Shown one piece after another: positions 1-64,000 of a stretch of DNA of 64,000 nucleotides. The notes under the pieces were generated by a model. It had not been told where the DNA came from, did no database searches, and worked only from the letters and a program-made list of their open reading frames with translations. The DNA is taken from positions 62,001 through 126,000 of the forward strand of contig JAFGVE010000023.1 in assembly GCA_016938175.1 (NCBI GenBank). The letters run 5' to 3'. Origin of the DNA: Campylobacterales bacterium. Lineage in GTDB: Bacteria; Campylobacterota; Campylobacteria; Campylobacterales; Sulfurimonadaceae. The position numbers and the translations under genes are program-made. How positions within the stretch are numbered: the stretch's first letter is position 1; the number at the start of each line of letters is the position of its first letter.

Positions 1-1
1 A

Positions 2-724
2 GATACACAATCAAAGAGACTTCTCTCTCTTGCAGATTATCTTGTAAAAAAATCTGTTTGGATGATGGGTGGTGATGGGTGGGCCTATGATATAGGTTAC
101 GGTGGACTTGACCATGTCTTAGCAAGTGGTAAAAATGTCAATATTTTGGTACTTGATACTCAGGTTTATTCCAATACTGGTGGACAACAATCAAAAGCAA
201 CACTGACGGGAGCTATAGCAAAATTTGCAGCCTCAGGAAAAGCGCAAGTACCAAAAGACTTAGCACTTATGGCAATAGCTTATGAAAATGTATACGTGGC
301 AAGAGTAGCAATGGGTGCGAGTGATGAGCAGACAGTAAAAGCCTTTATCGAAGCAGAAAAGTATGATGGTCCTTCGATAATCATTGCCTATGCACACTGT
401 GTTGCTCATGGTTATGATTTAAAGTACGGTATGGCACACCAAAAACTCGCAGTTGATTCTGGACTTTGGCCAACATTTAGATACAACCCTGCTCTCAAAG
501 AAGTGGGTCAAAATCCTATGCATTTAGACTATAAAGGGCCAAAAATTGATGTCAAAAACTTTATGTACCAAGAGACACGTTTTAAAATGGCTGAGAAACT
601 TGATGCAGACTCTGCAAAAGAGTATTTGGATACAGCCAGAACACATGCACAAGAGATGTATAAACGCTACCTAAACATTGAACAGATGTATGCAGTTGCA
701 GAATTAACAGAGGAGAGTGAATAA
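2..724 (+). CDS. nifJ: Pyruvate:ferredoxin/flavodoxin oxidoreductase, C-terminal part (5' end outside window)
   Basis: This is the last 240 residues of a PFOR, the large CoA-dependent enzyme that converts pyruvate to acetyl-CoA and CO2 with ferredoxin or flavodoxin as acceptor. The frame is open from base 2, so the ATG at 62 is internal. The visible part belongs to the thiamine-pyrophosphate domain: the GGDGWAYDIGYGGLDH stretch and the later DTQVYSNTGGQQSKAT segment are diagnostic. A full PFOR is about 1,190 residues, so roughly four fifths lies upstream. The stop is followed two bases later by the next gene, whose ribosome binding site lies in the last codons here, so the two are probably one operon. 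In this phylum the enzyme normally works reductively or oxidatively around the reductive TCA cycle; that role is inferred. Confidence 0.95.
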   Translation, partial: DTQSKRLLSLADYLVKKSVWMMGGDGWAYDIGYGGLDHVLASGKNVNILVLDTQVYSNTGGQQSKATLTGAIAKFAASGKAQVPKDLALMAIAYENVYVARVAMGASDEQTVKAFIEAEKYDGPSIIIAYAHCVAHGYDLKYGMAHQKLAVDSGLWPTFRYNPALKEVGQNPMHLDYKGPKIDVKNFMYQETRFKMAEKLDADSAKEYLDTARTHAQEMYKRYLNIEQMYAVAELTEESE

Positions 725-725
725 A

Positions 726-1718
726 ATGGATTTAACAACAACATATATGGGCTTAAAACTTAAAAACCCAATTATAGTCGGAGCTTCTCCTTTAACTGCT
801 ACATACGACTCAATAAAAGAACTTGAAGCAAATGGTGCAGCAGCAGTCGTTCTGCACTCTATCTTTGAAGAACAGATTAACCATGAACTTCATGAGATAG
901 ACCACTTTTTATTTAAAGGAAGTGAAGATTATGCTGAAGCACTTGGATATTTTCCAGAAGTTACACTCAGTAATTTGGAGTCACAAAACTATCTTGAAGA
1001 GATTAAAAAACTCAAAGAGAACCTCTCTATTCCAGTAATAGCATCACTCAACGGTGTCTCAAAAGGTGGTTGGCAAGAGTACGCAAAAAAACTCGAATCT
1101 GCTGGTGTTGATGCAATTGAGCTAAATATAACCTACATCCCCACAGATATAGAGACAGATGCAAGAGAGGTTGAAAAACTCTATCTTGAAGCTGTAGAGA
1201 CTGTTAGAGCCTACGTAAGTATCCCAATAGCTGTAAAAATGAATGCCTACTTCTCTGCTCCAGCACAAATGTCTAAAAAACTGATAGATGCTGGAGCTAA
1301 CGGACTCATTCTTTTTGACAGACCTGTTCATGTAGATATAGACCTTGAAAACTTAAATGCCACACAAACAATAACACCTAGCAGTTCTAATGATATGAGT
1401 GAATCCCTACGTTGGTGTGCTATCTTATATAAGAAACTAAATGCCTCTTTATGTGCTTCAACAGGGGTAAATACTCATGAAGATATTTTAAAAGCTATGA
1501 TGAGTGGAGCGGATGCAGTACAAATGGTAACTGCTCTTAAAAAAAATGGTGCAGTACATATTAAAGAAGTTCTCGCAAATCTTCAAACGTGGATGGAAGA
1601 GAAAGAGTATATCTCCATTGAGCAGATGAAAGGGAGTATTTCTCTACACCACACTACAAATCCAGCGGCCTATCAGAGAGCCAACTATATGAGGCTTCTG
1701 ACAGACTACAGATACTAA
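726..1718 (+). CDS. Dihydroorotate dehydrogenase-like FMN protein
   Basis: 330-residue TIM-barrel flavoprotein of the DHOD/PreA superfamily. The ATG at 726 is preferred over the in-frame GTG at 717 because AGGAG (711-715) sits about 10 bases upstream of the ATG and would overlap the GTG. The N-terminus (LKNPIIVGASPLT) and the late segment ASTGVNTHEDILKAMMSGADAVQM match the FMN phosphate-binding part of the family. The active-site loop, which carries a Cys or Ser base in true DHODs (NxSCPN type), reads ELNITYIPTD here. The protein therefore probably belongs to the DHOD-like subgroup that keeps FMN binding but lacks catalytic residues. It is directly downstream of nifJ; a redox or ferredoxin-linked function is possible but unproven. 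Confidence 0.85.
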   Translation: MDLTTTYMGLKLKNPIIVGASPLTATYDSIKELEANGAAAVVLHSIFEEQINHELHEIDHFLFKGSEDYAEALGYFPEVTLSNLESQNYLEEIKKLKENLSIPVIASLNGVSKGGWQEYAKKLESAGVDAIELNITYIPTDIETDAREVEKLYLEAVETVRAYVSIPIAVKMNAYFSAPAQMSKKLIDAGANGLILFDRPVHVDIDLENLNATQTITPSSSNDMSESLRWCAILYKKLNASLCASTGVNTHEDILKAMMSGADAVQMVTALKKNGAVHIKEVLANLQTWMEEKEYISIEQMKGSISLHHTTNPAAYQRANYMRLLTDYRY

Positions 1719-1740
1719 TTTTATACCTTTTGGTATAAAA
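1719..1740. terminator. Bidirectional hairpin between convergent genes
   Basis: Perfect 9-bp inverted repeat, TTTTATACC / GGTATAAAA, with a TTTT loop, placed directly after the stop codon of the DHOD-like gene. The complementary stop of the convergent methyltransferase (1721-1723) lies inside the stem. The T-rich arm makes it usable as a Rho-independent terminator on either strand. Function is inferred from position and symmetry. Confidence 0.65.
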
Positions 1741-2332
1741 CACGAAAGTGGGAATTTGAGACTTGAGACTCTTGTGTATGGACTTCAAAAGAGAGTTCTT
1801 TGAGTCCATGATTTTTAAAAAGGTCAACTTCTTCTTTTGTTAATGGCCAAGGCGGTCCCTCAAACTCTCTAGACTTTTTATGTGCTACAAGTAGTAATTT
1901 TCCATCTTGTGCAAGTGTATCTGCAACTGCTTCTATCATTTTTTCTCTAAACTTTACTGGTAAAGACTGTATAGTGAGTGCCTCAAAAACAAAATCAAAG
2001 TAGCCATTATATTTTTCTGGCATATCAAAAATATCTTGTTTCTCATAAATAATCGTTGAACCGACTGAACGCTCTCTTGCAATCTCTAAAGCAGCCTCGG
2101 AAACATCAATAGCGACTACATTATAACCTGCTACTTCAAGTGCATGTGCATCATCTCCAAGACCGCATCCTACGACAAGTGCACGCCCTTTATGTGTATG
2201 TGACGTATCGTCTAAATACGTTTGTAAAAGAGGATTTACAGCCTTTCTCGCCCAAGGAATATTTTCATGGCTATTCTTATGTTTTTTATAAAGCTCATCA
2301 AACCACTCTGTTGCTTTATTGTGTTCTTGCAT
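1721..2332 (-). CDS. Class I SAM-dependent methyltransferase (TPMT/TehB-like)
   Basis: 203-residue soluble protein with a Rossmann-fold methyltransferase core. Motif I is ALVVGCGLGDDAHAL at about residues 52-66, followed by the acidic ribose-binding position in VVAIDVSEAALEIA. It resembles the thiopurine S-methyltransferase/TehB type of small methyltransferase that acts on small molecules such as thiols or oxyanions; the substrate cannot be read from sequence. AAAGGT lies 7-8 bases before the ATG. It is transcribed alone, convergent with nifJ-DHOD and divergent from hisS across a 170-base AT-rich gap. Confidence 0.8.
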   Translation of the reverse strand: MQEHNKATEWFDELYKKHKNSHENIPWARKAVNPLLQTYLDDTSHTHKGRALVVGCGLGDDAHALEVAGYNVVAIDVSEAALEIARERSVGSTIIYEKQDIFDMPEKYNGYFDFVFEALTIQSLPVKFREKMIEAVADTLAQDGKLLLVAHKKSREFEGPPWPLTKEEVDLFKNHGLKELSFEVHTQESQVSNSHFRVLYQKV

Positions 2333-2502
2333 ATATTTACCTTTCCAATCTCAATTTTCGTAATTAATATTAAATAATTTACATAAATTTTTTGCCCTAC
2401 AGAGAACCTGGGGATTATATCAAAAAGAAATAAAAGCTAAAAAATGCTATCCTTTCAAACTTTTATTTTCAGAAAATTTTACAATATAAAAAAAGGATAA
2501 AA

Positions 2503-3714
2503 ATGGTCAAATCTCTAAGGGGAATGAACGATATTTTAAGCGAAGATTATGAACGTTTTACATATTTCATCGATTTAGCAAGCTCTGTTGCACAAAGGTA
2601 CGGTTTTCATTTCATAGAGACACCTCTTCTCGAGGAGACCGCACTTTTTAAACGTTCTGTAGGTGAGTCTAGCGACATCGTTGGTAAAGAGATGTACCAG
2701 TTCATTGACAAAGGTGAAAATGATGTCTGTTTACGTCCTGAAGGAACAGCCGGAGTTGTTCGTGCTTTTATAGAGAAAAAACTTGACAAAGCTGGTGGTA
2801 TACACCGCTTTTTTTATCACGGCTCAATGTTTCGTTATGAGCGACCTCAAAAAGGACGTTTAAGACAATTTCATCAGTTTGGTGTAGAGAGTTTTGGCCT
2901 TGATAGCGTTTATGAAGATGCAACAATGATTATGATGGTTGCAGATATTCTAAAACAGTGTGGTATAGGATATAGACTACAACTAAATTCTCTAGGTGAT
3001 CAAAACTGTATGCCACAGTATCGTGACTCACTCGTAAAATTTATAGAGAGTGTTGAAGATGAAATTTGTGAAGATTGTAAACGTCGTAAGGAAACAAATC
3101 CTATTCGTGTTCTTGATTGTAAAAATGAAAAGTGTCAATCTCTTTATATTGAAGCACCTAAACTCATTAATGCTCTTTGTTCAGGATGTCAAAGTGATTT
3201 TGATAAACTCAAAGAAATCCTTGATGACAATGGCATAAAATATGAGATAGATACAAACCTAGTTCGTGGACTTGACTACTACTCAAAAACTGCTTTTGAA
3301 TTTGTAAGTGACAACATTGGTAGCCAAAGTGCTATCGCTGGAGGAGGACGTTATGATAGACTTGTAGAGTTTTTAGACGGACGCCCTACTCCAGCAGTCG
3401 GTTTTGCAATGGGAATCGAGCGTTTAATGGAATTAATCGTGATGCCTGAAACAAAACCCCAAGGCTATTATATCGGTGCGATGGATGACGAATCTATAGA
3501 TACTGTTATACGTCTAGCACAACAAAAAAGAGCTACTGATAAAGTTACTGTTGACTATAAGGCAAAAAGCTTTAAAAACCACATGAAAGGTGCTGATAAA
3601 GCGGGGGCAAAATATTTCTGTATTATTGGAAGTAATGAGCTAAAAAGCGGTACAATGATTGTCAAAAACTTAGAAGATAAAACAGAAACAACAATTGCAT
3701 TTGGAGAGTTTTAA
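2503..3714 (+). CDS. hisS: Histidine--tRNA ligase
   Basis: 403-residue class II aminoacyl-tRNA synthetase charging tRNA-His. Visible signatures are RGMNDIL at the N-terminus, LRPEGTAGVVRAF, motif 2 (FRYERPQKGRLRQFHQFGVE), the histidine-specific RGLDYYSKTAFEF and AGGGRYDRL motifs, and motif 3 (AVGFAMGIERL). The C-terminal anticodon-binding domain follows. Length is close to the usual 400-430. AAGGAT lies about 5 bases upstream of the ATG. It opens an operon continuing without a gap into speA, cysE and probably aspC. I recall C. jejuni having the same order hisS-speA-cysE-aspB. The 170 bases upstream hold AT-rich promoter-like DNA but no single convincing -10 box. Confidence 0.97.
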   Translation: MVKSLRGMNDILSEDYERFTYFIDLASSVAQRYGFHFIETPLLEETALFKRSVGESSDIVGKEMYQFIDKGENDVCLRPEGTAGVVRAFIEKKLDKAGGIHRFFYHGSMFRYERPQKGRLRQFHQFGVESFGLDSVYEDATMIMMVADILKQCGIGYRLQLNSLGDQNCMPQYRDSLVKFIESVEDEICEDCKRRKETNPIRVLDCKNEKCQSLYIEAPKLINALCSGCQSDFDKLKEILDDNGIKYEIDTNLVRGLDYYSKTAFEFVSDNIGSQSAIAGGGRYDRLVEFLDGRPTPAVGFAMGIERLMELIVMPETKPQGYYIGAMDDESIDTVIRLAQQKRATDKVTVDYKAKSFKNHMKGADKAGAKYFCIIGSNELKSGTMIVKNLEDKTETTIAFGEF

Positions 3715-5544
3715 TTGAAAAATTACGGTCTAGATATTTGGGCAAATGAAAATTTCGTTATTGATGAAGGTGAGCTTGTTCTAAACTACAAATCAAAACC
3801 ATCTCTTTTAGATATAGTGGAAGGAATACGCTCTGATAATGTACGTGGTCCTATTATATTACGTTTTCCACATCTTATAAAAAAACAGATTGAAACACTC
3901 TATTACCATTTTGATAAAGCTATAAAACACAATCAATATCAAGGTGGATTTCATGCGGTTTTTCCACTTAAGGTCAACCAATTTCCAAGTGTTGTAGAAG
4001 CTGTTACTTCTGAAGGTGCTATCCATAATTATGGACTTGAAGCCGGTTCAAAAGCAGAACTAATTTTAGCAATGAGTGAAACACCACAAGGTGCACACAT
4101 TACTGTAAACGGTTTTAAAGACAAAGAGATGATTACTCTAGGATTTATGGCGGCACAAAGCGGACATAACATTACTATAACTATTGAAGGGCTTGGTGAA
4201 CTTGAGACTATTATTGAAGTCGCACAAGAGTGTAATTTAAAGATACCAAACGTTGGTATTCGTGTTAGATTACATAGTGCTGGTAGTGGTATTTGGGCAA
4301 AAAGCGGCGGAATGGATGCAAAATTTGGACTTACTTCTACAGAAATCATAGAGGCCGTTGCACTACTCAAAGAAGCAAATATGATTGAGAACCTTACAAT
4401 GATTCACTTTCATATCGGTTCACAAATGTCAGATATTGCGCCACTCAAACGTGCACTTCGTGAAGCTGGAAATATCTATGCAGAACTTAAAAAGATGGGT
4501 ACACCCTCTCTTAATAGTGTCAATATTGGTGGTGGTTTAGCTGTTGAATACGACCAACACGTTCAAGCGAGATCAAGAAACTACTCTATTGATGAGTTTT
4601 CAAGTACAGTTGTTTTCCTACTCGGTGAGATTATGAATGCAAAAAAAGTTGCACATCCAGATATTTTTACGGAATCTGGTCGTTTTATTGTCGCTTCACA
4701 CAGCGTACTTATTACACCTGTTTTAGAACTTTTCACTCAAGATTATCAAGAGAGACTTCTAAACTTTAAACCAGTAAACCCACCTATTTTAGAAGAGTTA
4801 CGTTATCTTGCAAAAATGTTAAATGAGCAAAACTGTACAGAGTATCTTCACGATGCACTTGACCATATGGAGTCCCTTCTTACACTCTTTGATTTAGGGT
4901 ATATAGACCTTCAAGACCGCTCGAATGCAGAGATACTTGTCCATAACATTATTAAAAAAGCTCTCTATTTAAAAGTGGACAACCCAACAAATGAACTTGA
5001 AGAGTTACAAAGTAATTTACAAGAACGCTATCTAATTAATGCCTCTATTTTTCAATCACTTCCGGATTATTGGGGTCTAAAACAGCATTTTCCTGTTATG
5101 CCTCTACACCACTTAGAAGAAAAACCTCTTCGTGCAGCGTCTTTATGGGATATTACTTGTGATAGTGATGGTGAAATTGGTTTTGATAGTGAGAAACCTC
5201 TCTTTTTACATGATGTGGATTTAGACAATGAAGACTACTTTTTAGGTTTTTTCAATATAGGCGCATACCAAGAAACTTTAGGTATGGAACATAACCTCTT
5301 TACACATCCGAATGAATATACTGTTGAAATAACAGATGATTCTTATAAAATTATTCATCAAGTTGAGTCTAAAAATATTTTAAATATACTCGAATCAATA
5401 GGCTATAACAGTGATAAAATTTTAAACAAGCTTAAGTCAGAGCTACTCAAAAGCGAATTTATTACAGAAAAAGAAAAAAGTGATACACTTCTCAAACTAG
5501 AGACATTTATCAAGCAAAATGGCTATCTAAGAACCACAAACTAA
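3715..5544 (+). CDS. speA: Biosynthetic arginine decarboxylase
   Basis: 609-residue PLP enzyme that decarboxylates arginine to agmatine, the first step of putrescine/spermidine synthesis. It shows the fold type III start (FPLKVNQFPSVVEAV, with the PLP lysine), GLEAGSKAEL, the MIHFHIGSQ segment, SVNIGGGLAVEYD and TESGRFIVASHSVL. It is slightly shorter than the 658-residue E. coli SpeA. The start is an unusual TTG placed immediately after the hisS stop with no intergenic base; the stretch GGAGAG at the end of hisS serves as ribosome binding site, so translation is probably coupled. No upstream ATG is available in frame. Confidence 0.95.
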   Translation: MKNYGLDIWANENFVIDEGELVLNYKSKPSLLDIVEGIRSDNVRGPIILRFPHLIKKQIETLYYHFDKAIKHNQYQGGFHAVFPLKVNQFPSVVEAVTSEGAIHNYGLEAGSKAELILAMSETPQGAHITVNGFKDKEMITLGFMAAQSGHNITITIEGLGELETIIEVAQECNLKIPNVGIRVRLHSAGSGIWAKSGGMDAKFGLTSTEIIEAVALLKEANMIENLTMIHFHIGSQMSDIAPLKRALREAGNIYAELKKMGTPSLNSVNIGGGLAVEYDQHVQARSRNYSIDEFSSTVVFLLGEIMNAKKVAHPDIFTESGRFIVASHSVLITPVLELFTQDYQERLLNFKPVNPPILEELRYLAKMLNEQNCTEYLHDALDHMESLLTLFDLGYIDLQDRSNAEILVHNIIKKALYLKVDNPTNELEELQSNLQERYLINASIFQSLPDYWGLKQHFPVMPLHHLEEKPLRAASLWDITCDSDGEIGFDSEKPLFLHDVDLDNEDYFLGFFNIGAYQETLGMEHNLFTHPNEYTVEITDDSYKIIHQVESKNILNILESIGYNSDKILNKLKSELLKSEFITEKEKSDTLLKLETFIKQNGYLRTTN

Positions 5545-5552
5545 GGTAATTT

Positions 5553-6254
5553 ATGGGAATTTTTGCATCGATTAGAGAGGATTTTTCTAATGCTTATAAG
5601 AACGATCCTGCACTTAACTCAAAACTCGACTTTTTATTTAACTACCCAGGTGTATGGGCTATTGCATGGTATAGAATAGCGAATAAACTCCACAAGGCTA
5701 ATTTTAAAAGATTAGCACGTATGATTATGGGTTTAACGCAAATTTTTACCAACATTGACATTCACCCTGCTGCCGAAATTGGAAACCGCGTTTTTATAGA
5801 CCATGGAACAGGTGTAGTTATTGGTGAAACAACTATTATTGAAGATGATGTACTCATCTATCAAGGAGTCACTCTCGGAGGTGTCTCTCTTACACAAGGT
5901 AAACGCCACCCTACTATAAAACAGGGTGCGGTTATTGGTGCAGGTGCTAAAGTACTTGGAAATATAGTAATTGGTGAAAAAGCAAAAATTGGAGCAAATT
6001 CAGTCGTTGTAAAACCAGTCCCTGATTGCTCAACTGCTATAGGTATACCTGCTCATGTTATTGAAAAAGGTCGCTGTACAGATCCATTTATGCACAATAT
6101 GCTTCCAGATATTAACAAAGAGATGTTTGAGTATATGCTTAAACGTATCGCTATCTTGGAGCATATCTTAGTTAAAGACAATAAAGAGCTTCTAGAACAA
6201 GACCTTAAACTTGAAAACATCTACGAATCTTTTATTACATCTATGAAGAGCTAG
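5553..6254 (+). CDS. cysE: Serine O-acetyltransferase
   Basis: 233-residue enzyme making O-acetylserine from serine and acetyl-CoA, the committed step of cysteine synthesis. After a helical N-terminal region (residues 1-65) comes a left-handed beta-helix of hexapeptide repeats starting near HPAAEIGNRVFIDHGTGVVIG; the His in DHGTG is the expected catalytic base. GVTLGGVSLTQGKRHPTI and IGAGAKVLGNI are typical of CysE. It begins 8 bases after speA with AAGG six bases before the ATG. The C-terminal 35 residues are a charged helix beyond the beta-helix. It is third in the hisS-speA-cysE-aspC block. Confidence 0.95.
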   Translation: MGIFASIREDFSNAYKNDPALNSKLDFLFNYPGVWAIAWYRIANKLHKANFKRLARMIMGLTQIFTNIDIHPAAEIGNRVFIDHGTGVVIGETTIIEDDVLIYQGVTLGGVSLTQGKRHPTIKQGAVIGAGAKVLGNIVIGEKAKIGANSVVVKPVPDCSTAIGIPAHVIEKGRCTDPFMHNMLPDINKEMFEYMLKRIAILEHILVKDNKELLEQDLKLENIYESFITSMKS

Positions 6255-6290
6255 TTAGGCGACTTAGTTTTTTATCAAAGAGAATTTTAG

Positions 6291-6296
6291 TATAAT
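6291..6296 (+). promoter_or_regulatory. Predicted -10 box of aspC
   Basis: TATAAT preceded by TTTTAG, in the 83-base gap between cysE and aspC. This is the form of sigma-70 promoter typical of Campylobacterota, where the -35 region is replaced by AT-rich tracts. It leaves a leader of about 35 bases that includes the AAGGAA ribosome binding site. aspC can therefore probably be transcribed separately from the upstream operon. Confidence 0.6.
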
Positions 6297-6337
6297 CACA
6301 TCACAGTTTTAAGAGAATTACAACCAAGGAAATTAGA

Positions 6338-7507
6338 ATGCTTACAAACCGCATTAACACATTATCTGAGTCTATAACAATAGCTATTACAACATTAGCT
6401 CAAGAGTTAAAAGCTCAAGGAAAAGATATTCTTAGCTTTTCAGCAGGTGAACCAGACTTTGATACGCCACAAGTGATTAAAGACTCGGCGATTGCAGCTA
6501 TTAATGAAGGTTTTACAAAATATACTGCGGTTGATGGTATTCCTGCATTAAAAGAAGCAATTGCTACTAAACTAAAACGTGACAATAACCTCAAATACGC
6601 TCCTAATCAAATTATTGCAAATAATGGTGCTAAACACTCACTATTTAACCTTTTCGCTGCGACTATAGACGTTGGTGATGAAGTTATTATTCCATCACCG
6701 TACTGGGTTACATATCCAGAACTTGTAAAATACTGTGGCGGAACAGTTGTAGAGATTGAAACACAAGATGACAGCGGATTTAAAATCACTGCTGAGCAAC
6801 TCAAAAATGCAATCACTGCAAAAACAAAAATGCTCATTTTAACTACTCCTTCAAACCCTACAGGTTCTGTATACTCTAAAGAAGAGCTAACTGCTCTTGC
6901 AGAAGTTTTAAAAGGTACTGATATTATTGTAGCTAGTGATGAAATGTATGAAAAACTTGTTTATGAAGGTGAGTTTACTTCTGCAGCAGCTATAAGTGAA
7001 GATATGTACAACAGAACAGTTACTATTAATGGTTTAAGTAAATCTGTTGCAATGACTGGTTGGCGTTTTGGTTATATGGCTGCTGCTAATACAGAGCTTA
7101 TAAAAGCTACAAAAAAACTTCAATCACAAAGTACGTCTAACATAAATTCTATCACGCAACATGCTGCTATTACAGGTCTTAACGGTAGTGCAGATGCAGA
7201 TATAGAAATGATGCGTCAAGAGTTCAAAAAACGTCGTGATGAAGCAGTAAAACTTTTTAATGTGGTAGATGGACTTAGTGTAGTAAAACCAGATGGTGCT
7301 TTTTATCTTTTTGTTAATATCAAAGAAGTTGAACAAGACTCTATGAAGTTTTGTAAAGAACTTTTAGCAGAGCACGGTGTAGCTGTCGTTCCAGGCGTGG
7401 GCTTTGGAAGTGATGGTTATTTCAGATTTAGTTTTGCAACAGATATAGAGAGTATCCGTACTGGAATAGCTCGTATTGAAGAGTTTGTAAAAAGTCTTAA
7501 GAAGTAG
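6338..7507 (+). CDS. aspC: Aspartate aminotransferase-type class I/II aminotransferase
   Basis: 389-residue fold type I PLP aminotransferase of the subgroup Ib, interconverting aspartate/2-oxoglutarate and oxaloacetate/glutamate. Visible signatures: SFSAGEPDFDTP near residue 36, the YTAVDGIPALKEAIA segment, SPYWVTYPE, TTPSNPTGSVYS, SDEMYEKLVY, and the PLP-lysine motif INGLSKSVAMTGWRFGYM. RFSFATD with the carboxylate-binding Arg is near the C-terminus. Substrate range of this subgroup can include prephenate or other amino acids, so the exact donor is inferred. It has its own promoter and ends in a hairpin shared with the convergent small gene. Confidence 0.92.
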   Translation: MLTNRINTLSESITIAITTLAQELKAQGKDILSFSAGEPDFDTPQVIKDSAIAAINEGFTKYTAVDGIPALKEAIATKLKRDNNLKYAPNQIIANNGAKHSLFNLFAATIDVGDEVIIPSPYWVTYPELVKYCGGTVVEIETQDDSGFKITAEQLKNAITAKTKMLILTTPSNPTGSVYSKEELTALAEVLKGTDIIVASDEMYEKLVYEGEFTSAAAISEDMYNRTVTINGLSKSVAMTGWRFGYMAAANTELIKATKKLQSQSTSNINSITQHAAITGLNGSADADIEMMRQEFKKRRDEAVKLFNVVDGLSVVKPDGAFYLFVNIKEVEQDSMKFCKELLAEHGVAVVPGVGFGSDGYFRFSFATDIESIRTGIARIEEFVKSLKK

Positions 7508-7522
7508 GGAAAAACCTACTTC
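7501..7522. terminator. Hairpin shared by convergent aspC and small ORF
   Basis: Perfect 8-bp inverted repeat GAAGTAGG / CCTACTTC with a GAAAAA loop. The aspC stop TAG (7505-7507) and the opposite-strand stop TAG of the small gene (7516-7518) lie in the two arms and pair with each other. The following T-runs are short, so this may be a 3'-end stabiliser as much as a true terminator. Confidence 0.5.
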
Positions 7523-7716
7523 AATTCTTGTAATGCAGCTGTAACAGCATCAAGATTATCTAAAGGTATATGTACCTTCCACTCGGGATTTTCAGCATCC
7601 CCTACTAACGATATCCCAATACTCGCTACAGTAGCACTTTTTGGCCCATATGGCTCATCTATTTTAGTTACAGATATAACACCGTTTTTTGTTCCACTCA
7701 ATGGAATTGTAGTCAT
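7516..7716 (-). CDS. Small conserved-looking hypothetical protein, 66 residues
   Basis: I do not recognise this protein. It begins MTTIPLSGTKNGVISVTKI and ends in LDAVTAALQELK. The start at 7716 is preferred over an in-frame TTG at 7734 because AAGGAG lies 7 bases before the ATG. It has no signal peptide or membrane segment. The composition suggests a small beta-rich soluble protein with a C-terminal helix. It follows lpxD by 20 bases and is the last gene of ilvB-ilvH-lpxD, ending in the hairpin shared with aspC. The good ribosome binding site and operon position support a real gene. Confidence 0.65.
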   Translation of the reverse strand: MTTIPLSGTKNGVISVTKIDEPYGPKSATVASIGISLVGDAENPEWKVHIPLDNLDAVTAALQELK

Positions 7717-7736
7717 AGTCAGACTCCTTATCAAGT

Positions 7737-8687
7737 TTATTTGATAAGTCTAGCGAGTTTTGCCTGAATTTTGAGCCATAGTTTATGTTCCATAAAAGGA
7801 AAGCCGGCAAATGTTTTCCCACTCTCTTCTATAGTTTTCGTTACACCTGTTCGTGCAGCAAATGTATTAAAAGGCGCTATACTCAGGTGTCCAGCGACAC
7901 CTGATTGCGCTCCAAAAACATTGCTTCGACCTACTATACTTGAACCGGCAAAGCCTGTCTGTGCTGCAACAACACTCCCCTCGCCTATTTCACAATTATG
8001 AGCAACTTGAATGAGGTTATCGAGTCTTGCACCTTTTTTTATAAGTGTTGTACCAAATACAGCTCTATCAATAGTTGTACATGCACCAATTTCAACATCA
8101 TCTTCAATGACAGCATTGCCGTTGTGGTAAATTTTTTTATGCTCACCCAAACGGTTTGATGCAAATCCAAAACCATCACTTCCAATTGCAGTTGAAGCAT
8201 GAATAATACAGTTTGCACCTATATGACACTCTCTATAAAGTGTTACATTAGGATAAAGAATAGTATTATCGCCAACAGTTGCGTTTGTACCTATATAAAC
8301 ACCCGGCATGATAGTACAGTTTTTACCAATTACAGAGCCCTTTGCCAAATAAGCAGTTGTAGCGATACTACTTCCTTCTCCAATCACAGGCGCATCACCA
8401 TCTGCATCTTCTATAGTAGGAGCAAACTCTTTTGAAAGTTTTGCCATCTCCCAGTATGGAGATTCAACTACTAAAGCAACACATCCTTGAGGAACCTTGT
8501 GACTACTTTTAGCATCTACGATAATTGCTGCCGCATTGGATGTTGTAACATCTTTAAGATATTTTGCATTTGCTACAAAAGAGAGCTCAGATGCATTTGC
8601 ATCTTTAAGTGTATTCATCGCCGAGATTTCTACCTCTTCTCCATGAAATTCTGCACCAATAAGTTTAGCAATTTCACTGAGTTTCAT
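7737..8687 (-). CDS. lpxD: UDP-3-O-acylglucosamine N-acyltransferase
   Basis: 316-residue enzyme adding the N-linked 3-hydroxyacyl chain to UDP-3-O-acyl-glucosamine in lipid A synthesis, at the cytoplasmic side of the membrane. The N-terminal uridine-binding domain (about residues 1-100) precedes a hexapeptide-repeat left-handed beta-helix from about residue 105 ([20 protein letters not shown]) to 290. The catalytic His lies in [12 protein letters not shown]. Length is near the usual 320-340. It starts 3 bases after ilvH, so it is cotranscribed with branched-chain amino acid genes. No other lipid A gene is adjacent. Confidence 0.95.
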
Positions 8688-8690
8688 ATA

Positions 8691-9167
8691 CTATCTCTCT
8701 AATGCGACTGCGCCGCTTCTTACAATCTCTTTTGGGTTATAGCGTTTAATAACAGTTAAAAAGTTATCAACACGTTGTGGTTCATCTGCAACCATAGCGA
8801 TAACCACATTTTCACTTGAATTTACAATTTTTCCATTATATGCACGACATAAAGTGTCTATATCTGTAAGATTTTCAGTTACAGGAAACTTCACAAGAGC
8901 CATCTCTTTTTCAACCATATCACAGTGCTCATAAACACGTAAAACAGGAACAAGCTTATGAAGCTGTTTTGTAATCTGCTCTATAACACGCACTGAACCA
9001 GCAGTAACAATTGTTAAACGTGAGTACTTAGTATCTGGAATTGGAGCTACAGTCAATGATGTAATGTTATAACCACGTCCAGAGAAAAGGTTTGTAATAC
9101 GAGAGAGAACACTCGCCTCGTTTATAACAATAACAGAAACAACTCTTCTTTCATTACTTTCAGTCAC
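8691..9167 (-). CDS. ilvH: Acetolactate synthase, small regulatory subunit
   Basis: 158-residue regulatory subunit that binds valine and controls acetolactate synthase. An N-terminal ACT domain (VVSVIVINEASVLSRITNLFSGRGYN) is followed by a second ACT-like half, the usual plan for about 160 residues. The start codon is GTG and shares one base with the ilvB stop (TAGTG), with GGAGA seven bases upstream, so translation is coupled to ilvB. Feedback inhibition by valine is known for the family. Confidence 0.95.
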   Translation of the reverse strand: MTESNERRVVSVIVINEASVLSRITNLFSGRGYNITSLTVAPIPDTKYSRLTIVTAGSVRVIEQITKQLHKLVPVLRVYEHCDMVEKEMALVKFPVTENLTDIDTLCRAYNGKIVNSSENVVIAMVADEPQRVDNFLTVIKRYNPKEIVRSGAVALER

Positions 9168-10864
9168 TATTTTGTCTCCTTTTTCTCTAATAACATCATA
9201 TTAAACAGACTTCCACCTGCTGGAACCATTGGCATAACGTTTTCATGTCTCTCAACCATAACTTCAATAAACGCAACTACATTTTTTTCTACTGCATCTT
9301 TAAGTGCTGCATCAAACTCTTCTTTTGTTGTAACTCTATACCCTATACCACCAAAAGCCTCTGAGAGCTTTACAAAGTCGGGTTGTACTGATAAGTCAGT
9401 TTCAGAGTGACGTTTGTCATAAAAAAGCGTCTGCCACTGACGTACCATACCAAGGTAGTTATTATTTAAAATGATATTTATAACTGGTATTTTTTTCTCA
9501 ACTGCCGTCATAAGTTCTTGAACATTCATAAGAATAGAACCATCACCCGTGAAGTTAATTGAAACTTTTTCAGGAGCCGCTACTTTGACACCCATAGCCG
9601 CTGGAAAACCAAATCCCATAGTCCCAAGTCCACCAGAACTTATCCATTGACGTGGACGAGAAAATGGATAGAACTGTGCTGCCCACATCTGGTGCTGTCC
9701 AACGTCTGTAGAGATATTTGCATCATCACCTAAAAGTTGACCAACTCTTTCAATTACCCATTGTGGCTTAATTCGCTCACTATCTTCATGATACATTAAA
9801 GGATGTAATTCATCAAAATTCGCTATAGTCTCTCTCCAGCCCTCATAACGTGTACTGTCTACAAGATTTACACTCTCCAGCATATCTTCTACAACACTTT
9901 TTACATCACCAACAATTGGATAGTCTGCGTTTACAAGCTTTGAGATAGAAGCAGGATCAATATCAACATGGATAATATCTGCACCTTTAGCAAATTCAGA
10001 AAGTTTTCCCGTAACACGGTCATCAAATCTTGCACCTAAAGCAATAACTAAATCTGTTTCACTCATAGCCATATTAGCTGCATATGAACCGTGCATTCCA
10101 AGCATAGAGATTAGCATAGGATCATCGTATGAAAGTACACCTCTAGCCATAAATGTTTCAACCGCAGGAATTTGTGTTTTTTGCACTAACTCTCGAACCT
10201 CATACGCTGCATTTGAGTTAATGATTCCACCACCAAGATAAAAGAGTGGACGTCTTGCTTTTGCAATCGCTTCCATTGCCTTTTTAATTTGGCGTGGATT
10301 CCCTTTTATGTGTGGCTTATATGTCTCTAAGTCAAGTTCAATATCATAATTAAACTCTTCAATCTGAGCTGTTACATCTTTTGGAATGTCAACATGAACA
10401 GGACCTGGACGACCAGAATTAGCAATATAAAATGCTTCTTTGAGTATACGTGGTAAATCTTTTGCATCAGTAACTAAATAGTTGTGTTTCGTACATGGAC
10501 GTGAAATACCAATTGCATCTATCTCCTGAAAACCGTCCGTACCTATAAGACTCATAGGCACTTGACCAGAGATAACGACTAATGGAATTGAGTCCATATA
10601 AGCATCTGCAAGACCTGTTACAGCATTTGTAAAACCTGGTCCAGATGTAATCATTGCTACGCCAACTTTTCCGCTCGCTTTTGCATAACCTTCTGCAGCA
10701 TGGACTGCTGCTTGCTCGTGGCGCGTTAAGATATGCTCAAATCCATCTTGTTTATAGATTTCATCATAGACATTCATAATAGCTCCGCCAGGGTAACCAA
10801 ATACTGTTGTTACACCCTCTGCGATAAAGGCCTCAATGACCATTTGCGCACCGCTTATTTGCAT
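9167..10864 (-). CDS. ilvB: Acetolactate synthase, large catalytic subunit
   Basis: 565-residue TPP enzyme condensing two pyruvates, or pyruvate with 2-oxobutyrate, in valine/leucine/isoleucine synthesis. The TPP-activating Glu lies in LTRHEQAAVHAAEGYAKA; ITSGPGFTNAVTGLADAYMD and the Mg/TPP motif GDGSILMNVQELMT...NIILNNN are intact. FAD-domain residues are present in GARFDDRVTGK. AGGAGA precedes the ATG. ilvB has its own promoter and heads ilvB-ilvH-lpxD-small ORF. ilvA lies on the same strand further upstream, so the isoleucine precursor enzyme is nearby but separately promoted. Confidence 0.96.
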   Translation of the reverse strand: MQISGAQMVIEAFIAEGVTTVFGYPGGAIMNVYDEIYKQDGFEHILTRHEQAAVHAAEGYAKASGKVGVAMITSGPGFTNAVTGLADAYMDSIPLVVISGQVPMSLIGTDGFQEIDAIGISRPCTKHNYLVTDAKDLPRILKEAFYIANSGRPGPVHVDIPKDVTAQIEEFNYDIELDLETYKPHIKGNPRQIKKAMEAIAKARRPLFYLGGGIINSNAAYEVRELVQKTQIPAVETFMARGVLSYDDPMLISMLGMHGSYAANMAMSETDLVIALGARFDDRVTGKLSEFAKGADIIHVDIDPASISKLVNADYPIVGDVKSVVEDMLESVNLVDSTRYEGWRETIANFDELHPLMYHEDSERIKPQWVIERVGQLLGDDANISTDVGQHQMWAAQFYPFSRPRQWISSGGLGTMGFGFPAAMGVKVAAPEKVSINFTGDGSILMNVQELMTAVEKKIPVINIILNNNYLGMVRQWQTLFYDKRHSETDLSVQPDFVKLSEAFGGIGYRVTTKEEFDAALKDAVEKNVVAFIEVMVERHENVMPMVPAGGSLFNMMLLEKKETK

Positions 10865-10909
10865 GAAAAGTCTCCTATGTAAAATTATAATTTTTCAAAA
10901 AATTACGCG

Positions 10910-10915
10910 ATTATA
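10910..10915 (-). promoter_or_regulatory. Predicted -10 box of ilvB operon
   Basis: TATAAT on the minus strand (in CTGTATAATCGCG), giving a leader of about 40 bases before ilvB. The leader contains an AT inverted repeat (10889-10904, AATTTTT / AAAAATT) and AGGAGA. I see no attenuator peptide or T-box. Confidence 0.6.
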
Positions 10916-10969
10916 CAGAAATTGAACTATGATTGAGGTTAAAGAGGGATTTATATAACTATCTAAAAG

Positions 10970-13096
10970 CTATTCTAAGATTGAGTGAACAATCATTGAG
11001 GGTCTCCACATATTAATTGAACCCTGAGTAAGATGTTCCAACGAGAGTTTTGATTGTGGATAAGTCTCTTTAAAATAATAAAAAAAGTTTTCAATTTGAT
11101 CTTGCAAACCGAAATTCAGCATATAGTTTTTAATTCCATTTTCCACTACTGCTTGGGGTTGCTTTTCATTTATTGCTTTTTCAAGTTGTGCCATATAGCA
11201 AAGACCAAAAATTGTACCTATAGCAACATATTTTGAAGATATTTTCATATATGCTTCGAGAGACTTTTCTAAACCTACGATATCTCCATCAACTGCATAC
11301 TTATTAGCTTTTGCAAGAACTTTATTCCACTCTTCTTGTAAAGTTTTTCCGTCTTCAGTCTCTTGTAGATCTTCAGTCTTTGCCATCATGTTGTATGCGG
11401 TTGCCATATCTTTTTCTTCAACTGCTTTAAAAAACTTTTGACGTGCATCTATATCTTGCATTAGTTCTCTAACTTCAAGCGCGAAATCCGGAAAATCAAT
11501 TAAAACACGTAATACTCTAAGAGCTCCATGAGTATCACCATTTTGAATAAGTGTTTGGGATTTAATATATAAAGTGTCTGCATAACGCATTAAAGATTCA
11601 TACTCAGGAAACTCTTGTAAAAATGGATGTTGCTTCAAAAGTTCAAAACTAATTTTAAAATCTTTTTGTCCAATTGAGACACGAAAACGTTTGTAAACTT
11701 CTCCCTGTGTTAAAAGTTCCTGAATTAATTTCGTTTTTTCACTTATACCTCTATAAGGTGATAAAATCTCTTTTGCTTTTTCTGCACCTTTAATTTCTAG
11801 TGAATATTTTTGTGCCAATGTAAAAGTTTTTTGCCAATTTACTTCCATCTGTTTATAGAGTTTTGAGTCTTTATAAATAGGATATTTATTTGCTAATGAA
11901 TAAGCTAGTGGGAGTTTTCCTTGTTGTATAAAAAGTTTAAATTTATCAAACTCTTCATAATCCTTTATAACTTGTTGCATAATTCTATTTTTCGAAGGAA
12001 CATTTTTAAAGTTTTTAAAGAGAAGAACTGCCTTGTTTTTATCCCCATTTTGCAGAGCCACAACTGCTTTTTCAAGTGTTTTTTCCCATAAATTAGCAAC
12101 TAAATCGTAAATCGCTGTATATGCTAGAATTGGATTATACTCAGTGGAGTTTTGAATGGCTTCAAACTCTTTTTGTACGAGAAGTTCTTTGAGTTTATCT
12201 TCTCCTTCATAAATGTCATAGGCAATTAAAAAACCATCTTCCGTTCCCAAAAGCAGGTGATGACTCTCATCATCAAACTCCATTGCAGTAATTGGAGAGG
12301 TAATTTTGATATATTTTGGTGAGAGCAACTCATAGGTATGAAGATTATAAACCAGTACATATCCTAAAGCAGTTCCTAAAAAAAGAAACTTCTCATCTCC
12401 ACTGATACACATTTTTATAACATCATCATGAATTCCCTGAAGCCTATCAATAACTGAAAGTGTTGTTAAATCCCAAATAATTGCATTAGCATCTTTATCA
12501 ATACTAATGAGCTTATTTTTATGAAAAAATGCAACATGCATTATAGGTGCACTATGGGCTTTTAACTTCCCTTTTGGAGTCATAGTAACGAGATTAAAGA
12601 TAGAAACCTTTCTATCATAGCTAACCGTTGCTACCCAGTTTCCATTATCGCTAAATGCTATATCATTAATTGTATCAATATGAACTGGCAGCGTAAAAAC
12701 AAGATTTCCGTTTTTAGTGTCCATAGCAAATGTTTTACCGTCATCACCACATGAGAACATATATCTGTTAAGAGGATCAATACCTACACAAGAGGCTTCT
12801 CCATGGTGTCTATCAACCTTGGTAATCATCTTTTTTGTCTCTGTACTGTAGAGTCTGGATTCTCGACAATCAGACGTGAGAGTAGCAAAATACTCACCAT
12901 TATTGCTAAAGGTAAAAATAGGAGCTTTATAGCGAAGATGAGTAATACTTGCTTTAAAACCATTAAGCATATCAAAGCTATCTTTATCTAAAAAACGTAT
13001 TGTCGTATCGGCATCAACAACAGCTAAGCGCTTGTCGTCAAATATTTTAAGTGATACTATAGCTCTTTTAATGCTTTTAGATTTTAAAATTTTCAT
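10970..13096 (-). CDS. WD40 beta-propeller protein with C-terminal helical repeats
   Basis: 708-residue protein with no signal peptide or membrane segment, so probably cytoplasmic. Residues 1-300 are WD40-like blades (for example AFSDNGNWVATVSYDRKVSIFNL and LISIDKDANAIIWDL). Residues 330-708 are all helical and contain three copies of a repeat of about 85 residues beginning at K385, R470 and K554 (KFKLFIQQGK, RFRVSIGQKD, KFFKAVEEKD), each with a (A/S)YxLxxxxPxL-like second helix. No known domain name fits the C-terminal half. It lies 3 bases after ilvA and is presumably cotranscribed; no functional link is evident. A propeller plus helical solenoid suggests a scaffold. Function unknown. Confidence 0.8.
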   Translation of the reverse strand: MKILKSKSIKRAIVSLKIFDDKRLAVVDADTTIRFLDKDSFDMLNGFKASITHLRYKAPIFTFSNNGEYFATLTSDCRESRLYSTETKKMITKVDRHHGEASCVGIDPLNRYMFSCGDDGKTFAMDTKNGNLVFTLPVHIDTINDIAFSDNGNWVATVSYDRKVSIFNLVTMTPKGKLKAHSAPIMHVAFFHKNKLISIDKDANAIIWDLTTLSVIDRLQGIHDDVIKMCISGDEKFLFLGTALGYVLVYNLHTYELLSPKYIKITSPITAMEFDDESHHLLLGTEDGFLIAYDIYEGEDKLKELLVQKEFEAIQNSTEYNPILAYTAIYDLVANLWEKTLEKAVVALQNGDKNKAVLLFKNFKNVPSKNRIMQQVIKDYEEFDKFKLFIQQGKLPLAYSLANKYPIYKDSKLYKQMEVNWQKTFTLAQKYSLEIKGAEKAKEILSPYRGISEKTKLIQELLTQGEVYKRFRVSIGQKDFKISFELLKQHPFLQEFPEYESLMRYADTLYIKSQTLIQNGDTHGALRVLRVLIDFPDFALEVRELMQDIDARQKFFKAVEEKDMATAYNMMAKTEDLQETEDGKTLQEEWNKVLAKANKYAVDGDIVGLEKSLEAYMKISSKYVAIGTIFGLCYMAQLEKAINEKQPQAVVENGIKNYMLNFGLQDQIENFFYYFKETYPQSKLSLEHLTQGSINMWRPSMIVHSILE

Positions 13097-13099
13097 ACA

Positions 13100-14305
13100 C
13101 TACCTGCTTCTAAGATAACCCTCTTTTTGCAAGGTATCACGTATTTGCTTTTGGTGTTCCTTGCCTTTTGTTTCCATATGTACAGTCACGTTTGCATCCC
13201 CATAATCTAAGGAGATTGCTGTTCTGTCATAAGAGATATGGACTATATTTGCATTTAAGTCTTGTAAAATCTGAGTAAAACGCATAAGTGAACCAGGCTT
13301 ATCTATAAGCGTTACAGTCAACTTCATCTTACGTCCTGACTTTAAAAGACCTTTTTCAATAATGACAGAGAGAAGTGTTACATCCATATTGCCACCGCTT
13401 AAGACAACAGCAACTTTTTTATTTTTAATATCTGTAACTTTATTATGTAAAAGCGCAGCCACACCAACGGCACCTGCCCCTTCAACAACAAGCTTTTGCT
13501 TCTCTAAAAGATATAAAATTGCACTTGCTATCTCCTCATCATCTACAGAGATAACTTCATCAACATATTTGAGTGCATACTCCAAAGTTATAGACGATGT
13601 ATCGCGAACAGCTATACCATCTGCAATGGTTCTTACACTTGTCGAATCAATAGGTGTTTTTAACTCAAAAGAGTTTTTAAAAGCCGGTGCGCCACTTGCA
13701 CTCACCCCAATAACACGTATAGAAGGATTACTCTGTTTAATAGCAGTTGCAACACCTGCAATAAGTCCTCCACCACCGATTGGTACGATGATAGTATCAA
13801 GCTCTTCACAGTTTTCAAGAATCTCTAAACCAATGGTTCCCTGCCCCGCAATAACTTCCGCATCTTCAAATGGATGTACAAAAGTTAAAGAGTGTTTTGT
13901 TCCATACTCTATTGCGTAAGCATAGGCTTCATCGTAATTTCCACCCGCTAAAATAACCTCTGCACCATAATGTTTTACACCATTAATTTTTGTCAAGGGT
14001 GTTGATTCTGGCATAACAATAACTGCACGAATATTAAACAAGGATGCAGAGAGTGCAACGCCCTGTGCATGATTTCCTGCACTTGCTGCAATCACACCAC
14101 AAGCTCTTTGATCTTCGGTTAAAGAGGCTATTTTATTATATGCTCCACGAATTTTAAAAGCGCCCGTAATTTGAAGGTTCTCTTTTTTTAAATAAATCTC
14201 TGCGGAACTTATCTCACTCAAATAAGGGGCGTAGGCGAGAGGTGTTCTTGCAATAACACTCTCTATAGCTTTACGGGCATCTTGAATTTTTTCTAAATGT
14301 ATCAA
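13100..14305 (-). CDS. ilvA: Threonine ammonia-lyase (threonine dehydratase)
   Basis: 401-residue PLP enzyme deaminating threonine to 2-oxobutyrate for isoleucine synthesis. The PLP lysine lies in ENLQITGAFKIRGAYNKI; AASAGNHAQGVA, the phosphate-binding GGGGLIAG and the Ser-containing VVLSGGNMD are intact. One C-terminal ACT domain (residues about 325-400, KLTVTLIDKPGSLMRF) is present, as in the short IlvA/TdcB-with-ACT form. The start is TTG, with GAGAGA four bases upstream; no ATG is available near the conserved N-terminus. It precedes the WD40 gene by 3 bases. Confidence 0.92.
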   Translation of the reverse strand: MIHLEKIQDARKAIESVIARTPLAYAPYLSEISSAEIYLKKENLQITGAFKIRGAYNKIASLTEDQRACGVIAASAGNHAQGVALSASLFNIRAVIVMPESTPLTKINGVKHYGAEVILAGGNYDEAYAYAIEYGTKHSLTFVHPFEDAEVIAGQGTIGLEILENCEELDTIIVPIGGGGLIAGVATAIKQSNPSIRVIGVSASGAPAFKNSFELKTPIDSTSVRTIADGIAVRDTSSITLEYALKYVDEVISVDDEEIASAILYLLEKQKLVVEGAGAVGVAALLHNKVTDIKNKKVAVVLSGGNMDVTLLSVIIEKGLLKSGRKMKLTVTLIDKPGSLMRFTQILQDLNANIVHISYDRTAISLDYGDANVTVHMETKGKEHQKQIRDTLQKEGYLRSR

Positions 14306-14318
14306 CTAATCTCTCGTT

Positions 14319-14744
14319 TTACAGGTTTCTATGTTCTACCATACTACAATGGCTTTGTACGACTTTCATCCCAGCATCTTCAGCTTTTTGTGCTGCAGCA
14401 TTATTCACAATACCCTTTTGTGTCCAAAAAACTTTTACATTTCCTTTTTCAATACAGGCATCTGCAATTGCACCAAGAGCATCTGGCTTTCTAAAAATAT
14501 CTACCATATCAACATCAAAAGGAATTTCTAATAGAGAACGGTACACTTTTTCACCTAAGATGGTCTCTTCTTTTGGATATACGGGAATTATTGTATATCC
14601 AGCCTCTTTTAAATATTTTGCAACTTTATGAGAATCTTTTGTCTCATCTGGTGAGAGTCCTAAAATAGCTATAGTTTTTACTGTGTCAAAAATCTCTTTA
14701 ATCTCTTCTTTGTTTGAATTAACACTTGGAAATTCACACTCCAC
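14319..14744 (-). CDS. CoA-binding protein, YccU type
   Basis: 141-residue single-domain Rossmann protein of the CoA_binding_2 family. Visible are TIAILGLSPDETKDSHKVAKYL (nucleotide-binding turn), GYTIIPVYPKEETILGEKVY and the C-terminal VVQSHCSMVEHR segment. Members bind CoA, but no enzymatic role is established. The start is GTG with AAGGAG five bases upstream. A predicted promoter lies just upstream, and ilvA starts 13 bases after its stop, so it probably leads a CoA-binding protein-ilvA-WD40 unit. Confidence 0.85.
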   Translation of the reverse strand: MECEFPSVNSNKEEIKEIFDTVKTIAILGLSPDETKDSHKVAKYLKEAGYTIIPVYPKEETILGEKVYRSLLEIPFDVDMVDIFRKPDALGAIADACIEKGNVKVFWTQKGIVNNAAAQKAEDAGMKVVQSHCSMVEHRNL

Positions 14745-14785
14745 AACGGCTCCTTAAAATATATATATGTTTAATTAAAACATTT

Positions 14786-14791
14786 ATTATA
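14786..14791 (-). promoter_or_regulatory. Predicted -10 box upstream of CoA-binding protein / ilvA
   Basis: Minus-strand TATAAT in GCTATAATAAATG, about 41 bases before the GTG start. Just downstream, within the leader, is an inverted repeat ATGTTT-AATTA-AAACAT (14767-14783) that could be an operator or be chance in AT-rich DNA. Confidence 0.55.
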
Positions 14792-14799
14792 GCGAAAAG

Positions 14800-15543
14800 C
14801 TACAGGATTTTCTCTTGCCCTAGCCTATAAAGCGCAAAATCATACTTTAGCGGATCATCACCATCAAACTCTTTGAGTTTTTCAGTCAGTTCAATAGCAG
14901 CCTGCAAATCATACGTTTTTCTCTTCAGTAAACCTAATCTTTGACTTGTATGAAAAGTATGTGTATCTAAAGGAATAATCAAATCACTCAAGGTGACTCC
15001 TTGCCACAATCCCATATCAATAGCATCATCTCTCACCATCCAACGTAAATACATCATCCAGCGTTTGAGTGCACCTGCACCTTTTGTTTTATCTGAAACT
15101 TTTGAGAGTAAAAAATCATATCCGCTTGAGTTGTGCGTATAGTATTGCCGCAATCTCTCAATGAGCCTGGAAAGACCATCTAAAACACTTCTTTTCTGGA
15201 GATACCCTTCTAAAAAAACAGCTTCTAAACTACTATGTACATTGAAACGTTTAAGAGCTATAAATAGTGCTATTATGTCCTCACTTTTTTGAAAACGGTA
15301 GTAATGGTTTTGCAGGGCATCTCTTATTACATCATCACTCTTTGTAAGCAGAGAAAAATCTAATGACTCTAAAAACTTTACAATTTGCTTGACACTACCG
15401 TATGAAAAAAGTGCACAGATAAGTGCAACACTCTCATCATTATACTTGTGTGCCACAATAATTGGATCTAGCTTCTCCTGATTTACTTCTGTAGCTATAT
15501 TACGCTTTTTAACCTCTTTGTCGAGTATTTCTTTTATATTCAA
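14800..15543 (-). CDS. TIGR02757 (DUF2400) family protein
   Basis: 247-residue soluble protein of a conserved family with no assigned activity. Family-typical segments are ALICALFSYGSVKQIVKFL, the RYQKSEDI-like stretch (here YRFQKSEDIIALF), LKRWMMYLRWMVRDDAIDMGLW, and IPLDTHTFHTSQRLGL. The alpha-helical layout with LDTH resembles helix-hairpin-helix glycosylase-like proteins, but that is only a suggestion. The start is TTG directly after the rpoN stop, with AGG about 8 bases upstream. It ends the S4-trpD-tsaE-lptB-rpoN operon. Confidence 0.85.
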   Translation of the reverse strand: MNIKEILDKEVKKRNIATEVNQEKLDPIIVAHKYNDESVALICALFSYGSVKQIVKFLESLDFSLLTKSDDVIRDALQNHYYRFQKSEDIIALFIALKRFNVHSSLEAVFLEGYLQKRSVLDGLSRLIERLRQYYTHNSSGYDFLLSKVSDKTKGAGALKRWMMYLRWMVRDDAIDMGLWQGVTLSDLIIPLDTHTFHTSQRLGLLKRKTYDLQAAIELTEKLKEFDGDDPLKYDFALYRLGQEKIL

Positions 15544-16815
15544 CTATAGACCTAGTTGGTAAAGTTTTTTACGTTCACTTGAACCTGCAATATTTAACTG
15601 TTTTCTATATTTAGCAATCGTTCTTCGTACCATTTTTACTTTGAACTTATCTTGTATAAGTTCTAAAAGCTTCATGTCACTTAAAGGTTTTTCTCTGCTC
15701 TCTTCTTTGATGAGTCCTTGTAAAAACTCTTTAATTGCGGCATTTGAAACATCTTCATCGATTGCAGTTGTAAAAAACTCTTTCATGGCAAAAACACCAC
15801 GGTCGCAAGCTATATACTTGTTTGCTATAGCCCGAGAAATGGTTGAAGGATTATGTCCGAACTCATCTGCTAAAGTTTTCAAAGTCAAGGGCATTATCTG
15901 CCCACCTGTAAAAAACTCATACTGATACTCGACAATCATAAGTCCTACTTTATAAAGTGTGGCTTTTCTCATCTCAAGTGCATCCACCAAAGATTTTGCT
16001 TCTTTAATCTTCTGTGAAATAAACTCATGTTCAACACCATAATTGGTATCAATATGTATACTTGGATAGTAAGCATCATTAAGCTTTACTTCTATATTTT
16101 CATCCTCATTGAAGTAAATCATCAAATCGGGCACAATCTGTGCTGATTCTTCTTGATACTCTAAATTCGGAGGATTTTTAAACGTTGAGATAACTTTCAT
16201 AACCTCTGCAAAATGTTCATGTTTAGAGTAACTATATATCTCTTGTATATTATTAATTATCTCTAAGGCTAAACTATACGCACCATCAGAAATTTCAGCG
16301 TTTTCGAGTTGAAACAGGAAAGATTCAGCCAAATTACATGCGCCTATTCCAAGAGGTTCCAAATGTGCAAAACGGCGTCTTATTTTTTCAAAGTCATTAC
16401 TGCTAATCCCTTCTGATTGACAAAATTTTTCACTGTCTCCTTCATAATAGCCATTTTCATCCAAGTTTTCTATAACAAACAAGGCTATTTTTTGGGAAAT
16501 TGGAGTTGGAAAGAGTGGTGCTTGTATCTGTTCATCAAGTACCTCATAGAGTGTTCTACTTTGAAGTGTTAGTGCTTCTATCTGTTCTGTACGAGAATTA
16601 CTGACACTGCCTGAGATAACCTTCTTTGGAATTTTTTTCTCAAAATCCTCTTCATAGCCTGAAGAGACTTCAACAACCGGGTTTGCTTCTACAAACGGTG
16701 CCATTGCCTCACCTAAATCTGAAAGACTGGAGTGTAAAATAGGCAACCAGTTACGTAGAGTATTTGAAAGTTTATGTTTTGTTTCTACGCTCTGTGTTTG
16801 CCTTAATACTGCCAT
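15544..16815 (-). CDS. rpoN: RNA polymerase sigma-54 factor
   Basis: 423-residue sigma-54. The core-binding and activator-interacting N-terminal region is short and the usual Gln-rich segment is reduced. The C-terminal RpoN box is visible as RRTIAKYRK (residues 397-405, consensus RRTVAKYRE). The helix-turn-helix lies around GHNPSTISRAIANKYI, followed by the typical GVFAMKEFFT. In Campylobacterota RpoN drives the class II flagellar genes with an FlgR activator. It lies between lptB and a TIGR02757 gene; the lptB-rpoN pairing is widespread in Proteobacteria, and I recall tsaE-lptB-rpoN in C. jejuni. Confidence 0.96.
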   Translation of the reverse strand: MAVLRQTQSVETKHKLSNTLRNWLPILHSSLSDLGEAMAPFVEANPVVEVSSGYEEDFEKKIPKKVISGSVSNSRTEQIEALTLQSRTLYEVLDEQIQAPLFPTPISQKIALFVIENLDENGYYEGDSEKFCQSEGISSNDFEKIRRRFAHLEPLGIGACNLAESFLFQLENAEISDGAYSLALEIINNIQEIYSYSKHEHFAEVMKVISTFKNPPNLEYQEESAQIVPDLMIYFNEDENIEVKLNDAYYPSIHIDTNYGVEHEFISQKIKEAKSLVDALEMRKATLYKVGLMIVEYQYEFFTGGQIMPLTLKTLADEFGHNPSTISRAIANKYIACDRGVFAMKEFFTTAIDEDVSNAAIKEFLQGLIKEESREKPLSDMKLLELIQDKFKVKMVRRTIAKYRKQLNIAGSSERKKLYQLGL

Positions 16816-16824
16816 TTACTACTC

Positions 16825-17547
16825 TTACAGCCTAAAATTTTCGCCTAAATAGTGCTTACGAACATCTTCATTTTGTCCTATCTCTGCACTCGTACCACTT
16901 GCCAAAAGCTGTCCGGATTTAATAACATACGCCCTATCGCACACATCGAGTGTTTCACGAACATTATGGTCGGTAATGAGGACACCAATATCATAAGAGA
17001 CTAACTGATGGATAACTTTTTGAATATCCATAACCGCGATAGGGTCAACCCCTGCAAAAGGTTCATCCAAAAGAAGAAACTTTGGTTTATTTACAAGTGC
17101 ACGTGCAATCTCTACACGACGTCTTTCTCCCCCTGAAAGAGAGATACCTTTACGATAGCGTATAGGCTCAATGTTAAACATATCTAATAACTCAACTATA
17201 CGTGCTTCTTGTTCCTCTTTATCCTTAATACCGACCTCTGCTGCTACCAACAGATTTTCTTCTACTGTTAAATCCTTAAATATTGAGGCTTCTTGAGGCA
17301 AGTAGCCAATTCCTTTGAGTGCTCTTTGATGTAAAGGCATACCCACCAAGTCCTCTCCATCAAATAAAACACGTCCGTCACTCGCTTCGACTAAACCACA
17401 TATCATATAAAACGTAGTCGTTTTTCCTGCGCCGTTTGGTCCAAGAAGTCCAACAACTTCACCGCTTTTTACCTCAAGGCTCATTCCCCGTACAATTTCT
17501 AACTCTTTGATTCTCTTTTTGAGATCGACTGCCTTAAGCGTGTGCAT
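16825..17547 (-). CDS. lptB: LPS export ABC transporter ATP-binding protein
   Basis: 240-residue ATPase of the LptBFG machine, which extracts lipopolysaccharide or lipooligosaccharide from the inner membrane. Walker A (GPNGAGKTT), Q-loop (LPQEASIFKDLTVEEN), ABC signature (LSGGERRRVEIARAL), Walker B (FLLLDEPFAGVDPIAV) and H-loop (ITDHNVRETL) are all intact, and the Q-loop context is typical of LptB. It overlaps the end of tsaE by 14 bases and lies 9 bases ahead of rpoN. Confidence 0.95.
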   Translation of the reverse strand: MHTLKAVDLKKRIKELEIVRGMSLEVKSGEVVGLLGPNGAGKTTTFYMICGLVEASDGRVLFDGEDLVGMPLHQRALKGIGYLPQEASIFKDLTVEENLLVAAEVGIKDKEEQEARIVELLDMFNIEPIRYRKGISLSGGERRRVEIARALVNKPKFLLLDEPFAGVDPIAVMDIQKVIHQLVSYDIGVLITDHNVRETLDVCDRAYVIKSGQLLASGTSAEIGQNEDVRKHYLGENFRL

Positions 17548-17953
17548 AATCTACCTTGTACTCCCTCTGCGTATTAGAAACTTTTTCAATTTCAATAATA
17601 AGTGTATTTATACCTGCAGAATCTAAAATATCTACAAGCTCTTCATCACCCCACTCTACAAAATGTAGCCCCTCTTTATCAAGTTCTTCAAGCATTCCCA
17701 AAGAGATAAAATGCTCAAGTCCATGATTGTAGATATCGTAATGATAGATATTATTGTCATAACACTGTTGTAATGAAAAGGTAGGAGAAGTTACCTCGTC
17801 ATTGCCACCCAAAACTTTCACAAACTCTTTGACAAGTGTTGTTTTTCCTGCCGCCAAATCTCCTCGTAAAACAATGACACCACTGTTAAACTCTTTTAAA
17901 ACAGCTTCGACGAGTGTTGAAAGTTCTTCTAAAGGTAAGATATATCTGCTCAT
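17534..17953 (-). CDS. tsaE: tRNA threonylcarbamoyladenosine biosynthesis protein TsaE
   Basis: 139-residue P-loop ATPase that regulates the TsaBDE complex making t6A37 in ANN-decoding tRNAs. Walker A is GDLAAGKTTLVKEF; the switch region is SPTFSLQQCYD, and the late HFVEWGDEEL segment is diagnostic (family consensus LVEWPE). Length matches the usual 140-155. It overlaps the trpD stop by 4 bases (ATGA) and lptB by 14, so it is strictly cotranscribed. Confidence 0.93.
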   Translation of the reverse strand: MSRYILPLEELSTLVEAVLKEFNSGVIVLRGDLAAGKTTLVKEFVKVLGGNDEVTSPTFSLQQCYDNNIYHYDIYNHGLEHFISLGMLEELDKEGLHFVEWGDEELVDILDSAGINTLIIEIEKVSNTQREYKVDYAHA

Positions 17954-18936
17954 AATTTTTGTGAAACCTCAATAATTTGTTTGAGTTTTTTGAGTGTTCT
18001 TTTATTTGCTATAGCTTCACGTGCTATTTCAAATCCATCTTGCATATCTCTTGCCATACCATCAACCATTAGTGATGCAGCAGCATTCACCAGGACAATG
18101 TCCCTCTGTGCTTCAGTAGCACCTCCAGCAAATATATTTCTTAATATATGTGCATTCTCTTTACCATCGCCACCAACAATAGCCTCCAGTGGAGCCTTTT
18201 TCAGTCCATATATCTGTGGGTCAATTTCAAACTCACTGACCACTCCGTTTGAAAGTCTTGCAGCGTATGTAATATCGCTGATACTAATCTCATCCATACC
18301 CTCTTTAGAACTGACTACCATTGCAGAAGTTGCACCTCCAAGCTCTAATGCTTCAAGCATTTTTGGAACAAATTCTTTATTAAATACACCAAGCATAGAT
18401 TTTTGTACACTAGCGGGATTTGTAAGCGGACCAAGTATATTAAAGATAGTTTTATCAGGAATACTTTTACGTATAGGCATGATAAAACGCATCGCAGGAT
18501 GATGATTTTGTGCAAACATAAAAGTAAAACCTGTCTCTTCTAGAAGTCTTGCACTCTGCTCTACACTAAGGTCAAGACGAACTCCTAAAGCTTCAAACAT
18601 ATCTGCACTTCCACTCTTAGAAGTCACAGAACGGCTTCCATGCTTTGCTACACTACAACCACATGATGCTACAAGTAAAGCAACAGTTGAAGAGATATTA
18701 AATGAGCCTATTTTATCTCCACCTGTTCCAACAATATCTAAGGCTTTAAGACGCATCTCTTCAGAGATTGGAAGAGAGATTGCGAAGCTTCTCATTACTT
18801 CTGCTGCTGCGGCTATTGCTTCTACTGAGGTTTTTTCATCCAATCGCATACTAACTAAAAAATCATGCATCGCAGCATCACTCATCTCATGCTGAAAAAG
18901 TGCCGTAAACTCTTTTTTTGCCTCTTCATATCTCAT
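17950..18936 (-). CDS. trpD: Anthranilate phosphoribosyltransferase
   Basis: 328-residue enzyme transferring the phosphoribosyl group of PRPP to anthranilate in tryptophan synthesis. The GTGGDKIGSFNISST motif binds PRPP pyrophosphate; KHGSRSVTSKSGSADMFEALGV binds anthranilate and Mg; the second acidic metal site is in SKEGMDEISISD. No other trp gene is in the window. It sits between the S4 protein and tsaE in a block that I recall lacking trpD in C. jejuni, suggesting it was inserted there. Confidence 0.94.
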   Translation of the reverse strand: MRYEEAKKEFTALFQHEMSDAAMHDFLVSMRLDEKTSVEAIAAAAEVMRSFAISLPISEEMRLKALDIVGTGGDKIGSFNISSTVALLVASCGCSVAKHGSRSVTSKSGSADMFEALGVRLDLSVEQSARLLEETGFTFMFAQNHHPAMRFIMPIRKSIPDKTIFNILGPLTNPASVQKSMLGVFNKEFVPKMLEALELGGATSAMVVSSKEGMDEISISDITYAARLSNGVVSEFEIDPQIYGLKKAPLEAIVGGDGKENAHILRNIFAGGATEAQRDIVLVNAAASLMVDGMARDMQDGFEIAREAIANKRTLKKLKQIIEVSQKL

Positions 18937-18939
18937 AGT

Positions 18940-19185
18940 TTAAAGCTCCTCTATATACTCATTTTGCAAAGATTTCGGTGTAGATTTTGTTGTTGGAATC
19001 TGTAGTACTTTATACTTTATACTACTCTCTAAATAATTGATAGTAATAATATCTCCAAGCTCAACACCTTTGCTTGCTTTTGCCACTTTGTCGTTTATCA
19101 AAACGACTCCATTACTTAACATATCTTGGGCGACAGAACGACGTTTTGTTATGTTTACCGAGTTTAAAAATTTATCTATTCGCAT
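18940..19185 (-). CDS. S4-domain RNA-binding protein (Hsp15/YlmH-like)
   Basis: 81-residue protein made almost entirely of an S4 fold: MRIDKFLNSVNITKRRSVAQ, then MLSNGVVLINDKVAKASKGVELGDII. Such small proteins bind rRNA or stalled 50S subunits (Hsp15) or otherwise unknown RNA. The start is ambiguous: the ATG at 19185 fits the family, but an in-frame TTG at 19191 is better spaced from GAAG (6 bases). It is the first gene of S4-trpD-tsaE-lptB-rpoN-TIGR02757. Confidence 0.85.
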   Translation of the reverse strand: MRIDKFLNSVNITKRRSVAQDMLSNGVVLINDKVAKASKGVELGDIITINYLESSIKYKVLQIPTTKSTPKSLQNEYIEEL

Positions 19186-19214
19186 AGTCAAATATAACTT
19201 CTTTTTTTTCTTTT

Positions 19215-19220
19215 ATTGTA
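19215..19220 (-). promoter_or_regulatory. Predicted -10 box of the S4-trpD-tsaE-lptB-rpoN operon
   Basis: Minus-strand TACAAT (in CACTACAATAAAAG) about 30 bases upstream of the S4 gene start. No -35 box is evident, which is normal for this phylum. Supported by position only. Confidence 0.4.
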
Positions 19221-19291
19221 GTGAATTTAAACTGAGAGGAATGTAAGAGAAGAGGAAGTTGGAACGATAATTGCGTGTTATATCGCTCTTT

Positions 19292-21127
19292 TTATAAGAG
19301 TTTTTCAAACTCCTCTTTGGAAACAGATTTTGAAAAGAGAAAACCTTGATAAAGATCACAATCCAAATCTGAGAGAAAATCTTTTTGATACTCCTCTTCT
19401 ACACCCTCAGCTACTATACTTAAGTTAAGATTTTTAGAGATATCTATAATTGTTTTTACAAGTAGTGCTTGATGTGTATCTGTCAATGAAGATATAAAAG
19501 ATTTATCAATTTTAAGCTCATCCACAGGTATTTCTCTTAAATAAGAGAGTGAAGAGTAGCCTGTTCCAAAATCATCCATTGAAAAAGAGATATTATACTC
19601 TTTGAGATGATTGATTATATTTATAAGTTTTGGTATATCATCCGAAGTAGAACTCTCTGTAATCTCAAAAATAACTTTTGTATCACAAGCTGCTATGTTG
19701 TACTTCTTAAAAAGGTTGGTAACACTTTTAATAAAGCCTTGATGCAGTAACTGTCGCATACTGATATTTATAGAAAGTTGTTGTAATCCTAAGTTTTTTT
19801 GATGCCAATCAACAAGTGTTTTGAGAGCTTCTTCTAATATATACTCTCCAAGCGTTACTATATATCCTGTGCTCTCTGCAATAGGAATGAAAACATCTGG
19901 TCCTATCATACCAAGTTTATGATTGTTCCATCTAATAAGAACTTCACAGCCTATAATTTTATTTTGCACGTTTACCTGAGGTTGATAAGAGAGAAAAATT
20001 TCTCCACGTTCAATAGCATGGTTAAGCATTAGCTCAATATCAAGTTTTGCTTCTATAATGCTACAGAGTTCTGAGTTAAAAACTATAACGCCATCACGAC
20101 CTTTATTTTTTGCCTCATACATTGCTATATCAGCCTCTTTTAAAAACTCACTCGCTTTTAGTTTTGGATTGTTGATAATACTTATACCTATACTGGCACT
20201 TATATAGAGGTTATTTCCATCAATGAGATAGTTTTGTTTCAACTCACTTAAAAGCTGTTTAGAGAAAATTTCTGCCTCATAAAGACACTCTTTATCAGTG
20301 TTATATTCCCTACTTAATACACAAAACTCATCACCGCCAAGCCTTGCAACCGCATTGCCATAAGTACGACATAAAGATTTCATTCTTGATGAAACTTCGA
20401 TGAGTAACTCATCACCAACATCATGTCCAAGGGTGTCATTAATCGTTTTAAAATAATCAAGGTCAATGAGAAGTAAATAAGTGTATTTGTCGTAATTTTT
20501 TTGTACAGAGCTCTCTAAAAGCTCTATAAAATAACGTCTGTTCCCAAGTGTAGTCAGATGATCATGATAAGCCTGATACCTACTTTTTAATAAATAATCA
20601 TGTGTATTTTTAGCTGCATAGAGTAAAACTCCGCTAAGTACAATGGTAAAAAATGCCAAAAGATAGCTATATGGTGTATCTATAAGGAAAAAATAGAGTG
20701 CCAGAGGAAACATCAAACTTGTTACAGTAGAGATAACAAGATTTTTTTGTGATGCTAAAATAGTTGCTGCAACAACTGCACTACCAAACTGTGTGGCAAT
20801 ACCAACATAGTGCATATTTATATCATCAAGTGTCACGTACGTTACAAACATTATTGTCCAGATAGAGAAGTAACTAAACATGAAGAGACGAACTTTATTG
20901 AGCCATAGATCTTTTTCATCTATTGTCATCTCGGAATTAAAAGACATATAGAGGCGAAATCCGCACATAGAGACGATTAACAAAAGTATAAACCACAGTG
21001 ACTCTGTAACCATCGACGTGTAAAGGTAGCCCATGAAAAGATATCCAGGACCTGTTCCAACAAATAGCGCAATGACGACAAGAATCTGTTTATGCATAAA
21101 TTTATAAAAATTTATATTCTCATTCAT
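19292..21127 (-). CDS. Membrane GGDEF-EAL protein (c-di-GMP synthase/phosphodiesterase)
   Basis: 611-residue protein with about six N-terminal membrane helices (residues 14-175) that probably form the sensor, then GGDEF (about 182-350) and EAL (about 362-610). The GGDEF signature itself is intact at 264-268. The allosteric inhibitory RxxD site reads TYGN at 255-258, so product inhibition through it is not expected. In the EAL domain the first motif is EVL (395-397) with the catalytic Glu retained; SINIS, FEITES, DDFGTG, KIDKSF, VAEGVE and YQGF are intact, so phosphodiesterase activity is likely. GGAG lies 8 bases before the ATG. It is monocistronic and divergent from a methyltransferase. Confidence 0.93.
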   Translation of the reverse strand: MNENINFYKFMHKQILVVIALFVGTGPGYLFMGYLYTSMVTESLWFILLLIVSMCGFRLYMSFNSEMTIDEKDLWLNKVRLFMFSYFSIWTIMFVTYVTLDDINMHYVGIATQFGSAVVAATILASQKNLVISTVTSLMFPLALYFFLIDTPYSYLLAFFTIVLSGVLLYAAKNTHDYLLKSRYQAYHDHLTTLGNRRYFIELLESSVQKNYDKYTYLLLIDLDYFKTINDTLGHDVGDELLIEVSSRMKSLCRTYGNAVARLGGDEFCVLSREYNTDKECLYEAEIFSKQLLSELKQNYLIDGNNLYISASIGISIINNPKLKASEFLKEADIAMYEAKNKGRDGVIVFNSELCSIIEAKLDIELMLNHAIERGEIFLSYQPQVNVQNKIIGCEVLIRWNNHKLGMIGPDVFIPIAESTGYIVTLGEYILEEALKTLVDWHQKNLGLQQLSINISMRQLLHQGFIKSVTNLFKKYNIAACDTKVIFEITESSTSDDIPKLINIINHLKEYNISFSMDDFGTGYSSLSYLREIPVDELKIDKSFISSLTDTHQALLVKTIIDISKNLNLSIVAEGVEEEYQKDFLSDLDCDLYQGFLFSKSVSKEEFEKLL

Positions 21128-21220
21128 CTACAAATCTCCGAAATCCGAGTAAAATCTTCTCTATTGTATCACATTTCTATCACATAGAGCTGATGGAACA
21201 GATATTGCAAGGAAAAAATT

Positions 21221-22159
21221 ATGCGAACATATCATAATTACACATTAGAAAAAATAATATTTGAACTCCAACAAGAACTCAGTGATCTTGAAAATAAAGA
21301 AATCTTTGAATTTAGCGTTATAAACCCTGATATAGCCTCATCAACCTACAACGGAACTGAGCTCTTGATTGATGGGAAAAAGTCCTTCTACAGAGGATAT
21401 AAAACTTGGATTGAACTAGCGCAACTTCTTGGTTGCCGTATGTTGACTCCCAAAGAACTCAATGCGACATACATCATTATTCGCTATGAAAAATTAAACA
21501 GTGATTCCTCTTTTCATAATGTTATCACAGACAAAGAAGAAAAATATGGTACTGATTCTATATTTACACAGATACATAAAAATGAAGAAGCTTCTTTTAT
21601 TTACTACTACTTACAAGCACTCAAAAATGTAAATATCAAAGAAAAAAAACGTATTTTAAACTTAGGAGTCAATAGTGGTGATGAATTTGAAGCTATTATT
21701 GATTTTCTCCAAAACACAGATAATATGGAGTTTATCGGCATAGATTTTTGTGCCTCTGCAATTTCTCAAGCAAGAGAAAAGTTCTCTTCCTATGATAATT
21801 TTACTTTCATACAACATGATATAAATGAACTCAACGTATTAAAACTTGGGGAGTTTGACCTTATTATAAGTATAGGTACCCTACAAAGTTCGAATCTACA
21901 CTACAACACACTACTTATGTCTATAGTACAAAATCAACTTAAACGTGACGGTGCAATGATTTTAGGTTTTCCAAATTGTAGATGGATTGATGGAGAGATG
22001 GTTTATGGTGCAAGAGTAAAAAACTATAACTTCTCAGAGATGGGTCTTCTCTACAAAGATGTTATCTTCGCAAAGAAGTATCTTCAACAAAAAAAATTTC
22101 GAGTCACATTAACTGGAAAAGATTACGTCTTTTTAACTGCTACTTCCATTAAAAAATAG
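21221..22159 (+). CDS. Class I SAM-dependent methyltransferase with N-terminal extension
   Basis: 312-residue soluble protein. Residues 1-140 are a helical/mixed region I do not recognise, ending in YYYLQALKNVN. Residues 145-240 hold the methyltransferase core: RILNLGVNSGDEFEAI (motif I), FIGIDFCASAISQAREKF (acidic ribose-binding position) and DLIISIGTLQSS (motif IV). AAGGAA lies 8 bases before the ATG. It is transcribed alone, divergent from the GGDEF/EAL gene and convergent with ygiQ. Substrate unknown. Confidence 0.8.
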   Translation: MRTYHNYTLEKIIFELQQELSDLENKEIFEFSVINPDIASSTYNGTELLIDGKKSFYRGYKTWIELAQLLGCRMLTPKELNATYIIIRYEKLNSDSSFHNVITDKEEKYGTDSIFTQIHKNEEASFIYYYLQALKNVNIKEKKRILNLGVNSGDEFEAIIDFLQNTDNMEFIGIDFCASAISQAREKFSSYDNFTFIQHDINELNVLKLGEFDLIISIGTLQSSNLHYNTLLMSIVQNQLKRDGAMILGFPNCRWIDGEMVYGARVKNYNFSEMGLLYKDVIFAKKYLQQKKFRVTLTGKDYVFLTATSIKK

Positions 22160-22178
22160 ACGCACTATAGAGAACTAC

Positions 22179-23960
22179 TTATGAAGCAAAACCACTGACA
22201 AACTTATCTTTTTTGATAACTATCTCTTTTTGCTTCTCTTTACGACGCATATCTTTTTCAACAAAGATTTTTTTACGTGTTACTGGATCCATCTCCGTAT
22301 AATACATAACAGCCGAATACGTTGATGGTGTTGGTGTAAAGATTTGGGCTTGTTCTGGATTCATCTGTAACTCTTCAGATGTAAAACGCTTCAACTCGTG
22401 CATATCTTTCTCATTACACCCAGGATGTGCTGCTATAAGATAGTAAGTCAAAAACTGCTGCTTACCCTCTTCACGGTTAAGTCTGTCATACATCTCTTTA
22501 AAATCTACAAGCGTACTTTTTGCAGGTTTTCCCATAAGGTCAAGAACATGCTGTTGAGTATGTTCAGGGGCAACTTTCATCTGTCCAGAGATATGATGCT
22601 TCACTAACTCTTTAAGGTATGAGTATCCATGCTCTTTATCTGCTGTTATGAAGTCATAACGGATTCCAGAGGCAACGAAGGCTTTTCTTACACCCTCTAC
22701 ATCACGAATTTGACGTAAAAGATTTATGTTTCTCTCATGGTTAACTTCCATACTTCCACATAGATGTCGTGAGTCAACACAGCGTTGATGTGCACAAGTT
22801 CCGAGTTTGAGCTTTTTATTGCACTCATACCCATACATATTTGCCGTTGGTCCGCCAACATCTGAGATGATTCCCTTATAGTCTTTATACTTGTTAAAAG
22901 ATTTTGCCTCAGCTAAGATGTTCTCTTCACTACGTGTACGAATAGTACGCCCTTGATGCACACCAATTGCACAAAAGTTACACTCTCCCCAACACCCTTG
23001 ATGCGTCATTATGGAAAACTTAATTGTCTCTAAACACTTCACTTTTCCCATTTTTTCATAGTATGGGTGTTGCTCTCTTGTAAAAGGAAGGTTTGAGTTT
23101 GCATCCATTTCATCTTCATTCAAATAATCACATGGAGGATTTTGAATTAAATATCGTGTGTCCACAGGCTGACAAAGGCCTCTTGCAGAGATTGGGTCAT
23201 TGTTATCGTAAAAATCATCAAAAAGGTCAATGTAACGCTCAGGTGTATCTATACACTCTTGGTGCGACGGAAGTTGAATGTACTCCTCTTTGGGCTCTTT
23301 AGAGATGTAACATATTCCACGTATATCCCTGTACTCTTCTCCTTTTTCAAGTGCACGTGTCAACTCTTCTATAGCCATTTCACCCATTCCATAGACTAAG
23401 ATGTCTGCTTTAGCATCAAAAAGAATAGGCTTGCGCATTTTATTTGTCCAATAATCATAATGACTCGTACGTCTTAAACTTGCTTCTATACCCCCAAGAA
23501 CTAAAGGAACAGTATTTTTATAATAACGACGGATGAGATTGCAGTAAACATTCACAGCTCTGTCTGGTCTTCTGTCATTTTTACCACCCGGTGTATAGTC
23601 GTCACTATTACGAAATTTTTTTGTTGCCGTATAGTTACTCACCATACTGTCGACACTGCCGCCACTAATTCCCCAGTATATTTTAGGCTCTCCCAGACGC
23701 ATTATGTCATCTGCCGAGTTCACATCAGGCTGGGCAATAACACCAACTCGATAACCCATTCTCTCGAGCATACGTCCAACCATAGCAATTCCAATGAAAG
23801 GAGAGTCTATATAAGAGTCACCACTTACTAAAATAACATCACAGAAATCCCATCCACGTGCATCCATTTCAGCACGAGTAGTAGGAAGAAAATCTTTTTC
23901 TGTAAAAGTAACTGTTTCACGTTTGTTATTTTGGTGTTTATTTTTATTTCTTCTACTCAA
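22179..23960 (-). CDS. YgiQ family radical SAM protein
   Basis: 593-residue UPF0313/YgiQ protein. Residues 36-135 form a B12-binding-like Rossmann region (DVILVSGDSYIDSPFIGIAM). The radical SAM cluster motif is HQGCWGECNFCAI (CxxxCxxC). The C-terminal region carries the DUF3362-type segment. The family is widespread and its reaction is unknown. The start is a TTG with GAGGG about 7 bases upstream; no closer ATG precedes the conserved region. It is divergent from the acyl-CoA ligase, sharing an 88-base promoter region. Confidence 0.9.
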   Translation of the reverse strand: MSRRNKNKHQNNKRETVTFTEKDFLPTTRAEMDARGWDFCDVILVSGDSYIDSPFIGIAMVGRMLERMGYRVGVIAQPDVNSADDIMRLGEPKIYWGISGGSVDSMVSNYTATKKFRNSDDYTPGGKNDRRPDRAVNVYCNLIRRYYKNTVPLVLGGIEASLRRTSHYDYWTNKMRKPILFDAKADILVYGMGEMAIEELTRALEKGEEYRDIRGICYISKEPKEEYIQLPSHQECIDTPERYIDLFDDFYDNNDPISARGLCQPVDTRYLIQNPPCDYLNEDEMDANSNLPFTREQHPYYEKMGKVKCLETIKFSIMTHQGCWGECNFCAIGVHQGRTIRTRSEENILAEAKSFNKYKDYKGIISDVGGPTANMYGYECNKKLKLGTCAHQRCVDSRHLCGSMEVNHERNINLLRQIRDVEGVRKAFVASGIRYDFITADKEHGYSYLKELVKHHISGQMKVAPEHTQQHVLDLMGKPAKSTLVDFKEMYDRLNREEGKQQFLTYYLIAAHPGCNEKDMHELKRFTSEELQMNPEQAQIFTPTPSTYSAVMYYTEMDPVTRKKIFVEKDMRRKEKQKEIVIKKDKFVSGFAS

Positions 23961-23990
23961 AACAGAGCCCTCTTTTGTAACTTTTAAGTC

Positions 23991-24010
23991 ACTTATGAAA
24001 TTTAATAAGT
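23991..24010. promoter_or_regulatory. Inverted repeat in the ygiQ/acyl-CoA ligase divergent promoter
   Basis: ACTTAT-GAAATTTA-ATAAGT: 6-bp perfect arms with an 8-bp spacer. The last base is the first base of the predicted -10 box (24010-24015). The geometry fits a dimeric repressor site, but no regulator gene is adjacent and the DNA is AT-rich. Confidence 0.3.
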
Positions 24011-24015
24011 ATAAT
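24010..24015 (+). promoter_or_regulatory. Predicted -10 box of acyl-CoA ligase gene
   Basis: TATAAT in TAAGTATAATAATAC, about 34 bases before the ATG at 24049. It matches the -10 form seen before other genes in this window. Confidence 0.55.
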
Positions 24016-24048
24016 AATACTCAATTCAAATATACAAAGAGATTAGAG

Positions 24049-25719
24049 ATGACATATCCTTATGAAAACTTAGAAAACTTTACACTTCCAGCACTTTTTA
24101 ATCGCTCGGTGCAACTCTATGGGCAAAGAGCTGCTTTAGGAAATGTAGGGTCAGAAGCTTTTACCTACCAAGAGCTAGAAGCAAAAGTTCTCTCAATGGT
24201 TACACTGCTACAAAATAATGGTATTAAAAAAGGTGACAAGGTAGTAATTCTGAGTGAAAATATGCCTTACTGGGCTGTTGCTTACTTTAGTATCACTTAT
24301 TTTGGTGGAGTTGTGGTTCCTGTACTTGCAGATTTTCATCCATCAGATGTGCACCATATTTTAAGACACTCTGAAGCAAAGGCTGTTTTTGTTTCTGAAA
24401 AACACCTCTCAACTATTGAAGAGGCTGAAGATAATGAGTTGAAGTTTGTTATACAACTTGATAATCTAGAACTTGTCAAGTCACTCAGTAGTGAAAGTTA
24501 CTTTGAAAAACTCAAATCAAAAATCTCAAAACCACAAGAGAATCCAACTGTTCCAGATGAAAATGATCTCGCGTCATTGCTTTACACTTCCGGAACAACT
24601 GGACACTCAAAAGGTGTTATGCTCTCTCATAAAAACTTGGTAACAAATGCACTGAGTGCATATGAGAAAGTAAGCATTAAACCTGATGATGTTTTTCTCT
24701 CTATTTTACCACTGGCACATACACTCGAATGTACTGTTGGGCTCACCATTCCTCTTTTACACGGTTCAAGTGTCTACTACATCGATAAAGCACCGACACC
24801 AAGTGTCTTACTCAAAGCCTTTGAAGTAGTAAAACCAACTATGATGCTCAGTGTTCCACTGATTATAGAAAAAATATATAAAGGGAAGATACTACCAAAA
24901 TTTACAGACTCTTTTGCTATGCGAACACTCTACTCTTTTGCGCCCTTACGTAAGCAACTTAACAAAATTGCTGGTAAAAAACTCATAGAGACATTTGGAG
25001 GGAGACTTCGCTTCTTTGGTATTGGTGGAGCAGCACTCTCTCCTACAGTTGAAGAGTTTTTAAAAGAGGCGAAATTTCCTTACATTGTAGGGTATGGACT
25101 CACAGAGACTGCACCCCTGCTTGCAGGCTCAGTCCTTGGTGATAAAATCAAGCTCAAATCAACAGGAACTGCGATGGCAGGTGTTGAACTAGCCATAAAG
25201 GACAAAAATCCAGAAACTGGGGAGGGAGAGATTATCGCAAAATCTCCAAGTGTTATGATGGGTTACTACAAAGACGAGGTAAAAACTGCCGAAGTCATGG
25301 AAGATGGATGGTTTCTAACAGGAGACCTTGGCTACATAGATGATGATGGGTTCTTGTTTATCAGTGGACGAAGTAAAAATGTCATCATAGGACCATCTGG
25401 AAAAAATATATATCCTGAACAAATAGAAGCTACCATTAACCAAAATGAAGTTGTTCTAGACTCTTTAGTTATGGATATAGAAGGAAAATTAATTGCAAGA
25501 GTGCATCTTGACTATGAGAAGATAGACAAGATGTATCAAGGTGTTGATAGAACCTCAGATGAAGTACAAAAAAAGATTTTAGAACTTCTCGAAGAAATGC
25601 GTCTAGATGTTAATAATAGAGTCGCTTCATACTCTAAAATAGTCAAATTTGTAGAGCAGATTGAGCCCTTTATTAAGACACCAACGAAAAAAATAAAACG
25701 TTATCTTTATACAAACTAG
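24049..25719 (+). CDS. AMP-dependent long-chain acyl-CoA synthetase/ligase
   Basis: 556-residue ANL-superfamily enzyme that activates a fatty acid as acyl-AMP and then acyl-CoA. The P-loop is LLYTSGTTGHSKGVMLSH, followed by the A5 motif GYGLTETAP and A7 motif GWFLTGDLGYIDDDGFLFISGR; the C-terminal catalytic Lys lies in TPTKKIKR. The ATG at 24049 (MTYPYENLENF) is preferred over an upstream in-frame codon at 23923, which would run through the promoter and overlap ygiQ. The closest families are FadD-like ligases of bacterial membrane-lipid metabolism. It is followed 9 bases later by a PH-domain membrane protein. Confidence 0.9.
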   Translation: MTYPYENLENFTLPALFNRSVQLYGQRAALGNVGSEAFTYQELEAKVLSMVTLLQNNGIKKGDKVVILSENMPYWAVAYFSITYFGGVVVPVLADFHPSDVHHILRHSEAKAVFVSEKHLSTIEEAEDNELKFVIQLDNLELVKSLSSESYFEKLKSKISKPQENPTVPDENDLASLLYTSGTTGHSKGVMLSHKNLVTNALSAYEKVSIKPDDVFLSILPLAHTLECTVGLTIPLLHGSSVYYIDKAPTPSVLLKAFEVVKPTMMLSVPLIIEKIYKGKILPKFTDSFAMRTLYSFAPLRKQLNKIAGKKLIETFGGRLRFFGIGGAALSPTVEEFLKEAKFPYIVGYGLTETAPLLAGSVLGDKIKLKSTGTAMAGVELAIKDKNPETGEGEIIAKSPSVMMGYYKDEVKTAEVMEDGWFLTGDLGYIDDDGFLFISGRSKNVIIGPSGKNIYPEQIEATINQNEVVLDSLVMDIEGKLIARVHLDYEKIDKMYQGVDRTSDEVQKKILELLEEMRLDVNNRVASYSKIVKFVEQIEPFIKTPTKKIKRYLYTN

Positions 25720-25728
25720 AGAGAGTGC

Positions 25729-26226
25729 ATGGATAAGATAAATAAAATTCTTCGTGAAAACGAAAGTATACTTGTCAGTGCAGAAATCTCAAAACACTTC
25801 TATAACCCTCTTGTAAAACTCTATGCATTAGGAGTTTTATTACTCTTTATGGGTTACGAACTTGAAATTGGAGTGATAGGAATAGTACTTATTTTACGAA
25901 CACTCTATGTGCATGTACATGAATTTAAAGAGAAAAAATCTTACCATGCCTTTTTAACGCAAGAGCGACTCATCATCTCAAAAGGTCATGCAGTACCTGA
26001 GATATTTCCTATAGAACTGAGTGAAATTCGTACTATTTACATTAAGCCAGTAAGTGAGCGATTTAAAAAGTTGATAGATGTAGGGACACTTGAAGTTTTA
26101 ACGACTTCTGGAGGAAGATACGTTATACGTAATATCAAAGAACCCTATCTTTACCATAGGGCAATTATCGGAGATGTTGTGAGTGCAACCCACTACTCCA
26201 ATAAAAAACGATCAATTATTAGCTAA
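25729..26226 (+). CDS. Membrane protein with bacterial PH (YdbS-like) domain
   Basis: 165-residue protein. Residues 1-25 are hydrophilic, a hydrophobic hairpin of two helices follows (about residues 28-60), and residues 70-150 form a bPH_2-like domain (YHAFLTQERLIISKG ... IELSEIRTIYIKP ... GTLEVLTTSGGRYVIRNI). Such proteins are membrane-anchored with unknown function. It lies 9 bases after the acyl-CoA ligase and is probably cotranscribed. Its 3' end overlaps the convergent ppaC by 8 bases. Confidence 0.75.
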   Translation: MDKINKILRENESILVSAEISKHFYNPLVKLYALGVLLLFMGYELEIGVIGIVLILRTLYVHVHEFKEKKSYHAFLTQERLIISKGHAVPEIFPIELSEIRTIYIKPVSERFKKLIDVGTLEVLTTSGGRYVIRNIKEPYLYHRAIIGDVVSATHYSNKKRSIIS

Positions 26227-27139
26227 ATTGTGGCTGTACAAAAGGAATTACCTGTTTTTTACGGCTTAGCACACCTGGTAACCACACTTGGTGATTTTCA
26301 AGTTTTACATTAAATGCATTCTCAATTTTACTTACATCATCACTGAGACAGAGAAGTTGTGAACCCTCTTTCATAATATCTGTAAGAAGAACTATCATAG
26401 TGTGAAGGCCATCCTCTTCTTTCATTGCTGCCATATCATCTAAAATTTCTTGGTTTCTATCATCAAGTGCAGAAATATCTATCATCTCAAGTTGATTTAC
26501 ACCAACTTTCATACCATTCATTTCAAATGCTTTATAGTCTCTTGTGTTTAAATTACGAGCAGATGCACCTTCAGTTGCAGATTTTACTATGAACATCTCC
26601 ATAGCAAGTTTTTTATAATCCTCTACACCACAAATTTTTGAAAGCTCTTTTACTGCTTTCGTATCAACTTTTGTACATGTAGGTGATTTGAAAATTACTG
26701 TATCACTTAAAATAGCCATCATCATCATTCCGGCAATGTGCTTTGGAATTTCAATGTCGTGTGCTTTATACATTTCATATACAACTGTATTTGAACATCC
26801 AATAGGTCTGATCCAGCACTCTAAAGGTGTGTCAGTTGTAAGGTCTCCAAGTTTATGGTGGTCAACTATACCTAAAATAGTCGCTTCCATAATGTCTTTT
26901 GGAGCTTGTGCTTTATCTGAGAAATCAATTAAGTATACTTTCTCCCCTGCCACAGAAGTTTTTAGTTCTGGAAGAGTACCACCAAAAGTATCTAAAATAA
27001 ACTGTGTTTCAGCAGAGATTTCTCCCTGACGTGTAGGAACACAATCTTCTCCAAGTTGATTTTTTAAATAAGATAAAGAGATAGCACCTACAATTGAATC
27101 GCTGTCGGGACTAGTGTGTCCAAAAACATATGTTGACAT
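26219..27139 (-). CDS. ppaC: Manganese-dependent inorganic pyrophosphatase
   Basis: 306-residue family II pyrophosphatase (DHH superfamily), hydrolysing pyrophosphate to phosphate in the cytoplasm. Metal ligands are visible in FGHTSPDSDSIVGA (H and D residues) and GIVDHHKLGDL (DHH). The DHHA2 domain follows, and the substrate-binding SRKKQ motif lies near the C-terminus (LSRKKQVIPF). Length is typical (about 305-310). It has its own -10 box and AAAAGG before the ATG. No CBS regulatory insert is present. Confidence 0.95.
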   Translation of the reverse strand: MSTYVFGHTSPDSDSIVGAISLSYLKNQLGEDCVPTRQGEISAETQFILDTFGGTLPELKTSVAGEKVYLIDFSDKAQAPKDIMEATILGIVDHHKLGDLTTDTPLECWIRPIGCSNTVVYEMYKAHDIEIPKHIAGMMMMAILSDTVIFKSPTCTKVDTKAVKELSKICGVEDYKKLAMEMFIVKSATEGASARNLNTRDYKAFEMNGMKVGVNQLEMIDISALDDRNQEILDDMAAMKEEDGLHTMIVLLTDIMKEGSQLLCLSDDVSKIENAFNVKLENHQVWLPGVLSRKKQVIPFVQPQFS

Positions 27140-27167
27140 AAGAAAAACCTTTTAAATAATTTTTGAA

Positions 27168-27173
27168 ATTATA
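27168..27173 (-). promoter_or_regulatory. Predicted -10 box of ppaC
   Basis: Minus-strand TATAAT (TGTATAATTTC) immediately after the T-run of the upstream terminator, about 29 bases before the ppaC ATG. The terminator-then-promoter arrangement separates ppaC from the kinase gene. Confidence 0.6.
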
Positions 27174-27174
27174 C

Positions 27175-27198
27175 AAAAAAAAGCTCTTAAAAGGCTTA
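27175..27198 (-). terminator. Rho-independent terminator of the histidine-kinase-like gene
   Basis: On the minus strand the hairpin AAGCCTTTTAAGAGC (27197-27183) begins at the stop codon TAA and is followed by eight T residues. The pairing stem AAGC/GCTT is short and uses the first two T residues; the T-tract is strong. Confidence 0.55.
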
Positions 27199-28617
27199 TA
27201 TGTTTAAAACTCGTAAGGAGACTTTAAAGAGCTCAGCTTTAGAAATCGGTTTTTTTAAAAATCCTTTTGGAGTCAATGGTGTATTTGAGAAGTCAAGCTC
27301 TTTAACCCTACTATGAATTAAAGGTACAACAGCTATACCTGTTCTTCCTGCAAGAACTTTTGCAACTGCTCCTTCATCATTTGTAAGAATTTCAACATCA
27401 ATTAAAATCATATTGATTTTTTGTGTTTGTAATAGAGGCATAATATCCCTAAAATCCGAATAAGCCAAAAGTGTGACATTACTGTTTTCAAAAGACTCGA
27501 CTATGGTTTCATAATTTTTATTATACTCAGCAACTAAAAGTACTTTTGTATCCTCTTTTAATAAATTGAAATCAGGTGCCTTTTGTTCTGAGTCGTCACT
27601 TTCATTATGTAATACCATCTCAACATCAGAAAGTCTAAAACGAAATACACTTCCTTTAGAGTTTTCACTTTTAAAAGTTATATCACCACCCATTGCAAGT
27701 GCAATTTTTTTATCAATTGCAAGACCCAAACCGATAGTTTGTGCACTCTCATTCTCCGCCTGATTCACGTGTTCAAATACACTAAAAACCTTATCTTGAA
27801 ACTCTTGCGTAATCCCGGCACCTGTATCCTCTACATAAAATGAAACACCTATAGTATTTGTTGTAGGCTCTACATTATCTACTAAAACATTCAACTTAAC
27901 GTAACCCTCTTGAGTATACTTAATGGCATTTTCAATAAGATTTTCTAAAATTTGTTCTACTTTAGTTCCGTCAATATATAAAAAATCAGGTACTTTTTCA
28001 TCTATTTCAAAAATGAGTTTCAAGGACTTTTTTTCTGCTAAGGAAGCAAATCTTTTTATTACAGAACTTAATAAATAGTGTACATCTACAATATTTTCAC
28101 TTACTTCAAAACTTTTGGCCTGCAATTTTGAAAGGTCAACTATATCAGTTAGTAATTGTAGAAGATGATTTGCATTTACAGAAATATGTGTAAGCGTATT
28201 TAAAGAACTCTGTTCCTTGAGACTTTTTTGAAGTGTCTGAGTGTCATTTAAAACCTTGTACAGAGGACGTGTTATCTCTTCTGTAACTTTAGAGAGAAAA
28301 TGTTGTTGTGCCATAGTTGCATTTTGAGCAATAACTTTCAACTCTCTGAGTCTTTTTTTCTGTTTAGCAACTTCAGATTCTAAGAACTCTATTTTTTTAG
28401 TCTGCTCTATCACTAGGGTACTTTTCGAACCTTTGACATCTTCTTTTGAAGATACACCAAACGACTCCACCTTTTTTTTAAGTGATTCACTCTCATGTAA
28501 AGAGGCGATAAGTTTCTTCTCTAAAACCTTCTGCTTAGAAGTGAAATAGAGATATAAAAAAAGATACGTAACAACAAAGACAGTGACAATCAGCGCAATA
28601 GTAAGTCCATTTTCCAT
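27196..28617 (-). CDS. Histidine-kinase-like protein with degenerate phosphoacceptor and C-terminal receiver-like domain
   Basis: 473 residues from ATG 28617: one membrane helix (about 5-25), a long coiled coil (30-100), a HisKA-like dimerisation helix (100-160), a HATPase domain (about 185-330), and a receiver-like domain (355-473). The HATPase N box (ENLIENAIKYT), G1 (VEDTGAGI) and G2 (IGLGLAID) are intact. The H-box reads FLSKVTEEITRPL, so the expected phospho-His is Glu113. The receiver keeps Asp407 (LIDVEI) and Lys456, but the acidic pair reads AE (363-364). It may sense and signal without conventional autophosphorylation. An in-frame TTG ten codons upstream is an alternative start; no good ribosome binding site supports either. 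Confidence 0.85.
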   Translation of the reverse strand: MENGLTIALIVTVFVVTYLFLYLYFTSKQKVLEKKLIASLHESESLKKKVESFGVSSKEDVKGSKSTLVIEQTKKIEFLESEVAKQKKRLRELKVIAQNATMAQQHFLSKVTEEITRPLYKVLNDTQTLQKSLKEQSSLNTLTHISVNANHLLQLLTDIVDLSKLQAKSFEVSENIVDVHYLLSSVIKRFASLAEKKSLKLIFEIDEKVPDFLYIDGTKVEQILENLIENAIKYTQEGYVKLNVLVDNVEPTTNTIGVSFYVEDTGAGITQEFQDKVFSVFEHVNQAENESAQTIGLGLAIDKKIALAMGGDITFKSENSKGSVFRFRLSDVEMVLHNESDDSEQKAPDFNLLKEDTKVLLVAEYNKNYETIVESFENSNVTLLAYSDFRDIMPLLQTQKINMILIDVEILTNDEGAVAKVLAGRTGIAVVPLIHSRVKELDFSNTPLTPKGFLKKPISKAELFKVSLRVLNI

Positions 28618-28680
28618 AACAAAAATTATATCACAACATCTCTGCACTCATAACTATTTTTGATTTTTATGCTTTTTAAC

Positions 28681-28686
28681 TATAAT
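28681..28686 (+). promoter_or_regulatory. Predicted -10 box of AEC transporter gene
   Basis: TATAAT (in AACTATAATTTTGC) 19 bases before the ATG at 28706, implying a short leader. It lies in the 88-base divergent gap with the kinase-like gene, which has its own minus-strand TATAAT nearby (28628-28633) unusually close to its ATG. Confidence 0.45.
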
Positions 28687-28705
28687 TTTGCAAAAAAACG
28701 AGCCC

Positions 28706-29602
28706 ATGGACAACTTTCTTCTTATATTTATTACCTTTACAGCAGGTTATCTACTTAAAAATATCTTTGCACATAACACTTCACTTATACTCAATCAGTT
28801 TATACTTTACATCTCTTTACCAGCAATGATGTTACTACAAATTCCTCGTCTGAGTTTCTCTTTTGATGTTTTTATTCCAATTATTATAGCATGGCTTGTT
28901 ATGGCAATAAGTGCTATCATTATTTTTTACTTAAGTAAGTTTTTCAGCTTCTCTCGTGAAGTGACTGGAGCATTACTCCTTGTAGGTGTTTTAGGAAACA
29001 CGTCATTTATTGGTATTCCTATCACACAAGCGTACTATGGTGATTCATCACTTGCATACGTTTTAATGTATGACCAATTAGGCTCATTTATAGCCCTTTC
29101 AACTTACGGTACTTTCATATCAGTTTACTATTCAAACGGAGAAGATGTTAACATCAAAGCCATAGCAAAAAAAATCCTTACATTCCCTACATTTATAGCA
29201 CTCATAATATCTGTAGCCTTTATAGGAACTACTTTTAACCCTATTGTTACATCAGTCCTTGAATCTCTTGCAATGACTATTGTACCTTTAGCTCTTGTTT
29301 CGGTAGGTCTACAACTTAACTTCAAGCTTCCTAAAGAGGAGTTAAAACCCATGCTAAGTGCATTAGGCGTAAAAATAATTCTAGCTCCACTAATAGCAAT
29401 TGGAATTGTATATATATTTTCATGGGAAGGTTTTATAGCAAATATAGCGATTATGGAAGCTTCTATGGGACCTATGATTACAGCGGGTGCAGTTGCCTCA
29501 ATGGCAGGTCTTGCACCAAGGCTAAGCTCTGCCATAGTAGGTTATGGAACTATAATCGCCTTTTTAACTACTTGGATTGTATATAAAATTTTAGCTATGT
29601 AA
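28706..29602 (+). CDS. AEC family transporter (auxin efflux carrier/malonate-type)
   Basis: 298-residue membrane protein with about ten hydrophobic helices arranged as two five-helix halves, as in the AEC family. The start at MDNFLLIFITFTAGY is chosen because an upstream in-frame TTG (28688) would begin within the promoter. Conserved turns such as LLVGVLGNTSFIGIPITQAYYG and ASMGPMITAGAVASMAGL match. Bacterial members export or exchange organic anions; substrate unknown. Its end overlaps uvrA by 12 bases (convergent). Confidence 0.85.
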   Translation: MDNFLLIFITFTAGYLLKNIFAHNTSLILNQFILYISLPAMMLLQIPRLSFSFDVFIPIIIAWLVMAISAIIIFYLSKFFSFSREVTGALLLVGVLGNTSFIGIPITQAYYGDSSLAYVLMYDQLGSFIALSTYGTFISVYYSNGEDVNIKAIAKKILTFPTFIALIISVAFIGTTFNPIVTSVLESLAMTIVPLALVSVGLQLNFKLPKEELKPMLSALGVKIILAPLIAIGIVYIFSWEGFIANIAIMEASMGPMITAGAVASMAGLAPRLSSAIVGYGTIIAFLTTWIVYKILAM

Positions 29603-32416
29603 TGCCAGCTCTTTTTTAAGATACTCACCTGTATGAGAACCTGTCTGCGGATAGTTTTCTGCTAAATTCTCAGGCGTACCTTCAGCAATGACAAGTCCGC
29701 CACCACTACCACCTTCTGGACCCATATCTATAATCCAGTCAGCATTTTTTATCATGTCAAGATTATGCTCGATTATGAGCATAGAGTTTCCAAGCTCAAC
29801 AAATCTATGAAGTACTCCTGTGAGTCTATCTACATCTGCAAAGTGAAGCCCTGTAGTTGGTTCATCTAAAATGTAAAGTGTTTTTCCAGTATCTTTACGA
29901 CTTAGCTCTTTTGCAAGCTTGATACGTTGTGCTTCACCACCTGAGAGTGTTACTGCATTTTGCCCAAGTGTAATGTAGCCAAGACCTACGTCTACAAGTG
30001 TTTTGAGCTTTTGGTTTATCTTTGGAATAGGAGCAAAAAACTCATAAGCCTCATCAACAGACATTTTTAAAACATCTGAAATTGTTTTCCCTTTATAGAG
30101 TACTTCAAGAGTCTGAAGATTGTAACGTGTACCATGGCATGTATCACACTTCACCATAATGTCGGGTAAGAAGTGCATCTCAATTTTAATCTCACCCTCT
30201 CCCTGACACTTCTCACAGCGTCCGCCTTTTACATTAAAACTAAAACGTGAGCTTGTATAGCCACGAATTTGCGACTCTTTTGTTTGAGCGAATAAGTTAC
30301 GTATCTCATCCATAACACCAGTATATGTCGCAGGATTTGAACGTGGAGTTCTTCCAATAGGGCTCTGATCTAGATAAATAACTTTATCTACTTGTTCAAG
30401 TCCAGTTATCTCCACACCTGCAACTTTATTTACCTTTCTTGCATGATTAAGCAGTTCTCGTGCTGTAGGGAGTAGTGTCTGTAACATCAAAGAACTTTTT
30501 CCACTTCCGCTCACACCTGTAATACAGACAAAGTTATTGAGTGGAATCTCAACACTTAAATTATTAATATTATTTAATGTAACATTTTTAATCCCTATAA
30601 AGTTCTCTTGTGGACGTCTATAAAAATACTCAATTTTCTTTCTTCCGTAAAGATAATCTGCTGTCAATGTTTTTGCTTTTTTCAGCTCTTTAAGCGTTCC
30701 ACTAAAAACAACTTCTCCACCAAATTTTCCCGCACCATTTCCAATATCCACTATAAAATCTGCATGTTCTATAGTCTCTTTGTCATGTTCAACAACAATA
30801 ACACTATTTCCTTTTTCTTGAAGACTTCTAAGTGTACGGATAAGTTTTAAAGTATCACGTTCATGTAAACCTATACTTGGTTCATCGAGAACATACATAA
30901 CTCCCGTCAGTCCAGAACCTATCTGTGAAGCGATACGAATCCTTTGCGCTTCGCCTCCACTAATCGTTCTTGCATCACGACCGAGTGTAATGTAACCTAA
31001 ACCGACATCATGCAAGAAAAAAAGACGCTCACGAATTTCATTTAAAATTGGAGCAGAAATTTGCTTGTTTTGTGAATCTAAGTAAGAGAAATTTTTATCC
31101 TCAGCAAACCATTCATAAGTCTTACTAATTGGCATATCAAGAAGCTCAGATATACCTTTGTGACCAACTCTAACTGCCAAGGATTCTCTTTTTAATCTAT
31201 GGGAACCACATACACTACACACTTTTTCACTCATGTAGTCTGCAAGCTCTTTTTCATCTTTAAACATATCATATGCTATACGAATAATTCCTGGAAAAAG
31301 TCTCTTCACCTTGTGGTTTTTCCACATGAACTCAACTTCATCCACGTTTCCATGTAAAATAGCTTTCTTTTGATACTCTTCTAAATCTGAGTATGGAACA
31401 GTAATATCTATATTATTGTGTTCACAAAAGCCTTTTAAAAATGTAAAATAATATCCTTTATTAAATCCGTATACAATCTTTACAGCACCCTTTTCTATAC
31501 TTAAATCAGTATCAATAATTTTATCCTGATCAAGAGCGTAACGTAATCCCAAACCATCACATTCGGGGCAAGCACCTTTTGGGGAGTTAAATGAAAACGA
31601 AAGTGGTTCCAAAGGCTCAAAGCTGATTTTACAGTCAAAACAAGCATTGTGTTCTGAGTAGTGCATATGTTCTTTACAGCCAAGTTCTTGATGGTTTAAA
31701 ATGTCAATTTCTAACTCACCATACGACTCTTTTAAAGCCTTCTCTACATCAGCTGCAATTCTCTCTTTATTCTCTTCTTTGACAACAACGCGGTCAATTA
31801 CTACCTTAATGGTATGTTTTTTACTTTTTGAAAGTTCAATATCTTCATCAAGACGTACCATAACACCATCTATCATAGCCCGAACATAACCTTTATGTAC
31901 TAAGGATTCTAGTAAGTCTGCATAACTCCCTTTATTCTCTTTAACAAGTGGTGCAAGTAGAACAAGTTTAGCTCCTTCTGGAAGCTTTGCCACTTCGGCA
32001 ATAATATCTGAAGCTGACATTTGAGAAATAACTTTATTACATTTATGACAGTGTTGTATACCAACACGAGCATATAGAAGACGAAAATAATCATAAATTT
32101 CAGTAATCGTACCTACTGTTGATCGAGGGTTTTTTGAAGTTGTTTTTTGATCTATGGCTATTGCAGGTGTGAGTCCTTCGATCTTATCAACATTTGGCTT
32201 TCCGACTCTATCAAGAAACTGACGTGCATAAGATGAAAGAGACTCCATATAACGACGTTGTCCCTCTGCATAGAGAGTATCAAAAGCCAGTGTTGACTTT
32301 CCACTTCCACTCAAGCCAGTCATAACAATTAACTCATTTTTTGGTATTGTTAGATCGATATTTTTGAGATTATTCTCTTTTGCACCTGTGATTGTTATTA
32401 CATCTTTGTTACTCAA
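29591..32416 (-). CDS. uvrA: Excinuclease ABC subunit A
   Basis: 941-residue damage-recognition ATPase of nucleotide excision repair. Two ABC modules are visible: Walker A GLSGSGKSTLAFDT near residue 32 and GVSGSGKSSLMLQT near 640, each with SGGEAQRI signatures. Zinc-finger Cys are present (CxxC in ACFDC/ACPEC, and CEKCQGEG...CDTCHG near 740-770). Length matches the usual 940. The start is TTG with AAGGGA about 6 bases upstream. It follows TauE by 13 bases and so may be cotranscribed with it. Confidence 0.97.
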   Translation of the reverse strand: MSNKDVITITGAKENNLKNIDLTIPKNELIVMTGLSGSGKSTLAFDTLYAEGQRRYMESLSSYARQFLDRVGKPNVDKIEGLTPAIAIDQKTTSKNPRSTVGTITEIYDYFRLLYARVGIQHCHKCNKVISQMSASDIIAEVAKLPEGAKLVLLAPLVKENKGSYADLLESLVHKGYVRAMIDGVMVRLDEDIELSKSKKHTIKVVIDRVVVKEENKERIAADVEKALKESYGELEIDILNHQELGCKEHMHYSEHNACFDCKISFEPLEPLSFSFNSPKGACPECDGLGLRYALDQDKIIDTDLSIEKGAVKIVYGFNKGYYFTFLKGFCEHNNIDITVPYSDLEEYQKKAILHGNVDEVEFMWKNHKVKRLFPGIIRIAYDMFKDEKELADYMSEKVCSVCGSHRLKRESLAVRVGHKGISELLDMPISKTYEWFAEDKNFSYLDSQNKQISAPILNEIRERLFFLHDVGLGYITLGRDARTISGGEAQRIRIASQIGSGLTGVMYVLDEPSIGLHERDTLKLIRTLRSLQEKGNSVIVVEHDKETIEHADFIVDIGNGAGKFGGEVVFSGTLKELKKAKTLTADYLYGRKKIEYFYRRPQENFIGIKNVTLNNINNLSVEIPLNNFVCITGVSGSGKSSLMLQTLLPTARELLNHARKVNKVAGVEITGLEQVDKVIYLDQSPIGRTPRSNPATYTGVMDEIRNLFAQTKESQIRGYTSSRFSFNVKGGRCEKCQGEGEIKIEMHFLPDIMVKCDTCHGTRYNLQTLEVLYKGKTISDVLKMSVDEAYEFFAPIPKINQKLKTLVDVGLGYITLGQNAVTLSGGEAQRIKLAKELSRKDTGKTLYILDEPTTGLHFADVDRLTGVLHRFVELGNSMLIIEHNLDMIKNADWIIDMGPEGGSGGGLVIAEGTPENLAENYPQTGSHTGEYLKKELALHS

Positions 32417-32429
32417 ATTTGTCCCTTAA

Positions 32430-33161
32430 TTAAAAAAATACTCTTTTCGCTAAATATAGTACTACAAGCAGGTAAAAACCAACTAAAAGCTTTCTTTGTA
32501 ATTGTACGCTTACAGCATCTTTTAACCTTATACCTATATATACTCCAACGAGTGATGCTAAACCTATATATACACCACTTGATAAATCCATTACTCCATT
32601 TATATAATGCGATATAAATCCAGACACAGAAGAAAAAACCACAAAAAAGAGCCCTGCTGATGTTGCTTTTTTGAGAGGTACATGTAAAAACCCAACTAAA
32701 ATAGGTACAAGAATAATACTTCCCCCTACCCCTATAGTCATACTAAAAATACCGAGTGGAAAACCTATAAAAAATAGCAGGAGTCTTGAAAGTTGCTTAT
32801 GTTCTGCATGCTCTTGTGTTTTTATAAAGACACGACTCAAAGCAAAAAGAGCAAATAGTAAAAAAATGATTTCTAAAGTTAAGGCATTAAAAACAGAAGC
32901 AACATAGCCGCTTAAAAGTCCACCTAAAAAGCCTCCAAGTCCAATAAAAAGAACCATATTAACATCAAGTGTGCCTTTTTTTTGGTTTAAATAACTCCCA
33001 AAAATAGAGCTAAAAACCATTTGAATGACAGAGATTCCAATCGCAGTTTTAATATCAAAACCAAGCAGTAAAAGCAGAGGTACCAAAATAGTACCACCAC
33101 CTATACCAAAAAAGCCAGAAAGTGTACCAACAGCAGTACCAAGTAAAAGTAGTTCTAGCAT
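32430..33161 (-). CDS. Sulfite exporter TauE/SafE family membrane protein
   Basis: 243-residue integral membrane protein with about eight helices in two similar halves; GTLSGFFGIGGGTILVPLLL (N half) and TIGVGGSIILVPILVGFL (C half) are the duplicated family signatures. Family members export sulfite, sulfoacetate or other anions; the substrate is not evident. There is no clear Shine-Dalgarno sequence before the ATG, and a CCCAA/TTGGG repeat (33168-33182) lies in the leader. It is divergent from the cheX-fliN operon. Confidence 0.85.
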   Translation of the reverse strand: MLELLLLGTAVGTLSGFFGIGGGTILVPLLLLLGFDIKTAIGISVIQMVFSSIFGSYLNQKKGTLDVNMVLFIGLGGFLGGLLSGYVASVFNALTLEIIFLLFALFALSRVFIKTQEHAEHKQLSRLLLFFIGFPLGIFSMTIGVGGSIILVPILVGFLHVPLKKATSAGLFFVVFSSVSGFISHYINGVMDLSSGVYIGLASLVGVYIGIRLKDAVSVQLQRKLLVGFYLLVVLYLAKRVFF

Positions 33162-33184
33162 GCACAGCCCAATATTTTTGGGGA

Positions 33185-33190
33185 ATTATA
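33185..33190 (-). promoter_or_regulatory. Predicted extended -10 box of TauE gene
   Basis: Minus-strand TATAAT in ATGCTATAATTCC with an upstream TGC extended element, 23 bases before the ATG. Divergent with the cheX promoter 37 bases away. Confidence 0.55.
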
Positions 33191-33226
33191 GCATATGATT
33201 TAATTTTCATTTGAGATTCATTCAAG

Positions 33227-33232
33227 TATAAT
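33227..33232 (+). promoter_or_regulatory. Predicted -10 box of cheX-fliN-fliO operon, overlapped by an inverted repeat
   Basis: TATAAT (in TCAAGTATAATCG) 27 bases upstream of cheX. Bases 33228-33242 form a perfect inverted repeat ATAATC-GAA-GATTAT that overlaps the -10 box, a position suited to a repressor. No sigma-54 (GG-N10-GC) or sigma-28 pattern is seen here. Confidence 0.5.
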
Positions 33233-33258
33233 CGAAGATTATCATACAAGGGTATAAA

Positions 33259-33687
33259 ATGTTAAAAACTATAGAAAAAGCTTCTACAAATTTCTGTATA
33301 CACCAAATTCGTGAAACACATACTGTAAAAGATGGCCTAACACAAAAGAGAACACTTATTGCTTATATAGATGTGGATACTAAAAATGGAGCTCAATATA
33401 GAGTTTATATAGCTTCTGACAAAGAGTTTATGCAACGTGTCTCAAAACTCTTCTTGGAAGAGGATGAGAGTGATGATGAAACACTTATCGATATGACGCT
33501 AGAGACAGCAAATCTTATTATTGGAAGTGCGAAGGTCATAGCTGAAGAAGAGGACTCTAACCCTTTTACAATTTCAACTCCAAATTATGAAAAATTTGAC
33601 ATCTTTGATTTAGAGTATGATGAAGCAAAAACACTTGCAATTGACAATGATGAAATATCTATAGCAATTAAGGAACTACATGGCTAA
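33259..33687 (+). CDS. cheX: Chemotaxis protein CheX-like phosphatase
   Basis: 142-residue cytoplasmic protein of the CheC/CheX/FliY phosphatase fold. The catalytic ExxN signature is present once: E82-T-A-N85 followed by G89 (DMTLETANLIIGSAK), as in CheX, which dephosphorylates CheY-P. The C-terminal part is acidic. AAGGG lies upstream of the ATG. It overlaps fliN by 8 bases, which ties it to the flagellar switch. It could also be described as a truncated FliY phosphatase domain; the pairing with a separate FliN favours CheX. Confidence 0.8.
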   Translation: MLKTIEKASTNFCIHQIRETHTVKDGLTQKRTLIAYIDVDTKNGAQYRVYIASDKEFMQRVSKLFLEEDESDDETLIDMTLETANLIIGSAKVIAEEEDSNPFTISTPNYEKFDIFDLEYDEAKTLAIDNDEISIAIKELHG

Positions 33688-34021
33688 GGCAAAAAAATAC
33701 AACTATTCAAAAGAGGAAGTTCCTTTTGATGCACAAAAAGAGTTATCATGGATGGACTACTCTGGTATTCTTGATATGGAAGTTGAGTTTGTGTCAGATC
33801 TAGGAGAAACAGAGCTAAGCGTTCGTGAAATACTGAAACTCGAAAAAGGTTCTATAATTGACTTGAAAAAACCAGCAGGAGAGTCTGTCGAGTCTTATGT
33901 TAACGGTCGCATACTCGGTAAAGGCGAAGTCATGGTTTATGAGAAAAACTTAGCTATTCGTATCAATGAAGTACTCGACTCTAGTGCCGTTTTATACCAC
34001 CTTTCTAAAGAGAGATTATGA
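33680..34021 (+). CDS. fliN: Flagellar motor switch protein FliN
   Basis: 113-residue C-ring protein. After a 35-residue hydrophilic N-terminus comes the SpoA (FliN/FliM C-terminal) domain: LDMEVEFVSDLGETELSVREILKLEKGSIIDLKKPAGE, then VNGRILGKGEVMVYEKNLAIRINEV, the classic order of FliN. It forms the base of the switch complex and contributes to export. It overlaps cheX by 8 bases and the next gene by 4 (ATGA), so the three are translationally coupled. Confidence 0.93.
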   Translation: MAKAKKYNYSKEEVPFDAQKELSWMDYSGILDMEVEFVSDLGETELSVREILKLEKGSIIDLKKPAGESVESYVNGRILGKGEVMVYEKNLAIRINEVLDSSAVLYHLSKERL

Positions 34022-34947
34022 AAAAACAGATACTTTTTACCCTACTTTTACTTCCCTTATCACTCTTCGCATCTAAGATATTAAGCTATAACATCTATGA
34101 TAGAACCGACCGCGTCGATATGATGATAACTTTTGATACACCTTTTGACGGGCGAATTACACAGAGTACAACAAATGATAAAATAGTTATTAAACTTGAA
34201 GGTGCATCAATAGAATCTCCAAAAGTTAAAAAGGTAAACTCTCCATTTTTACACTCACTTTCAATAACTCCAATGTCAAAACAGACACAGGTTGTTGCTT
34301 CCGTACCTGCAAACATAAAACTCATGGCATCACGAACTTCAGATGGATATGGACTACGTTTACGTTTTAAAACAGCTAACAATGTACCTACTTCAGGTTC
34401 GACTCCAAGCATACAAAACAGTGCAAATAGTAATTTTCTGAGTAATCTTCCTACAAAGAAGGATGAAGGTATCTCGGACCGTTACTATATCGTTGTAGGT
34501 TTTTTACTTATTGCAGTCATCGCTCTTTTTTACTTTAAACGTAAAATAGTAAAACAGCAGTCAAAAGCACAAAACACCCCATGGCTTTTTCAGTCAAATG
34601 AGTCATCTCAAACTACTTCATCAGCAGCTGTTCCTAAAAAAATAGACAATGAACAAGTTTCAATTAGATTTCAAAAAGCTATTAATAATGAAAACAGTGT
34701 AGTAATGCTTGACTTTGGCTCGCAAAGTTATTTAGTCTTAATGGGAAAAAGTAGTATTTTACTTGATAAATTTGTTGATAACATTCCAACAACTGAACAG
34801 GAGTTTCAAACTATTTTACAAAGTAGACATGAACAACTTGAAGAGTTTTTAGGAAAAAACCACGACAATAACACTATTAATTCAAAAGAACCTCTACAGG
34901 CTTATAAAGAGCGTGCAGCATCTCTACTCTATAATGAAGAAGTATAA
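34018..34947 (+). CDS. fliO: FliO-like flagellar export protein with large periplasmic domain
   Basis: 309 residues: a signal peptide (1-18), a beta-rich AMIN-like periplasmic region (about 20-120, e.g. YDRTDRVDMMITFDTPFDG), a linker, a membrane helix (about 158-177, VVGFLLIAVIALFYF) and a cytoplasmic part (180-309). A beta-stranded segment there (NSVVMLDFGSQSYLVLMGKSSILLDKF) resembles the short post-membrane domain of FliO. The overlap with fliN and the topology favour FliO, an assembly factor for FliP. I recall H. pylori FliO also having an extended periplasmic domain. The assignment rests on topology and neighbours. Confidence 0.65.
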   Translation: MKKQILFTLLLLPLSLFASKILSYNIYDRTDRVDMMITFDTPFDGRITQSTTNDKIVIKLEGASIESPKVKKVNSPFLHSLSITPMSKQTQVVASVPANIKLMASRTSDGYGLRLRFKTANNVPTSGSTPSIQNSANSNFLSNLPTKKDEGISDRYYIVVGFLLIAVIALFYFKRKIVKQQSKAQNTPWLFQSNESSQTTSSAAVPKKIDNEQVSIRFQKAINNENSVVMLDFGSQSYLVLMGKSSILLDKFVDNIPTTEQEFQTILQSRHEQLEEFLGKNHDNNTINSKEPLQAYKERAASLLYNEEV

Positions 34948-34959
34948 AGAACAAAAAAA

Positions 34960-36099
34960 CTATTTTTGCTCTCTCTCATAACGCTCTTTAAGTAATTTCT
35001 TTATTGTATGTAGACTTCCTATATCTAAAAGGTATGTCTCATCCATTAGCTTATCTATATGAAACACCTCTGTAACCGTAATTCCATAAGGATCTTTTTT
35101 CTCTTTTGTGAGTTTTCCATCATCATCAAAGCTGTATAAGTAGAGTCTTTTTCTAGCTGTTTGAATATAATATGTAAGCACAATCTCATCTGAATGTTTT
35201 TTTTCAATTGCGACAATAACTCTTTGCTCTTTTTTATAAGTGTCCGCCAACTGTAATTTTTCACGTAATGCTTCTACAGGGATATAACCTATATAAAATT
35301 TATTGTAAAGATCTTGATAACGCTGAATTTTATCATTCATTAAAAAGCTCATATCTAAAACATGCTTCTTATGCGCGCGAAGTGTTTTGGTAATCCAAGC
35401 CATAGTATTGTAATATCGAAACGGATGTAACTTTAAAGTATGTGCTTCTATCATCTTAGGAGCTTTTATTTTTACTTTTGGAAGAAGCTGACGTTTATTT
35501 TTTGCCTGAATATACTCAAGAACATCTTCTGCTGAAAACTCTTTAGTAAACCATACATCACAATAATCCGGAAACTGTTTTGTTCCCATTGCCCCTTCAT
35601 TTAAAATAATAAGCGCCTTAATTTCGTAATTTGGAAAAATAGTCTCTAAAAGTGCTTTTTTCTTACGTAATCTTCTTCGTAATTTTAAAACAGATTTTAC
35701 TAGAGTCATCTCTACAAAATAAAGCTCATTGTTTTTAGTTACAAACATAGCATCAAATTCGCTAATTTCACGACTTTTTGTTCTGTAAACAATCTGCTCT
35801 TTTTCACTAATAGAGAGTGTATTTGCATGTGCCTTATGACGATTTTGATGAAAACCTTTAAGAACAAACTTCTCTATATCATCATTTTCAACTGCATAAC
35901 GTAGCAGTTTTTCATAAAGAAAATTTTCGTAAACCTCTCCTTCAAAAGAGCGGTACGAGCTTAAATATGAGGGATCATCATTTGCAACTCCTTTGCGTAT
36001 AAGAGAGAGGAGATGTTTTGTATTGTAATCATAATGCAGAAGGTTATCAGCAATATCATCTCTGCTTAAAGTCTGAATTGATTTGCTTATTTTTAACAT
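34960..36099 (-). CDS. Hypothetical protein with PD-(D/E)XK nuclease-like core
   Basis: 379-residue soluble protein I cannot name. Around residues 50-135 it looks like a restriction-endonuclease fold: a helix with FEGEVYENFLYEKLL, then EFDAMFV (Asp116), a turn, and ELYFVEMT (Glu130-Met-Thr132). The usual (D/E)xK lysine is replaced by Thr, so activity is uncertain. A very basic stretch follows (LKLRRRLRKKK, 138-148). The C-terminal third is mixed alpha/beta with a YEREQK end. Its ATG overlaps the dus stop (TGATG), so it is the last gene of the accD operon. Confidence 0.6.
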   Translation of the reverse strand: MLKISKSIQTLSRDDIADNLLHYDYNTKHLLSLIRKGVANDDPSYLSSYRSFEGEVYENFLYEKLLRYAVENDDIEKFVLKGFHQNRHKAHANTLSISEKEQIVYRTKSREISEFDAMFVTKNNELYFVEMTLVKSVLKLRRRLRKKKALLETIFPNYEIKALIILNEGAMGTKQFPDYCDVWFTKEFSAEDVLEYIQAKNKRQLLPKVKIKAPKMIEAHTLKLHPFRYYNTMAWITKTLRAHKKHVLDMSFLMNDKIQRYQDLYNKFYIGYIPVEALREKLQLADTYKKEQRVIVAIEKKHSDEIVLTYYIQTARKRLYLYSFDDDGKLTKEKKDPYGITVTEVFHIDKLMDETYLLDIGSLHTIKKLLKERYEREQK

Positions 36100-37052
36100 C
36101 AGAGCGTCATCTCTGCGTTTTTAAAAAAATCGTCTATTAGTGCCCTATACTCTGTAACATCTGTAATCGTATTTACTTCATTTCTTAAAACAGAAGCACC
36201 ACGAAATCCTTTTGAGTAAGTATGTGTATGTTTTCTAAACATAGGAACACCATGTTCACCATAAAACTCTATCATCTTGTCAAAATGTTCCATAATGATA
36301 GAGTGTTTTACAGACTGGGCGACATCAGAGTTTCCAGTACGGAGTTGGTGAAATATCCAAGGAGCTCCTACGGCACCACGACCTATCATCACTCCATCTG
36401 CACCTGTGTGTTCCAAAACCCACTTCGCTTTTTCAAATGAATCAATATCACCATTTGCAATTACAGGAATTGAGACAGCTTTTTTCATCTCTTTAATAGC
36501 ATCATAATCAACAGCAGCTTTAAATTTACCCACACGTGTTCTTCCATGTACGGCAATAAAATCTGCTCCACTATCTTCTACCATTTTCGCAATATCTATA
36601 TGGTTCTTTCCTTCAAATCCAAGTCTTACTTTTACACTTGTAAGCTCTTTATTTGATTTATCTTTGATGGTTCTGATTATTTTTCCCATAAGTGGTAAAT
36701 CTAGTAACAAAGAGCTTCCACTTCCATGTCCAACAACTTTTGGTACAGGACACCCACAATTAAGATCAATTATATCTATCCCAGCTTGCTGATTTAACAC
36801 TTCTACGGCCTGTGTAACAACATCTACATCAGCACCTGCAATTTGTACAGAATAAGGATCTTCCAAAGGAGATTTTTCTAACATATGAAATGTTTTTTGT
36901 GAACCATGTGCAAGAGCATTTGAGCTAAGCATCTCACTGACAGTAAGATCAGCTCCAAATTTTTTGACAACACTTCTAAATGGAAGATCTGTATAGCCCG
37001 CTAAAGGGGCTAAAACGTAAATAGGATTGTCAAAGGAGAGGTTTTTCAACAT
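36099..37052 (-). CDS. dusB: tRNA-dihydrouridine synthase
   Basis: 317-residue FMN enzyme reducing uridines in the tRNA D-loop. The TIM barrel begins LAPLAGYTDLPFRSVVKKFGADLTVSEM; the catalytic Cys lies in DLNCGCPVPKVV, FMN-contact residues in VHGRTR and NGDI, and phosphate-binding in MIGRGAVGAPWIF. This matches DusB-type proteins (E. coli DusB modifies U17), but the exact position is not readable. It sits between a membrane protein and the nuclease-like gene; I recall a dus homologue at the same place near dksA-accD in C. jejuni. Confidence 0.92.
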   Translation of the reverse strand: MLKNLSFDNPIYVLAPLAGYTDLPFRSVVKKFGADLTVSEMLSSNALAHGSQKTFHMLEKSPLEDPYSVQIAGADVDVVTQAVEVLNQQAGIDIIDLNCGCPVPKVVGHGSGSSLLLDLPLMGKIIRTIKDKSNKELTSVKVRLGFEGKNHIDIAKMVEDSGADFIAVHGRTRVGKFKAAVDYDAIKEMKKAVSIPVIANGDIDSFEKAKWVLEHTGADGVMIGRGAVGAPWIFHQLRTGNSDVAQSVKHSIIMEHFDKMIEFYGEHGVPMFRKHTHTYSKGFRGASVLRNEVNTITDVTEYRALIDDFFKNAEMTL

Positions 37053-37058
37053 AACTAC

Positions 37059-38078
37059 TTACACAAAAAGATAGATACTAAAGTTCTGGTTACACTCTTT
37101 AAGCGCACGGTATGCTTTAAAATTTTGATATTCACTTGGTTGTGAATTGTCTAAAATAGCTTCAGCAGGAGCAAGCATTTCTAAATCAAAAAGAGTGAAA
37201 AGATAAGCGTCCATAATCTCATCACTTTTTTCAGAAAGCATTTCAAAAAGTTTAATTCTCTGTTCGGGAATCATTCCACCTGTAGAGAGAATAGATGAAA
37301 GTTTTATATACTCATCTTTGCTTAAATCAAGTTTTTCTAGAAAAGAGATAATTGTTTCCGTACTAATCTCAAGAGTAAAATCATCAGCATTTACTCTTGC
37401 CAAAATTGTATATAAAGCCTCTTTACTTAAAAATGATTGATACTTTTCTATTGCGTGAAGCGGTGCTTTTGCAACAAAGTCGACATAAACTTCTTTACAT
37501 AACACATCTGCATATTTAGACGAGTTTGAAAGAATATCCTCAGCACTTATTTCTTCTGCTTTATACCTATTACGTTCGTTTTGTATCGTCAACTCATTAT
37601 CAATAGGAAGATTATATTTTTTTAGGTCTTCAATTTGAGCATTTTTAATGTTTTCTATTGTTTGTAAAGCACTGTTTAATTTCTCACTCTGTGTAGAACC
37701 TGCAAGCTCTTTCTTTGGAAACAGAGTTGTATTTTCAAGTAAAGCACCCAATAGTTTATATCTCTCTGTTTTAAAACTATAGTGCCTCTCTCTTTTACCC
37801 ATATATGCGTCAACAATAGCATCTATGAGGTTTTGAAAATCTTTTTCAAATCTACGGAGTTTTAAACTACTCATAATAGAGTAAAAAAGCATATGTGCAA
37901 CACTAGCGATGTATAAAATAAAAAGAGGTACAACAACCCATAAAGCTATAGACAATGGTGGTAGTGGTATACCAAAAAAGTCAAGTGACATTGTCTCTTG
38001 TGTTATGTATGAAAAAACATATCCACCCACTAAGGCCATCAGTATTAAAGCGGCTATCGTATATCTTTTTATGTACAT
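37059..38078 (-). CDS. Membrane-anchored hypothetical protein
   Basis: 339 residues. Two membrane helices lie near the N-terminus (about 8-26 and 42-66); the remaining 270 residues are cytoplasmic, hydrophilic and mainly helical, with segments such as ERNRYKAEEISAEDILSNSSKYADVLCKEVYVDFV. No catalytic motif is visible. It is embedded in dksA-membrane protein-dus, and I recall a membrane protein of unknown role at the same place in C. jejuni. Six bases separate it from dus and 11 from dksA. Confidence 0.75.
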   Translation of the reverse strand: MYIKRYTIAALILMALVGGYVFSYITQETMSLDFFGIPLPPLSIALWVVVPLFILYIASVAHMLFYSIMSSLKLRRFEKDFQNLIDAIVDAYMGKRERHYSFKTERYKLLGALLENTTLFPKKELAGSTQSEKLNSALQTIENIKNAQIEDLKKYNLPIDNELTIQNERNRYKAEEISAEDILSNSSKYADVLCKEVYVDFVAKAPLHAIEKYQSFLSKEALYTILARVNADDFTLEISTETIISFLEKLDLSKDEYIKLSSILSTGGMIPEQRIKLFEMLSEKSDEIMDAYLFTLFDLEMLAPAEAILDNSQPSEYQNFKAYRALKECNQNFSIYLFV

Positions 38079-38089
38079 TATTACATCTC

Positions 38090-38440
38090 CTATTTAGATT
38101 TTTCTACTATTTCTCTACAGTCAATACAATAAATTGCATGTGGTTTTACCTTGAGTCTTTGAAATCCTATATCATCTTCACACATTTCACAGACTCCATA
38201 CTCTCCATGAGATATCTTACCTAAAGCAACATCTATCTCTCCTAACTCTTTTGTCTGTTGCTGTACAATAGCACTTTCAATCATAGAGTTCGAGTTCGCT
38301 GCAGCGTGATCACCCTCATCATTTAGCTCTAAAGAGTTTAATAAATTTAACTCTGTATTCACCCCATCAATGTTTTTCATAATCTGTTTTTTTCTACTTA
38401 GTAGTATCTCTTTGAAATAATTCAACTCACTTGTCTGCAC
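38090..38440 (-). CDS. dksA: RNA polymerase-binding transcription factor DksA
   Basis: 116-residue regulator that inserts its coiled coil into the secondary channel of RNA polymerase and works with ppGpp. The coiled-coil tip carries the required DxxDxA (D41, D44, A46). The C-terminal zinc finger has four Cys at 84, 87, 105 and 108 (VCEMCEDD ... IYCIDC). It is shorter than E. coli DksA (151), mainly at the N-terminus. The start is GTG with AAGGGA about 9 bases upstream. Confidence 0.92.
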   Translation of the reverse strand: MQTSELNYFKEILLSRKKQIMKNIDGVNTELNLLNSLELNDEGDHAAANSNSMIESAIVQQQTKELGEIDVALGKISHGEYGVCEMCEDDIGFQRLKVKPHAIYCIDCREIVEKSK

Positions 38441-38455
38441 TTACGTAATTCCCTT

Positions 38456-38914
38456 CTATTTATGGTATGGATGATTGCTCAATATTGAAAAACCTCTATA
38501 AATCTGCTCTAAAAGAACAGCCTTAGCAATTTTATGACTCATTGTAATTTTTCCTAAACTTACAACAGCATCACTTCTCTTTATAAAGTCATCCTCGAAG
38601 CCATAAGCTCCACCAATGAAAAATTTAATCGCAATTTTATCATTTATAAGCTTACTAAACTCATAACTGTCGATTATTTTTCCATCAGGATGTAACATTA
38701 CGCAATACTCTTTACCAACATATGGCTCTAAAGCTTTAGAATAAGCCGCCTGAGAGGCTTGTGGAGAGATAGTGTGTGCTTTTGCTACATCTTTTGGAAA
38801 AATTTCGGTATCTGTTACTTTTGCGAAGCGTCCTATCATTTTAATAAGGTCTTTATAGAGAGGATCGTAAATACTTTTCTCTTTTTTTGCAATACTTACT
38901 ATCTCAATATTCAC
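38456..38914 (-). CDS. rlmH: 23S rRNA (pseudouridine1915-N3)-methyltransferase RlmH
   Basis: 152-residue SPOUT methyltransferase modifying the subunit-interface loop of 23S rRNA. The knot region [34 protein letters not shown] and the C-terminal [19 protein letters not shown] are nearly diagnostic. Length is typical (152-156). The start GTG overlaps the thiE stop (GTGA). It sits between thiE and dksA. Confidence 0.95.
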
Positions 38915-39474
38915 ACTAACAGTCCACTTCCTATAACATTATAAGTGACGTGTTCAAAGGTATCATCAAGTTTTACACCACCTATGGCAGCAACTAAGTG
39001 TGTTGAATGCGCAGCAATAGTATCAAGAGAGTCCCCTAAAATTGTGCTTACATCTGTTTTAGTAGTTGTACCTCTGTACGCACCGAGACCTATATAGTTT
39101 AAATCCATTGTATTTGCTTGTAGTACTTCTTCTTCATTATGTGTAGATATGCCTAGAATTTTATCACTTGTAATGACACTTCTTAAGATTTTAACAGCTT
39201 TGACAATATCTTGATCAATAGCCTGTAAATCCTCTTGTCCAACATGTACACCATCACAAAACTCTACAAGCTCATACGCATCATTTACAATTAAAAAGCC
39301 GTCATATATTTTTCTTATTTTAATAAGTTGTTGCTTCATAAATGCGATATCCGCATTCTTATTACGATACTGAATAATCTCTGCATTGTGTGATTGTGCT
39401 ATAGTGACAAACTCTTCAACAGAGACGCCTTTAGCATCAAGCATATCCTGATCGCAGAGTGCATAAAGTTTCAT
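38911..39474 (-). CDS. thiE: Thiamine phosphate synthase-like protein (ThiE/TenI)
   Basis: 187-residue TIM-barrel protein, shorter than the usual 205-215. ThiE joins HMP-PP and thiazole phosphate to give thiamine phosphate. Visible signatures are [69 protein letters not shown] and AAIGGVKLD near the C-terminus. The last helix and phosphate loop are abbreviated (VIGSGLL). It lies between accD and rlmH, breaking an rlmH-accD pair I recall in C. jejuni. It could be a TenI-like aromatase instead, as the two share this fold. Confidence 0.8.
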
Positions 39475-39475
39475 A

Positions 39476-40318
39476 TTAAACTTTTAACAGTGTAAAGAGA
39501 TCTGCAAGTGTTTTTTTAAGGTCATTACGATTTACAATCATATCTATTGAACCTTTTTCAAGCAAGAACTCAGCTCTTTGAAAACCATCAGGTAGTGCAG
39601 AACCAATAGTCTGTTCAATTACACGTGCACCGGCGAATCCTATAAGTGCTCCTGGCTCTGCAATTACAATATCACCAAGGTTTGCAAAAGATGCCGATAC
39701 ACCACCCATAGTTGGGTCTGTAAGCACAGAGATAAATGGTAAGTTGTGTTTCCCAAGTTTTGCAAGTGCTGCAGAAGTTTTACTCATTTGTAAAAGTGAA
39801 AACGTCGATTCTTGCATTCTTGCTCCACCTGAAGCAGAAAAAATAACCAGACCTTCTCTGTTTTCTATAGCACGATTTACAGCACGAACAATCTTCTCAC
39901 CTTCTACTGAACCAAGAGAACCACCCATGAACGCAAAATCAAAAATAACAACTTGTGCAGGAACACCATTCATTTTGCAGCTTCCAGCGACTACTGATGA
40001 TTTTCTTCCCGTTTTATTAAATCCCTCTTCAATTCTCTCTGTATAAGGTTTTGAGTCAACAAACTTTAATGGATCAATAGGTGCTAAAGTTGCATCATGC
40101 TCAACAAATGTCCCCTCATCTGCTAGTAATGCTATACGTTCTTTAACGCCTATACGAATGTGAAAACCACATTTAGGGCAAACATAATTTTGATTTTCCA
40201 CCTCTTTGTAATACATCGTTGAATGACACGATTTACACTTAATCCAATGTGAAGATGCCTCTGCTTTTACAGGCTGTTTATTATCAAAAGTTTTATGAAA
40301 TAGATCTAGTAGGTTCAA
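39476..40318 (-). CDS. accD: Acetyl-CoA carboxylase carboxyltransferase subunit beta
   Basis: 280-residue subunit which, with AccA, transfers carboxyl from biotin to acetyl-CoA to make malonyl-CoA for fatty acid synthesis. A zinc ribbon with Cys 28, 31, 47 and 50 (CKSCHSTMYY ... YVCPKCGF) precedes the crotonase-fold domain (FDFAFMGGSLGSVEGEKIVRA, FSASGGARMQESTFSLLQM, LTDPTMGGVSASFANLGD). The start is TTG with AAGGA seven bases upstream. It heads the operon accD-thiE-rlmH-dksA-membrane protein-dus-nuclease-like. Confidence 0.96.
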   Translation of the reverse strand: MNLLDLFHKTFDNKQPVKAEASSHWIKCKSCHSTMYYKEVENQNYVCPKCGFHIRIGVKERIALLADEGTFVEHDATLAPIDPLKFVDSKPYTERIEEGFNKTGRKSSVVAGSCKMNGVPAQVVIFDFAFMGGSLGSVEGEKIVRAVNRAIENREGLVIFSASGGARMQESTFSLLQMSKTSAALAKLGKHNLPFISVLTDPTMGGVSASFANLGDIVIAEPGALIGFAGARVIEQTIGSALPDGFQRAEFLLEKGSIDMIVNRNDLKKTLADLFTLLKV

Positions 40319-40348
40319 AAAAAATCCTTAAATTATATAAATGCACGA

Positions 40349-40354
40349 ATTATA
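40349..40354 (-). promoter_or_regulatory. Predicted extended -10 box of the accD operon
   Basis: Minus-strand TATAAT with TGC before it (TTTGCTATAATTCG), giving a leader of about 24 bases that contains AAGGA. Confidence 0.6.
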
Positions 40355-40411
40355 GCAAATTAATACTTATTTTAAAAAATTATATAAAGGATTTTGGAGA
40401 AATAGATATTG

Positions 40412-40429
40412 CCTGCGTTTAAACGCAGG
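40412..40429. repeat. 18-bp perfect palindrome downstream of gltB
   Basis: CCTGCGTTTAAACGCAGG, a fully self-complementary 18-mer, 20 bases after the gltB stop and about 60 bases upstream of the accD -10 box. As RNA it would form a GC-capped hairpin (CCTGCGT/ACGCAGG). On the gltB strand it is followed by CAATATCTATTT rather than a T-run. It may be the gltB 3'-end hairpin/terminator or a protein-binding site. Confidence 0.5.
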
Positions 40430-40448
40430 TCTTAAGGAAAGCTGTTAA

Positions 40449-43400
40449 CTACTCTCCTTTTTTACTCGCTTCAAGAGTAGGTCTTGCACCTCTTGGAATA
40501 ATCATCCAAATTTTTCTTACTTCACTTCTAAAGCTATGTAAAATATCTTGTGCTTTTTGGCTTCCTGTTTTTTCTACGAAATCTTTTAAGAGATTTTTTA
40601 GTTCAAACATATCAGCATCAAATTCATCATCATCAAGTCTAATAGCTTCTACAAGTTCTGTATTTATTTTTTCATAAAATGTTCTATCTTCATCATAAAC
40701 AAATGCTTTACCACCAGTCATACCAGCACCAAAGTTCACACCAGTTTTTCCTAAAATTACAACCGTACCGCCTGTCATATACTCACAAGGATGGTCTCCA
40801 GTACCTTCAACAATTGTTATAGCACCTGAGTTTCTTACAGCAAATCTCTCACCAACTTGACCGTTAATATAGAGTGAACCTCCTGTTGCACCATAGAGAC
40901 AAGTATTTCCACCAAGTGCAAATTTTTGACCGCTTTTCTCAGCAGTAATTACGATATTTCCACCATTCATACCTTTACCGATATAGTCGTTTGCTGCACC
41001 ATAAAGATTAATATTAATACCCTTAGACATAAATGCACCAAGTGATTGTCCAGCAACACCTTTCATATTTAATGTAATCGTATTATCTGGAAGACCATCA
41101 TTACCATATCTTTTTGCAATTTCACCAGAAATTCTCGTTGCAAAACTTCTGTTTAAATTCGAAATTTCTTTCTCTAAAACAATTGGTTTTTCAGGATTTT
41201 CAATTGTCGGTAAGAGCTCTTTTAGAATTGCTTTTTCATACTCATTTTGATCATATGGTTCATTAAATGGTACTTGACATGTATTAACACCCTCTATTCT
41301 ATGAATAAGAGATTCAAAATCAAATTTTTGAGCAAATTCATCGTCAATTACTTTAAGAAGATGATCTTGACCAATAATCTCTTCTAAAGATTTATAACCA
41401 AGTGAAGCGAGAATTTCACGTACATCTTCAGCTAAAAGCGTAAAGTAGTTCACTACTTTTTCGACATTACCATTAAATTTAGCTCTAAATTTTTCATCTT
41501 GTGTTGCAACACCAACCGCACATGTATTCATGTGACAGATTCTAAGCATTATACATCCGACAATTACAAGCGCACCCGTACCAAACGCATACTCTTCAGC
41601 ACCCATAATAGCTGCCTTAACAACATCAAGACCAGTTTTTAAACCACCGTCTGTTTCAAGTCTCACCTGACCTCTTAAGTTGTTTACTTTGAGTGCATTG
41701 TGTGCCTCTATAAGCCCAAGTTCCCAAGGATTACCAGCAAATCTAATAGAACCTATAGGTGCAGCACCTGTACCACCATCTCCACCTGAGATAATAATTT
41801 TATCTGCATATGCTTTTGCTACACCAGAGGCAATAGTTCCAACACCAGCAGAAGAAACAAGCTTCACTGCGACTTTTGCTCTCGGATTAGCCTGTTTCAG
41901 GTCAAAAATAAGTTGTGCCAAATCCTCAATCGAGTAAATATCGTGATGTGGCGGTGGTGAAATCAGTGTAACACCCGGTTTTGTATAACGAAGTGTTGCA
42001 ATAAGTGGAGAAACTTTTGATCCTGGCAATTGTCCACCTTCACCTGGTTTTGCACCTTGAGCAACTTTAATCTGTAACTCTTCAGCAGATTGTAAATACT
42101 CCGGCGTAACACCAAATCTTCCTGAAGCAACTTGCTTAATTTTAGAGTTTCTATCACTTCCAAGTCTCTCTTTAGCTTCACCACCCTCACCTGAGTTTGA
42201 TCTACCGCCAATTTTATTCATAGCAGCCGCTAGAGTCTCATGAGCTTCTTGTGAAATAGAACCCATTGACATAGCCGCTGTAGAGAATCTTTTAAAAATT
42301 TCAGATGTAGATTCAACTTCATCAATAGAAATTGGTGCTTTATCACTTTTAATATCAAAGAAGTCTCTAATAAATTTTTTATCTCTACAATTTACAAGCT
42401 CTTTGAGTTTATTCCAATCCTCTTTCGAACCAGACGCTGCTGCATCTTGAATTGCAGCGATTGTTGGTTTAGAAAGGTCATGGAACTCTTCACCTTTTTT
42501 ATATTTATAGTATCCACCTTTGTAAAGTGCTTTATCTTGCCCTTCAAAAACATCTGTATATGCTCTAGCATGATTTGAGTTTAATCTCTCATCAATATCT
42601 GTATATGAAAGACCAGATAATAAAGACCTACTTCCAGCAAAACAGTCATTCACTATATCATCACTCAATCCAATAACGTCAAAGAGTCTTGAGTTTCTAT
42701 ATGAAGAGAGCGTTGAAATACCCATTTTTGACATAACTTTTGAGATACCTGCACCCATAGCTCTTCTAAATCTTCTAAGGTTAAATGCTATATCTTCTGC
42801 GTACTCAGTACCTTCAGCCAACTGCTCTACAGTATAGTACAGTAGATAAGGGAATATAGCAGCTGCACCGTATCCTATCATACAAGCCGCAGAGTGTGGA
42901 TCAAAGACTTCACCCGTAACAGCTACGATACTTACTAAATGTCTTAATCTTGCATCAAGAAGTCTCTGACTAGACGCTCCAATTATCATGAGCATCGGAA
43001 TTACTTTATTATTTGCATCCAACTCTCTGTCGTCTAAGATAACTGTTCTTACTCCATTATCTCTTACATCAACAATGATTTTTTCGATTAAGGCATCTAA
43101 AGAAGCTTTTAAATCACCAGTGTACGTTGTAGAGTATTGAGCGTACTTATATGCAGCATCATACTTTGGAGATGCTTCATCGCCAAACTCTTTTAAAATA
43201 GAGAATTTTTCCGCAGACATGATTGGAAGTACTGTTTTTAATCTTTTTGCATGTTCTGGATCATCTGCAAGTACATTTCTTATCTCACCAAAACCAGTAT
43301 TTAAACTCATAACTGTTTTTTCTCTGATTGGATCGATTGGTGGATTTGTTACCTGAGCAAACTTCTGTTTAAAAAAATCTGTAAAGTTTCTCTGCTCTGT

Positions 43401-44882
43401 TGAGAAAGCTGCTAGAGGAGTATCATCACCCATGGCACCTGTTGTCTCTTTACCCTCTTTTAACATTGGGAAGATAACCTGTTTTGTTACCTCTTGAGTA
43501 TAGTTGAAGTATCTTTGTTTCGCTTCCATCTCACTTTTTTCGAATTTACAACTTTCAACTTCTGCTGTAATTGCATGTTCTTGGAGATAAAGCATATTTT
43601 CAGAGAGCCATTTGTCATAGTTGTGCATTGACTTAAGATGGTCATTAATATCTTTGTTTTTAAGAACTTTTCCATACTTTAAGTCGATTCCAATCATTTC
43701 ACCAGACTGTAATCTACCTCTCTCAGCAATCTCTTCTTCAGGAAGCTCAAGTACACCATATTCAGATGAAATAAGCATTCTATTATCTATCGTTCTAATG
43801 TATTTAGATGGTCTTAATCCATTTCTGTCGATAACACATCCAATGTATCTTCCATTTGTCATACTTACTGCGGCTGGTCCATCCCATGGCTCAAAACATG
43901 TACTTGCATACTCATAAAATGCTCTTAGTTTTGAATCCATTGCATGATCATTGTGCCATGGCGCAGGAATCAATGAACGTGCAGCTTTAAAGAAATCGAC
44001 TCCATTTACCTGTAAAAACTCCATGAAGTTGTCTAAACTTGCAGAGTCACTCATTCCATCTTGAATAACATCCATAAGTCTACTCATCTCTTCGTCAGTA
44101 AAGATGCCCGACTTTACTGCAGCCATTTTTGCTTTCACGTTTAATCTGTTTGCAGTTACAGAGTTTATCTCTCCATTGTGTGCAATCATTCTAAACGGCT
44201 GTGCAAGTTTCCATTGTGGTAGAGTATTTGTCGAAAATCTCTGGTGAAATAGACAAAAAGATATTTTGAAGTCTTCAGATGCCAAATCTTTATAAAACTC
44301 TTTAATGTGCGTTGGCATCACAAGACCTTTATAAGAAACTACAACTGTTGAAAAAGATGGGATATAAAATGTGTTATCAGACTTTAACTTTGCTTCAATC
44401 TCTTTTCTTGATAAATACACAAGTGCATCAAGTCTTTCAGTAGCAACTGGAGAAGCAGGTACAACAAAAAGCTGTTTAATTGTTGGTAACATTGAGAGTG
44501 CCTGCTCACCTAAAGCATTAGTGTTAACAGGTACTTCTCTTGTATAAATAACCTTAAGGTCATTATTTTTACATACTGAATCAATAACAGCAAAATCATT
44601 CTCATTTGTCGAAAACACCATTGCTACTGCGTACTGTTCAGGTATCTCTATACCGTTTTTAGAAAGTTCTTTTTCAAAAAATGATTTTGGTATTGAAAGA
44701 AGTAGACCTGAACCGTCACCTGTTTTACCATCTGCTGCGATGGCACCCCTATGCATCATTCTCGATAAAGAGGTAATTGCATCCTCTAAGTTTTTATGAG
44801 TAGGTGTATTGTCTATTGAGGCTAACAGTCCAAATCCACAGTTGTCTTTAAAGGAAGTTAATAAATCTAAATTGCGTCCCAT
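40449..44882 (-). CDS. gltB: Glutamate synthase, large subunit
   Basis: 1,477-residue enzyme making glutamate from glutamine and 2-oxoglutarate. After a 14-residue propeptide comes the glutaminase Cys (NCGFGLLAS, Cys15) of the class II amidotransferase domain. The central domain, FMN-binding synthase domain (GGRSNSGEGGEAKERLG, PGEGGQLPGSKVSP, GGDGGTGAAPIGS), 3Fe-4S cluster cysteines (CIMLRICHMNTCAVG), and C-terminal beta-helix (GATGGSLYINGQVGERF) are all intact. AAGAAGG precedes the ATG. The partner gltD is not adjacent: accD lies downstream and recO upstream, so the small subunit must be elsewhere or absent. Confidence 0.96.
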   Translation of the reverse strand: MGRNLDLLTSFKDNCGFGLLASIDNTPTHKNLEDAITSLSRMMHRGAIAADGKTGDGSGLLLSIPKSFFEKELSKNGIEIPEQYAVAMVFSTNENDFAVIDSVCKNNDLKVIYTREVPVNTNALGEQALSMLPTIKQLFVVPASPVATERLDALVYLSRKEIEAKLKSDNTFYIPSFSTVVVSYKGLVMPTHIKEFYKDLASEDFKISFCLFHQRFSTNTLPQWKLAQPFRMIAHNGEINSVTANRLNVKAKMAAVKSGIFTDEEMSRLMDVIQDGMSDSASLDNFMEFLQVNGVDFFKAARSLIPAPWHNDHAMDSKLRAFYEYASTCFEPWDGPAAVSMTNGRYIGCVIDRNGLRPSKYIRTIDNRMLISSEYGVLELPEEEIAERGRLQSGEMIGIDLKYGKVLKNKDINDHLKSMHNYDKWLSENMLYLQEHAITAEVESCKFEKSEMEAKQRYFNYTQEVTKQVIFPMLKEGKETTGAMGDDTPLAAFSTEQRNFTDFFKQKFAQVTNPPIDPIREKTVMSLNTGFGEIRNVLADDPEHAKRLKTVLPIMSAEKFSILKEFGDEASPKYDAAYKYAQYSTTYTGDLKASLDALIEKIIVDVRDNGVRTVILDDRELDANNKVIPMLMIIGASSQRLLDARLRHLVSIVAVTGEVFDPHSAACMIGYGAAAIFPYLLYYTVEQLAEGTEYAEDIAFNLRRFRRAMGAGISKVMSKMGISTLSSYRNSRLFDVIGLSDDIVNDCFAGSRSLLSGLSYTDIDERLNSNHARAYTDVFEGQDKALYKGGYYKYKKGEEFHDLSKPTIAAIQDAAASGSKEDWNKLKELVNCRDKKFIRDFFDIKSDKAPISIDEVESTSEIFKRFSTAAMSMGSISQEAHETLAAAMNKIGGRSNSGEGGEAKERLGSDRNSKIKQVASGRFGVTPEYLQSAEELQIKVAQGAKPGEGGQLPGSKVSPLIATLRYTKPGVTLISPPPHHDIYSIEDLAQLIFDLKQANPRAKVAVKLVSSAGVGTIASGVAKAYADKIIISGGDGGTGAAPIGSIRFAGNPWELGLIEAHNALKVNNLRGQVRLETDGGLKTGLDVVKAAIMGAEEYAFGTGALVIVGCIMLRICHMNTCAVGVATQDEKFRAKFNGNVEKVVNYFTLLAEDVREILASLGYKSLEEIIGQDHLLKVIDDEFAQKFDFESLIHRIEGVNTCQVPFNEPYDQNEYEKAILKELLPTIENPEKPIVLEKEISNLNRSFATRISGEIAKRYGNDGLPDNTITLNMKGVAGQSLGAFMSKGININLYGAANDYIGKGMNGGNIVITAEKSGQKFALGGNTCLYGATGGSLYINGQVGERFAVRNSGAITIVEGTGDHPCEYMTGGTVVILGKTGVNFGAGMTGGKAFVYDEDRTFYEKINTELVEAIRLDDDEFDADMFELKNLLKDFVEKTGSQKAQDILHSFRSEVRKIWMIIPRGARPTLEASKKGE

Positions 44883-44966
44883 GATATTCCTTCTTAATTG
44901 TAGATAATTACTTTTTTTGTCTGTAAATGTCGAAGGGTACCCAAGAAAGCATTAAAACAAGGTTAA

Positions 44967-45602
44967 ATGCGGTATACTCCCTCTATGGAAGGCTATATTA
45001 TAAACCTAAACAAGGTCAAAGATGAGGACTTAATTGTCTATATTTTAACCAAGAGAAACATACATACACTTTATCGATTTTATGGTGCTCGTCATGGCAC
45101 GATTAATATGGGTTTTAAGATAGATTATGAGATAGAACCCTCTGCAAAATCAACCATTGGAAGACTCAAAGATGTTATTCATATTGGTTTTCCGTGGATT
45201 AACAATAATCAACTTTTACAACTTTGGCAAAATTTTTTACAGCTCTTTTATCCTCACTTAAAAGATAGTGAAGATATAGGAGATTTTTACTATGATTTAC
45301 TTGAAAGCGCAGCCTATGAATGGAATAAGCAAAACCCTAAACGTGTCGCAATAGAATCATATGTAAAACTTTTAGAGCATGAAGGAAGACTTCATAAAGA
45401 GTTTGAATGTTTTTTATGCTCACAAAAAATTGAAGCGAGTGTCTCTCTTATTCGTGCATATTTACCTGTTCATGAAGAGTGTACACATACTTTATCCATA
45501 AATATTCAAGGACTTTTGGAACTCTACAATAATAAGAGTACCCTCTTTTTAAATGATATAGAAGTTGAAAGACTCTGGAGAGTCCTTTTGGAAGGACTTT
45601 AA
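44967..45602 (+). CDS. recO: DNA repair protein RecO
   Basis: 211-residue recombination mediator that loads RecA on SSB-coated gaps together with RecR. The N-terminal OB fold (MEGYIINLNKVKDEDLIVYILTK) is followed by a helical domain with a zinc site, Cys148-x2-Cys151 (ECFLC) and His169/Cys172 (VHEEC). This short form is typical of Campylobacterota. Two starts are possible: ATG 44967 has AAGG 4 bases upstream; ATG 44985 fits the family N-terminus better but has no Shine-Dalgarno. Confidence 0.85.
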   Translation: MRYTPSMEGYIINLNKVKDEDLIVYILTKRNIHTLYRFYGARHGTINMGFKIDYEIEPSAKSTIGRLKDVIHIGFPWINNNQLLQLWQNFLQLFYPHLKDSEDIGDFYYDLLESAAYEWNKQNPKRVAIESYVKLLEHEGRLHKEFECFLCSQKIEASVSLIRAYLPVHEECTHTLSINIQGLLELYNNKSTLFLNDIEVERLWRVLLEGL

Positions 45603-46685
45603 ATGGCTACCCTTTTAAAAGATTTATACAATAAAAAGTATGTAGAACTACTTGCAAACTCTCTGCAGGCATTAGATAAAACATTCTCATCTAAACAGTT
45701 TTATGCGGATGTATTTGACACTTTTTGGAAAGAAAAAGAGCTCAAAGCTAGAATGACACATTTAGCACTCTGCTTACATAAAAATCTCACTGAAAACTAT
45801 GTTCAAAATATAGAAATTTTAACTGCTACGTTTGCACAAATGAACTATGCATACTCTCTTGAAAACATGCTTTTTTCAACCTATGTAGGTATTTATGGAA
45901 AAAATGATTTTAAACTTTCTATGCAGGCTTTACAGGCTTTTACAATTAACTCTTCATCTGAGTTTGCAATACGAGAGTTCTTACTACTTTATGAAAAAGA
46001 GACACTAAAAGAGATACAAAAATGGGTTTCTCATGAAAATGAGCATATTCGACGACTTGCAAGTGAAGGGTGTCGTCCTAGACTTCCTTGGGCACTCTCA
46101 CTACCAAACTTTAAAAAAGACCCTACTCCTATTTTAGAGATACTAGAGGCACTCAAAAATGATACGAGTCCTTATGTTAGAAAGAGTGTAGCCAATGCTT
46201 TAAATGATATTTCAAAGGACAATCCTGAAATTACACTCCTGATTGCCAAAAGATGGTTACAGGAGGAAGTAAATGAATCACTTATAAAACATGGGTGCAG
46301 AACACTCTTAAAGAGTTCAAATACAGATGCACTCAGCTTATTTGGTTATAGAGCGAAACAGAGTCTGATTTTAACGGAACTTATCTTTGCATCTGAAGTA
46401 CAAATGGGGCAAGATCTAGAGTTTTCTTTCAAACTCTCAGACAATCACACTTTGGGGCATCTTCGGATAGAATTTGCTCTTCATCTGCTTAGAAAAAATG
46501 GAAACTATAATACAAAAGTATTTCAAATTGCACAAAAAGAGTATAACACACAAAGTATAGAACTTAAAAAGTCTTATTCTTTTAAAAAAATAACAACACG
46601 TAACTACTATACAGGTGAACAAGCCATTAGTATTATTGTTAACGGTCTAGTTCTTACAAAATTCTTTTTTACACTACACGACTAA
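45603..46685 (+). CDS. DNA alkylation repair protein (AlkC/AlkD HEAT-repeat glycosylase family)
   Basis: 360-residue protein. Residues 1-255 are HEAT-like helical pairs with the family hallmark RRLASEGCRPRLPW (150-163). The next repeat reads SPYVRKSVANALNDISKDNP. Residues 265-360 are beta-rich (LEFSFKLSDNHTLGHLRIEFALHL ... SIIVNGLVLTKFFFTLHD), like the Ig-like domain of AlkC. Members excise 3-methyladenine or other N-alkylated bases, or are structural. The ATG follows the recO stop directly, so the two repair genes are coupled. Confidence 0.85.
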   Translation: MATLLKDLYNKKYVELLANSLQALDKTFSSKQFYADVFDTFWKEKELKARMTHLALCLHKNLTENYVQNIEILTATFAQMNYAYSLENMLFSTYVGIYGKNDFKLSMQALQAFTINSSSEFAIREFLLLYEKETLKEIQKWVSHENEHIRRLASEGCRPRLPWALSLPNFKKDPTPILEILEALKNDTSPYVRKSVANALNDISKDNPEITLLIAKRWLQEEVNESLIKHGCRTLLKSSNTDALSLFGYRAKQSLILTELIFASEVQMGQDLEFSFKLSDNHTLGHLRIEFALHLLRKNGNYNTKVFQIAQKEYNTQSIELKKSYSFKKITTRNYYTGEQAISIIVNGLVLTKFFFTLHD

Positions 46686-46706
46686 AGAGTTATTTACTCT
46701 TTGGTC
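46680..46706. terminator. Bidirectional terminator hairpin containing both stop codons
   Basis: GACTAAAGAGT-TATTT-ACTCTTTGGTC: an 11-bp stem with one G-T wobble and a 5-base loop. The stop of the AlkC/D-like gene (TAA, 46683-46685) is inside the left arm; the mogA stop (complement of TTA at 46690-46692) starts in the last stem base and runs into the loop. This is the longest hairpin I saw in the window. Confidence 0.7.
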
Positions 46707-47223
46707 TAAATACTTTTATAACATCCTTGTTTGTCTCTATAAAAGGACCCTCAATAAGGTCAATACAATACGGAACTGCCGGAAACACTGCATCAAGACA
46801 CTCACGTATAGACTTTGGCTTTCCTGGTAAGTTTATAATAAGCGATTTGCCTCTAATTCCTGCAGTCTGACGTGAAAGTATTGCTGTAGGAACATACTGA
46901 AGGCTTACTTGACGCATTAATTCTCCAAATCCAGGCATCATTTTCTCACATACATTCTCTGTAGCCTCAGGTGTCACATCACGAAGTGCTGGACCTGTTC
47001 CACCTGTTGTCACCACTAAACAACATCCTGATTCATCACACAACTCCATCATTGTTTTTTCTAACATCTCTTGCTCATCTGGAATACATCTATAAACTAT
47101 TTCAAAGTCACTTTTTAAATACTCTTTCATTGTATCTTGTATTGCCACACCTGAAATATCTTCGTATATTCCTTGACTTGCTCTATCACTTGCAGTGATT
47201 ACACCAATTTTTATCTCACTCAT
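46690..47223 (-). CDS. mogA: Molybdopterin adenylyltransferase (MogA/MoaB type)
   Basis: 177-residue protein that adenylates molybdopterin before metal insertion. Visible are IGVITASDRASQGIYEDISG at the N-terminus, the signature LVVTTGGTGPALRDVTPEATE, and GKSLIINLPGKPKSIRECLDAVFPAVPYCIDL. Length is usual for MogA in this phylum. It is the last gene of aroB-mscS-mtaB-ftsH-like-bioV-mogA. Molybdoenzymes such as nitrate or formate enzymes would be users, but none is in the window. Confidence 0.93.
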   Translation of the reverse strand: MSEIKIGVITASDRASQGIYEDISGVAIQDTMKEYLKSDFEIVYRCIPDEQEMLEKTMMELCDESGCCLVVTTGGTGPALRDVTPEATENVCEKMMPGFGELMRQVSLQYVPTAILSRQTAGIRGKSLIINLPGKPKSIRECLDAVFPAVPYCIDLIEGPFIETNKDVIKVFRPKSK

Positions 47224-47236
47224 CTATACTCCCTAA

Positions 47237-47758
47237 CTACTGTAATTGTAAAAAATGATTTGCATCTTTTATGTATGTTAATGTTGCAACATTTACAAAA
47301 AATTCATAAGCACCTTGAACATCTATAATGGCATCCTTTCCACCAATATAAACTTCTATTTTGACACCTTTTTCTTCTAAATACAAAAATTTTTCGGTAT
47401 CCCAAACATATTCTAAAAGTTCTTGAAGCTCTTCAAAAGAGTTTGTAGTTCGCTTGACTATCTTTTCATTATAAGGTGCAAAACAAGAGCGTATAAACTC
47501 TTTTAAGTAAAGCTCTTTATTTATTTTATAAGTACGTAACTGTAAACGTTTAAATTTTTCATCTTTTGTTTGGAAAAAAGCAGGAGAAAAAAGCTGTAAA
47601 GTGTCTACTCTCTGTGCATTTTGAAGCATCTGATATGCAGTGTTTAAAGCCTTGATCGCTCCATAACTAAATCCACATACAGTATAATTACTCTCTAATG
47701 TAAAGTCACTAAAGAGATACTCCTCATCTAGCAAAGAAAAACCACTATAAAATTTCAT
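47237..47758 (-). CDS. bioV: Pimeloyl-ACP methyl ester esterase, BioV type
   Basis: 173-residue compact alpha/beta hydrolase. The nucleophile elbow is CGFSYGAIKAL (Ser31); Asp142 (IGGKDAII) and His168 (DANHFL) complete a plausible triad. It matches the short BioV esterase described in Helicobacter, which ends pimeloyl-ACP synthesis for biotin in place of BioH. The start FYSGF and the small size fit. It overlaps the FtsH-like gene by 14 bases; no other bio gene is adjacent here. Confidence 0.8.
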   Translation of the reverse strand: MKFYSGFSLLDEEYLFSDFTLESNYTVCGFSYGAIKALNTAYQMLQNAQRVDTLQLFSPAFFQTKDEKFKRLQLRTYKINKELYLKEFIRSCFAPYNEKIVKRTTNSFEELQELLEYVWDTEKFLYLEEKGVKIEVYIGGKDAIIDVQGAYEFFVNVATLTYIKDANHFLQLQ

Positions 47759-49397
47759 CTAAAAAACTCGAAACTTCTGCCTTAGTTATACTCTCACGCT
47801 CAAGTAAAACAGCTTCTACTTTTTGCATCACATCATTTAAAGATCCAAGTAAAATAGTACACTCTTCATAAAAACGTTTGAGTATAAGTTCTTGTTCAGC
47901 CTCTAAAGGCAGTAGTGAAGATGCCATACCATACTCATTACACATCTGCTCTACAAGTTTTTTTGCTTCATCAAGATCATTTTTCACACTACTAGAGTGC
48001 TCAGAATAGCGGATATGACAAGCAACCATTCCAGCTAAGAGCATTTTAACTCTAAACTCAATTTCCTGTTTTATAAGCGGCTCATCTGTTGCAGGTGTTA
48101 AATGTTCGTTTGAAAGTATGAGCTTTTCAAAAGGCAGATTATAATAAGTTGCAACAATAACTTTTCCGGCTTGATAGGTAATTCTATAAGCCTTTTGCTT
48201 ATCATTGAGCATCTGCAGTTTTTTCTTTCCAAACATTACCTTATCTTTAACCTGCTCAAAATGTTCAATTGTTACTTGAAAATCATTCTGTCTTAAAGAT
48301 AAAAGAGCTGCTTCATTTACAAGTGCTGCAAGAGAGGCACCATTAAAGCCTACTGTCATATTTGCAACTGTTCTGACATCGACTTCATGAGGAATTTCAG
48401 AGAGATATTTTTTTAAAATTGATTCACGTTCACGTTTTGTTGGAAGTTCTACAAAAATACGTCTGTCAAATCTTCCTGCACGCAGTAGTGCGGAATCAAG
48501 TACATCTATTTTATTCGTTGCAGCGATAACTATAACGCCGCTTGAGCCCTCAAAACCATCCATTTCTGTAAGTAATTGATTTAAAGTTGCCTCACGTTCA
48601 TCATTGCGCTGTCCTTCACGTTTTTTCCCAACAGCATCAATCTCATCTATAAAGATGATAGATGGCGCATTTTTCTTTGCTGCTGCAAAAAGTTCATGAA
48701 CACGTTTAGCACCCATACCCACATAAATTTGAACAAATGAAGCTCCACTCTGGTAATAAAATGGTACTTCGGCTGCATGAGCAACTGCTTTTGCTATCAT
48801 AGTTTTTCCAACACCTGGAGGCCCTACTAGTAAGACACCACGAGGCATTCTCGCGCCAAAACTTTTATAGCGTTTTGGATTTTTCATAAAATCTATAATC
48901 TCTTCAAGTTCTGCCTTAACATCACTAATCCCTCCAATATCTGAAAAGCTTACATCACTTTTTGTCGCTTGAATAACTGAAGATGCTTCTAGAGGATTTG
49001 TAGATGCAACATTTTTTATAATACCTGAAGTCCCAATACTCACACCACTTAGTTTCTGCCAATAACGTAGACCTAAAGAACCCAAACCTAAAAAGAGTAC
49101 TAAAAAGAGTATATAAATCAGCCAGTTTGATTCATTGCCAACTTCAACTTTATAATCGACAAACATTGCAGGTGTAACCTGTGAAGAGGCTATTTTAAAG
49201 AAGTTTTGAGAAGTTTTGAGATAAACGTACTCTTTTGTCACAACTACTTTTGTAACATTACGGTTTTGTAAAAGTGTTTTTGCATCTTTAAGAGTTATTG
49301 CTTCAGCATTGTCTCTTAAAATAGCAAAGAGTACAAGAGCTATAATGATAAAAGCTGAAACATATAGAGCAATTCTAGTTGTCTTAGATGCAGGCAT
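47745..49397 (-). CDS. FtsH-like membrane AAA protein with degenerate protease site
   Basis: 550 residues from ATG 49397, chosen because GGGAGG lies 9 bases upstream; an ATG at 49406 would abut it. Two membrane helices (about 8-27 and 92-112) flank a periplasmic segment. The AAA domain is intact: Walker A GPPGVGKT (192-199), Walker B IIFIDEID, pore loop FVQIYVGMGAKRV, and the second region of homology ending RAGRFDRRIF. In the peptidase domain the zinc motif HEAGH reads YQAGK (408-412); the later Asp474 (KNDL) remains. It is therefore probably an unfoldase or regulator without proteolysis. I recall an FtsH-like gene at the same place (HP0286) in H. pylori. Confidence 0.88.
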   Translation of the reverse strand: MPASKTTRIALYVSAFIIIALVLFAILRDNAEAITLKDAKTLLQNRNVTKVVVTKEYVYLKTSQNFFKIASSQVTPAMFVDYKVEVGNESNWLIYILFLVLFLGLGSLGLRYWQKLSGVSIGTSGIIKNVASTNPLEASSVIQATKSDVSFSDIGGISDVKAELEEIIDFMKNPKRYKSFGARMPRGVLLVGPPGVGKTMIAKAVAHAAEVPFYYQSGASFVQIYVGMGAKRVHELFAAAKKNAPSIIFIDEIDAVGKKREGQRNDEREATLNQLLTEMDGFEGSSGVIVIAATNKIDVLDSALLRAGRFDRRIFVELPTKRERESILKKYLSEIPHEVDVRTVANMTVGFNGASLAALVNEAALLSLRQNDFQVTIEHFEQVKDKVMFGKKKLQMLNDKQKAYRITYQAGKVIVATYYNLPFEKLILSNEHLTPATDEPLIKQEIEFRVKMLLAGMVACHIRYSEHSSSVKNDLDEAKKLVEQMCNEYGMASSLLPLEAEQELILKRFYEECTILLGSLNDVMQKVEAVLLERESITKAEVSSFLDEIL

Positions 49398-50634
49398 AGT
49401 TAGCATCCTCCCTTACTTCGTATTTGGAGATATTTATCCAGTTTCCAACAAGATCCTCTTTGGAATCTACAACAATTTTATTAAAATGTTGGTCAAGTCC
49501 ATGATAAAGACCATCTTTATAAGACTCTATAAGTACATCCAACTCCCCAGAAAAACTTTTTCTGAAGGCTAAATTTTTCTCTTGCACTAAAGACTCTATC
49601 TCGTGTAGACGCTCTTTTGCGACTTTACCATTTACTTCTGGTTTCATTGTTGCAGATGGTGTTCCATCACGTTTAGAGTATGTAAAGGCATGCAGATGTG
49701 TTAAAGGCAACTCTCTTGCATTTTGCATCGCTTCACTCCACAACTCTTCACTCTCACCCGGATGCCCTGTGATAAAATCCGTTCCAATTGCAAAACCCTT
49801 TGAAGCTAAAAACTCAAAAAGCTCTCTATCTTGTTTATAGACATTACGTCTATTCATGAGTTTAAGCATCTGTGGTGCCGTATGTTGCAGTGCTATATGC
49901 ATATGCTTCTCAAGCCAAGGCTCATCTAAAATCTCTTTAAATTCGTCACTTATCTGTATAGGTTCAACACTTCCGAGTCGGATGCGTCTAACCCCACGGA
50001 TTTGAGACATTTTTTTCATTAAACGTGCTAGTGAACTGCGTCTGTCCTGACCATAAGAACCTACGTTTGTTCCAGTAAGAATAAACTCCCCAAAACCATT
50101 GAGTGCAAGTGTACTAATCTGTTCAAGAATCTTCTCCTCATCCATACTTCTAGCATCACCGCGAACATAGGGGATAATACAGTATGAACAACGAAAGTTA
50201 CACCCTTCTTGAATTTTAATAAATGCCCTGCTTTTACCAACAAACTCATTAACGACTGTATCGTCTATATGGTTTAAGTCACCTGGGTCATAAAAAGGCT
50301 GTTCAGTCTTTAAAAGTGTATCTATTTTTTGTTTTTCACTCTGACCAAAAACGCCATGTACTCTTCCCTCTTTTAAAAGTGATTCCCCTTTTGTATGCGC
50401 TCCACATCCTGTCAAAAAGATTTTGGCTTTATTGTGACTCTTTTCCACTCCCGAAATATAAGTACGTACATGTGTATCTGCACCATTGGTTACTGTACAT
50501 GAATTAATTACAATCGCATCTGCTTCACTCTCATTATGCGTAATCTCATAATCCTTCATTGCACTCATCATAACCTGTGAATCATAAAGGTTTGTACGAC
50601 AACCGAATGTTTTAAAATATACTTTTTTCTTCAT
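49384..50634 (-). CDS. mtaB: tRNA t6A37 methylthiotransferase
   Basis: 416-residue radical SAM enzyme converting t6A37 to ms2t6A37. The N-terminal UPF0004 cluster cysteines are in KTFGCRTNLYDSQ, INSCTVTN and FLTGCGAH. The radical SAM motif is EGCNFRCSYCIIPYVRG. The C-terminal part fits a TRAM-less or divergent TRAM MtaB. It depends on the t6A made by the TsaE-containing complex encoded elsewhere in this window. It overlaps the FtsH-like start and directly follows the mechanosensitive channel gene. Confidence 0.92.
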   Translation of the reverse strand: MKKKVYFKTFGCRTNLYDSQVMMSAMKDYEITHNESEADAIVINSCTVTNGADTHVRTYISGVEKSHNKAKIFLTGCGAHTKGESLLKEGRVHGVFGQSEKQKIDTLLKTEQPFYDPGDLNHIDDTVVNEFVGKSRAFIKIQEGCNFRCSYCIIPYVRGDARSMDEEKILEQISTLALNGFGEFILTGTNVGSYGQDRRSSLARLMKKMSQIRGVRRIRLGSVEPIQISDEFKEILDEPWLEKHMHIALQHTAPQMLKLMNRRNVYKQDRELFEFLASKGFAIGTDFITGHPGESEELWSEAMQNARELPLTHLHAFTYSKRDGTPSATMKPEVNGKVAKERLHEIESLVQEKNLAFRKSFSGELDVLIESYKDGLYHGLDQHFNKIVVDSKEDLVGNWINISKYEVREDANYACI

Positions 50635-52263
50635 CTACACAATCTCATGCTGATGTGGACTTGTCTCTTGAGAACGCATAGAGACATTGAGTTTTTGTGT
50701 AGGATATGCAATAGTAATATCATCTTCTTTATTAAATGCATCGATTATTTCCGTTGAAATAACCGTACGTAGTGTCAAGGTTGCATAGGCATTGGTCAGA
50801 TACCACGTTTCAATACTTAAACCATTTTCAATTATAAGTGCATTGACACGAGGTTCAACATTTGTATTTTTTAAACTATAGTGCTGTCTCAGTTTATTAA
50901 GCTGTTTTCTCGTAATATCTGTATAACCTTTTGAAAACTTTTTAGCAATTTCTCGTGTTAAATGCATCGCTTTTTTATGGTTAGAGTCAAAAGTAATTGT
51001 AATTGCTATACCATCCCACACTGTTTTTAAAGAGTTATGTGTATAGTTAGAAATCATACGAGTAAAGACATAGTTGTTTGGAATAAATATAATACGTCCT
51101 GCACGGCGATTATCCAGTACGGAAGTAAGGGTTACATCTTCTAAGAGTGTCATTCTAAGCAGCGAAATGTCCATAACATCCCCCACGTACTTCATTCCGT
51201 CCATATCAACACGAATTCTATCGCCTACGTTTATACTTCCACCAATAACAATCACAAGCCAGCCTAAGATACTCATAAACCAGTCTTTCATTGCAATTGC
51301 AATACCCGCGGAAGCAAAACCTAAAATGGTTACTAAATAACCTGCATTTTCGATGTAATTAAAAAAGAGTATGAGTAATATAAGTGAAAAGTTAGCAAAT
51401 GTAATAATCTTGTTTGCCATATAAAAACGCTGATTATCTGTAATATATTTTTTAATAACAAGTTTTAAAAGAAACGAAATTAGGAATACAAAAAGGATAA
51501 TAGTTCCGATTTTTGCAAGTCTATATACCTGCGTTTCAATACTTTTGTTTATATTTGTCTCAACAATCTCTAAACGCTGCTCATAAACATTGAGCGTAAC
51601 GCTCATGGTATCTAAAGCTGTTTCAAAACGCTCAAGTTGTGTTTTTTTCTCTTTTGCGGCATCTTTAAACTGCTCTTTTGTATCTAAGGAAACTAAATCT
51701 GAATATATCTCACTCTCTTTTCTCAAGAGTAAAACGAGATCATTTAAATTCTCCTGCTTCTTTTTATACTCATCAACATTTTCATTGAGCGTTTTTATAA
51801 GAGAAAGCCCTGTAAAAATATCAAATGGATTTGAAATCTCTATATTTTCATGAATTGCAGGTGGTGTTATGAGCTTTGAAAAAGGAGCATCACTTTCACC
51901 TTTTAGTTTTTCAACCTGTAATGAGAGAATGTTCTCCTTAGAAATAAGTGCGTTAAGTTCATCCCTATCACTTGTACTTTTTGCATATTTTGCGAGGTAG
52001 TCAATTCTTTTTTTAATTTTTTCAAGAGAGTTTTTAATCTCTAAAGAAGTTAAATACGAAGAGTAACTTTTCATCCAGACATTATTGTCATCTATTTCAT
52101 TTTCAATACTCTGTAAATTTTTTTTAAGATTTGTAATACGCTCTTGTAGGGCAAGTTCTTTGTTTTGCGCCAACTCCTCAGCCGTTAGTTTAGGCTCAGC
52201 TTCTGCAAAGAGTGAAGTAGTGAAAAAAATTGATATTAAAAGGAGCGAAAAAACAAAACGCAT
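50635..52263 (-). CDS. Mechanosensitive ion channel (MscS family) with periplasmic coiled coil
   Basis: 542 residues: signal peptide (1-20, ending SLFA), a periplasmic coiled coil (about 25-245), four or so membrane helices (about 255-350), then the MscS beta domain and C-terminal domain (345-520). The pore-lining/upper beta segment reads GGSINVGDRIRVDMDGMKYVGDVMDISLLRM. The structure resembles larger MscK/YbdG-like channels that relieve osmotic pressure. Its ATG overlaps the aroB stop (TGATG). I recall an MscS homologue at the same place (HP0284) in H. pylori. Confidence 0.9.
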   Translation of the reverse strand: MRFVFSLLLISIFFTTSLFAEAEPKLTAEELAQNKELALQERITNLKKNLQSIENEIDDNNVWMKSYSSYLTSLEIKNSLEKIKKRIDYLAKYAKSTSDRDELNALISKENILSLQVEKLKGESDAPFSKLITPPAIHENIEISNPFDIFTGLSLIKTLNENVDEYKKKQENLNDLVLLLRKESEIYSDLVSLDTKEQFKDAAKEKKTQLERFETALDTMSVTLNVYEQRLEIVETNINKSIETQVYRLAKIGTIILFVFLISFLLKLVIKKYITDNQRFYMANKIITFANFSLILLILFFNYIENAGYLVTILGFASAGIAIAMKDWFMSILGWLVIVIGGSINVGDRIRVDMDGMKYVGDVMDISLLRMTLLEDVTLTSVLDNRRAGRIIFIPNNYVFTRMISNYTHNSLKTVWDGIAITITFDSNHKKAMHLTREIAKKFSKGYTDITRKQLNKLRQHYSLKNTNVEPRVNALIIENGLSIETWYLTNAYATLTLRTVISTEIIDAFNKEDDITIAYPTQKLNVSMRSQETSPHQHEIV

Positions 52264-53312
52264 CAGCTGACTCCATGGTTTTGCAAAACTTTCAATACCA
52301 ACTCTCTATCAATATCATCAGGCATCTCAACACCACCAATATGTAGTGGCAAGATAAAGGTTACATTAGTATCAGAACTCTTTTTATCGAGAAAAAATGT
52401 TTCATAAAAGCTTTCAATATTGGCAATTTTATAACTCGTTGGAAGTGCATACTTTTCCAAAACTCTTTTCACTCTCAGAGCTTCATTTTCTGTCATTCGA
52501 CCCGTTGTAACTGCCATTTCATTAGCCATTACCATTCCTATCGCAACTGCTTCTCCATGTAAATATTTTTTATAAGCCGTCTCATTTTCTATAACGTGAC
52601 CAAAAGTGTGTCCATAGTTTAAAGCCGCACGTAAACCATGCTCTTTTTCATCTTGTGCTACAACTCCAGCTTTCGTCTGTACAGCTTGTTTAATAGCCTC
52701 TTGAAGAACCTTCTCATCTCTTAAGTCAGCTGATTCTAAATAGTCAAAAAAGTCACTATTAAAAGTAACTGCCATCTTCACAACTTCTGCTACACCAGCA
52801 CCAAATTCACGACTAGGAAGTGTTTTTAAAAAGTAGGGGTCAATATATACAGCCTTAGGTTGATGAAAAGCTCCTATCAAATTTTTTCCATAGCTATTAT
52901 TCATACCTGTTTTTCCACCTACACTAGCATCAACTTGTGAAAGTAATGTTGTAGGAATCTGTACAAAATCAATACCTCTTTGGTAAATACTAGCAGCATA
53001 ACCTGTCATATCACCAATAACACCACCACCAAACGCAATAAGCATAGACTTTCTGTTAAAACGATGATTAAAAAGTGACTCAAGAATAGTATTGATAGAG
53101 TCTTGATTTTTATACTCTTCACCATCTGGCACAGTGATAATATAAAGCTCTTTAGCACTAATTTTTGAAAGAAGATAGCCAAGATGTAGGCCAGCAACCT
53201 TAGGGTTAGTAACTATAGCTACTTTTGTATCGAAATAAGTCTCAGGAATTGTATCAATTGTAATATCGTATGAGTTGTCTATAGTCTTTTTTAGGGGGAT
53301 GTTTACTTGCAT
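52263..53312 (-). CDS. aroB: 3-dehydroquinate synthase
   Basis: 349-residue NAD- and metal-dependent enzyme, second step of the shikimate pathway. Signature segments: PDGEEYKNQDSINTIL, FGGGVIGDMTGYAASIYQRG, QIPTTLLSQVDASVGGKTGMN, FHQPKAVYIDP, and the metal His region NYGHTFGHVIE with HGEAVAIGM. Length is typical. A predicted minus-strand -10 (TATTAT at about 53338-53343) and the upstream terminator show that it starts its own operon: aroB-mscS-mtaB-ftsH-like-bioV-mogA. Confidence 0.96.
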   Translation of the reverse strand: MQVNIPLKKTIDNSYDITIDTIPETYFDTKVAIVTNPKVAGLHLGYLLSKISAKELYIITVPDGEEYKNQDSINTILESLFNHRFNRKSMLIAFGGGVIGDMTGYAASIYQRGIDFVQIPTTLLSQVDASVGGKTGMNNSYGKNLIGAFHQPKAVYIDPYFLKTLPSREFGAGVAEVVKMAVTFNSDFFDYLESADLRDEKVLQEAIKQAVQTKAGVVAQDEKEHGLRAALNYGHTFGHVIENETAYKKYLHGEAVAIGMVMANEMAVTTGRMTENEALRVKRVLEKYALPTSYKIANIESFYETFFLDKKSSDTNVTFILPLHIGGVEMPDDIDRELVLKVLQNHGVS

Positions 53313-53358
53313 GTCTTATCCAAAATTTATATGACTTAGATAATACTTTATTTTTACT

Positions 53359-53380
53359 AAAAAATGGCTAAATTAGCCAA
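53359..53380 (-). terminator. Rho-independent terminator after the COG3400 gene
   Basis: On the minus strand TGGCTAATTTAGCCA (7-bp palindromic arms around one base; about 5 bp plus loop when folded) is followed by six T residues. It begins 4 bases after the stop codon of the upstream gene and just before the aroB promoter. This is the most canonical terminator in the window. Confidence 0.75.
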
Positions 53381-53383
53381 ATT

Positions 53384-54790
53384 TTAGAGTTGTACAGGAA
53401 TAAACACCTGATGAAAATCATCTAATTTATGATACAGGCGCTCACTGTCAGTCGAAAAAATTGTATACATTTTTGGAGTTGTCAATTTCTGCGTAAAAGG
53501 TAAAATCTGAACAAAATTCTCTTTTTGTTTGAGTACACGTATAGGGTTTTCATTCTCTTGAAACACCTTAATAGACTTAGAAAAAATAGTTGATAGATTA
53601 TAATAATGCTCTATAACCTGCTCTTTTTCACTCTGATGCTCATTTAAGAAGTTATAGAGTTCTAAATTAAAGCCCATCTGTTCTGAGATATCAAAAATTG
53701 TTGCAGACACCTTCTCCAAATCTCTATTGTCCGAGAGAATAACGGCAGCATCTTTTACTGTAGAGAACTGTTTATTCGAGAGCTTCATAACTGGGACATG
53801 CGCATCATAAAGTACTTTTCTTACATTGTTGTTCGCAAACATCTCTTTAGAAACAATCACCAAACCGACATGATATGTTTTAATATCTGAATGAAACTGC
53901 TCGTCTATATTTACACTGTCATAATCTATATTTACTACGATGTTGACATCTCTAAAACTCTTAATGTATTCAAGAATCTCAATATTGGAAGGATTAACAA
54001 TCTTAATGACCAAATCATACTTGAATTTTTTATAAACAAAAATAGCACGACGAACCAGTTCGGGAATGATATCGTGACTTACTATATTCATGTCAATGTA
54101 GAGCATAACATTTGTTCCAAAAGGCTCTGGAAACTGACCTAATTCACGTTTAATCGACCTGTAAACAGACTTTAACACGGTAGGATCACCTACAAGTACC
54201 AAAATGTCATTAGGTTGTATCATTCTACGGCGTGAAGGCATTAATAGCTTTCTGTTTCTATAAAGGGCTACAATTCTCCAGTTTTTTTGCTCAATAACAC
54301 CTAAATGCTTATAAACAAAAGAGCTTCCAAATGGTACAAGAACCTCCATGATTTCGCCCTCTCCAAGCCCAACATTTTGCGCTATAACGGGTACATTTGG
54401 AAGATAATCAATAAAACGCGACGCTAAAATCTCATTGGAATTCACTAAAGCGACATTGGGGTCTTCATTAGTCATTTGCCATTGATTGAGAACAATAATA
54501 CGCAACTGCTTTTTAATTGCTCTAATATTTTTAATAGTAATTTCTACATCTTGTTGGTTTTCTAAAATTATAAAAACCTGTACAAACTCCATTTTTAAAA
54601 GGTTTGCAAGTTTATAAAAACTGGTAGAATCAAATTCATAAAATTTAAAACGTGCAGGATTTATATCTTCATACTTCTTCTCTTTAGCTTGTACAACGTA
54701 GTAAATATTTTCGCTTGTGTAGGTCTCATTAACCCTTTGAACGAAATGCTCACCAACTTTTCCATCACTAATAATCAGTATCTTTTTCAT
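53384..54790 (-). CDS. COG3400-type protein with TrkA-like nucleotide-binding and TrkA-C domains
   Basis: 468-residue cytoplasmic protein. Residues 1-115 form a Rossmann-like TrkA-N domain (KKILIISDGKVGEHFVQRV, though the GxGxxG loop is not classical). Residues about 130-215 form a TrkA-C/RCK-C domain (GEIMEVLVPFGSSFVYKHLGV ... NDILVLVGDPTVLKSVYR). The rest is a second Rossmann-like half. No membrane helix is present, so it would regulate a separate K+ or other transporter, or act as a stand-alone sensor. I recall a homologue (HP0282) beside aroB in H. pylori. Confidence 0.75.
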   Translation of the reverse strand: MKKILIISDGKVGEHFVQRVNETYTSENIYYVVQAKEKKYEDINPARFKFYEFDSTSFYKLANLLKMEFVQVFIILENQQDVEITIKNIRAIKKQLRIIVLNQWQMTNEDPNVALVNSNEILASRFIDYLPNVPVIAQNVGLGEGEIMEVLVPFGSSFVYKHLGVIEQKNWRIVALYRNRKLLMPSRRRMIQPNDILVLVGDPTVLKSVYRSIKRELGQFPEPFGTNVMLYIDMNIVSHDIIPELVRRAIFVYKKFKYDLVIKIVNPSNIEILEYIKSFRDVNIVVNIDYDSVNIDEQFHSDIKTYHVGLVIVSKEMFANNNVRKVLYDAHVPVMKLSNKQFSTVKDAAVILSDNRDLEKVSATIFDISEQMGFNLELYNFLNEHQSEKEQVIEHYYNLSTIFSKSIKVFQENENPIRVLKQKENFVQILPFTQKLTTPKMYTIFSTDSERLYHKLDDFHQVFIPVQL

Positions 54791-54820
54791 AAAGCCATTA
54801 TAACCAAAAAAGAGCTACAC

Positions 54821-55429
54821 CTAATGAGGCATAACATCCTCTACTTTAACCCACAATTCATCTTTTGGGCTTGTCCATACTTTGTCAACAAAGTAACCGC
54901 TAATTCGTATCCAACCATTTACTCTATAGTTTGAAGTAAATGATGTTCTCTCTTCCCATTCTATCACCTTTGGACCATTTGTAGACCTATAAAGTGATGC
55001 TATTTTGTTCAGTCTATATGTTCTTGCTGTCGTATCAATGGAACTGCTTTGAGCTACTACTGGAGACTCATTTCTCATTTGCAATTTTGGAAAAATGCTT
55101 TTTTTACCTCTTTGATTTTCACTACAAATCTCAACTTTTTCTTTGATTATTTTAACTTCTTCTTTTTTATTTATATTAATATTTTTATTATTTTTTATTT
55201 TATTTTCCAAATTTTTTATTTTATTATATTTTACTTCTAATTCTTTTAATAAAATTTCATTTTTTTGTTTTTCATCTTTTAGTTCTATCTCTAAAAGCAT
55301 AAGTTTATCTTGTACATTCTCATAATCTAAACGTAGCTTTTGAATATCAGAAACAATTGATTCTATTCTCTCTATCTCATCAGCGTCTAATAAAGAGAAA
55401 ATTAACGTGATAATAAATAATAACTTCAT
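54821..55429 (-). CDS. Secreted coiled-coil protein with C-terminal SH3-like domain
   Basis: 202 residues: a signal peptide (1-17), a coiled coil (about 18-80) and a Lys/Asn-rich low-complexity linker (KNNKNININKKEEVKIIKEK, 80-100). Two Cys are absent from the C-terminal domain; one is in the linker (EICSEN). Residues 133-200 look like a bacterial SH3 domain (RLNKIASLYRSTNG ... GWIRISGYF ... ELWVKVEDV). Such proteins bind peptidoglycan in the periplasm. Its ATG overlaps the trmA stop (TAATG). The linker is exceptionally AT-rich. Function unknown. Confidence 0.65.
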   Translation of the reverse strand: MKLLFIITLIFSLLDADEIERIESIVSDIQKLRLDYENVQDKLMLLEIELKDEKQKNEILLKELEVKYNKIKNLENKIKNNKNININKKEEVKIIKEKVEICSENQRGKKSIFPKLQMRNESPVVAQSSSIDTTARTYRLNKIASLYRSTNGPKVIEWEERTSFTSNYRVNGWIRISGYFVDKVWTSPKDELWVKVEDVMPH

Positions 55430-56541
55430 TACATACCTCTTCTTACGAGTTTAACACCCATTTCTGCATGATGTGTATATGGAAACTGATCAAAAAGTGC
55501 CATGGATACAACATCATGCGTCTCTGTTAAAATTTCCAAATCTCTGTAAAGTGTTTCTGGATTACAAGAGATATAAAGTATTTCACTATATCGCATACTA
55601 AAACGTGCAGAAGTTTCATCCATCCCACTTCTTGGCGGATCGACAAAAATGGTGCTGATATTATAGTTACTTACATCCACATCTTTCATACGACGAAACT
55701 CTCGTACACCATCAAGTGCTGAAACAAATTCCTCTACACTCATCCGTACAAACTCTATGTTACTAACATCATTGAGAGACATATTCTCTTTTGCAGCATT
55801 TATTGATGACTTAGATATCTCAGTTGCAAGTACTCTATCAAAATGTTTTGCAAAAGGAATTGTAAAGTTCCCAGCACCGCAATAGAGCTCAAGTAAGTCA
55901 CCATTAGTTGGAGTAATCATATTCAAAGCCCATCCAACCATTTTTTCATTTACTCTCGGATTTGGCTGGGTGAAACTATTTTCTATATGCTTAAAAGTAT
56001 AATTTTCTTGATTTATAGCAAGTTTTTCAGTTATAAAATCTTGTCCTATTACAACTTTTTGTTTTCTAGAGCGCCCAATAATGTAAATCCCTAACTCTTG
56101 TGCTATTTGTGTCGCAACTAAAGACCACTCTTCATCTAGAGGCCTATGATAAAGAAGTGAAACTACTATTTCACCTTCACTACTGCTTAAAAAGTCTGCA
56201 CCAAAAAGTTTAAAATCTATTTTTTTTTCTTTTATTTGTTCAAGTAACTTTGGCATTAAAGCAGCAATATGTTCATTTACTTGCGGACATGCATCAATTA
56301 GAACAATACCGCTCTTTTCTTGATGATTCATAGCATAAAATATTTCGTTTTCTTTATGCCATATTTTAAATTCACTACGTGCACGATAATGAGATTCTGG
56401 AGAACTAAAAACTTCGATATCACCCTTAAAATAAGGTAAAAAACGGCTCTTATTTAGTGCTACTTTACTCTCTAGCTGTCCTGTGTAACCAGAATCATAA
56501 ACTTTACAAGCACCACACTCTCCAAAATAGCTACAATCCAA
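55429..56541 (-). CDS. trmA: tRNA (uracil-5-)-methyltransferase with extra iron-sulfur-type cysteines
   Basis: 370-residue SAM enzyme forming m5U54 in tRNA. It is clearly TrmA by SHYRARSEFKIWH, FTQPNPRVNEKM, DLLELYCGAGNFTIPFAKHFDRVLATEI, FVDPPRSGMDE, the nucleophile ILYISCNPETL, and FDQFPYTHHAEMGV. Unlike E. coli TrmA it has Cys3, Cys9, Cys12 and Cys85, spaced as the [4Fe-4S] ligands of RlmD. It is cotranscribed after fliP (11 bases) and ahead of the SH3 protein. Confidence 0.92.
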   Translation of the reverse strand: MDCSYFGECGACKVYDSGYTGQLESKVALNKSRFLPYFKGDIEVFSSPESHYRARSEFKIWHKENEIFYAMNHQEKSGIVLIDACPQVNEHIAALMPKLLEQIKEKKIDFKLFGADFLSSSEGEIVVSLLYHRPLDEEWSLVATQIAQELGIYIIGRSRKQKVVIGQDFITEKLAINQENYTFKHIENSFTQPNPRVNEKMVGWALNMITPTNGDLLELYCGAGNFTIPFAKHFDRVLATEISKSSINAAKENMSLNDVSNIEFVRMSVEEFVSALDGVREFRRMKDVDVSNYNISTIFVDPPRSGMDETSARFSMRYSEILYISCNPETLYRDLEILTETHDVVSMALFDQFPYTHHAEMGVKLVRRGM

Positions 56542-56552
56542 TTCTTCTTTCC

Positions 56553-57290
56553 TTACTTTATACTTGCTATTAAATTACCAATGAGAAGATTCCAACCATC
56601 AATGAGTACAAATATAAGTATTTTAAAAGGGAGAGAAATCATAACGGGTGGAAGCATCATCATACCCATAGACATTAATATAGAAGCGACAACCATATCA
56701 ATAACTAAAAATGGTAAAAAGAGTAAAAAACCTATTTCAAATGCCGTTTTTAACTCACTAATGACGAATGCAGGAATCACAACTGAGAGTGGAACATCTG
56801 CAATCGTTTGTGGATTTTCCATTTTTCTAATACGAAAAAAAAGTGCTAAATCTTTTTCACGTGTATTTCTAATCATAAAGTTTTTAAATGGTAAAGCTGT
56901 CTTTGTGAAAGCCTCTTCATATCCTATTTTCTCTTCAACATAGGGTTTAATACCACTCTCATACGCTTTTGTTCCTATAGGTTCCATTACAAAAAAAGTA
57001 AGTATCATAGCTAACATGACGAGTAGTTGCGTTGGTGGCACCTGTTGTGTTCCAAGAGCTTGACGTAAAAAGCCAAACACGATGACAAAACGTGTGAAAG
57101 TTGTCATAACTAAAACCATTGAAGGAGCCAATACAAGAAGCGTTAAGACAACTAAAACATTCAGTGAAGATACAAGCTGTTGAGGGGTATCGGGTGCTGA
57201 GAGTTCAAAATTCATTGTCGGCACAGTAACACTCTCTGCCGAAAATGCAAAGCTACTCAATAAAAGTAGCACAATAAGGCTACGCAACAT
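56553..57290 (-). CDS. fliP: Flagellar type III export gate protein FliP
   Basis: 245-residue membrane protein with a cleavable signal peptide (LLLLSSFAFSAES) and about four helices. Family signatures: LVLAPSMVLVMTTFTRFVIVFGFLRQALGTQQVPPTQLL and GMMMLPPVMISLPFKILIFVLIDGWNLL. It forms the central pore of the export gate with FliQ and FliR. Its ATG overlaps the motB stop (TAATG), joining an export-gate gene to the stator genes motA-motB. Confidence 0.96.
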   Translation of the reverse strand: MLRSLIVLLLLSSFAFSAESVTVPTMNFELSAPDTPQQLVSSLNVLVVLTLLVLAPSMVLVMTTFTRFVIVFGFLRQALGTQQVPPTQLLVMLAMILTFFVMEPIGTKAYESGIKPYVEEKIGYEEAFTKTALPFKNFMIRNTREKDLALFFRIRKMENPQTIADVPLSVVIPAFVISELKTAFEIGFLLFLPFLVIDMVVASILMSMGMMMLPPVMISLPFKILIFVLIDGWNLLIGNLIASIK

Positions 57291-58066
57291 TACTTAGCCG
57301 CCGCCTTATCTAAAACCGAAGTTGTGGTCTTTGCACCCTCTTGATTTTTCTTACCATAGAAGTGAAGTTCTACTCTACGATTTTTCTCACGTCCTGACTT
57401 TGTTGCATTTGTCGCAACAGGTTGATATTCACCATAGCCAGCAGCACTAATTCTATTTGGAGCCACACCATCTAAAATTAGTTCATGAAGTACAGATATA
57501 GCACGGGCACTTGAGAGTTCCCAATTGTCTTTAAAAGGGCTATCTCTTCCTGGACCACTATCATCAGTATGTCCTTGAACACTTACCTGCATATCATTTG
57601 GCAATTCTTCAATGATAAGTGCTACTCTCTTTAAAAATAAAAGTGCATCTTGATTTTCAATAGTTGCACTTCCCGGTTTAAACAAAAGAGCTGCAGGAAG
57701 TTCTATAACAAAGCCCTCTTGAGCTTCTTCTACGGTAATAGCAGGCCCTTTTGTCTGCTCCATCATCTCATTAGCGTCTCCAGCAGCCTGCTGTACACGA
57801 TTTACTATTTCACTCGTCTCATCACGAGACTCGATAGGTGTAGACTCTTGAATACGCTGTTTAGAAATTTCTGTTTTGGTACCACCCTCCAAAACACTCA
57901 TAGCCCCTGATAATGAACCAATAGCCTCTGAAATTTTCTTTGCATCCATACTTGACATTGAAAGAAGTAAAACGAAGAAACACAGAAGAAGAGACATAAG
58001 GTCTCCAAAAGCTGCAAGCCAAGCAGGCAGACACTCTTCACATTCAGGACACTTTTGCTTACCCAT
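57290..58066 (-). CDS. motB: Stator protein MotB/PomB
   Basis: 258 residues: one membrane helix (about 16-37) with the ion-carrying Asp22 (LAAFGDLMSLLLCFFVLLL), a plug/linker, and an OmpA-like peptidoglycan-binding domain (about 130-250: VQGHTDDSGPG, RAISVLHELILDGVAPNRISAAGYGEYQPV, KNRRVELHFYGK). The helix resembles PomB (PAWMATFADLMSLLMCFFVLLL) more than E. coli MotB, which raises Na+ coupling as a possibility. It follows motA by 11 bases. Confidence 0.93.
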   Translation of the reverse strand: MGKQKCPECEECLPAWLAAFGDLMSLLLCFFVLLLSMSSMDAKKISEAIGSLSGAMSVLEGGTKTEISKQRIQESTPIESRDETSEIVNRVQQAAGDANEMMEQTKGPAITVEEAQEGFVIELPAALLFKPGSATIENQDALLFLKRVALIIEELPNDMQVSVQGHTDDSGPGRDSPFKDNWELSSARAISVLHELILDGVAPNRISAAGYGEYQPVATNATKSGREKNRRVELHFYGKKNQEGAKTTTSVLDKAAAK

Positions 58067-58077
58067 AAACTACTTCT

Positions 58078-58842
58078 CTAGTCAAATTGACTTACACGGT
58101 CAGAAGGTGCAAGGTAAGCAAGTAATTTTGCTTCTAATACACGTGGTGCATCACCTGATTGAATAGACATAATTCCAGAGATAATCATCTCTTTTACAAC
58201 TGTCTCTTCCTCATTTCTAATCGATAAAATATTATAAATCGGTGTACCAAAGATATTACCAATCATCGCACCATACATGGTTGTAAGGAGAGCAACCGCC
58301 ATAGAAGGACCAATTGCAGAAGGGTCAGCCATATTTAAAAGCATCGCAACAAGACCGATAAGTGTACCAATCATACCCATTGCCCCTGCAAGTCCTGCCC
58401 AGTTGTTAAATATAGACGCATACGTTTTATGACGACCACTTGTTTGTTCCATATCTATCTCTAAAAGTTCACGGATAGTATCAGGTTCACTCCCATCTAT
58501 CGCCATAGAGAGTCCCTTTTTTAAAAACTCATTCTCTTCATTGTTAACTTCACTCTCAAGTGCCAAGATACCGTCTTTTCTAGCTTTAGTAGCAAACTCT
58601 ACTAGCTTTTTTATTAGCTCGTTTACATCCTCTTCACCAGGTTTAACTGCCTTCATAAAAACTTTTGTAAACTTTTTCATCTGTGCCGGTTTAAAAGATA
58701 CCATTAAGGCACCAATACTACCACCGACAACAATTAGTACTGAAGGAATATCGATATAAGCGCCAACACCGACACCCATAGCCATAGCCCCAAGAAGGAG
58801 AGCAAGAATTAAAACTAAACCAATGACTGTACCTAAATCCAT
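58078..58842 (-). CDS. motA: Stator protein MotA/PomA
   Basis: 254-residue membrane protein with four helices (about 5-26, 32-50, 150-172, 182-203). The N-terminus (MDLGTVIGLVLILALL) and IDIPSVLIVVGGSIGALMVSF closely resemble PomA. The cytoplasmic loop between helices 2 and 3 carries the charged residues that engage FliG; GLAGAMGMIGTLIGLVAML contains the conserved Pro/Gly turn region. It is first in motA-motB-fliP-trmA; AAGG lies 7 bases before the ATG. A possible -10 (TATTAT, 58875-58880) lies in the 90-base gap upstream. Confidence 0.94.
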   Translation of the reverse strand: MDLGTVIGLVLILALLLGAMAMGVGVGAYIDIPSVLIVVGGSIGALMVSFKPAQMKKFTKVFMKAVKPGEEDVNELIKKLVEFATKARKDGILALESEVNNEENEFLKKGLSMAIDGSEPDTIRELLEIDMEQTSGRHKTYASIFNNWAGLAGAMGMIGTLIGLVAMLLNMADPSAIGPSMAVALLTTMYGAMIGNIFGTPIYNILSIRNEEETVVKEMIISGIMSIQSGDAPRVLEAKLLAYLAPSDRVSQFD

Positions 58843-58889
58843 TCAAATACCTTGTATAAATTTATATGTGGCTTATAATACCACAAAAC

Positions 58890-58938
58890 TTATTAGCTCC
58901 GCTTTATCTTGAGAGGAAGATTGAAACCTTGCTAATAA
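58890..58938 (-). terminator. Nested hairpins at the 3' end of the LTA-synthase-like gene
   Basis: An 8-bp inverted repeat TTATTAGC (58938-58931 on the minus strand) pairs with GCTAATAA 33 bases later, enclosing a second hairpin ATCTT-CCTCTC-AAGAT. The last arm is followed by GTTTTG. The first arm includes the gene's stop codon. A terminator is the simplest reading; the large loop is unusual. Confidence 0.4.
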
Positions 58939-60812
58939 TCAAGGTATGTTTGGAGAAGTTTTTCCATATAAACATTCCCTTTAATTCGCAATCCATCTGC
59001 TTTTCCATTTTCCAAAAGTACTCTATTTTGTCTCAGATCATATGAAAGATTCCCTTCGGGTGTAATGAATCCAAAACCATTGTCTACAAGGATATAGGCA
59101 CTTGGTTTATACTCATCTGCAAAAAGATCACGACTCCAAATAAATTTTGAATGATCCAAATTCATCTGTGAGAGTAAAGTAGCAGCTATATCTCTTTGAG
59201 AAGCTATTTTCTCATACTGATACCCTCTATACTCTTGCTTTATAACATCTCCGTAAAACATCATTGGGATGTGATGCCATCTTGGGTCATGTCTCTGCCA
59301 ACCAAAAGGAGTATGATGCGAATGGTCTGCTACGATGATAAAAAGTGTATTTTTATACCATGGCTCTTTTTTCGCAGACTCAAAAAACTCGCCCAAAGAT
59401 TTATCTGTATAATAAACAGAGTTTAAATATCCTTTGTCAGAGTCTCCCCACTCTATGACATCTTTCATTGGTTGATCATATGGGGAGTGCGAGCTTAGAG
59501 TAAACATAGAACTAAAAAAAGGCTCTTTAAGTTGTGAAGTTTTTTGAACAAGATACTGCATCATATAACCATCATGATAACCCAAAACTCCCTCTTGCTC
59601 AGAAGGTAAGTTAATATTGCTATTTTCTTCGATAATGTCAAACCCATTTCCATACATATATGAAGTGAGATTTCCATAACGCAACTGCCCTCCAAAAAGA
59701 AACATACTTGTATATCCACTCTCTTTTAGGGACTGTGTTAAAAAAGGGAGTTTATAAAACTTTGAAGGAAGATTTGTCATATAGGTTCCTTCTATTGCCG
59801 GCCAGCCTGAAAGAACGGAAGGAAGTCCTTCATGAGAGAGTGTTGCGCTTGAGTAAGCATTTGTAAACAAAATCCCGTTTTTAGAGAGTTTCATAAAATT
59901 GGGAATAACCTCTTGATAATGTGTTGTATTTATAAAATCTCCGGCTAAACTCTCCCAAAAAATCAATACAACGTTTGGACGCTCTGTGCTTAAGAAACTC
60001 TCTCTTGGTGCACCTTGCGTAGTTGCCATGAGTTCTTGAAGTATTTTCTCTTTTTTCTCCTCTTCCAAATCTATCGCATAATGGTTAATACCATCAATAA
60101 CCACTTGATTTTCAGTAATACTATGCCCAAAGTTATAGACTGTACTAATAGCCAAATCATTAAAGACTTTATGTTTAGAAAAATAGACACTTGCTTGAGA
60201 AATTGGAATCTCTTTATAACCTCCGCGTGCACCTAAAAAAATAAGCGGTGCGAGTAAAAAAATTAAAAATGTTGCAAAATAGTTTCTTGGTGTAGTAAGT
60301 TTATAGCTACTGTAAAGTGATTTTGTAAGTTTATAAAAGACTCCAAAAACTATAAGCATAATCACTGTTAAAAGTATTGTTAAAAGTATTGGATTAGAAG
60401 CGATAGCCTCATCAGGGTGCTTTAAATAGTTAAAAATTTTAAAAGTCGGTTTCTCTTCCCATTCATTGTAAATACCCAATTCTATGATGTATATAAACGT
60501 AGAGATAAGTAAAACACCTAAGGTATACACAAAGAGCAAAGCCTTTAAATATTTTGACTTAACAAGAGAATTTATTGTCAAAATAAGCCAGGGAATAACA
60601 ATCAAAATTGAGGCAGAAGCGATATCAAGGCTAAGGGCATTATAGTAGGCTAAAATTGTTTCATAGTAAGGATTAGAAGCTACTTGAAGTTTATCCCAAT
60701 AATAAACGACAAAGATAGTTCTAAAAGTCTCAATGAAAAGTAAAAAAAGTAAAAAATGTTTTAAAAGGGTATAAAAAATATTTTGCAACTCTATTTTAAA
60801 ATTACTCTGCAT
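58932..60812 (-). CDS. LTA-synthase/phosphoglycerol-transferase-like membrane sulfatase-fold enzyme
   Basis: 626 residues from ATG 60812 (GGGG six bases upstream). About five N-terminal helices span residues 10-195; the periplasmic alkaline-phosphatase/sulfatase-fold domain runs from about 278. Metal and catalytic residues are visible: Glu287 in IFWESLAGD, Thr324 in AYSSATLSHEG, and ADHSHHTPFG. Family members transfer phosphoglycerol or phosphoethanolamine-like groups from phospholipids to sugars. Gram-negative members decorate periplasmic glucans or LPS; the acceptor here is unknown. It is divergent from the GT39-UbiA-GtrA-DprE1 genes. Confidence 0.85.
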   Translation of the reverse strand: MQSNFKIELQNIFYTLLKHFLLFLLFIETFRTIFVVYYWDKLQVASNPYYETILAYYNALSLDIASASILIVIPWLILTINSLVKSKYLKALLFVYTLGVLLISTFIYIIELGIYNEWEEKPTFKIFNYLKHPDEAIASNPILLTILLTVIMLIVFGVFYKLTKSLYSSYKLTTPRNYFATFLIFLLAPLIFLGARGGYKEIPISQASVYFSKHKVFNDLAISTVYNFGHSITENQVVIDGINHYAIDLEEEKKEKILQELMATTQGAPRESFLSTERPNVVLIFWESLAGDFINTTHYQEVIPNFMKLSKNGILFTNAYSSATLSHEGLPSVLSGWPAIEGTYMTNLPSKFYKLPFLTQSLKESGYTSMFLFGGQLRYGNLTSYMYGNGFDIIEENSNINLPSEQEGVLGYHDGYMMQYLVQKTSQLKEPFFSSMFTLSSHSPYDQPMKDVIEWGDSDKGYLNSVYYTDKSLGEFFESAKKEPWYKNTLFIIVADHSHHTPFGWQRHDPRWHHIPMMFYGDVIKQEYRGYQYEKIASQRDIAATLLSQMNLDHSKFIWSRDLFADEYKPSAYILVDNGFGFITPEGNLSYDLRQNRVLLENGKADGLRIKGNVYMEKLLQTYLDY

Positions 60813-60899
60813 ATAAGACCCCACTTAAATGAACTAAATGCGGAAGTATACTTTTTTAGTGATAATAGTTTGTTAACTTCTATAGAACCTTTTCTTGTG

Positions 60900-60905
60900 T
60901 ATAAT
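60900..60905 (+). promoter_or_regulatory. Predicted -10 box of the GT39-UbiA-GtrA-DprE1 operon
   Basis: TATAAT in TTGTGTATAATAAAG, 33 bases upstream of the glycosyltransferase ATG. AGGAT lies in the leader about 12 bases before the ATG. The opposite strand has a weaker TATACT (60845-60850) for the LTA-like gene. Confidence 0.55.
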
Positions 60906-60937
60906 AAAGAATTTTATTCTCAGGATATTCTTTCATA

Positions 60938-62356
60938 ATGCTAGAAAAACTTTACAACACACCACAAAAAAGTGCTTATATTATTATTCTCTTGCTTGCA
61001 CTTGGTTCAACAATTTACAATATTTATCTGCCTATTCATGGTGATGAAGCATATTACTGGATGTGGAGTCATCATATAGAGTCTGGTTACTATGACCACC
61101 CTCCTATGATTGCCTACATGATCTATTTTACAAATTTCATCTCCCAAGATGTTTGGGGTGTAAGGCTTGTAAATATTTTTAGTATGAGTATCGCTTTTCT
61201 CTATATGTACAAACTTGCAAGGCTTGTATCTAATGAGAGAACTGCTCTCACGACAATACTTATTTTTTCATCTGTCATCTTGACACATGCAGGGTTTATT
61301 TTTGCAACTCCAGATGCTCCTCTCACACTCTTTTGGACACTGACACTTTATTACACATACAAGGCTCTATTTGAAGAGAAAGCTTTAGACTTTTTACTTG
61401 CGGGTATTTTTTTAGGTGCTATGATGCTTAGTAAATACTCTGCTATTTTATTTGTTGCGGGAGTAATTATTTTTGCACTTGTTAAAAAGCGCTCTCTTTT
61501 TATAAATATACATTTTTATATAGCGCTTCTTGCTTCAGTTATTGTCATAGCACCTATGCTTTACTGGAACTACAAACATGAATGGATTAGTTTTCTATTT
61601 CAAATCAATCATGGAACAACACAAGACTTTGTTATCAAACCCTGGCTTATTTTTGAATTTCTCAGTTCACAGTTTGCTGTTTTTTCACCTGTATTTATGG
61701 GTGTTTTACTCTTCTACCTCATAAAAGACAAGCTCTATTTTCAAGATGACAAACTCTTTTTTTTGGCACTTAGTACAGTTGTAACCCTACTCTTTTTTAC
61801 ATATAAAAGTTTTTATATGAGTATGGCACCTAGCTATAGCGCTCCTGCCTATATAAGCGGTGCTGTTTTACTTGCAATCATCTTTGAACGCTATGAACTC
61901 AAAAAGACATTTGCCATAGGCCTTATAATTGCCCTAATATTTACACTTTTAGCACGCTATATTTTACTCTTTCACCTTCCTGAAGTGCAACGTTTTATGT
62001 ACAAAACAAAAGAGGTTGTAGCACAGTTTGCAACTCATGCAAGAAAGGGAGACCACTTTTATGGAGCACACCTGACAACTGCGGCATCATTACAGTTTTT
62101 TCTGTCTGGACATCCACAAACGGATGTAGCTATAGACGATAGATATTCTCAATACGATATGTGGCGTGATGAGAAGGAGTGGCATAAAGAAGGACTGGTT
62201 CTTGCCCGTAACACTAAACGTGATGCAGATCTAAAAAAGTACTATAAAACTGTTGAACTTATAGACACAAATGTAGTGCTTCCAAATAGAGTTTTTTATA
62301 CTTATAGAGTTAGTGAGCCTTACACACAAGAAGAACTCAAAGCGAGACAAAAATGA
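60938..62356 (+). CDS. Glycosyltransferase family 39 (ArnT/PMT-like)
   Basis: 472-residue membrane GT-C enzyme with about 10-11 helices. The catalytic acidic motif is in the first periplasmic loop (HGDEAYYWMWSHHIESGYYDHPPM, Asp36-Glu37), the PMT_2 arrangement. The C-terminal region (about 365-472) is a periplasmic/soluble tail. Such enzymes use polyprenyl-phosphate sugars to glycosylate lipid A, proteins or glycans. Being next to a DPPR-synthase-like gene, it may use a polyprenyl-phosphate pentose. It overlaps the next gene by 4 bases (ATGA). Confidence 0.88.
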   Translation: MLEKLYNTPQKSAYIIILLLALGSTIYNIYLPIHGDEAYYWMWSHHIESGYYDHPPMIAYMIYFTNFISQDVWGVRLVNIFSMSIAFLYMYKLARLVSNERTALTTILIFSSVILTHAGFIFATPDAPLTLFWTLTLYYTYKALFEEKALDFLLAGIFLGAMMLSKYSAILFVAGVIIFALVKKRSLFINIHFYIALLASVIVIAPMLYWNYKHEWISFLFQINHGTTQDFVIKPWLIFEFLSSQFAVFSPVFMGVLLFYLIKDKLYFQDDKLFFLALSTVVTLLFFTYKSFYMSMAPSYSAPAYISGAVLLAIIFERYELKKTFAIGLIIALIFTLLARYILLFHLPEVQRFMYKTKEVVAQFATHARKGDHFYGAHLTTAASLQFFLSGHPQTDVAIDDRYSQYDMWRDEKEWHKEGLVLARNTKRDADLKKYYKTVELIDTNVVLPNRVFYTYRVSEPYTQEELKARQK

Positions 62357-63213
62357 AAGATATTATCACACTTCTTCGCCCCCATCAATATATAAAAAAT
62401 CTTTTTATATTTGCACCAATATTATTCGCATTTCACTTTACCCAAGAAAATTTTATAGATGCACTCATTGCATTCATCCTGTTTAGTCTTTCGGCAAGTG
62501 GTATCTACGTTTTAAATGATTATATGGATGTAGAAGAGGACAAAAAGCATCCAACTAAAAAAAGCCGCCCTTTGGCTTCAGGTGCCATTTCAATGACACA
62601 CGCAAACTTTCTCTTTTTGGGACTAAGCGCCATATCTGTATTTTCTGCACTCGCTTGGAACAAAAATCTCGCTATTGTGCTTTTTATCTATATAGTGCTC
62701 AATATTCTCTACTCCATCAAACTTAAGCACATAGCCATTGTAGACATTTTTATCATATCTACAGGTTTTGTTTTGCGCCTTTTTGCAGGTGCGGTTGCAA
62801 CACAAACTCCACTCTCTATGTGGATAATTTTAATTACCTTTCTTCTCGCTATTTTTCTTGCTCTTGCCAAACGTAGAGATGATGTACTTCTATCTCTTCA
62901 GGGAAAAGAGACACGTAAAAATATAGACGGCTACAATTTAGAGTTTGTCAATGCAGCGATGGTGCTTATGAGTGGAGTTGTAATAGTCAGTTACCTCCAA
63001 TATAGTGTTTCTGCAGAAGTTATTGCAAGAGTTGGAAGCCAGTACTTATACCTCAGTACTTTTTTTGTTCTTCTTGGTATTCTTCGCTATATGCAAATTA
63101 CCTTTGTAGAACAAGCAAGTGGAAGTCCAACCAAAATAGTTTTAAAAGACAGATTTTTACAAATTACTATTTTCCTCTGGCTTGCTAGTTTCATAGCTTT
63201 AGCAAAACTCTGA
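62353..63213 (+). CDS. DPPR-synthase-like UbiA prenyltransferase (polyprenyl-phosphate phosphoribosyltransferase)
   Basis: 286-residue membrane protein with about eight helices. The first aspartate motif is VLNDYMDVEEDKKHPTKKSRP (residues 53-73); NDxxDxExDxxHPTKxxRP is the form seen in mycobacterial Rv3806c and NoeC rather than in ubiquinone enzymes. The second motif region reads KRRDDVLLSLQGK (178-190). The predicted reaction is transfer of phosphoribose from PRPP to a polyprenyl phosphate. Coupling to GT39 (4-base overlap) and GtrA (1-base overlap) and the following DprE1-like gene support this. Confidence 0.88.
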   Translation: MKDIITLLRPHQYIKNLFIFAPILFAFHFTQENFIDALIAFILFSLSASGIYVLNDYMDVEEDKKHPTKKSRPLASGAISMTHANFLFLGLSAISVFSALAWNKNLAIVLFIYIVLNILYSIKLKHIAIVDIFIISTGFVLRLFAGAVATQTPLSMWIILITFLLAIFLALAKRRDDVLLSLQGKETRKNIDGYNLEFVNAAMVLMSGVVIVSYLQYSVSAEVIARVGSQYLYLSTFFVLLGILRYMQITFVEQASGSPTKIVLKDRFLQITIFLWLASFIALAKL

Positions 63214-63608
63214 TGCTTGCCATTCGTTATATACTTTTCGCACTTGCTTCAACGCTTCTCAACTTAGGATTTCAATATCTTAGTTTCGCTTTTTATAAAG
63301 GTTTTTTATCTCTATATATAGCCATGTTCTTTGGAACACTTGCAGGACTTATCTTAAAGTATATGCTTGATAAAAAATATATCTTCTTTCATACACCTAA
63401 AACAAAAAAAGATGATGGTAAAAAATTTATGCTTTACTCTCTTATGGGAGTCTTTACAACCTTTATATTTTGGGGATTTGAAATAGCTTTTGATTTTCTC
63501 TTTGCAGATGAAAATGCAAAATATGCAGGTGCACTTCTTGGACTTAGCATAGGCTATATAGTAAAATATCAACTCGATAAAAAATTTGTCTTTAAGGATG
63601 GTGTGTGA
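63213..63608 (+). CDS. GtrA family membrane protein
   Basis: 131-residue protein with four predicted helices (about 5-25, 30-50, 72-92, 103-120), the standard GtrA layout; the ends of helices 2 and 4 carry the repeated LKYMLDKKYIF / VKYQLDKKFVF motif. GtrA proteins are thought to flip or support polyprenyl-phosphate sugars. Its stop overlaps the GTG start of the DprE1-like gene. In mycobacteria a GtrA protein (Rv3789) sits beside dprE1, so the context matches. Confidence 0.88.
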   Translation: MLAIRYILFALASTLLNLGFQYLSFAFYKGFLSLYIAMFFGTLAGLILKYMLDKKYIFFHTPKTKKDDGKKFMLYSLMGVFTTFIFWGFEIAFDFLFADENAKYAGALLGLSIGYIVKYQLDKKFVFKDGV

Positions 63609-64000
63609 GTCTACTCAGTTGGGGAATGTATCCAAAAATACAAAACAAAGCCTTTTTAGTAGATAGTAGTGCAAAACTTGCAGAGTATCTCAAAGAACCT
63701 AGGGAGTATATACCTTTTGGTAATGGACGTAGCTATGGAGATAGTGCATTAGCAGAAAACATCCTGAATATAAAACCTTACGACTACTTTTTACACTTCG
63801 ATGCAGAAGCAGGTATACTTCACGCTCAAGCGGGTGTCTTACTCAGTGATATACTTGAGGCTTTTGTTCCACAGGGATGGTTTTTAAAAGTAACACCGGG
63901 AACAAAGCTTATCACGCTTGGTGGAGCTATTGCTTCTGATGTACACGGAAAAAATCATCATGTTCAAGGCTGTTTTAGTGAATGCGTAGAAGAGTTTACT
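63605..64000 (+). CDS. DprE1-like FAD-dependent decaprenylphosphoryl-ribose 2-oxidase (3' end outside window)
   Basis: The first 132 residues, from a GTG overlapping the GtrA stop, are open to the window end. The FAD-binding signatures are PFGNGRSYGDSALAE (residues 37-51) and TPGTKLITLGGAIASDVHGKNHH (97-119), which match DprE1 closely, including the HGKNHH segment with the histidine expected to contact FAD. DprE1 oxidises polyprenylphosphoryl-ribose at C2, and DprE2 then reduces it to the arabinose epimer. The rest of the protein, including the residue equivalent to mycobacterial Cys387, is not visible. Confidence 0.85.
   Translation, partial: MSLLSWGMYPKIQNKAFLVDSSAKLAEYLKEPREYIPFGNGRSYGDSALAENILNIKPYDYFLHFDAEAGILHAQAGVLLSDILEAFVPQGWFLKVTPGTKLITLGGAIASDVHGKNHHVQGCFSECVEEFT

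Follow-up and report, generated by a model that had tools for sequence, protein, structure and literature searches.

RetS is a hybrid kinase that acts by conformation or complex formation, and in RpfC/RpfG-type pairs the kinase carries a C-terminal HPt domain. Bacterial pseudo-histidine kinases appear in the literature, as far as the available parts of it go, as single cases. Those parts describe DivL of Caulobacter as binding ATP weakly and lacking autokinase activity (PMC4211667), RocA of group A Streptococcus as a kinase-like membrane pseudokinase that acts through CovS (PMC7028121), and an evolved ChrS variant as regulating without phosphorylation of its own (PMC9491836); by these accounts, therefore, pseudokinases can regulate without phosphorylating themselves. 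Among HD-GYP proteins, the available part of the report on PA2572, a YN-GYP protein, describes an inactive variant whose regulatory effect is kept (PMC3774798). The kinase family described here did not appear among the titles that we searched on pseudo-histidine kinases, histidine kinases and HD-GYP proteins of Sulfurimonas, degenerate HD-GYP proteins, RpfC/RpfG and RetS/GacS, in which subscription journals were thinly covered.

The window, by which we mean the whole stretch of 64,000 nucleotides analysed (Campylobacterales bacterium, contig JAFGVE010000023.1), carries a gene whose product had been described, in a sequence-only reading, as a histidine-kinase-like protein without the phospho-accepting His. 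The gene and its parts are as follows.

27196..28617, minus strand: putative pseudo-histidine-kinase gene, 473 amino acids, ATG at 28617, assigned by homology to 26 full-length proteins of the same genus
28540..28605, minus strand: hydrophobic, probably membrane-spanning stretch, residues 5-26 (translation inspected by eye)
28102..28332, minus strand: DHp domain, residues 96-172 (HisKA match at 104-167, under the cut-off; AlphaFold2 helices 66-132 and 136-166)
27610..28092, minus strand: CA (ATP-binding) domain, residues 176-336 (HATPase_c, E 3.3e-19; 29 of 32 family-invariant residues)
27202..27549, minus strand: degenerate receiver, residues 357-472 (Response_reg under the cut-off; receiver-like strands and helices in the AlphaFold2 model)

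The frame is intact, with 473 codons and no internal stop, and an alternative GTG start at 28647 would give 483 amino acids. The protein begins with the hydrophobic N-terminus seen by eye, which is followed by a long helix (AlphaFold2 helices 2-56 and 66-132), the DHp and CA domains, and a receiver that forms the C-terminal end. The Pfam scan found HATPase_c well above its cut-off (69.8 versus 26.4 bits), with HisKA (19.4 versus 26.9 bits) and Response_reg (14.2 versus 30.2 bits) below theirs, and no PAS domain at E values up to 10. An AlphaFold2 model built with the 27 family sequences as input had a mean pLDDT of 82.7, with low confidence in the ATP lid (residues 281-294, pLDDT <50) and residues 55-65. 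Compared with the PDB by Foldseek, the model matched histidine kinases including ShkA, GacS, RetS and DivL, with target TM-scores of 0.86 for RetS (6dk7) and at most 0.71 for DivL (4q20).

The residues on which phosphotransfer and ATP binding would depend lie at the following positions, all placed by alignment.

28261..28299, minus strand: H-box FLSKVTEEITRPL, residues F107-L119 (translation and family alignment)
28279..28281, minus strand: Glu113, codon GAA, at the position of the phospho-accepting His (translation and family alignment)
27913..27942, minus strand: N box, residues 226-235 (N226, N230)
27811..27828, minus strand: G1 box DTGAGI, residues 264-269 (D264, G266, G268)
27721..27738, minus strand: G2 box TIGLGL, residues 294-299
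27526..27531, minus strand: Ala363-Glu364, replacing the acidic pair of the receiver
27397..27399, minus strand: Asp407, the receiver phospho-acceptor position, kept
27250..27252, minus strand: Lys456, kept

Translation and alignment bore out the earlier observation that the His codon of the H-box is GAA here. The Thr117 of the HExxT motif is also replaced, by Arg, and of the 23 DHp columns that are invariant in 17 His-bearing relatives (a set that includes the class-defining His itself, 1 of the 23), 12 are altered in the window kinase and 11 kept, so that Glu113 is not a single-base accident. The description of the N, G1 and G2 boxes as intact held for the N box, the G1 box and the GLGL core, but was slightly generous for G2, because the Gly-Thr that usually precedes GLGL is Thr-Ile in the window. 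What had been said of the receiver, namely that AE stands for the acidic pair and that Asp407 and Lys456 are kept, proved accurate, and we found in addition that the conserved receiver Thr is replaced by Ile434. A phosphorylatable receiver has two acidic residues, the Asp, a Thr or Ser and the Lys; in the window kinase A363 and I434 depart from this set. Asp407 is conserved in 26 of the 27 family members. Two His-bearing kinases, L005 (in G115) and L006 (in G116), have receivers without one or both acidic residues (CN and CD), showing that a receiver can decay without loss of the His.

The gene content of the window's genus would suit Sulfurimonas (Campylobacterota). The family was assembled by searching 135 genomes of this genus, which yielded 27 full-length members including the window kinase, whose closest relative is 38% identical at best. 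With 228 genomes searched in total, the other genera of the taxonomic family gave no member at E <= 1e-60, and in an order-wide sample of 398 genomes the matches outside the genus reached at most 460 bits, compared with 558 for the window kinase. The one locus confirmed in a single-protein scan of genome contigs encodes a distantly related kinase from SAR324. Beyond the family, the nearest proteins are hybrid kinases ~1045 residues long, the best of which scored 462 bits, compared with 558-819 within the family. Four incomplete members were left outside the counts, two with split frames (G030 and G127, at L096:6059-7629 and L098:2222-3981, which may reflect decay or assembly error) and two at contig ends (G128 and G036); the H-box is visible in three of the four, all of which have the His.

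Position 113 is His in 17 of the 27 members and another residue in 10: Glu in the window, L016, L028 and L023, Asp in L015, Tyr in L013, Thr in L017, L019 and L025, and Ile in L029. The sequence-only reading had held that orthologues with His at this position would mark the change as strain specific. Such orthologues do form the majority, but the 10 members without the His fall into at least two lineages, and Glu113 is therefore not strain specific. A strain-specific change or a sequencing error was excluded by these 10 members together with the 12 altered DHp columns. The two classes also differ at the C terminus. A tail of ~106-114 residues follows the receiver in 17/17 His-bearing members (65 are seen in L027, which runs into a contig end), compared with 0-14 residues in 9 of the 10 His-less members, the window having none and L023 having 107. 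No Hpt domain was found by Pfam in the tail of the His-bearing kinase L010.

Whether the His was lost once or repeatedly was addressed with two trees. The kinase tree needs four changes to account for the His-less set, and a single loss was not rejected on it (p-AU 0.19). The tree of UvrA plus PpaC, built on the kinase-bearing genomes (27 rows, of which 6 are less than half filled), requires three changes, and on it the His-less set as one clade, and with it a single ancestral loss, was rejected (p-AU 3e-50). That rejection presumes vertical inheritance, which is supported by the conservation of the slot next to ppaC. The L015 and L017 groups could not be separated from one clade (UvrA plus PpaC, p 0.579), and neither could the window, L013 and L023 (p 0.504), so that the safe minimum is two losses. 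Read in this way, the trees make it firm that the His was lost independently at least twice within the genus, and the best trees would place the number at three or four.

The changes are not spread evenly over the protein. With the 17 His-bearing members as the reference, the window kinase keeps 11 of 23 DHp, 29 of 32 CA and 11 of 13 receiver invariants (DHp versus CA, Fisher p 0.0007). Across the 10 His-less rows, the number of invariants kept ranges from 9 to 18 of the 23 in the DHp and from 27 to 30 of the 32 in the CA domain; the contrast reaches p < 0.05 in five of the nine other than the window and lies above it in four, and it occurs in 0/17 His-bearing rows, each left out with its near sisters. 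This pattern points to a loss of the constraints that phosphotransfer and docking would impose, with the CA fold kept. By alignment, the ATP lid is shortened by 11 residues in L015, L016 and L028 and by 9 in L017, L019, L025 and L029; these losses in two other His-less clades speak against ATP binding as the common function.

Over the whole gene, dN/dS (NG86) was 0.073-0.172 in 9 His-less pairs and 0.074-0.239 in 9 His-bearing pairs, values that are rough, since many of the dS values exceed 1, and that on the His-less side come from two His-less groups, with the window, L013 and L023 outside them. In the His-less forms measured, purifying selection is thus as strong as in the His-bearing ones. 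For the window kinase itself we obtained 0.39-0.51 with dS saturated, a value that would also fit relaxed constraint and that we did not use.

The surroundings of the gene differ between the two classes as well.

26219..27139, minus strand: ppaC, Mn-dependent inorganic pyrophosphatase (NCBIfam NF003877, 416 bits), a conserved neighbour 56 nt downstream of the kinase
28618..28690, no strand: partner slot, holding a REC-HD-GYP gene in His-bearing relatives; that gene is absent in the window, where the oppositely oriented auxin-efflux-carrier-like gene starts
28688..29602, plus strand: auxin-efflux-carrier-like gene in the partner slot (TIGR00946, 88 bits, under the cut-off)
29591..32416, minus strand: the other border of the slot, a neighbour shared with relatives, which we take from its sequence family to be uvrA

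In 17/17 His-bearing genomes a REC-HD-GYP gene lies immediately ahead of the kinase on the same strand, with a spacing of -14 to +7 nt, and all of these partners have the receiver acidic pair and Asp, the HD and the HHExxDGxGYP stretch. The adjacent partner is missing from 6 of the 10 His-less genomes (those of the window, L013, L017, L019, L025 and L029) and degenerate in the other 4 (L015, L016, L028 and L023), where HD has become YD. The partner receivers in L015, L016 and L028 have lost the phospho-acceptor Asp (Ala by alignment), and that of L023 has an altered acidic pair. An independent-pairs test of correlated loss had only 2 usable pairs, too few for significance. The partners gave dN/dS of 0.039-0.132 when degenerate (3 pairs) and 0.040-0.098 when intact (7 pairs).

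In the window the slot is taken by the auxin-efflux-carrier-like gene, oppositely oriented and ~40-70 nt from the kinase start, which shares 12 nt with the end of uvrA (29591). Some genomes without the kinase, for example at L140, have genes like it close to the slot. Neither kinase nor partner is present in several genomes of the genus, where uvrA adjoins ppaC (e.g., L129, L134, L135, L143 and L146). At L136 (G048), an HD-GYP gene 57% identical to a partner adjoins ppaC with no kinase between them, and in G116 (C1:2576352-2577002) the kinase-adjacent ppaC matches only residues 1-217 of the window PpaC and contains two TAG stops.

A search of the window genome (G000) for a relocated partner at E <= 1e-120, below which a strongly degenerate copy could score, gave a sole match, on contig C7, 50.9% identical to the partner of L075. 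It lies beside a large kinase of its own with an intact H-box, and we took the two as a paralogous pair and not as the moved partner. The search for genomic partners that the sequence-only reading had proposed thus found the adjacent HD-GYP gene absent but did turn up the C7 kinase/HD-GYP pair, which is a candidate only as a present partner of the window kinase. In G002, whose genome is a single contig and encodes a His-less kinase, the partner profile matched nothing at E <= 1e-120, and a C7-type pair therefore cannot be the general answer. Same-strand genes ahead of the His-less L019 in this genome (L084:3485-6848) resemble, by eye, REC-GGDEF-EAL and membrane-PAS-GGDEF proteins, types that again bring in c-di-GMP.

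In G009 (L113) and G071 (L099), a ~1045-residue kinase and a preceding HD-GYP gene occupy the same slot just before ppaC. By eye, these large kinases appear to have two periplasmic binding-protein domains. The presence of a large kinase in the same slot makes a sensor-bearing kinase of this locus the probable ancestor of the small family, and the ~1045-residue kinase with its HD-GYP gene before ppaC is likely to be the ancestral form of the locus.

A histidine-kinase fold that lacks the His, and is conserved in that state among relatives, defines a pseudo-histidine kinase, and here 10 of 27 members are His-less, with low dN/dS in two clades. The reading that we favour, with some reserve, is that a two-gene system supplied the hybrid kinase from which the window protein, now a pseudo-histidine kinase, descends; several lineages would have lost the phosphotransfer chemistry, kept the DHp helices and CA domain, and come to signal by conformation. 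The ancestral system between uvrA and ppaC would have comprised a REC-HD-GYP regulator and a kinase of the order TM-coiled coil-DHp-CA-REC-tail. The His would then have disappeared in several lineages, in many cases along with the tail, and the partner would have lost key residues or gone entirely, while the kinase retained the dimerisation helices, predicted to be membrane anchored, and the ATP-binding domain. The window protein would be unable to autophosphorylate on its H-box and may still bind ATP, or at least keep the fold for it; it would signal by conformation, most likely through DHp pairing with another hybrid kinase or else through docking of a receiver protein. On this analysis it is likely a membrane-anchored dimeric pseudokinase working by conformation or complex formation. 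The earlier suggestion that it may bind ATP and signal by conformation, or modulate another kinase, was thus supported in part, the loss of His chemistry and the retention of an ATP-binding fold being backed by sequence; the absence of the HD-GYP partner and of the tail, and the joint decay in relatives, go beyond it.

Other explanations fit some of these data. A kinase/c-di-GMP-phosphodiesterase module may have turned non-catalytic more than once in the genus, working by ligand-driven conformation, with the pseudokinase in some cases retaining as its partner a pseudo-HD-GYP protein that would keep the HHExxDGxGYP stretch and with kinases of the window type recruited alone to another pathway; we put this forward tentatively, as possible and no stronger. 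Somewhat unlikely, in our view, is that the window copy is a decaying relic without present function, its partner lost, its sequence under relaxed constraint and heading for loss. Such a copy might well form the longest branch of the kinase tree (1.47), without partner or tail and with the additional receiver losses A363 and I434, in a genus where some genomes lack the pair and two kinase frames (G030 and G127) are split, but decay of this kind sits poorly with an intact 473-codon frame, with the kept CA and receiver invariants, with strong purifying selection in two other His-less clades, and with codon-position differences from L013 that are least at second positions (0.32, compared with 0.58 at third).

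The kept Asp407 and Lys456, the former in nearly every member, would suit a phosphate sink fed by another kinase, and the DHp domain could in principle act as a phosphatase of a regulator; Ala363 and Ile434, however, stand where an acidic residue and the conserved Thr would be expected, Response_reg falls under its cut-off and the HExxT phosphatase residue is Arg117, and we consider this role improbable. Autophosphorylation on another residue, for which the sequence-only reading had named His106, is the least credible. His106 does lie seven residues ahead of position 113 in the same predicted helix, but none of the 26 other members, His-less ones included, has a His there, Arg stands for Thr117 in the altered neighbouring H-box, and in the receiver the Thr and one of the acidic residues are missing.

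Retention of a pseudo-histidine kinase after repeated loss of the His and damage to or loss of its partner amounts to a natural experiment in the passage from an enzyme to a non-enzymatic signalling part. Within one genus, a single locus holds the kinase with or without the His, the partner being intact in some genomes and degenerate or missing in others, and this makes testable the order in which His and partner were lost and the use to which a dead kinase is put.

Set beside the described systems, the window kinase resembles DivL, as far as the available part of that report goes, in its histidine-kinase fold, a phospho-site that is not His, and the N, G1 and G2 boxes that are kept. DivL differs in having PAS domains and a Tyr, whereas the window kinase has a short TM-coiled-coil start, a Glu and a C-terminal receiver. 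RocA, by the part of its report available, differs in that its His is present but dispensable and that several CA-domain residues are missing. The kinase region of RetS is among the best fold matches, and a RetS-GacS DHp co-complex structure exists (7n0e, from a partly available source). The His-bearing relatives resemble RpfC/RpfG of Xanthomonas in pairing a hybrid kinase with a REC-HD-GYP gene but differ in a tail that is not a Pfam HPt (L010), a short N-terminus in which no sensor domain is evident and another neighbourhood; the window kinase departs further, lacking both the adjacent REC-HD-GYP gene and the tail. For the YD partners of four His-less kinases the nearest precedent is PA2572, although it has YN and, in the available part of the report, its pairing with a His-less kinase is undescribed. 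Pseudo-histidine kinases are known to be able to act without phosphorylation; what the present family adds is that loss of the His recurs within one genus alongside decay or loss of the partner.

Follow-up and report, generated by a model that had tools for sequence, protein, structure and literature searches.

A predicted six-gene module for extracytoplasmic pentofuranosylation in a Campylobacterales genome of the family Sulfurimonadaceae

Organisation of the locus

A self-contained module of six genes that is probably dedicated to extracytoplasmic pentofuranosylation, including transfer of the sugar to an envelope acceptor by the GT-C protein GT39b, was found at the end of the analysed DNA of a Campylobacterales bacterium and in the continuation of its contig. 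Downstream of another PMT_2 gene, GT39a, the gene order is UbiA-GtrA-DprE1-DprE2-GT39b-HAD phosphatase. Its product, as predicted from sequence, is a pentofuranose donor carried on a lipid, with polyprenyl-phosphate D-arabinofuranose as the likeliest form.

The window, meaning the whole stretch of 64,000 nucleotides that was analysed, corresponds to G000:C8:62001-126000; the source assembly is 2.26 Mb in 44 contigs, and the contig runs on beyond the window edge. Window numbering is kept past this edge, and positions in the extended locus L003 are given in brackets (L003 position + 59999 = window position). The features are as follows:

60938-62356, forward strand: GT39a, a PMT_2 GT-C protein of 472 aa (PMT_2, 110.7 bits)
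62353-63213, forward strand: putative UbiA-superfamily polyprenyl-phosphate phosphoribosyltransferase (DPPR-synthase-like) of 286 aa (UbiA, 92.4 bits)
63213-63608, forward strand: GtrA-family small membrane protein of 131 aa (GtrA, PF04138, 30.4 bits)
63605-64897 (L003 end 4898), forward strand, crossing the window edge at 64000: DprE1-like FAD oxidase of 430 aa (FAD_binding_4, 60.1 bits)
64900-65631 (L003 4901-5632), beyond the window edge on the same contig: DprE2-like SDR
65628-67121 (L003 5629-7122), beyond the window edge on the same contig: GT39b, the second PMT_2 protein
67131-67709 (L003 7132-7710), beyond the window edge: HAD-IB phosphatase (PF12710, 114.5 bits)

The run of four overlapping genes (GT39, UbiA, GtrA and DprE1-like) described in the earlier note is present as described: the overlaps GT39a/UbiA, UbiA/GtrA and GtrA/DprE1 measure 4, 1 and 4 bases, respectively, and the motifs NDYMDVEEDKKHPTKKSRP and HGKNHH are both found there. 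The family matches of these four genes are far beyond chance.

The genes on the 3′ side of the HAD gene encode a flippase-like protein (LPG_synthase_TM), members of the GT9 and PAP2 families, the third PMT_2 protein of the region and a metallophosphatase of the purple-acid type. This group (L003 8049-13714) is a conserved locus in the genus, kept with or without the arabinose module, and its product is unassigned. On the other side, divergent from GT39a, a gene on the reverse strand (58932-60824) encodes a membrane sulfatase-family protein distantly similar to phosphoglycerol transferase/LtaS (53 bits). In L130, L131, L133, L135 and L136 this gene is likewise kept as a neighbour of GT39a and the module.

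Enzymes of donor synthesis

The UbiA protein scored 216 and 212 bits against two decaprenyl-phosphate phosphoribosyltransferase models and passed the cut-off of the second, NF008978 (211.7 bits, cut-off 207), compared with 34 bits against the UbiA 4-hydroxybenzoate model and the heme O synthase model. Its closest solved relative in a PDB sequence search was Rv3806c (8j8j, E = 1.1e-42). The structure paper on Rv3806c names residues that bind PRPP, Mg or pyrophosphate (PMC10994848), and R22, K28, Y70, N73, D77, K87, R90, Y138, K143 and K208 of Rv3806c are all identical in the aligned UbiA. A quick tree placed a quinone-type UbiA as a remote outgroup and Rv3806c on a long branch, the exact place of which is unsure. 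In this tree the UbiA of a metagenome-assembled genome named Sulfurimonas (L032) lies close to that of G358, a genome of the host family. A prenylquinone (UbiA/MenA-type) enzyme, a grouping raised in the earlier note, is ruled out by the profile scores (34 versus 216 bits) and by the outgroup position. The profiles, the Rv3806c match, the shared residues and the tree all mark this protein as phosphoribosyltransferase-type, and it is the predicted synthase of a three-component pentofuranose system.

Mycobacterial DprE1 structures were the best PDB matches of the DprE1-like protein (E = 2.6e-74), with homology over nearly the full length. In the alignment to mycobacterial DprE1, the HGKNHH motif and the equivalent of Lys418 (K388) are retained, whereas Ala357 stands in the place of Cys387, the benzothiazinone target. 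A DprE2-like reductase, sought downstream at the suggestion of the earlier note, is the next gene: the best PDB match of this SDR is mycobacterial DprE2 (E = 9.8e-29), and a YGSTK motif is present. It also passes PRK07102 (342.7 bits, cut-off 267), an SDR family with no named function. Both proteins fell under the NCBIfam equivalog cut-offs (392.7 bits against 500 for NF053785; 164.6 bits against 250 for NF053786, the DprE2 equivalog) and are therefore named DprE1-like and DprE2-like.

For the same reason another epimer is possible. A differing regiochemistry of the oxidase and reductase would yield a pentofuranose other than D-arabinofuranose, and ribofuranose and xylofuranose systems of a similar kind do exist (PMC11127046). 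This outcome appears improbable, as HGKNHH and K388 are retained, the known xylofuranose system uses a single ORF13-type SDR and the DprE1/E2 pair accompanies arabinofuranose in the cases surveyed (PMC11127046). D-arabinofuranose is thus preferred below.

GtrA is a probable flippase of the lipid-linked sugar, judging from its family: it scored 165.5 bits with NF037976 (gtrA_1, cut-off 50), and its position between UbiA and DprE1 is kept in most related Campylobacterota loci. The GtrA-family protein Rv3789 has been linked to arabinosylation, with a disputed role as flippase or anchor (PMC7389260). The HAD-IB protein carries DFDGT and GDSEGD motifs and is the predicted phosphatase of the system.

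Proposed pathway and comparison with known systems

What the sequences show directly is the protein families, the active-site residues, the linkage of the genes and their co-inheritance; the individual reactions, the nature of the sugar, the function of GtrA as a flippase and the acceptor are inferred. UbiA would transfer 5-phosphoribose from PRPP to a polyprenyl phosphate (probably undecaprenyl phosphate), and the HAD protein would remove the 5′-phosphate. The ribofuranosyl lipid would then be converted to polyprenyl-phosphate D-arabinofuranose at C2, through oxidation by DprE1 and reduction by DprE2. GtrA would flip the lipid to the periplasmic side, where GT39b, an ArnT-like GT-C protein, would hand arabinofuranose on to a molecule of the envelope; a surface glycan, either in the LPS core/lipid A region or a polysaccharide, is the likeliest acceptor. 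The lipid-linked pentose pathway put forward in the earlier note is supported by the DprE2-like neighbour, the HAD protein and the phosphoribosyltransferase-type UbiA.

Kelly et al. (2024) described a common pathway of polyprenyl phosphoribose synthase, phosphatase, optional epimerase, flippase and GT-C transferase, with the three-component prototype in Citrobacter youngae O1/O2 (PMC11127046). In that survey, arabinofuranose systems contain DprE1/E2 homologues, and Citrobacter has a HAD-synthase fusion (PMC11127046). By its gene content, the present module fits this class, a concept published in 2024. It shares with C. youngae the synthase and HAD phosphatase, the optional epimerase, the flippase and the GT-C protein, and one sister cassette described below likewise adjoins Wzm/Wzt-like genes. 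It differs in having HAD as a separate gene, a predicted flippase of the GtrA rather than the MATE family, a two-enzyme DprE1/DprE2 epimerase and a PMT_2 transferase with a predicted ArnT-like fold.

Tuberculosis bacteria use lipid-bound arabinose for their cell wall, and the mycobacterial decaprenyl-phosphate arabinose pathway comprises Rv3806c, DprE1/DprE2, Rv3789 and Emb/Aft. The synthase, the epimerase pair and the GtrA-family protein are homologous in the two systems. The candidate transferase resembles ArnT rather than Emb/Aft in its best fold match, and the phosphatase is a HAD protein, other than the Rv3807c type, which counts against our main reading.

In Pseudomonas paraeruginosa, arabinosylation of pilin by PSPA7_6245-6251 with TfpW is established (PMC12369383). 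Both systems belong to Gram-negative bacteria, lie on genomic islands and combine lipid-linked D-arabinofuranose (predicted here) with a GT-C protein; they differ in that the sampled host genus has no PF00114 pilin and the transferase gene lies within the module. Among the papers searched, none dealt with arabinofuranose in Sulfurimonas and none treated DprE1 together with Azorhizobium.

The candidate transferase

Carriage was counted in 120 congeneric genomes, with GT39b called at ≥49% identity and GT39a at ≥52%. GT39b and DprE1 occur together in 28 genomes, GT39b without DprE1 in one and DprE1 without GT39b in two (Fisher p = 7e-24, kinship ignored). In the sole GT39b-only genome (G440), the contig (L143) ends inside DprE2. 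In the phylum as a whole, GT39b was found in 11/397 genomes, all 11 of them among the 20 DprE1 carriers. The figures for GT39a are 11 genomes with both genes, 21 with GT39a only and 19 with DprE1 only (Fisher p = 0.16, kinship ignored).

At the sites L126, L127, L128, L137, L138 and L139, the flippase-like gene comes immediately after GT39a, and at L003, L124, L129 and L130 the six genes lie between the two. A different site is used in other congeners, where GT39a is missing and the six genes are commonly flanked by a DJ-1/PfpI-like gene and a conserved gene of 352 aa. GT39a therefore looks like the upstream host gene of one insertion site; a fixed place in the module is ruled out by the empty sites and the lack of a significant association with DprE1. 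The earlier note had assigned transfer to the GT39 protein in the window. This protein is probably not the dedicated transferase, given the empty sites and the 21/120 genomes that have it without detected DprE1; GT39b, inside the module, is the better candidate.

A role of GT39a as the arabinosyltransferase, or as a second one beside GT39b (e.g., in priming versus extension), is unlikely. It would agree with the 4-base overlap of GT39a with UbiA and with a subgroup that keeps GT39a beside the module but lacks the downstream locus, where GT39a may have a secondary role; in L133, L134 and L136 the flippase-like gene was not found after GT39a. However, DprE1 was not detected in 21 of the 32 GT39a carriers (one of them, G483, has UbiA beside GT39a and counts here only through its contig end), 19 of the 30 DprE1 carriers have no GT39a, and the empty-site genomes possess GT39a without this donor set. 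A PDB sequence search with GT39a gave nothing useful.

The preferred candidate, GT39b, has invariant D31-E32, Y47-D48-H49-P50-P51, N119-D120 and C-terminal cysteines in an alignment of 24 members. Its AlphaFold model (pLDDT 87, pTM 0.87) retrieved ArnT first in Foldseek (E = 9e-7), and VIA-align superposed 423 residues on ArnT with Z 26.8, rmsd 4.4 and 14% identity; Pmt4 (23.2), the OST proteins and AftA (16.4) ranked below ArnT. ArnT transfers L-Ara4N to lipid A from a donor that is an undecaprenyl-phosphate pentose; the predicted donor of GT39b is D-arabinofuranose. The modelled resemblance to ArnT (GT83) is a match of fold only, and a shared fold says nothing on donor or acceptor. As a PMT_2 protein with a predicted ArnT-like fold that is co-inherited with DprE1, GT39b corresponds to the dedicated GT-C component of three-component systems.

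Distribution and apparent mobility

The distribution of the module in Campylobacterota is patchy. The DprE1 model matched 20/397 genomes of the phylum, in 11/68 genera, and 30/120 genomes of the host genus. The supposition that the pathway would be unusual in the phylum is thus only partly correct.

A DprE1 scan of genome contigs returned at least 588 stretches. The nearest named hits are Campylobacterota, and the best 80 of these loci belong to Campylobacterota, Pseudomonadota, Bacteroidota, Chlorobiota, Kiritimatiellota and others, and most of those with enough flanking sequence cluster UbiA, DprE1 and DprE2, often with GtrA and HAD. The core is not specific to mycobacteria: it is common in Pseudomonadota and Bacteroidota, with its synteny kept in these and other groups. 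In several Pseudomonadota relatives UbiA is longer (about 476-520 aa), a length that suggests a fused domain and would fit, by analogy, the HAD-synthase fusion of Kelly et al.

With its many weakly supported forks, the DprE1 tree is compatible with one origin of the GT39b cassette as well as with several. The six-gene module is apparently transferable. Cassettes were also seen in metagenome-assembled genomes assigned to Desulfamplus (L027, 75% DprE1 identity), Cyclobacteriaceae (L031, 69%) and Klebsiella (L074, 45%); they may reflect transfer or binning error and were left out as evidence.

Two loci depart from the usual content. In L132 (G477, 1476-15900) UbiA is short (194 aa), extra ORFs separate it from DprE1, no GtrA was found, HAD is short and the flippase-like gene is split; this module looks decayed or interrupted. 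In L107 (G060, 6182-11783) the order is GtrA-DprE1-DprE2-GT39b-HAD with no UbiA detected alongside, and a cation-exchanger-like gene of 346 aa occupies the place of UbiA.

The acceptor

Cassettes with other large membrane proteins in place of GT39b were found in G480, in G443 and as a second copy in G403. These proteins are 615-649 aa long and match no Pfam family above cut-off. The second copy in G403 (L140) is surrounded by glycosyltransferase genes (GT2, GT4) and one for an initiating transferase (Bac_transf), and the G480 cassette (L141) adjoins Wzm/Wzt-like ABC exporter genes. In L141 the HAD gene is separated from the gene of the membrane protein by a reverse-strand gene (5111-5944) for an Asp/Gly-rich RTX-like repeat protein. 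The GT39b module itself is followed by a Wzz protein in L119 and by Poly_export and Wzz/kinase proteins in L120. These neighbours point to a surface polysaccharide or LPS, and an envelope glycan is the likeliest acceptor, for the GT39b cassette by analogy with the sister cassettes.

The type IV pilin family PF00114 was detected in 0/120 congeneric genomes, which speaks against such a pilin as the target. Flagellin is present in the source genome but gave no match in the carriers G404 and G252 (99-100% completeness), which speaks against it as an obligatory target. Wzy_C (O-antigen ligase/polymerase) occurs in 81/120 genomes, offers no useful contrast as a marker and is absent from the carrier G404. 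The acceptor is therefore most likely independent of all three. Among the targets first envisaged (envelope, pilus or flagellin), the envelope is favoured, while pilus and obligatory flagellin are weakened.

A protein acceptor of the kind seen in P. paraeruginosa is rather unlikely, whether flagellin, pilin or some other protein of the cell surface. D-arabinofuranose on type IV pilin has a precedent (PMC12369383), protein O-mannosyltransferases are among the GT-C folds that GT39b matched, and the source genome could supply flagellin. Set against this are the pilin and flagellin counts above and the best fold match of GT39b, ArnT, which is a lipid A enzyme. A surface glycan is thus preferred.

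Biological implications

It is possible, though somewhat doubtful, that GT39b is the founding member of its own family of ArnT-like D-arabinofuranosyltransferases, that it travels with a mobile module of six genes, and that in Sulfurimonadaceae it decorates the LPS core/lipid A region or some envelope acceptor other than O-antigen. Because GT39b pairs almost strictly with DprE1, it is a candidate new arabinofuranosyltransferase. DprE1-type enzymes are widespread outside mycobacteria, and the one described here naturally has no cysteine of the kind hit by benzothiazinones. The modules appear to be portable, combining a donor set (UbiA, GtrA, DprE1, DprE2 and HAD) with varying large membrane proteins, and occupy differing chromosomal sites within one genus. 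Lipid-linked pentofuranose systems would thereby be extended to Campylobacterota.
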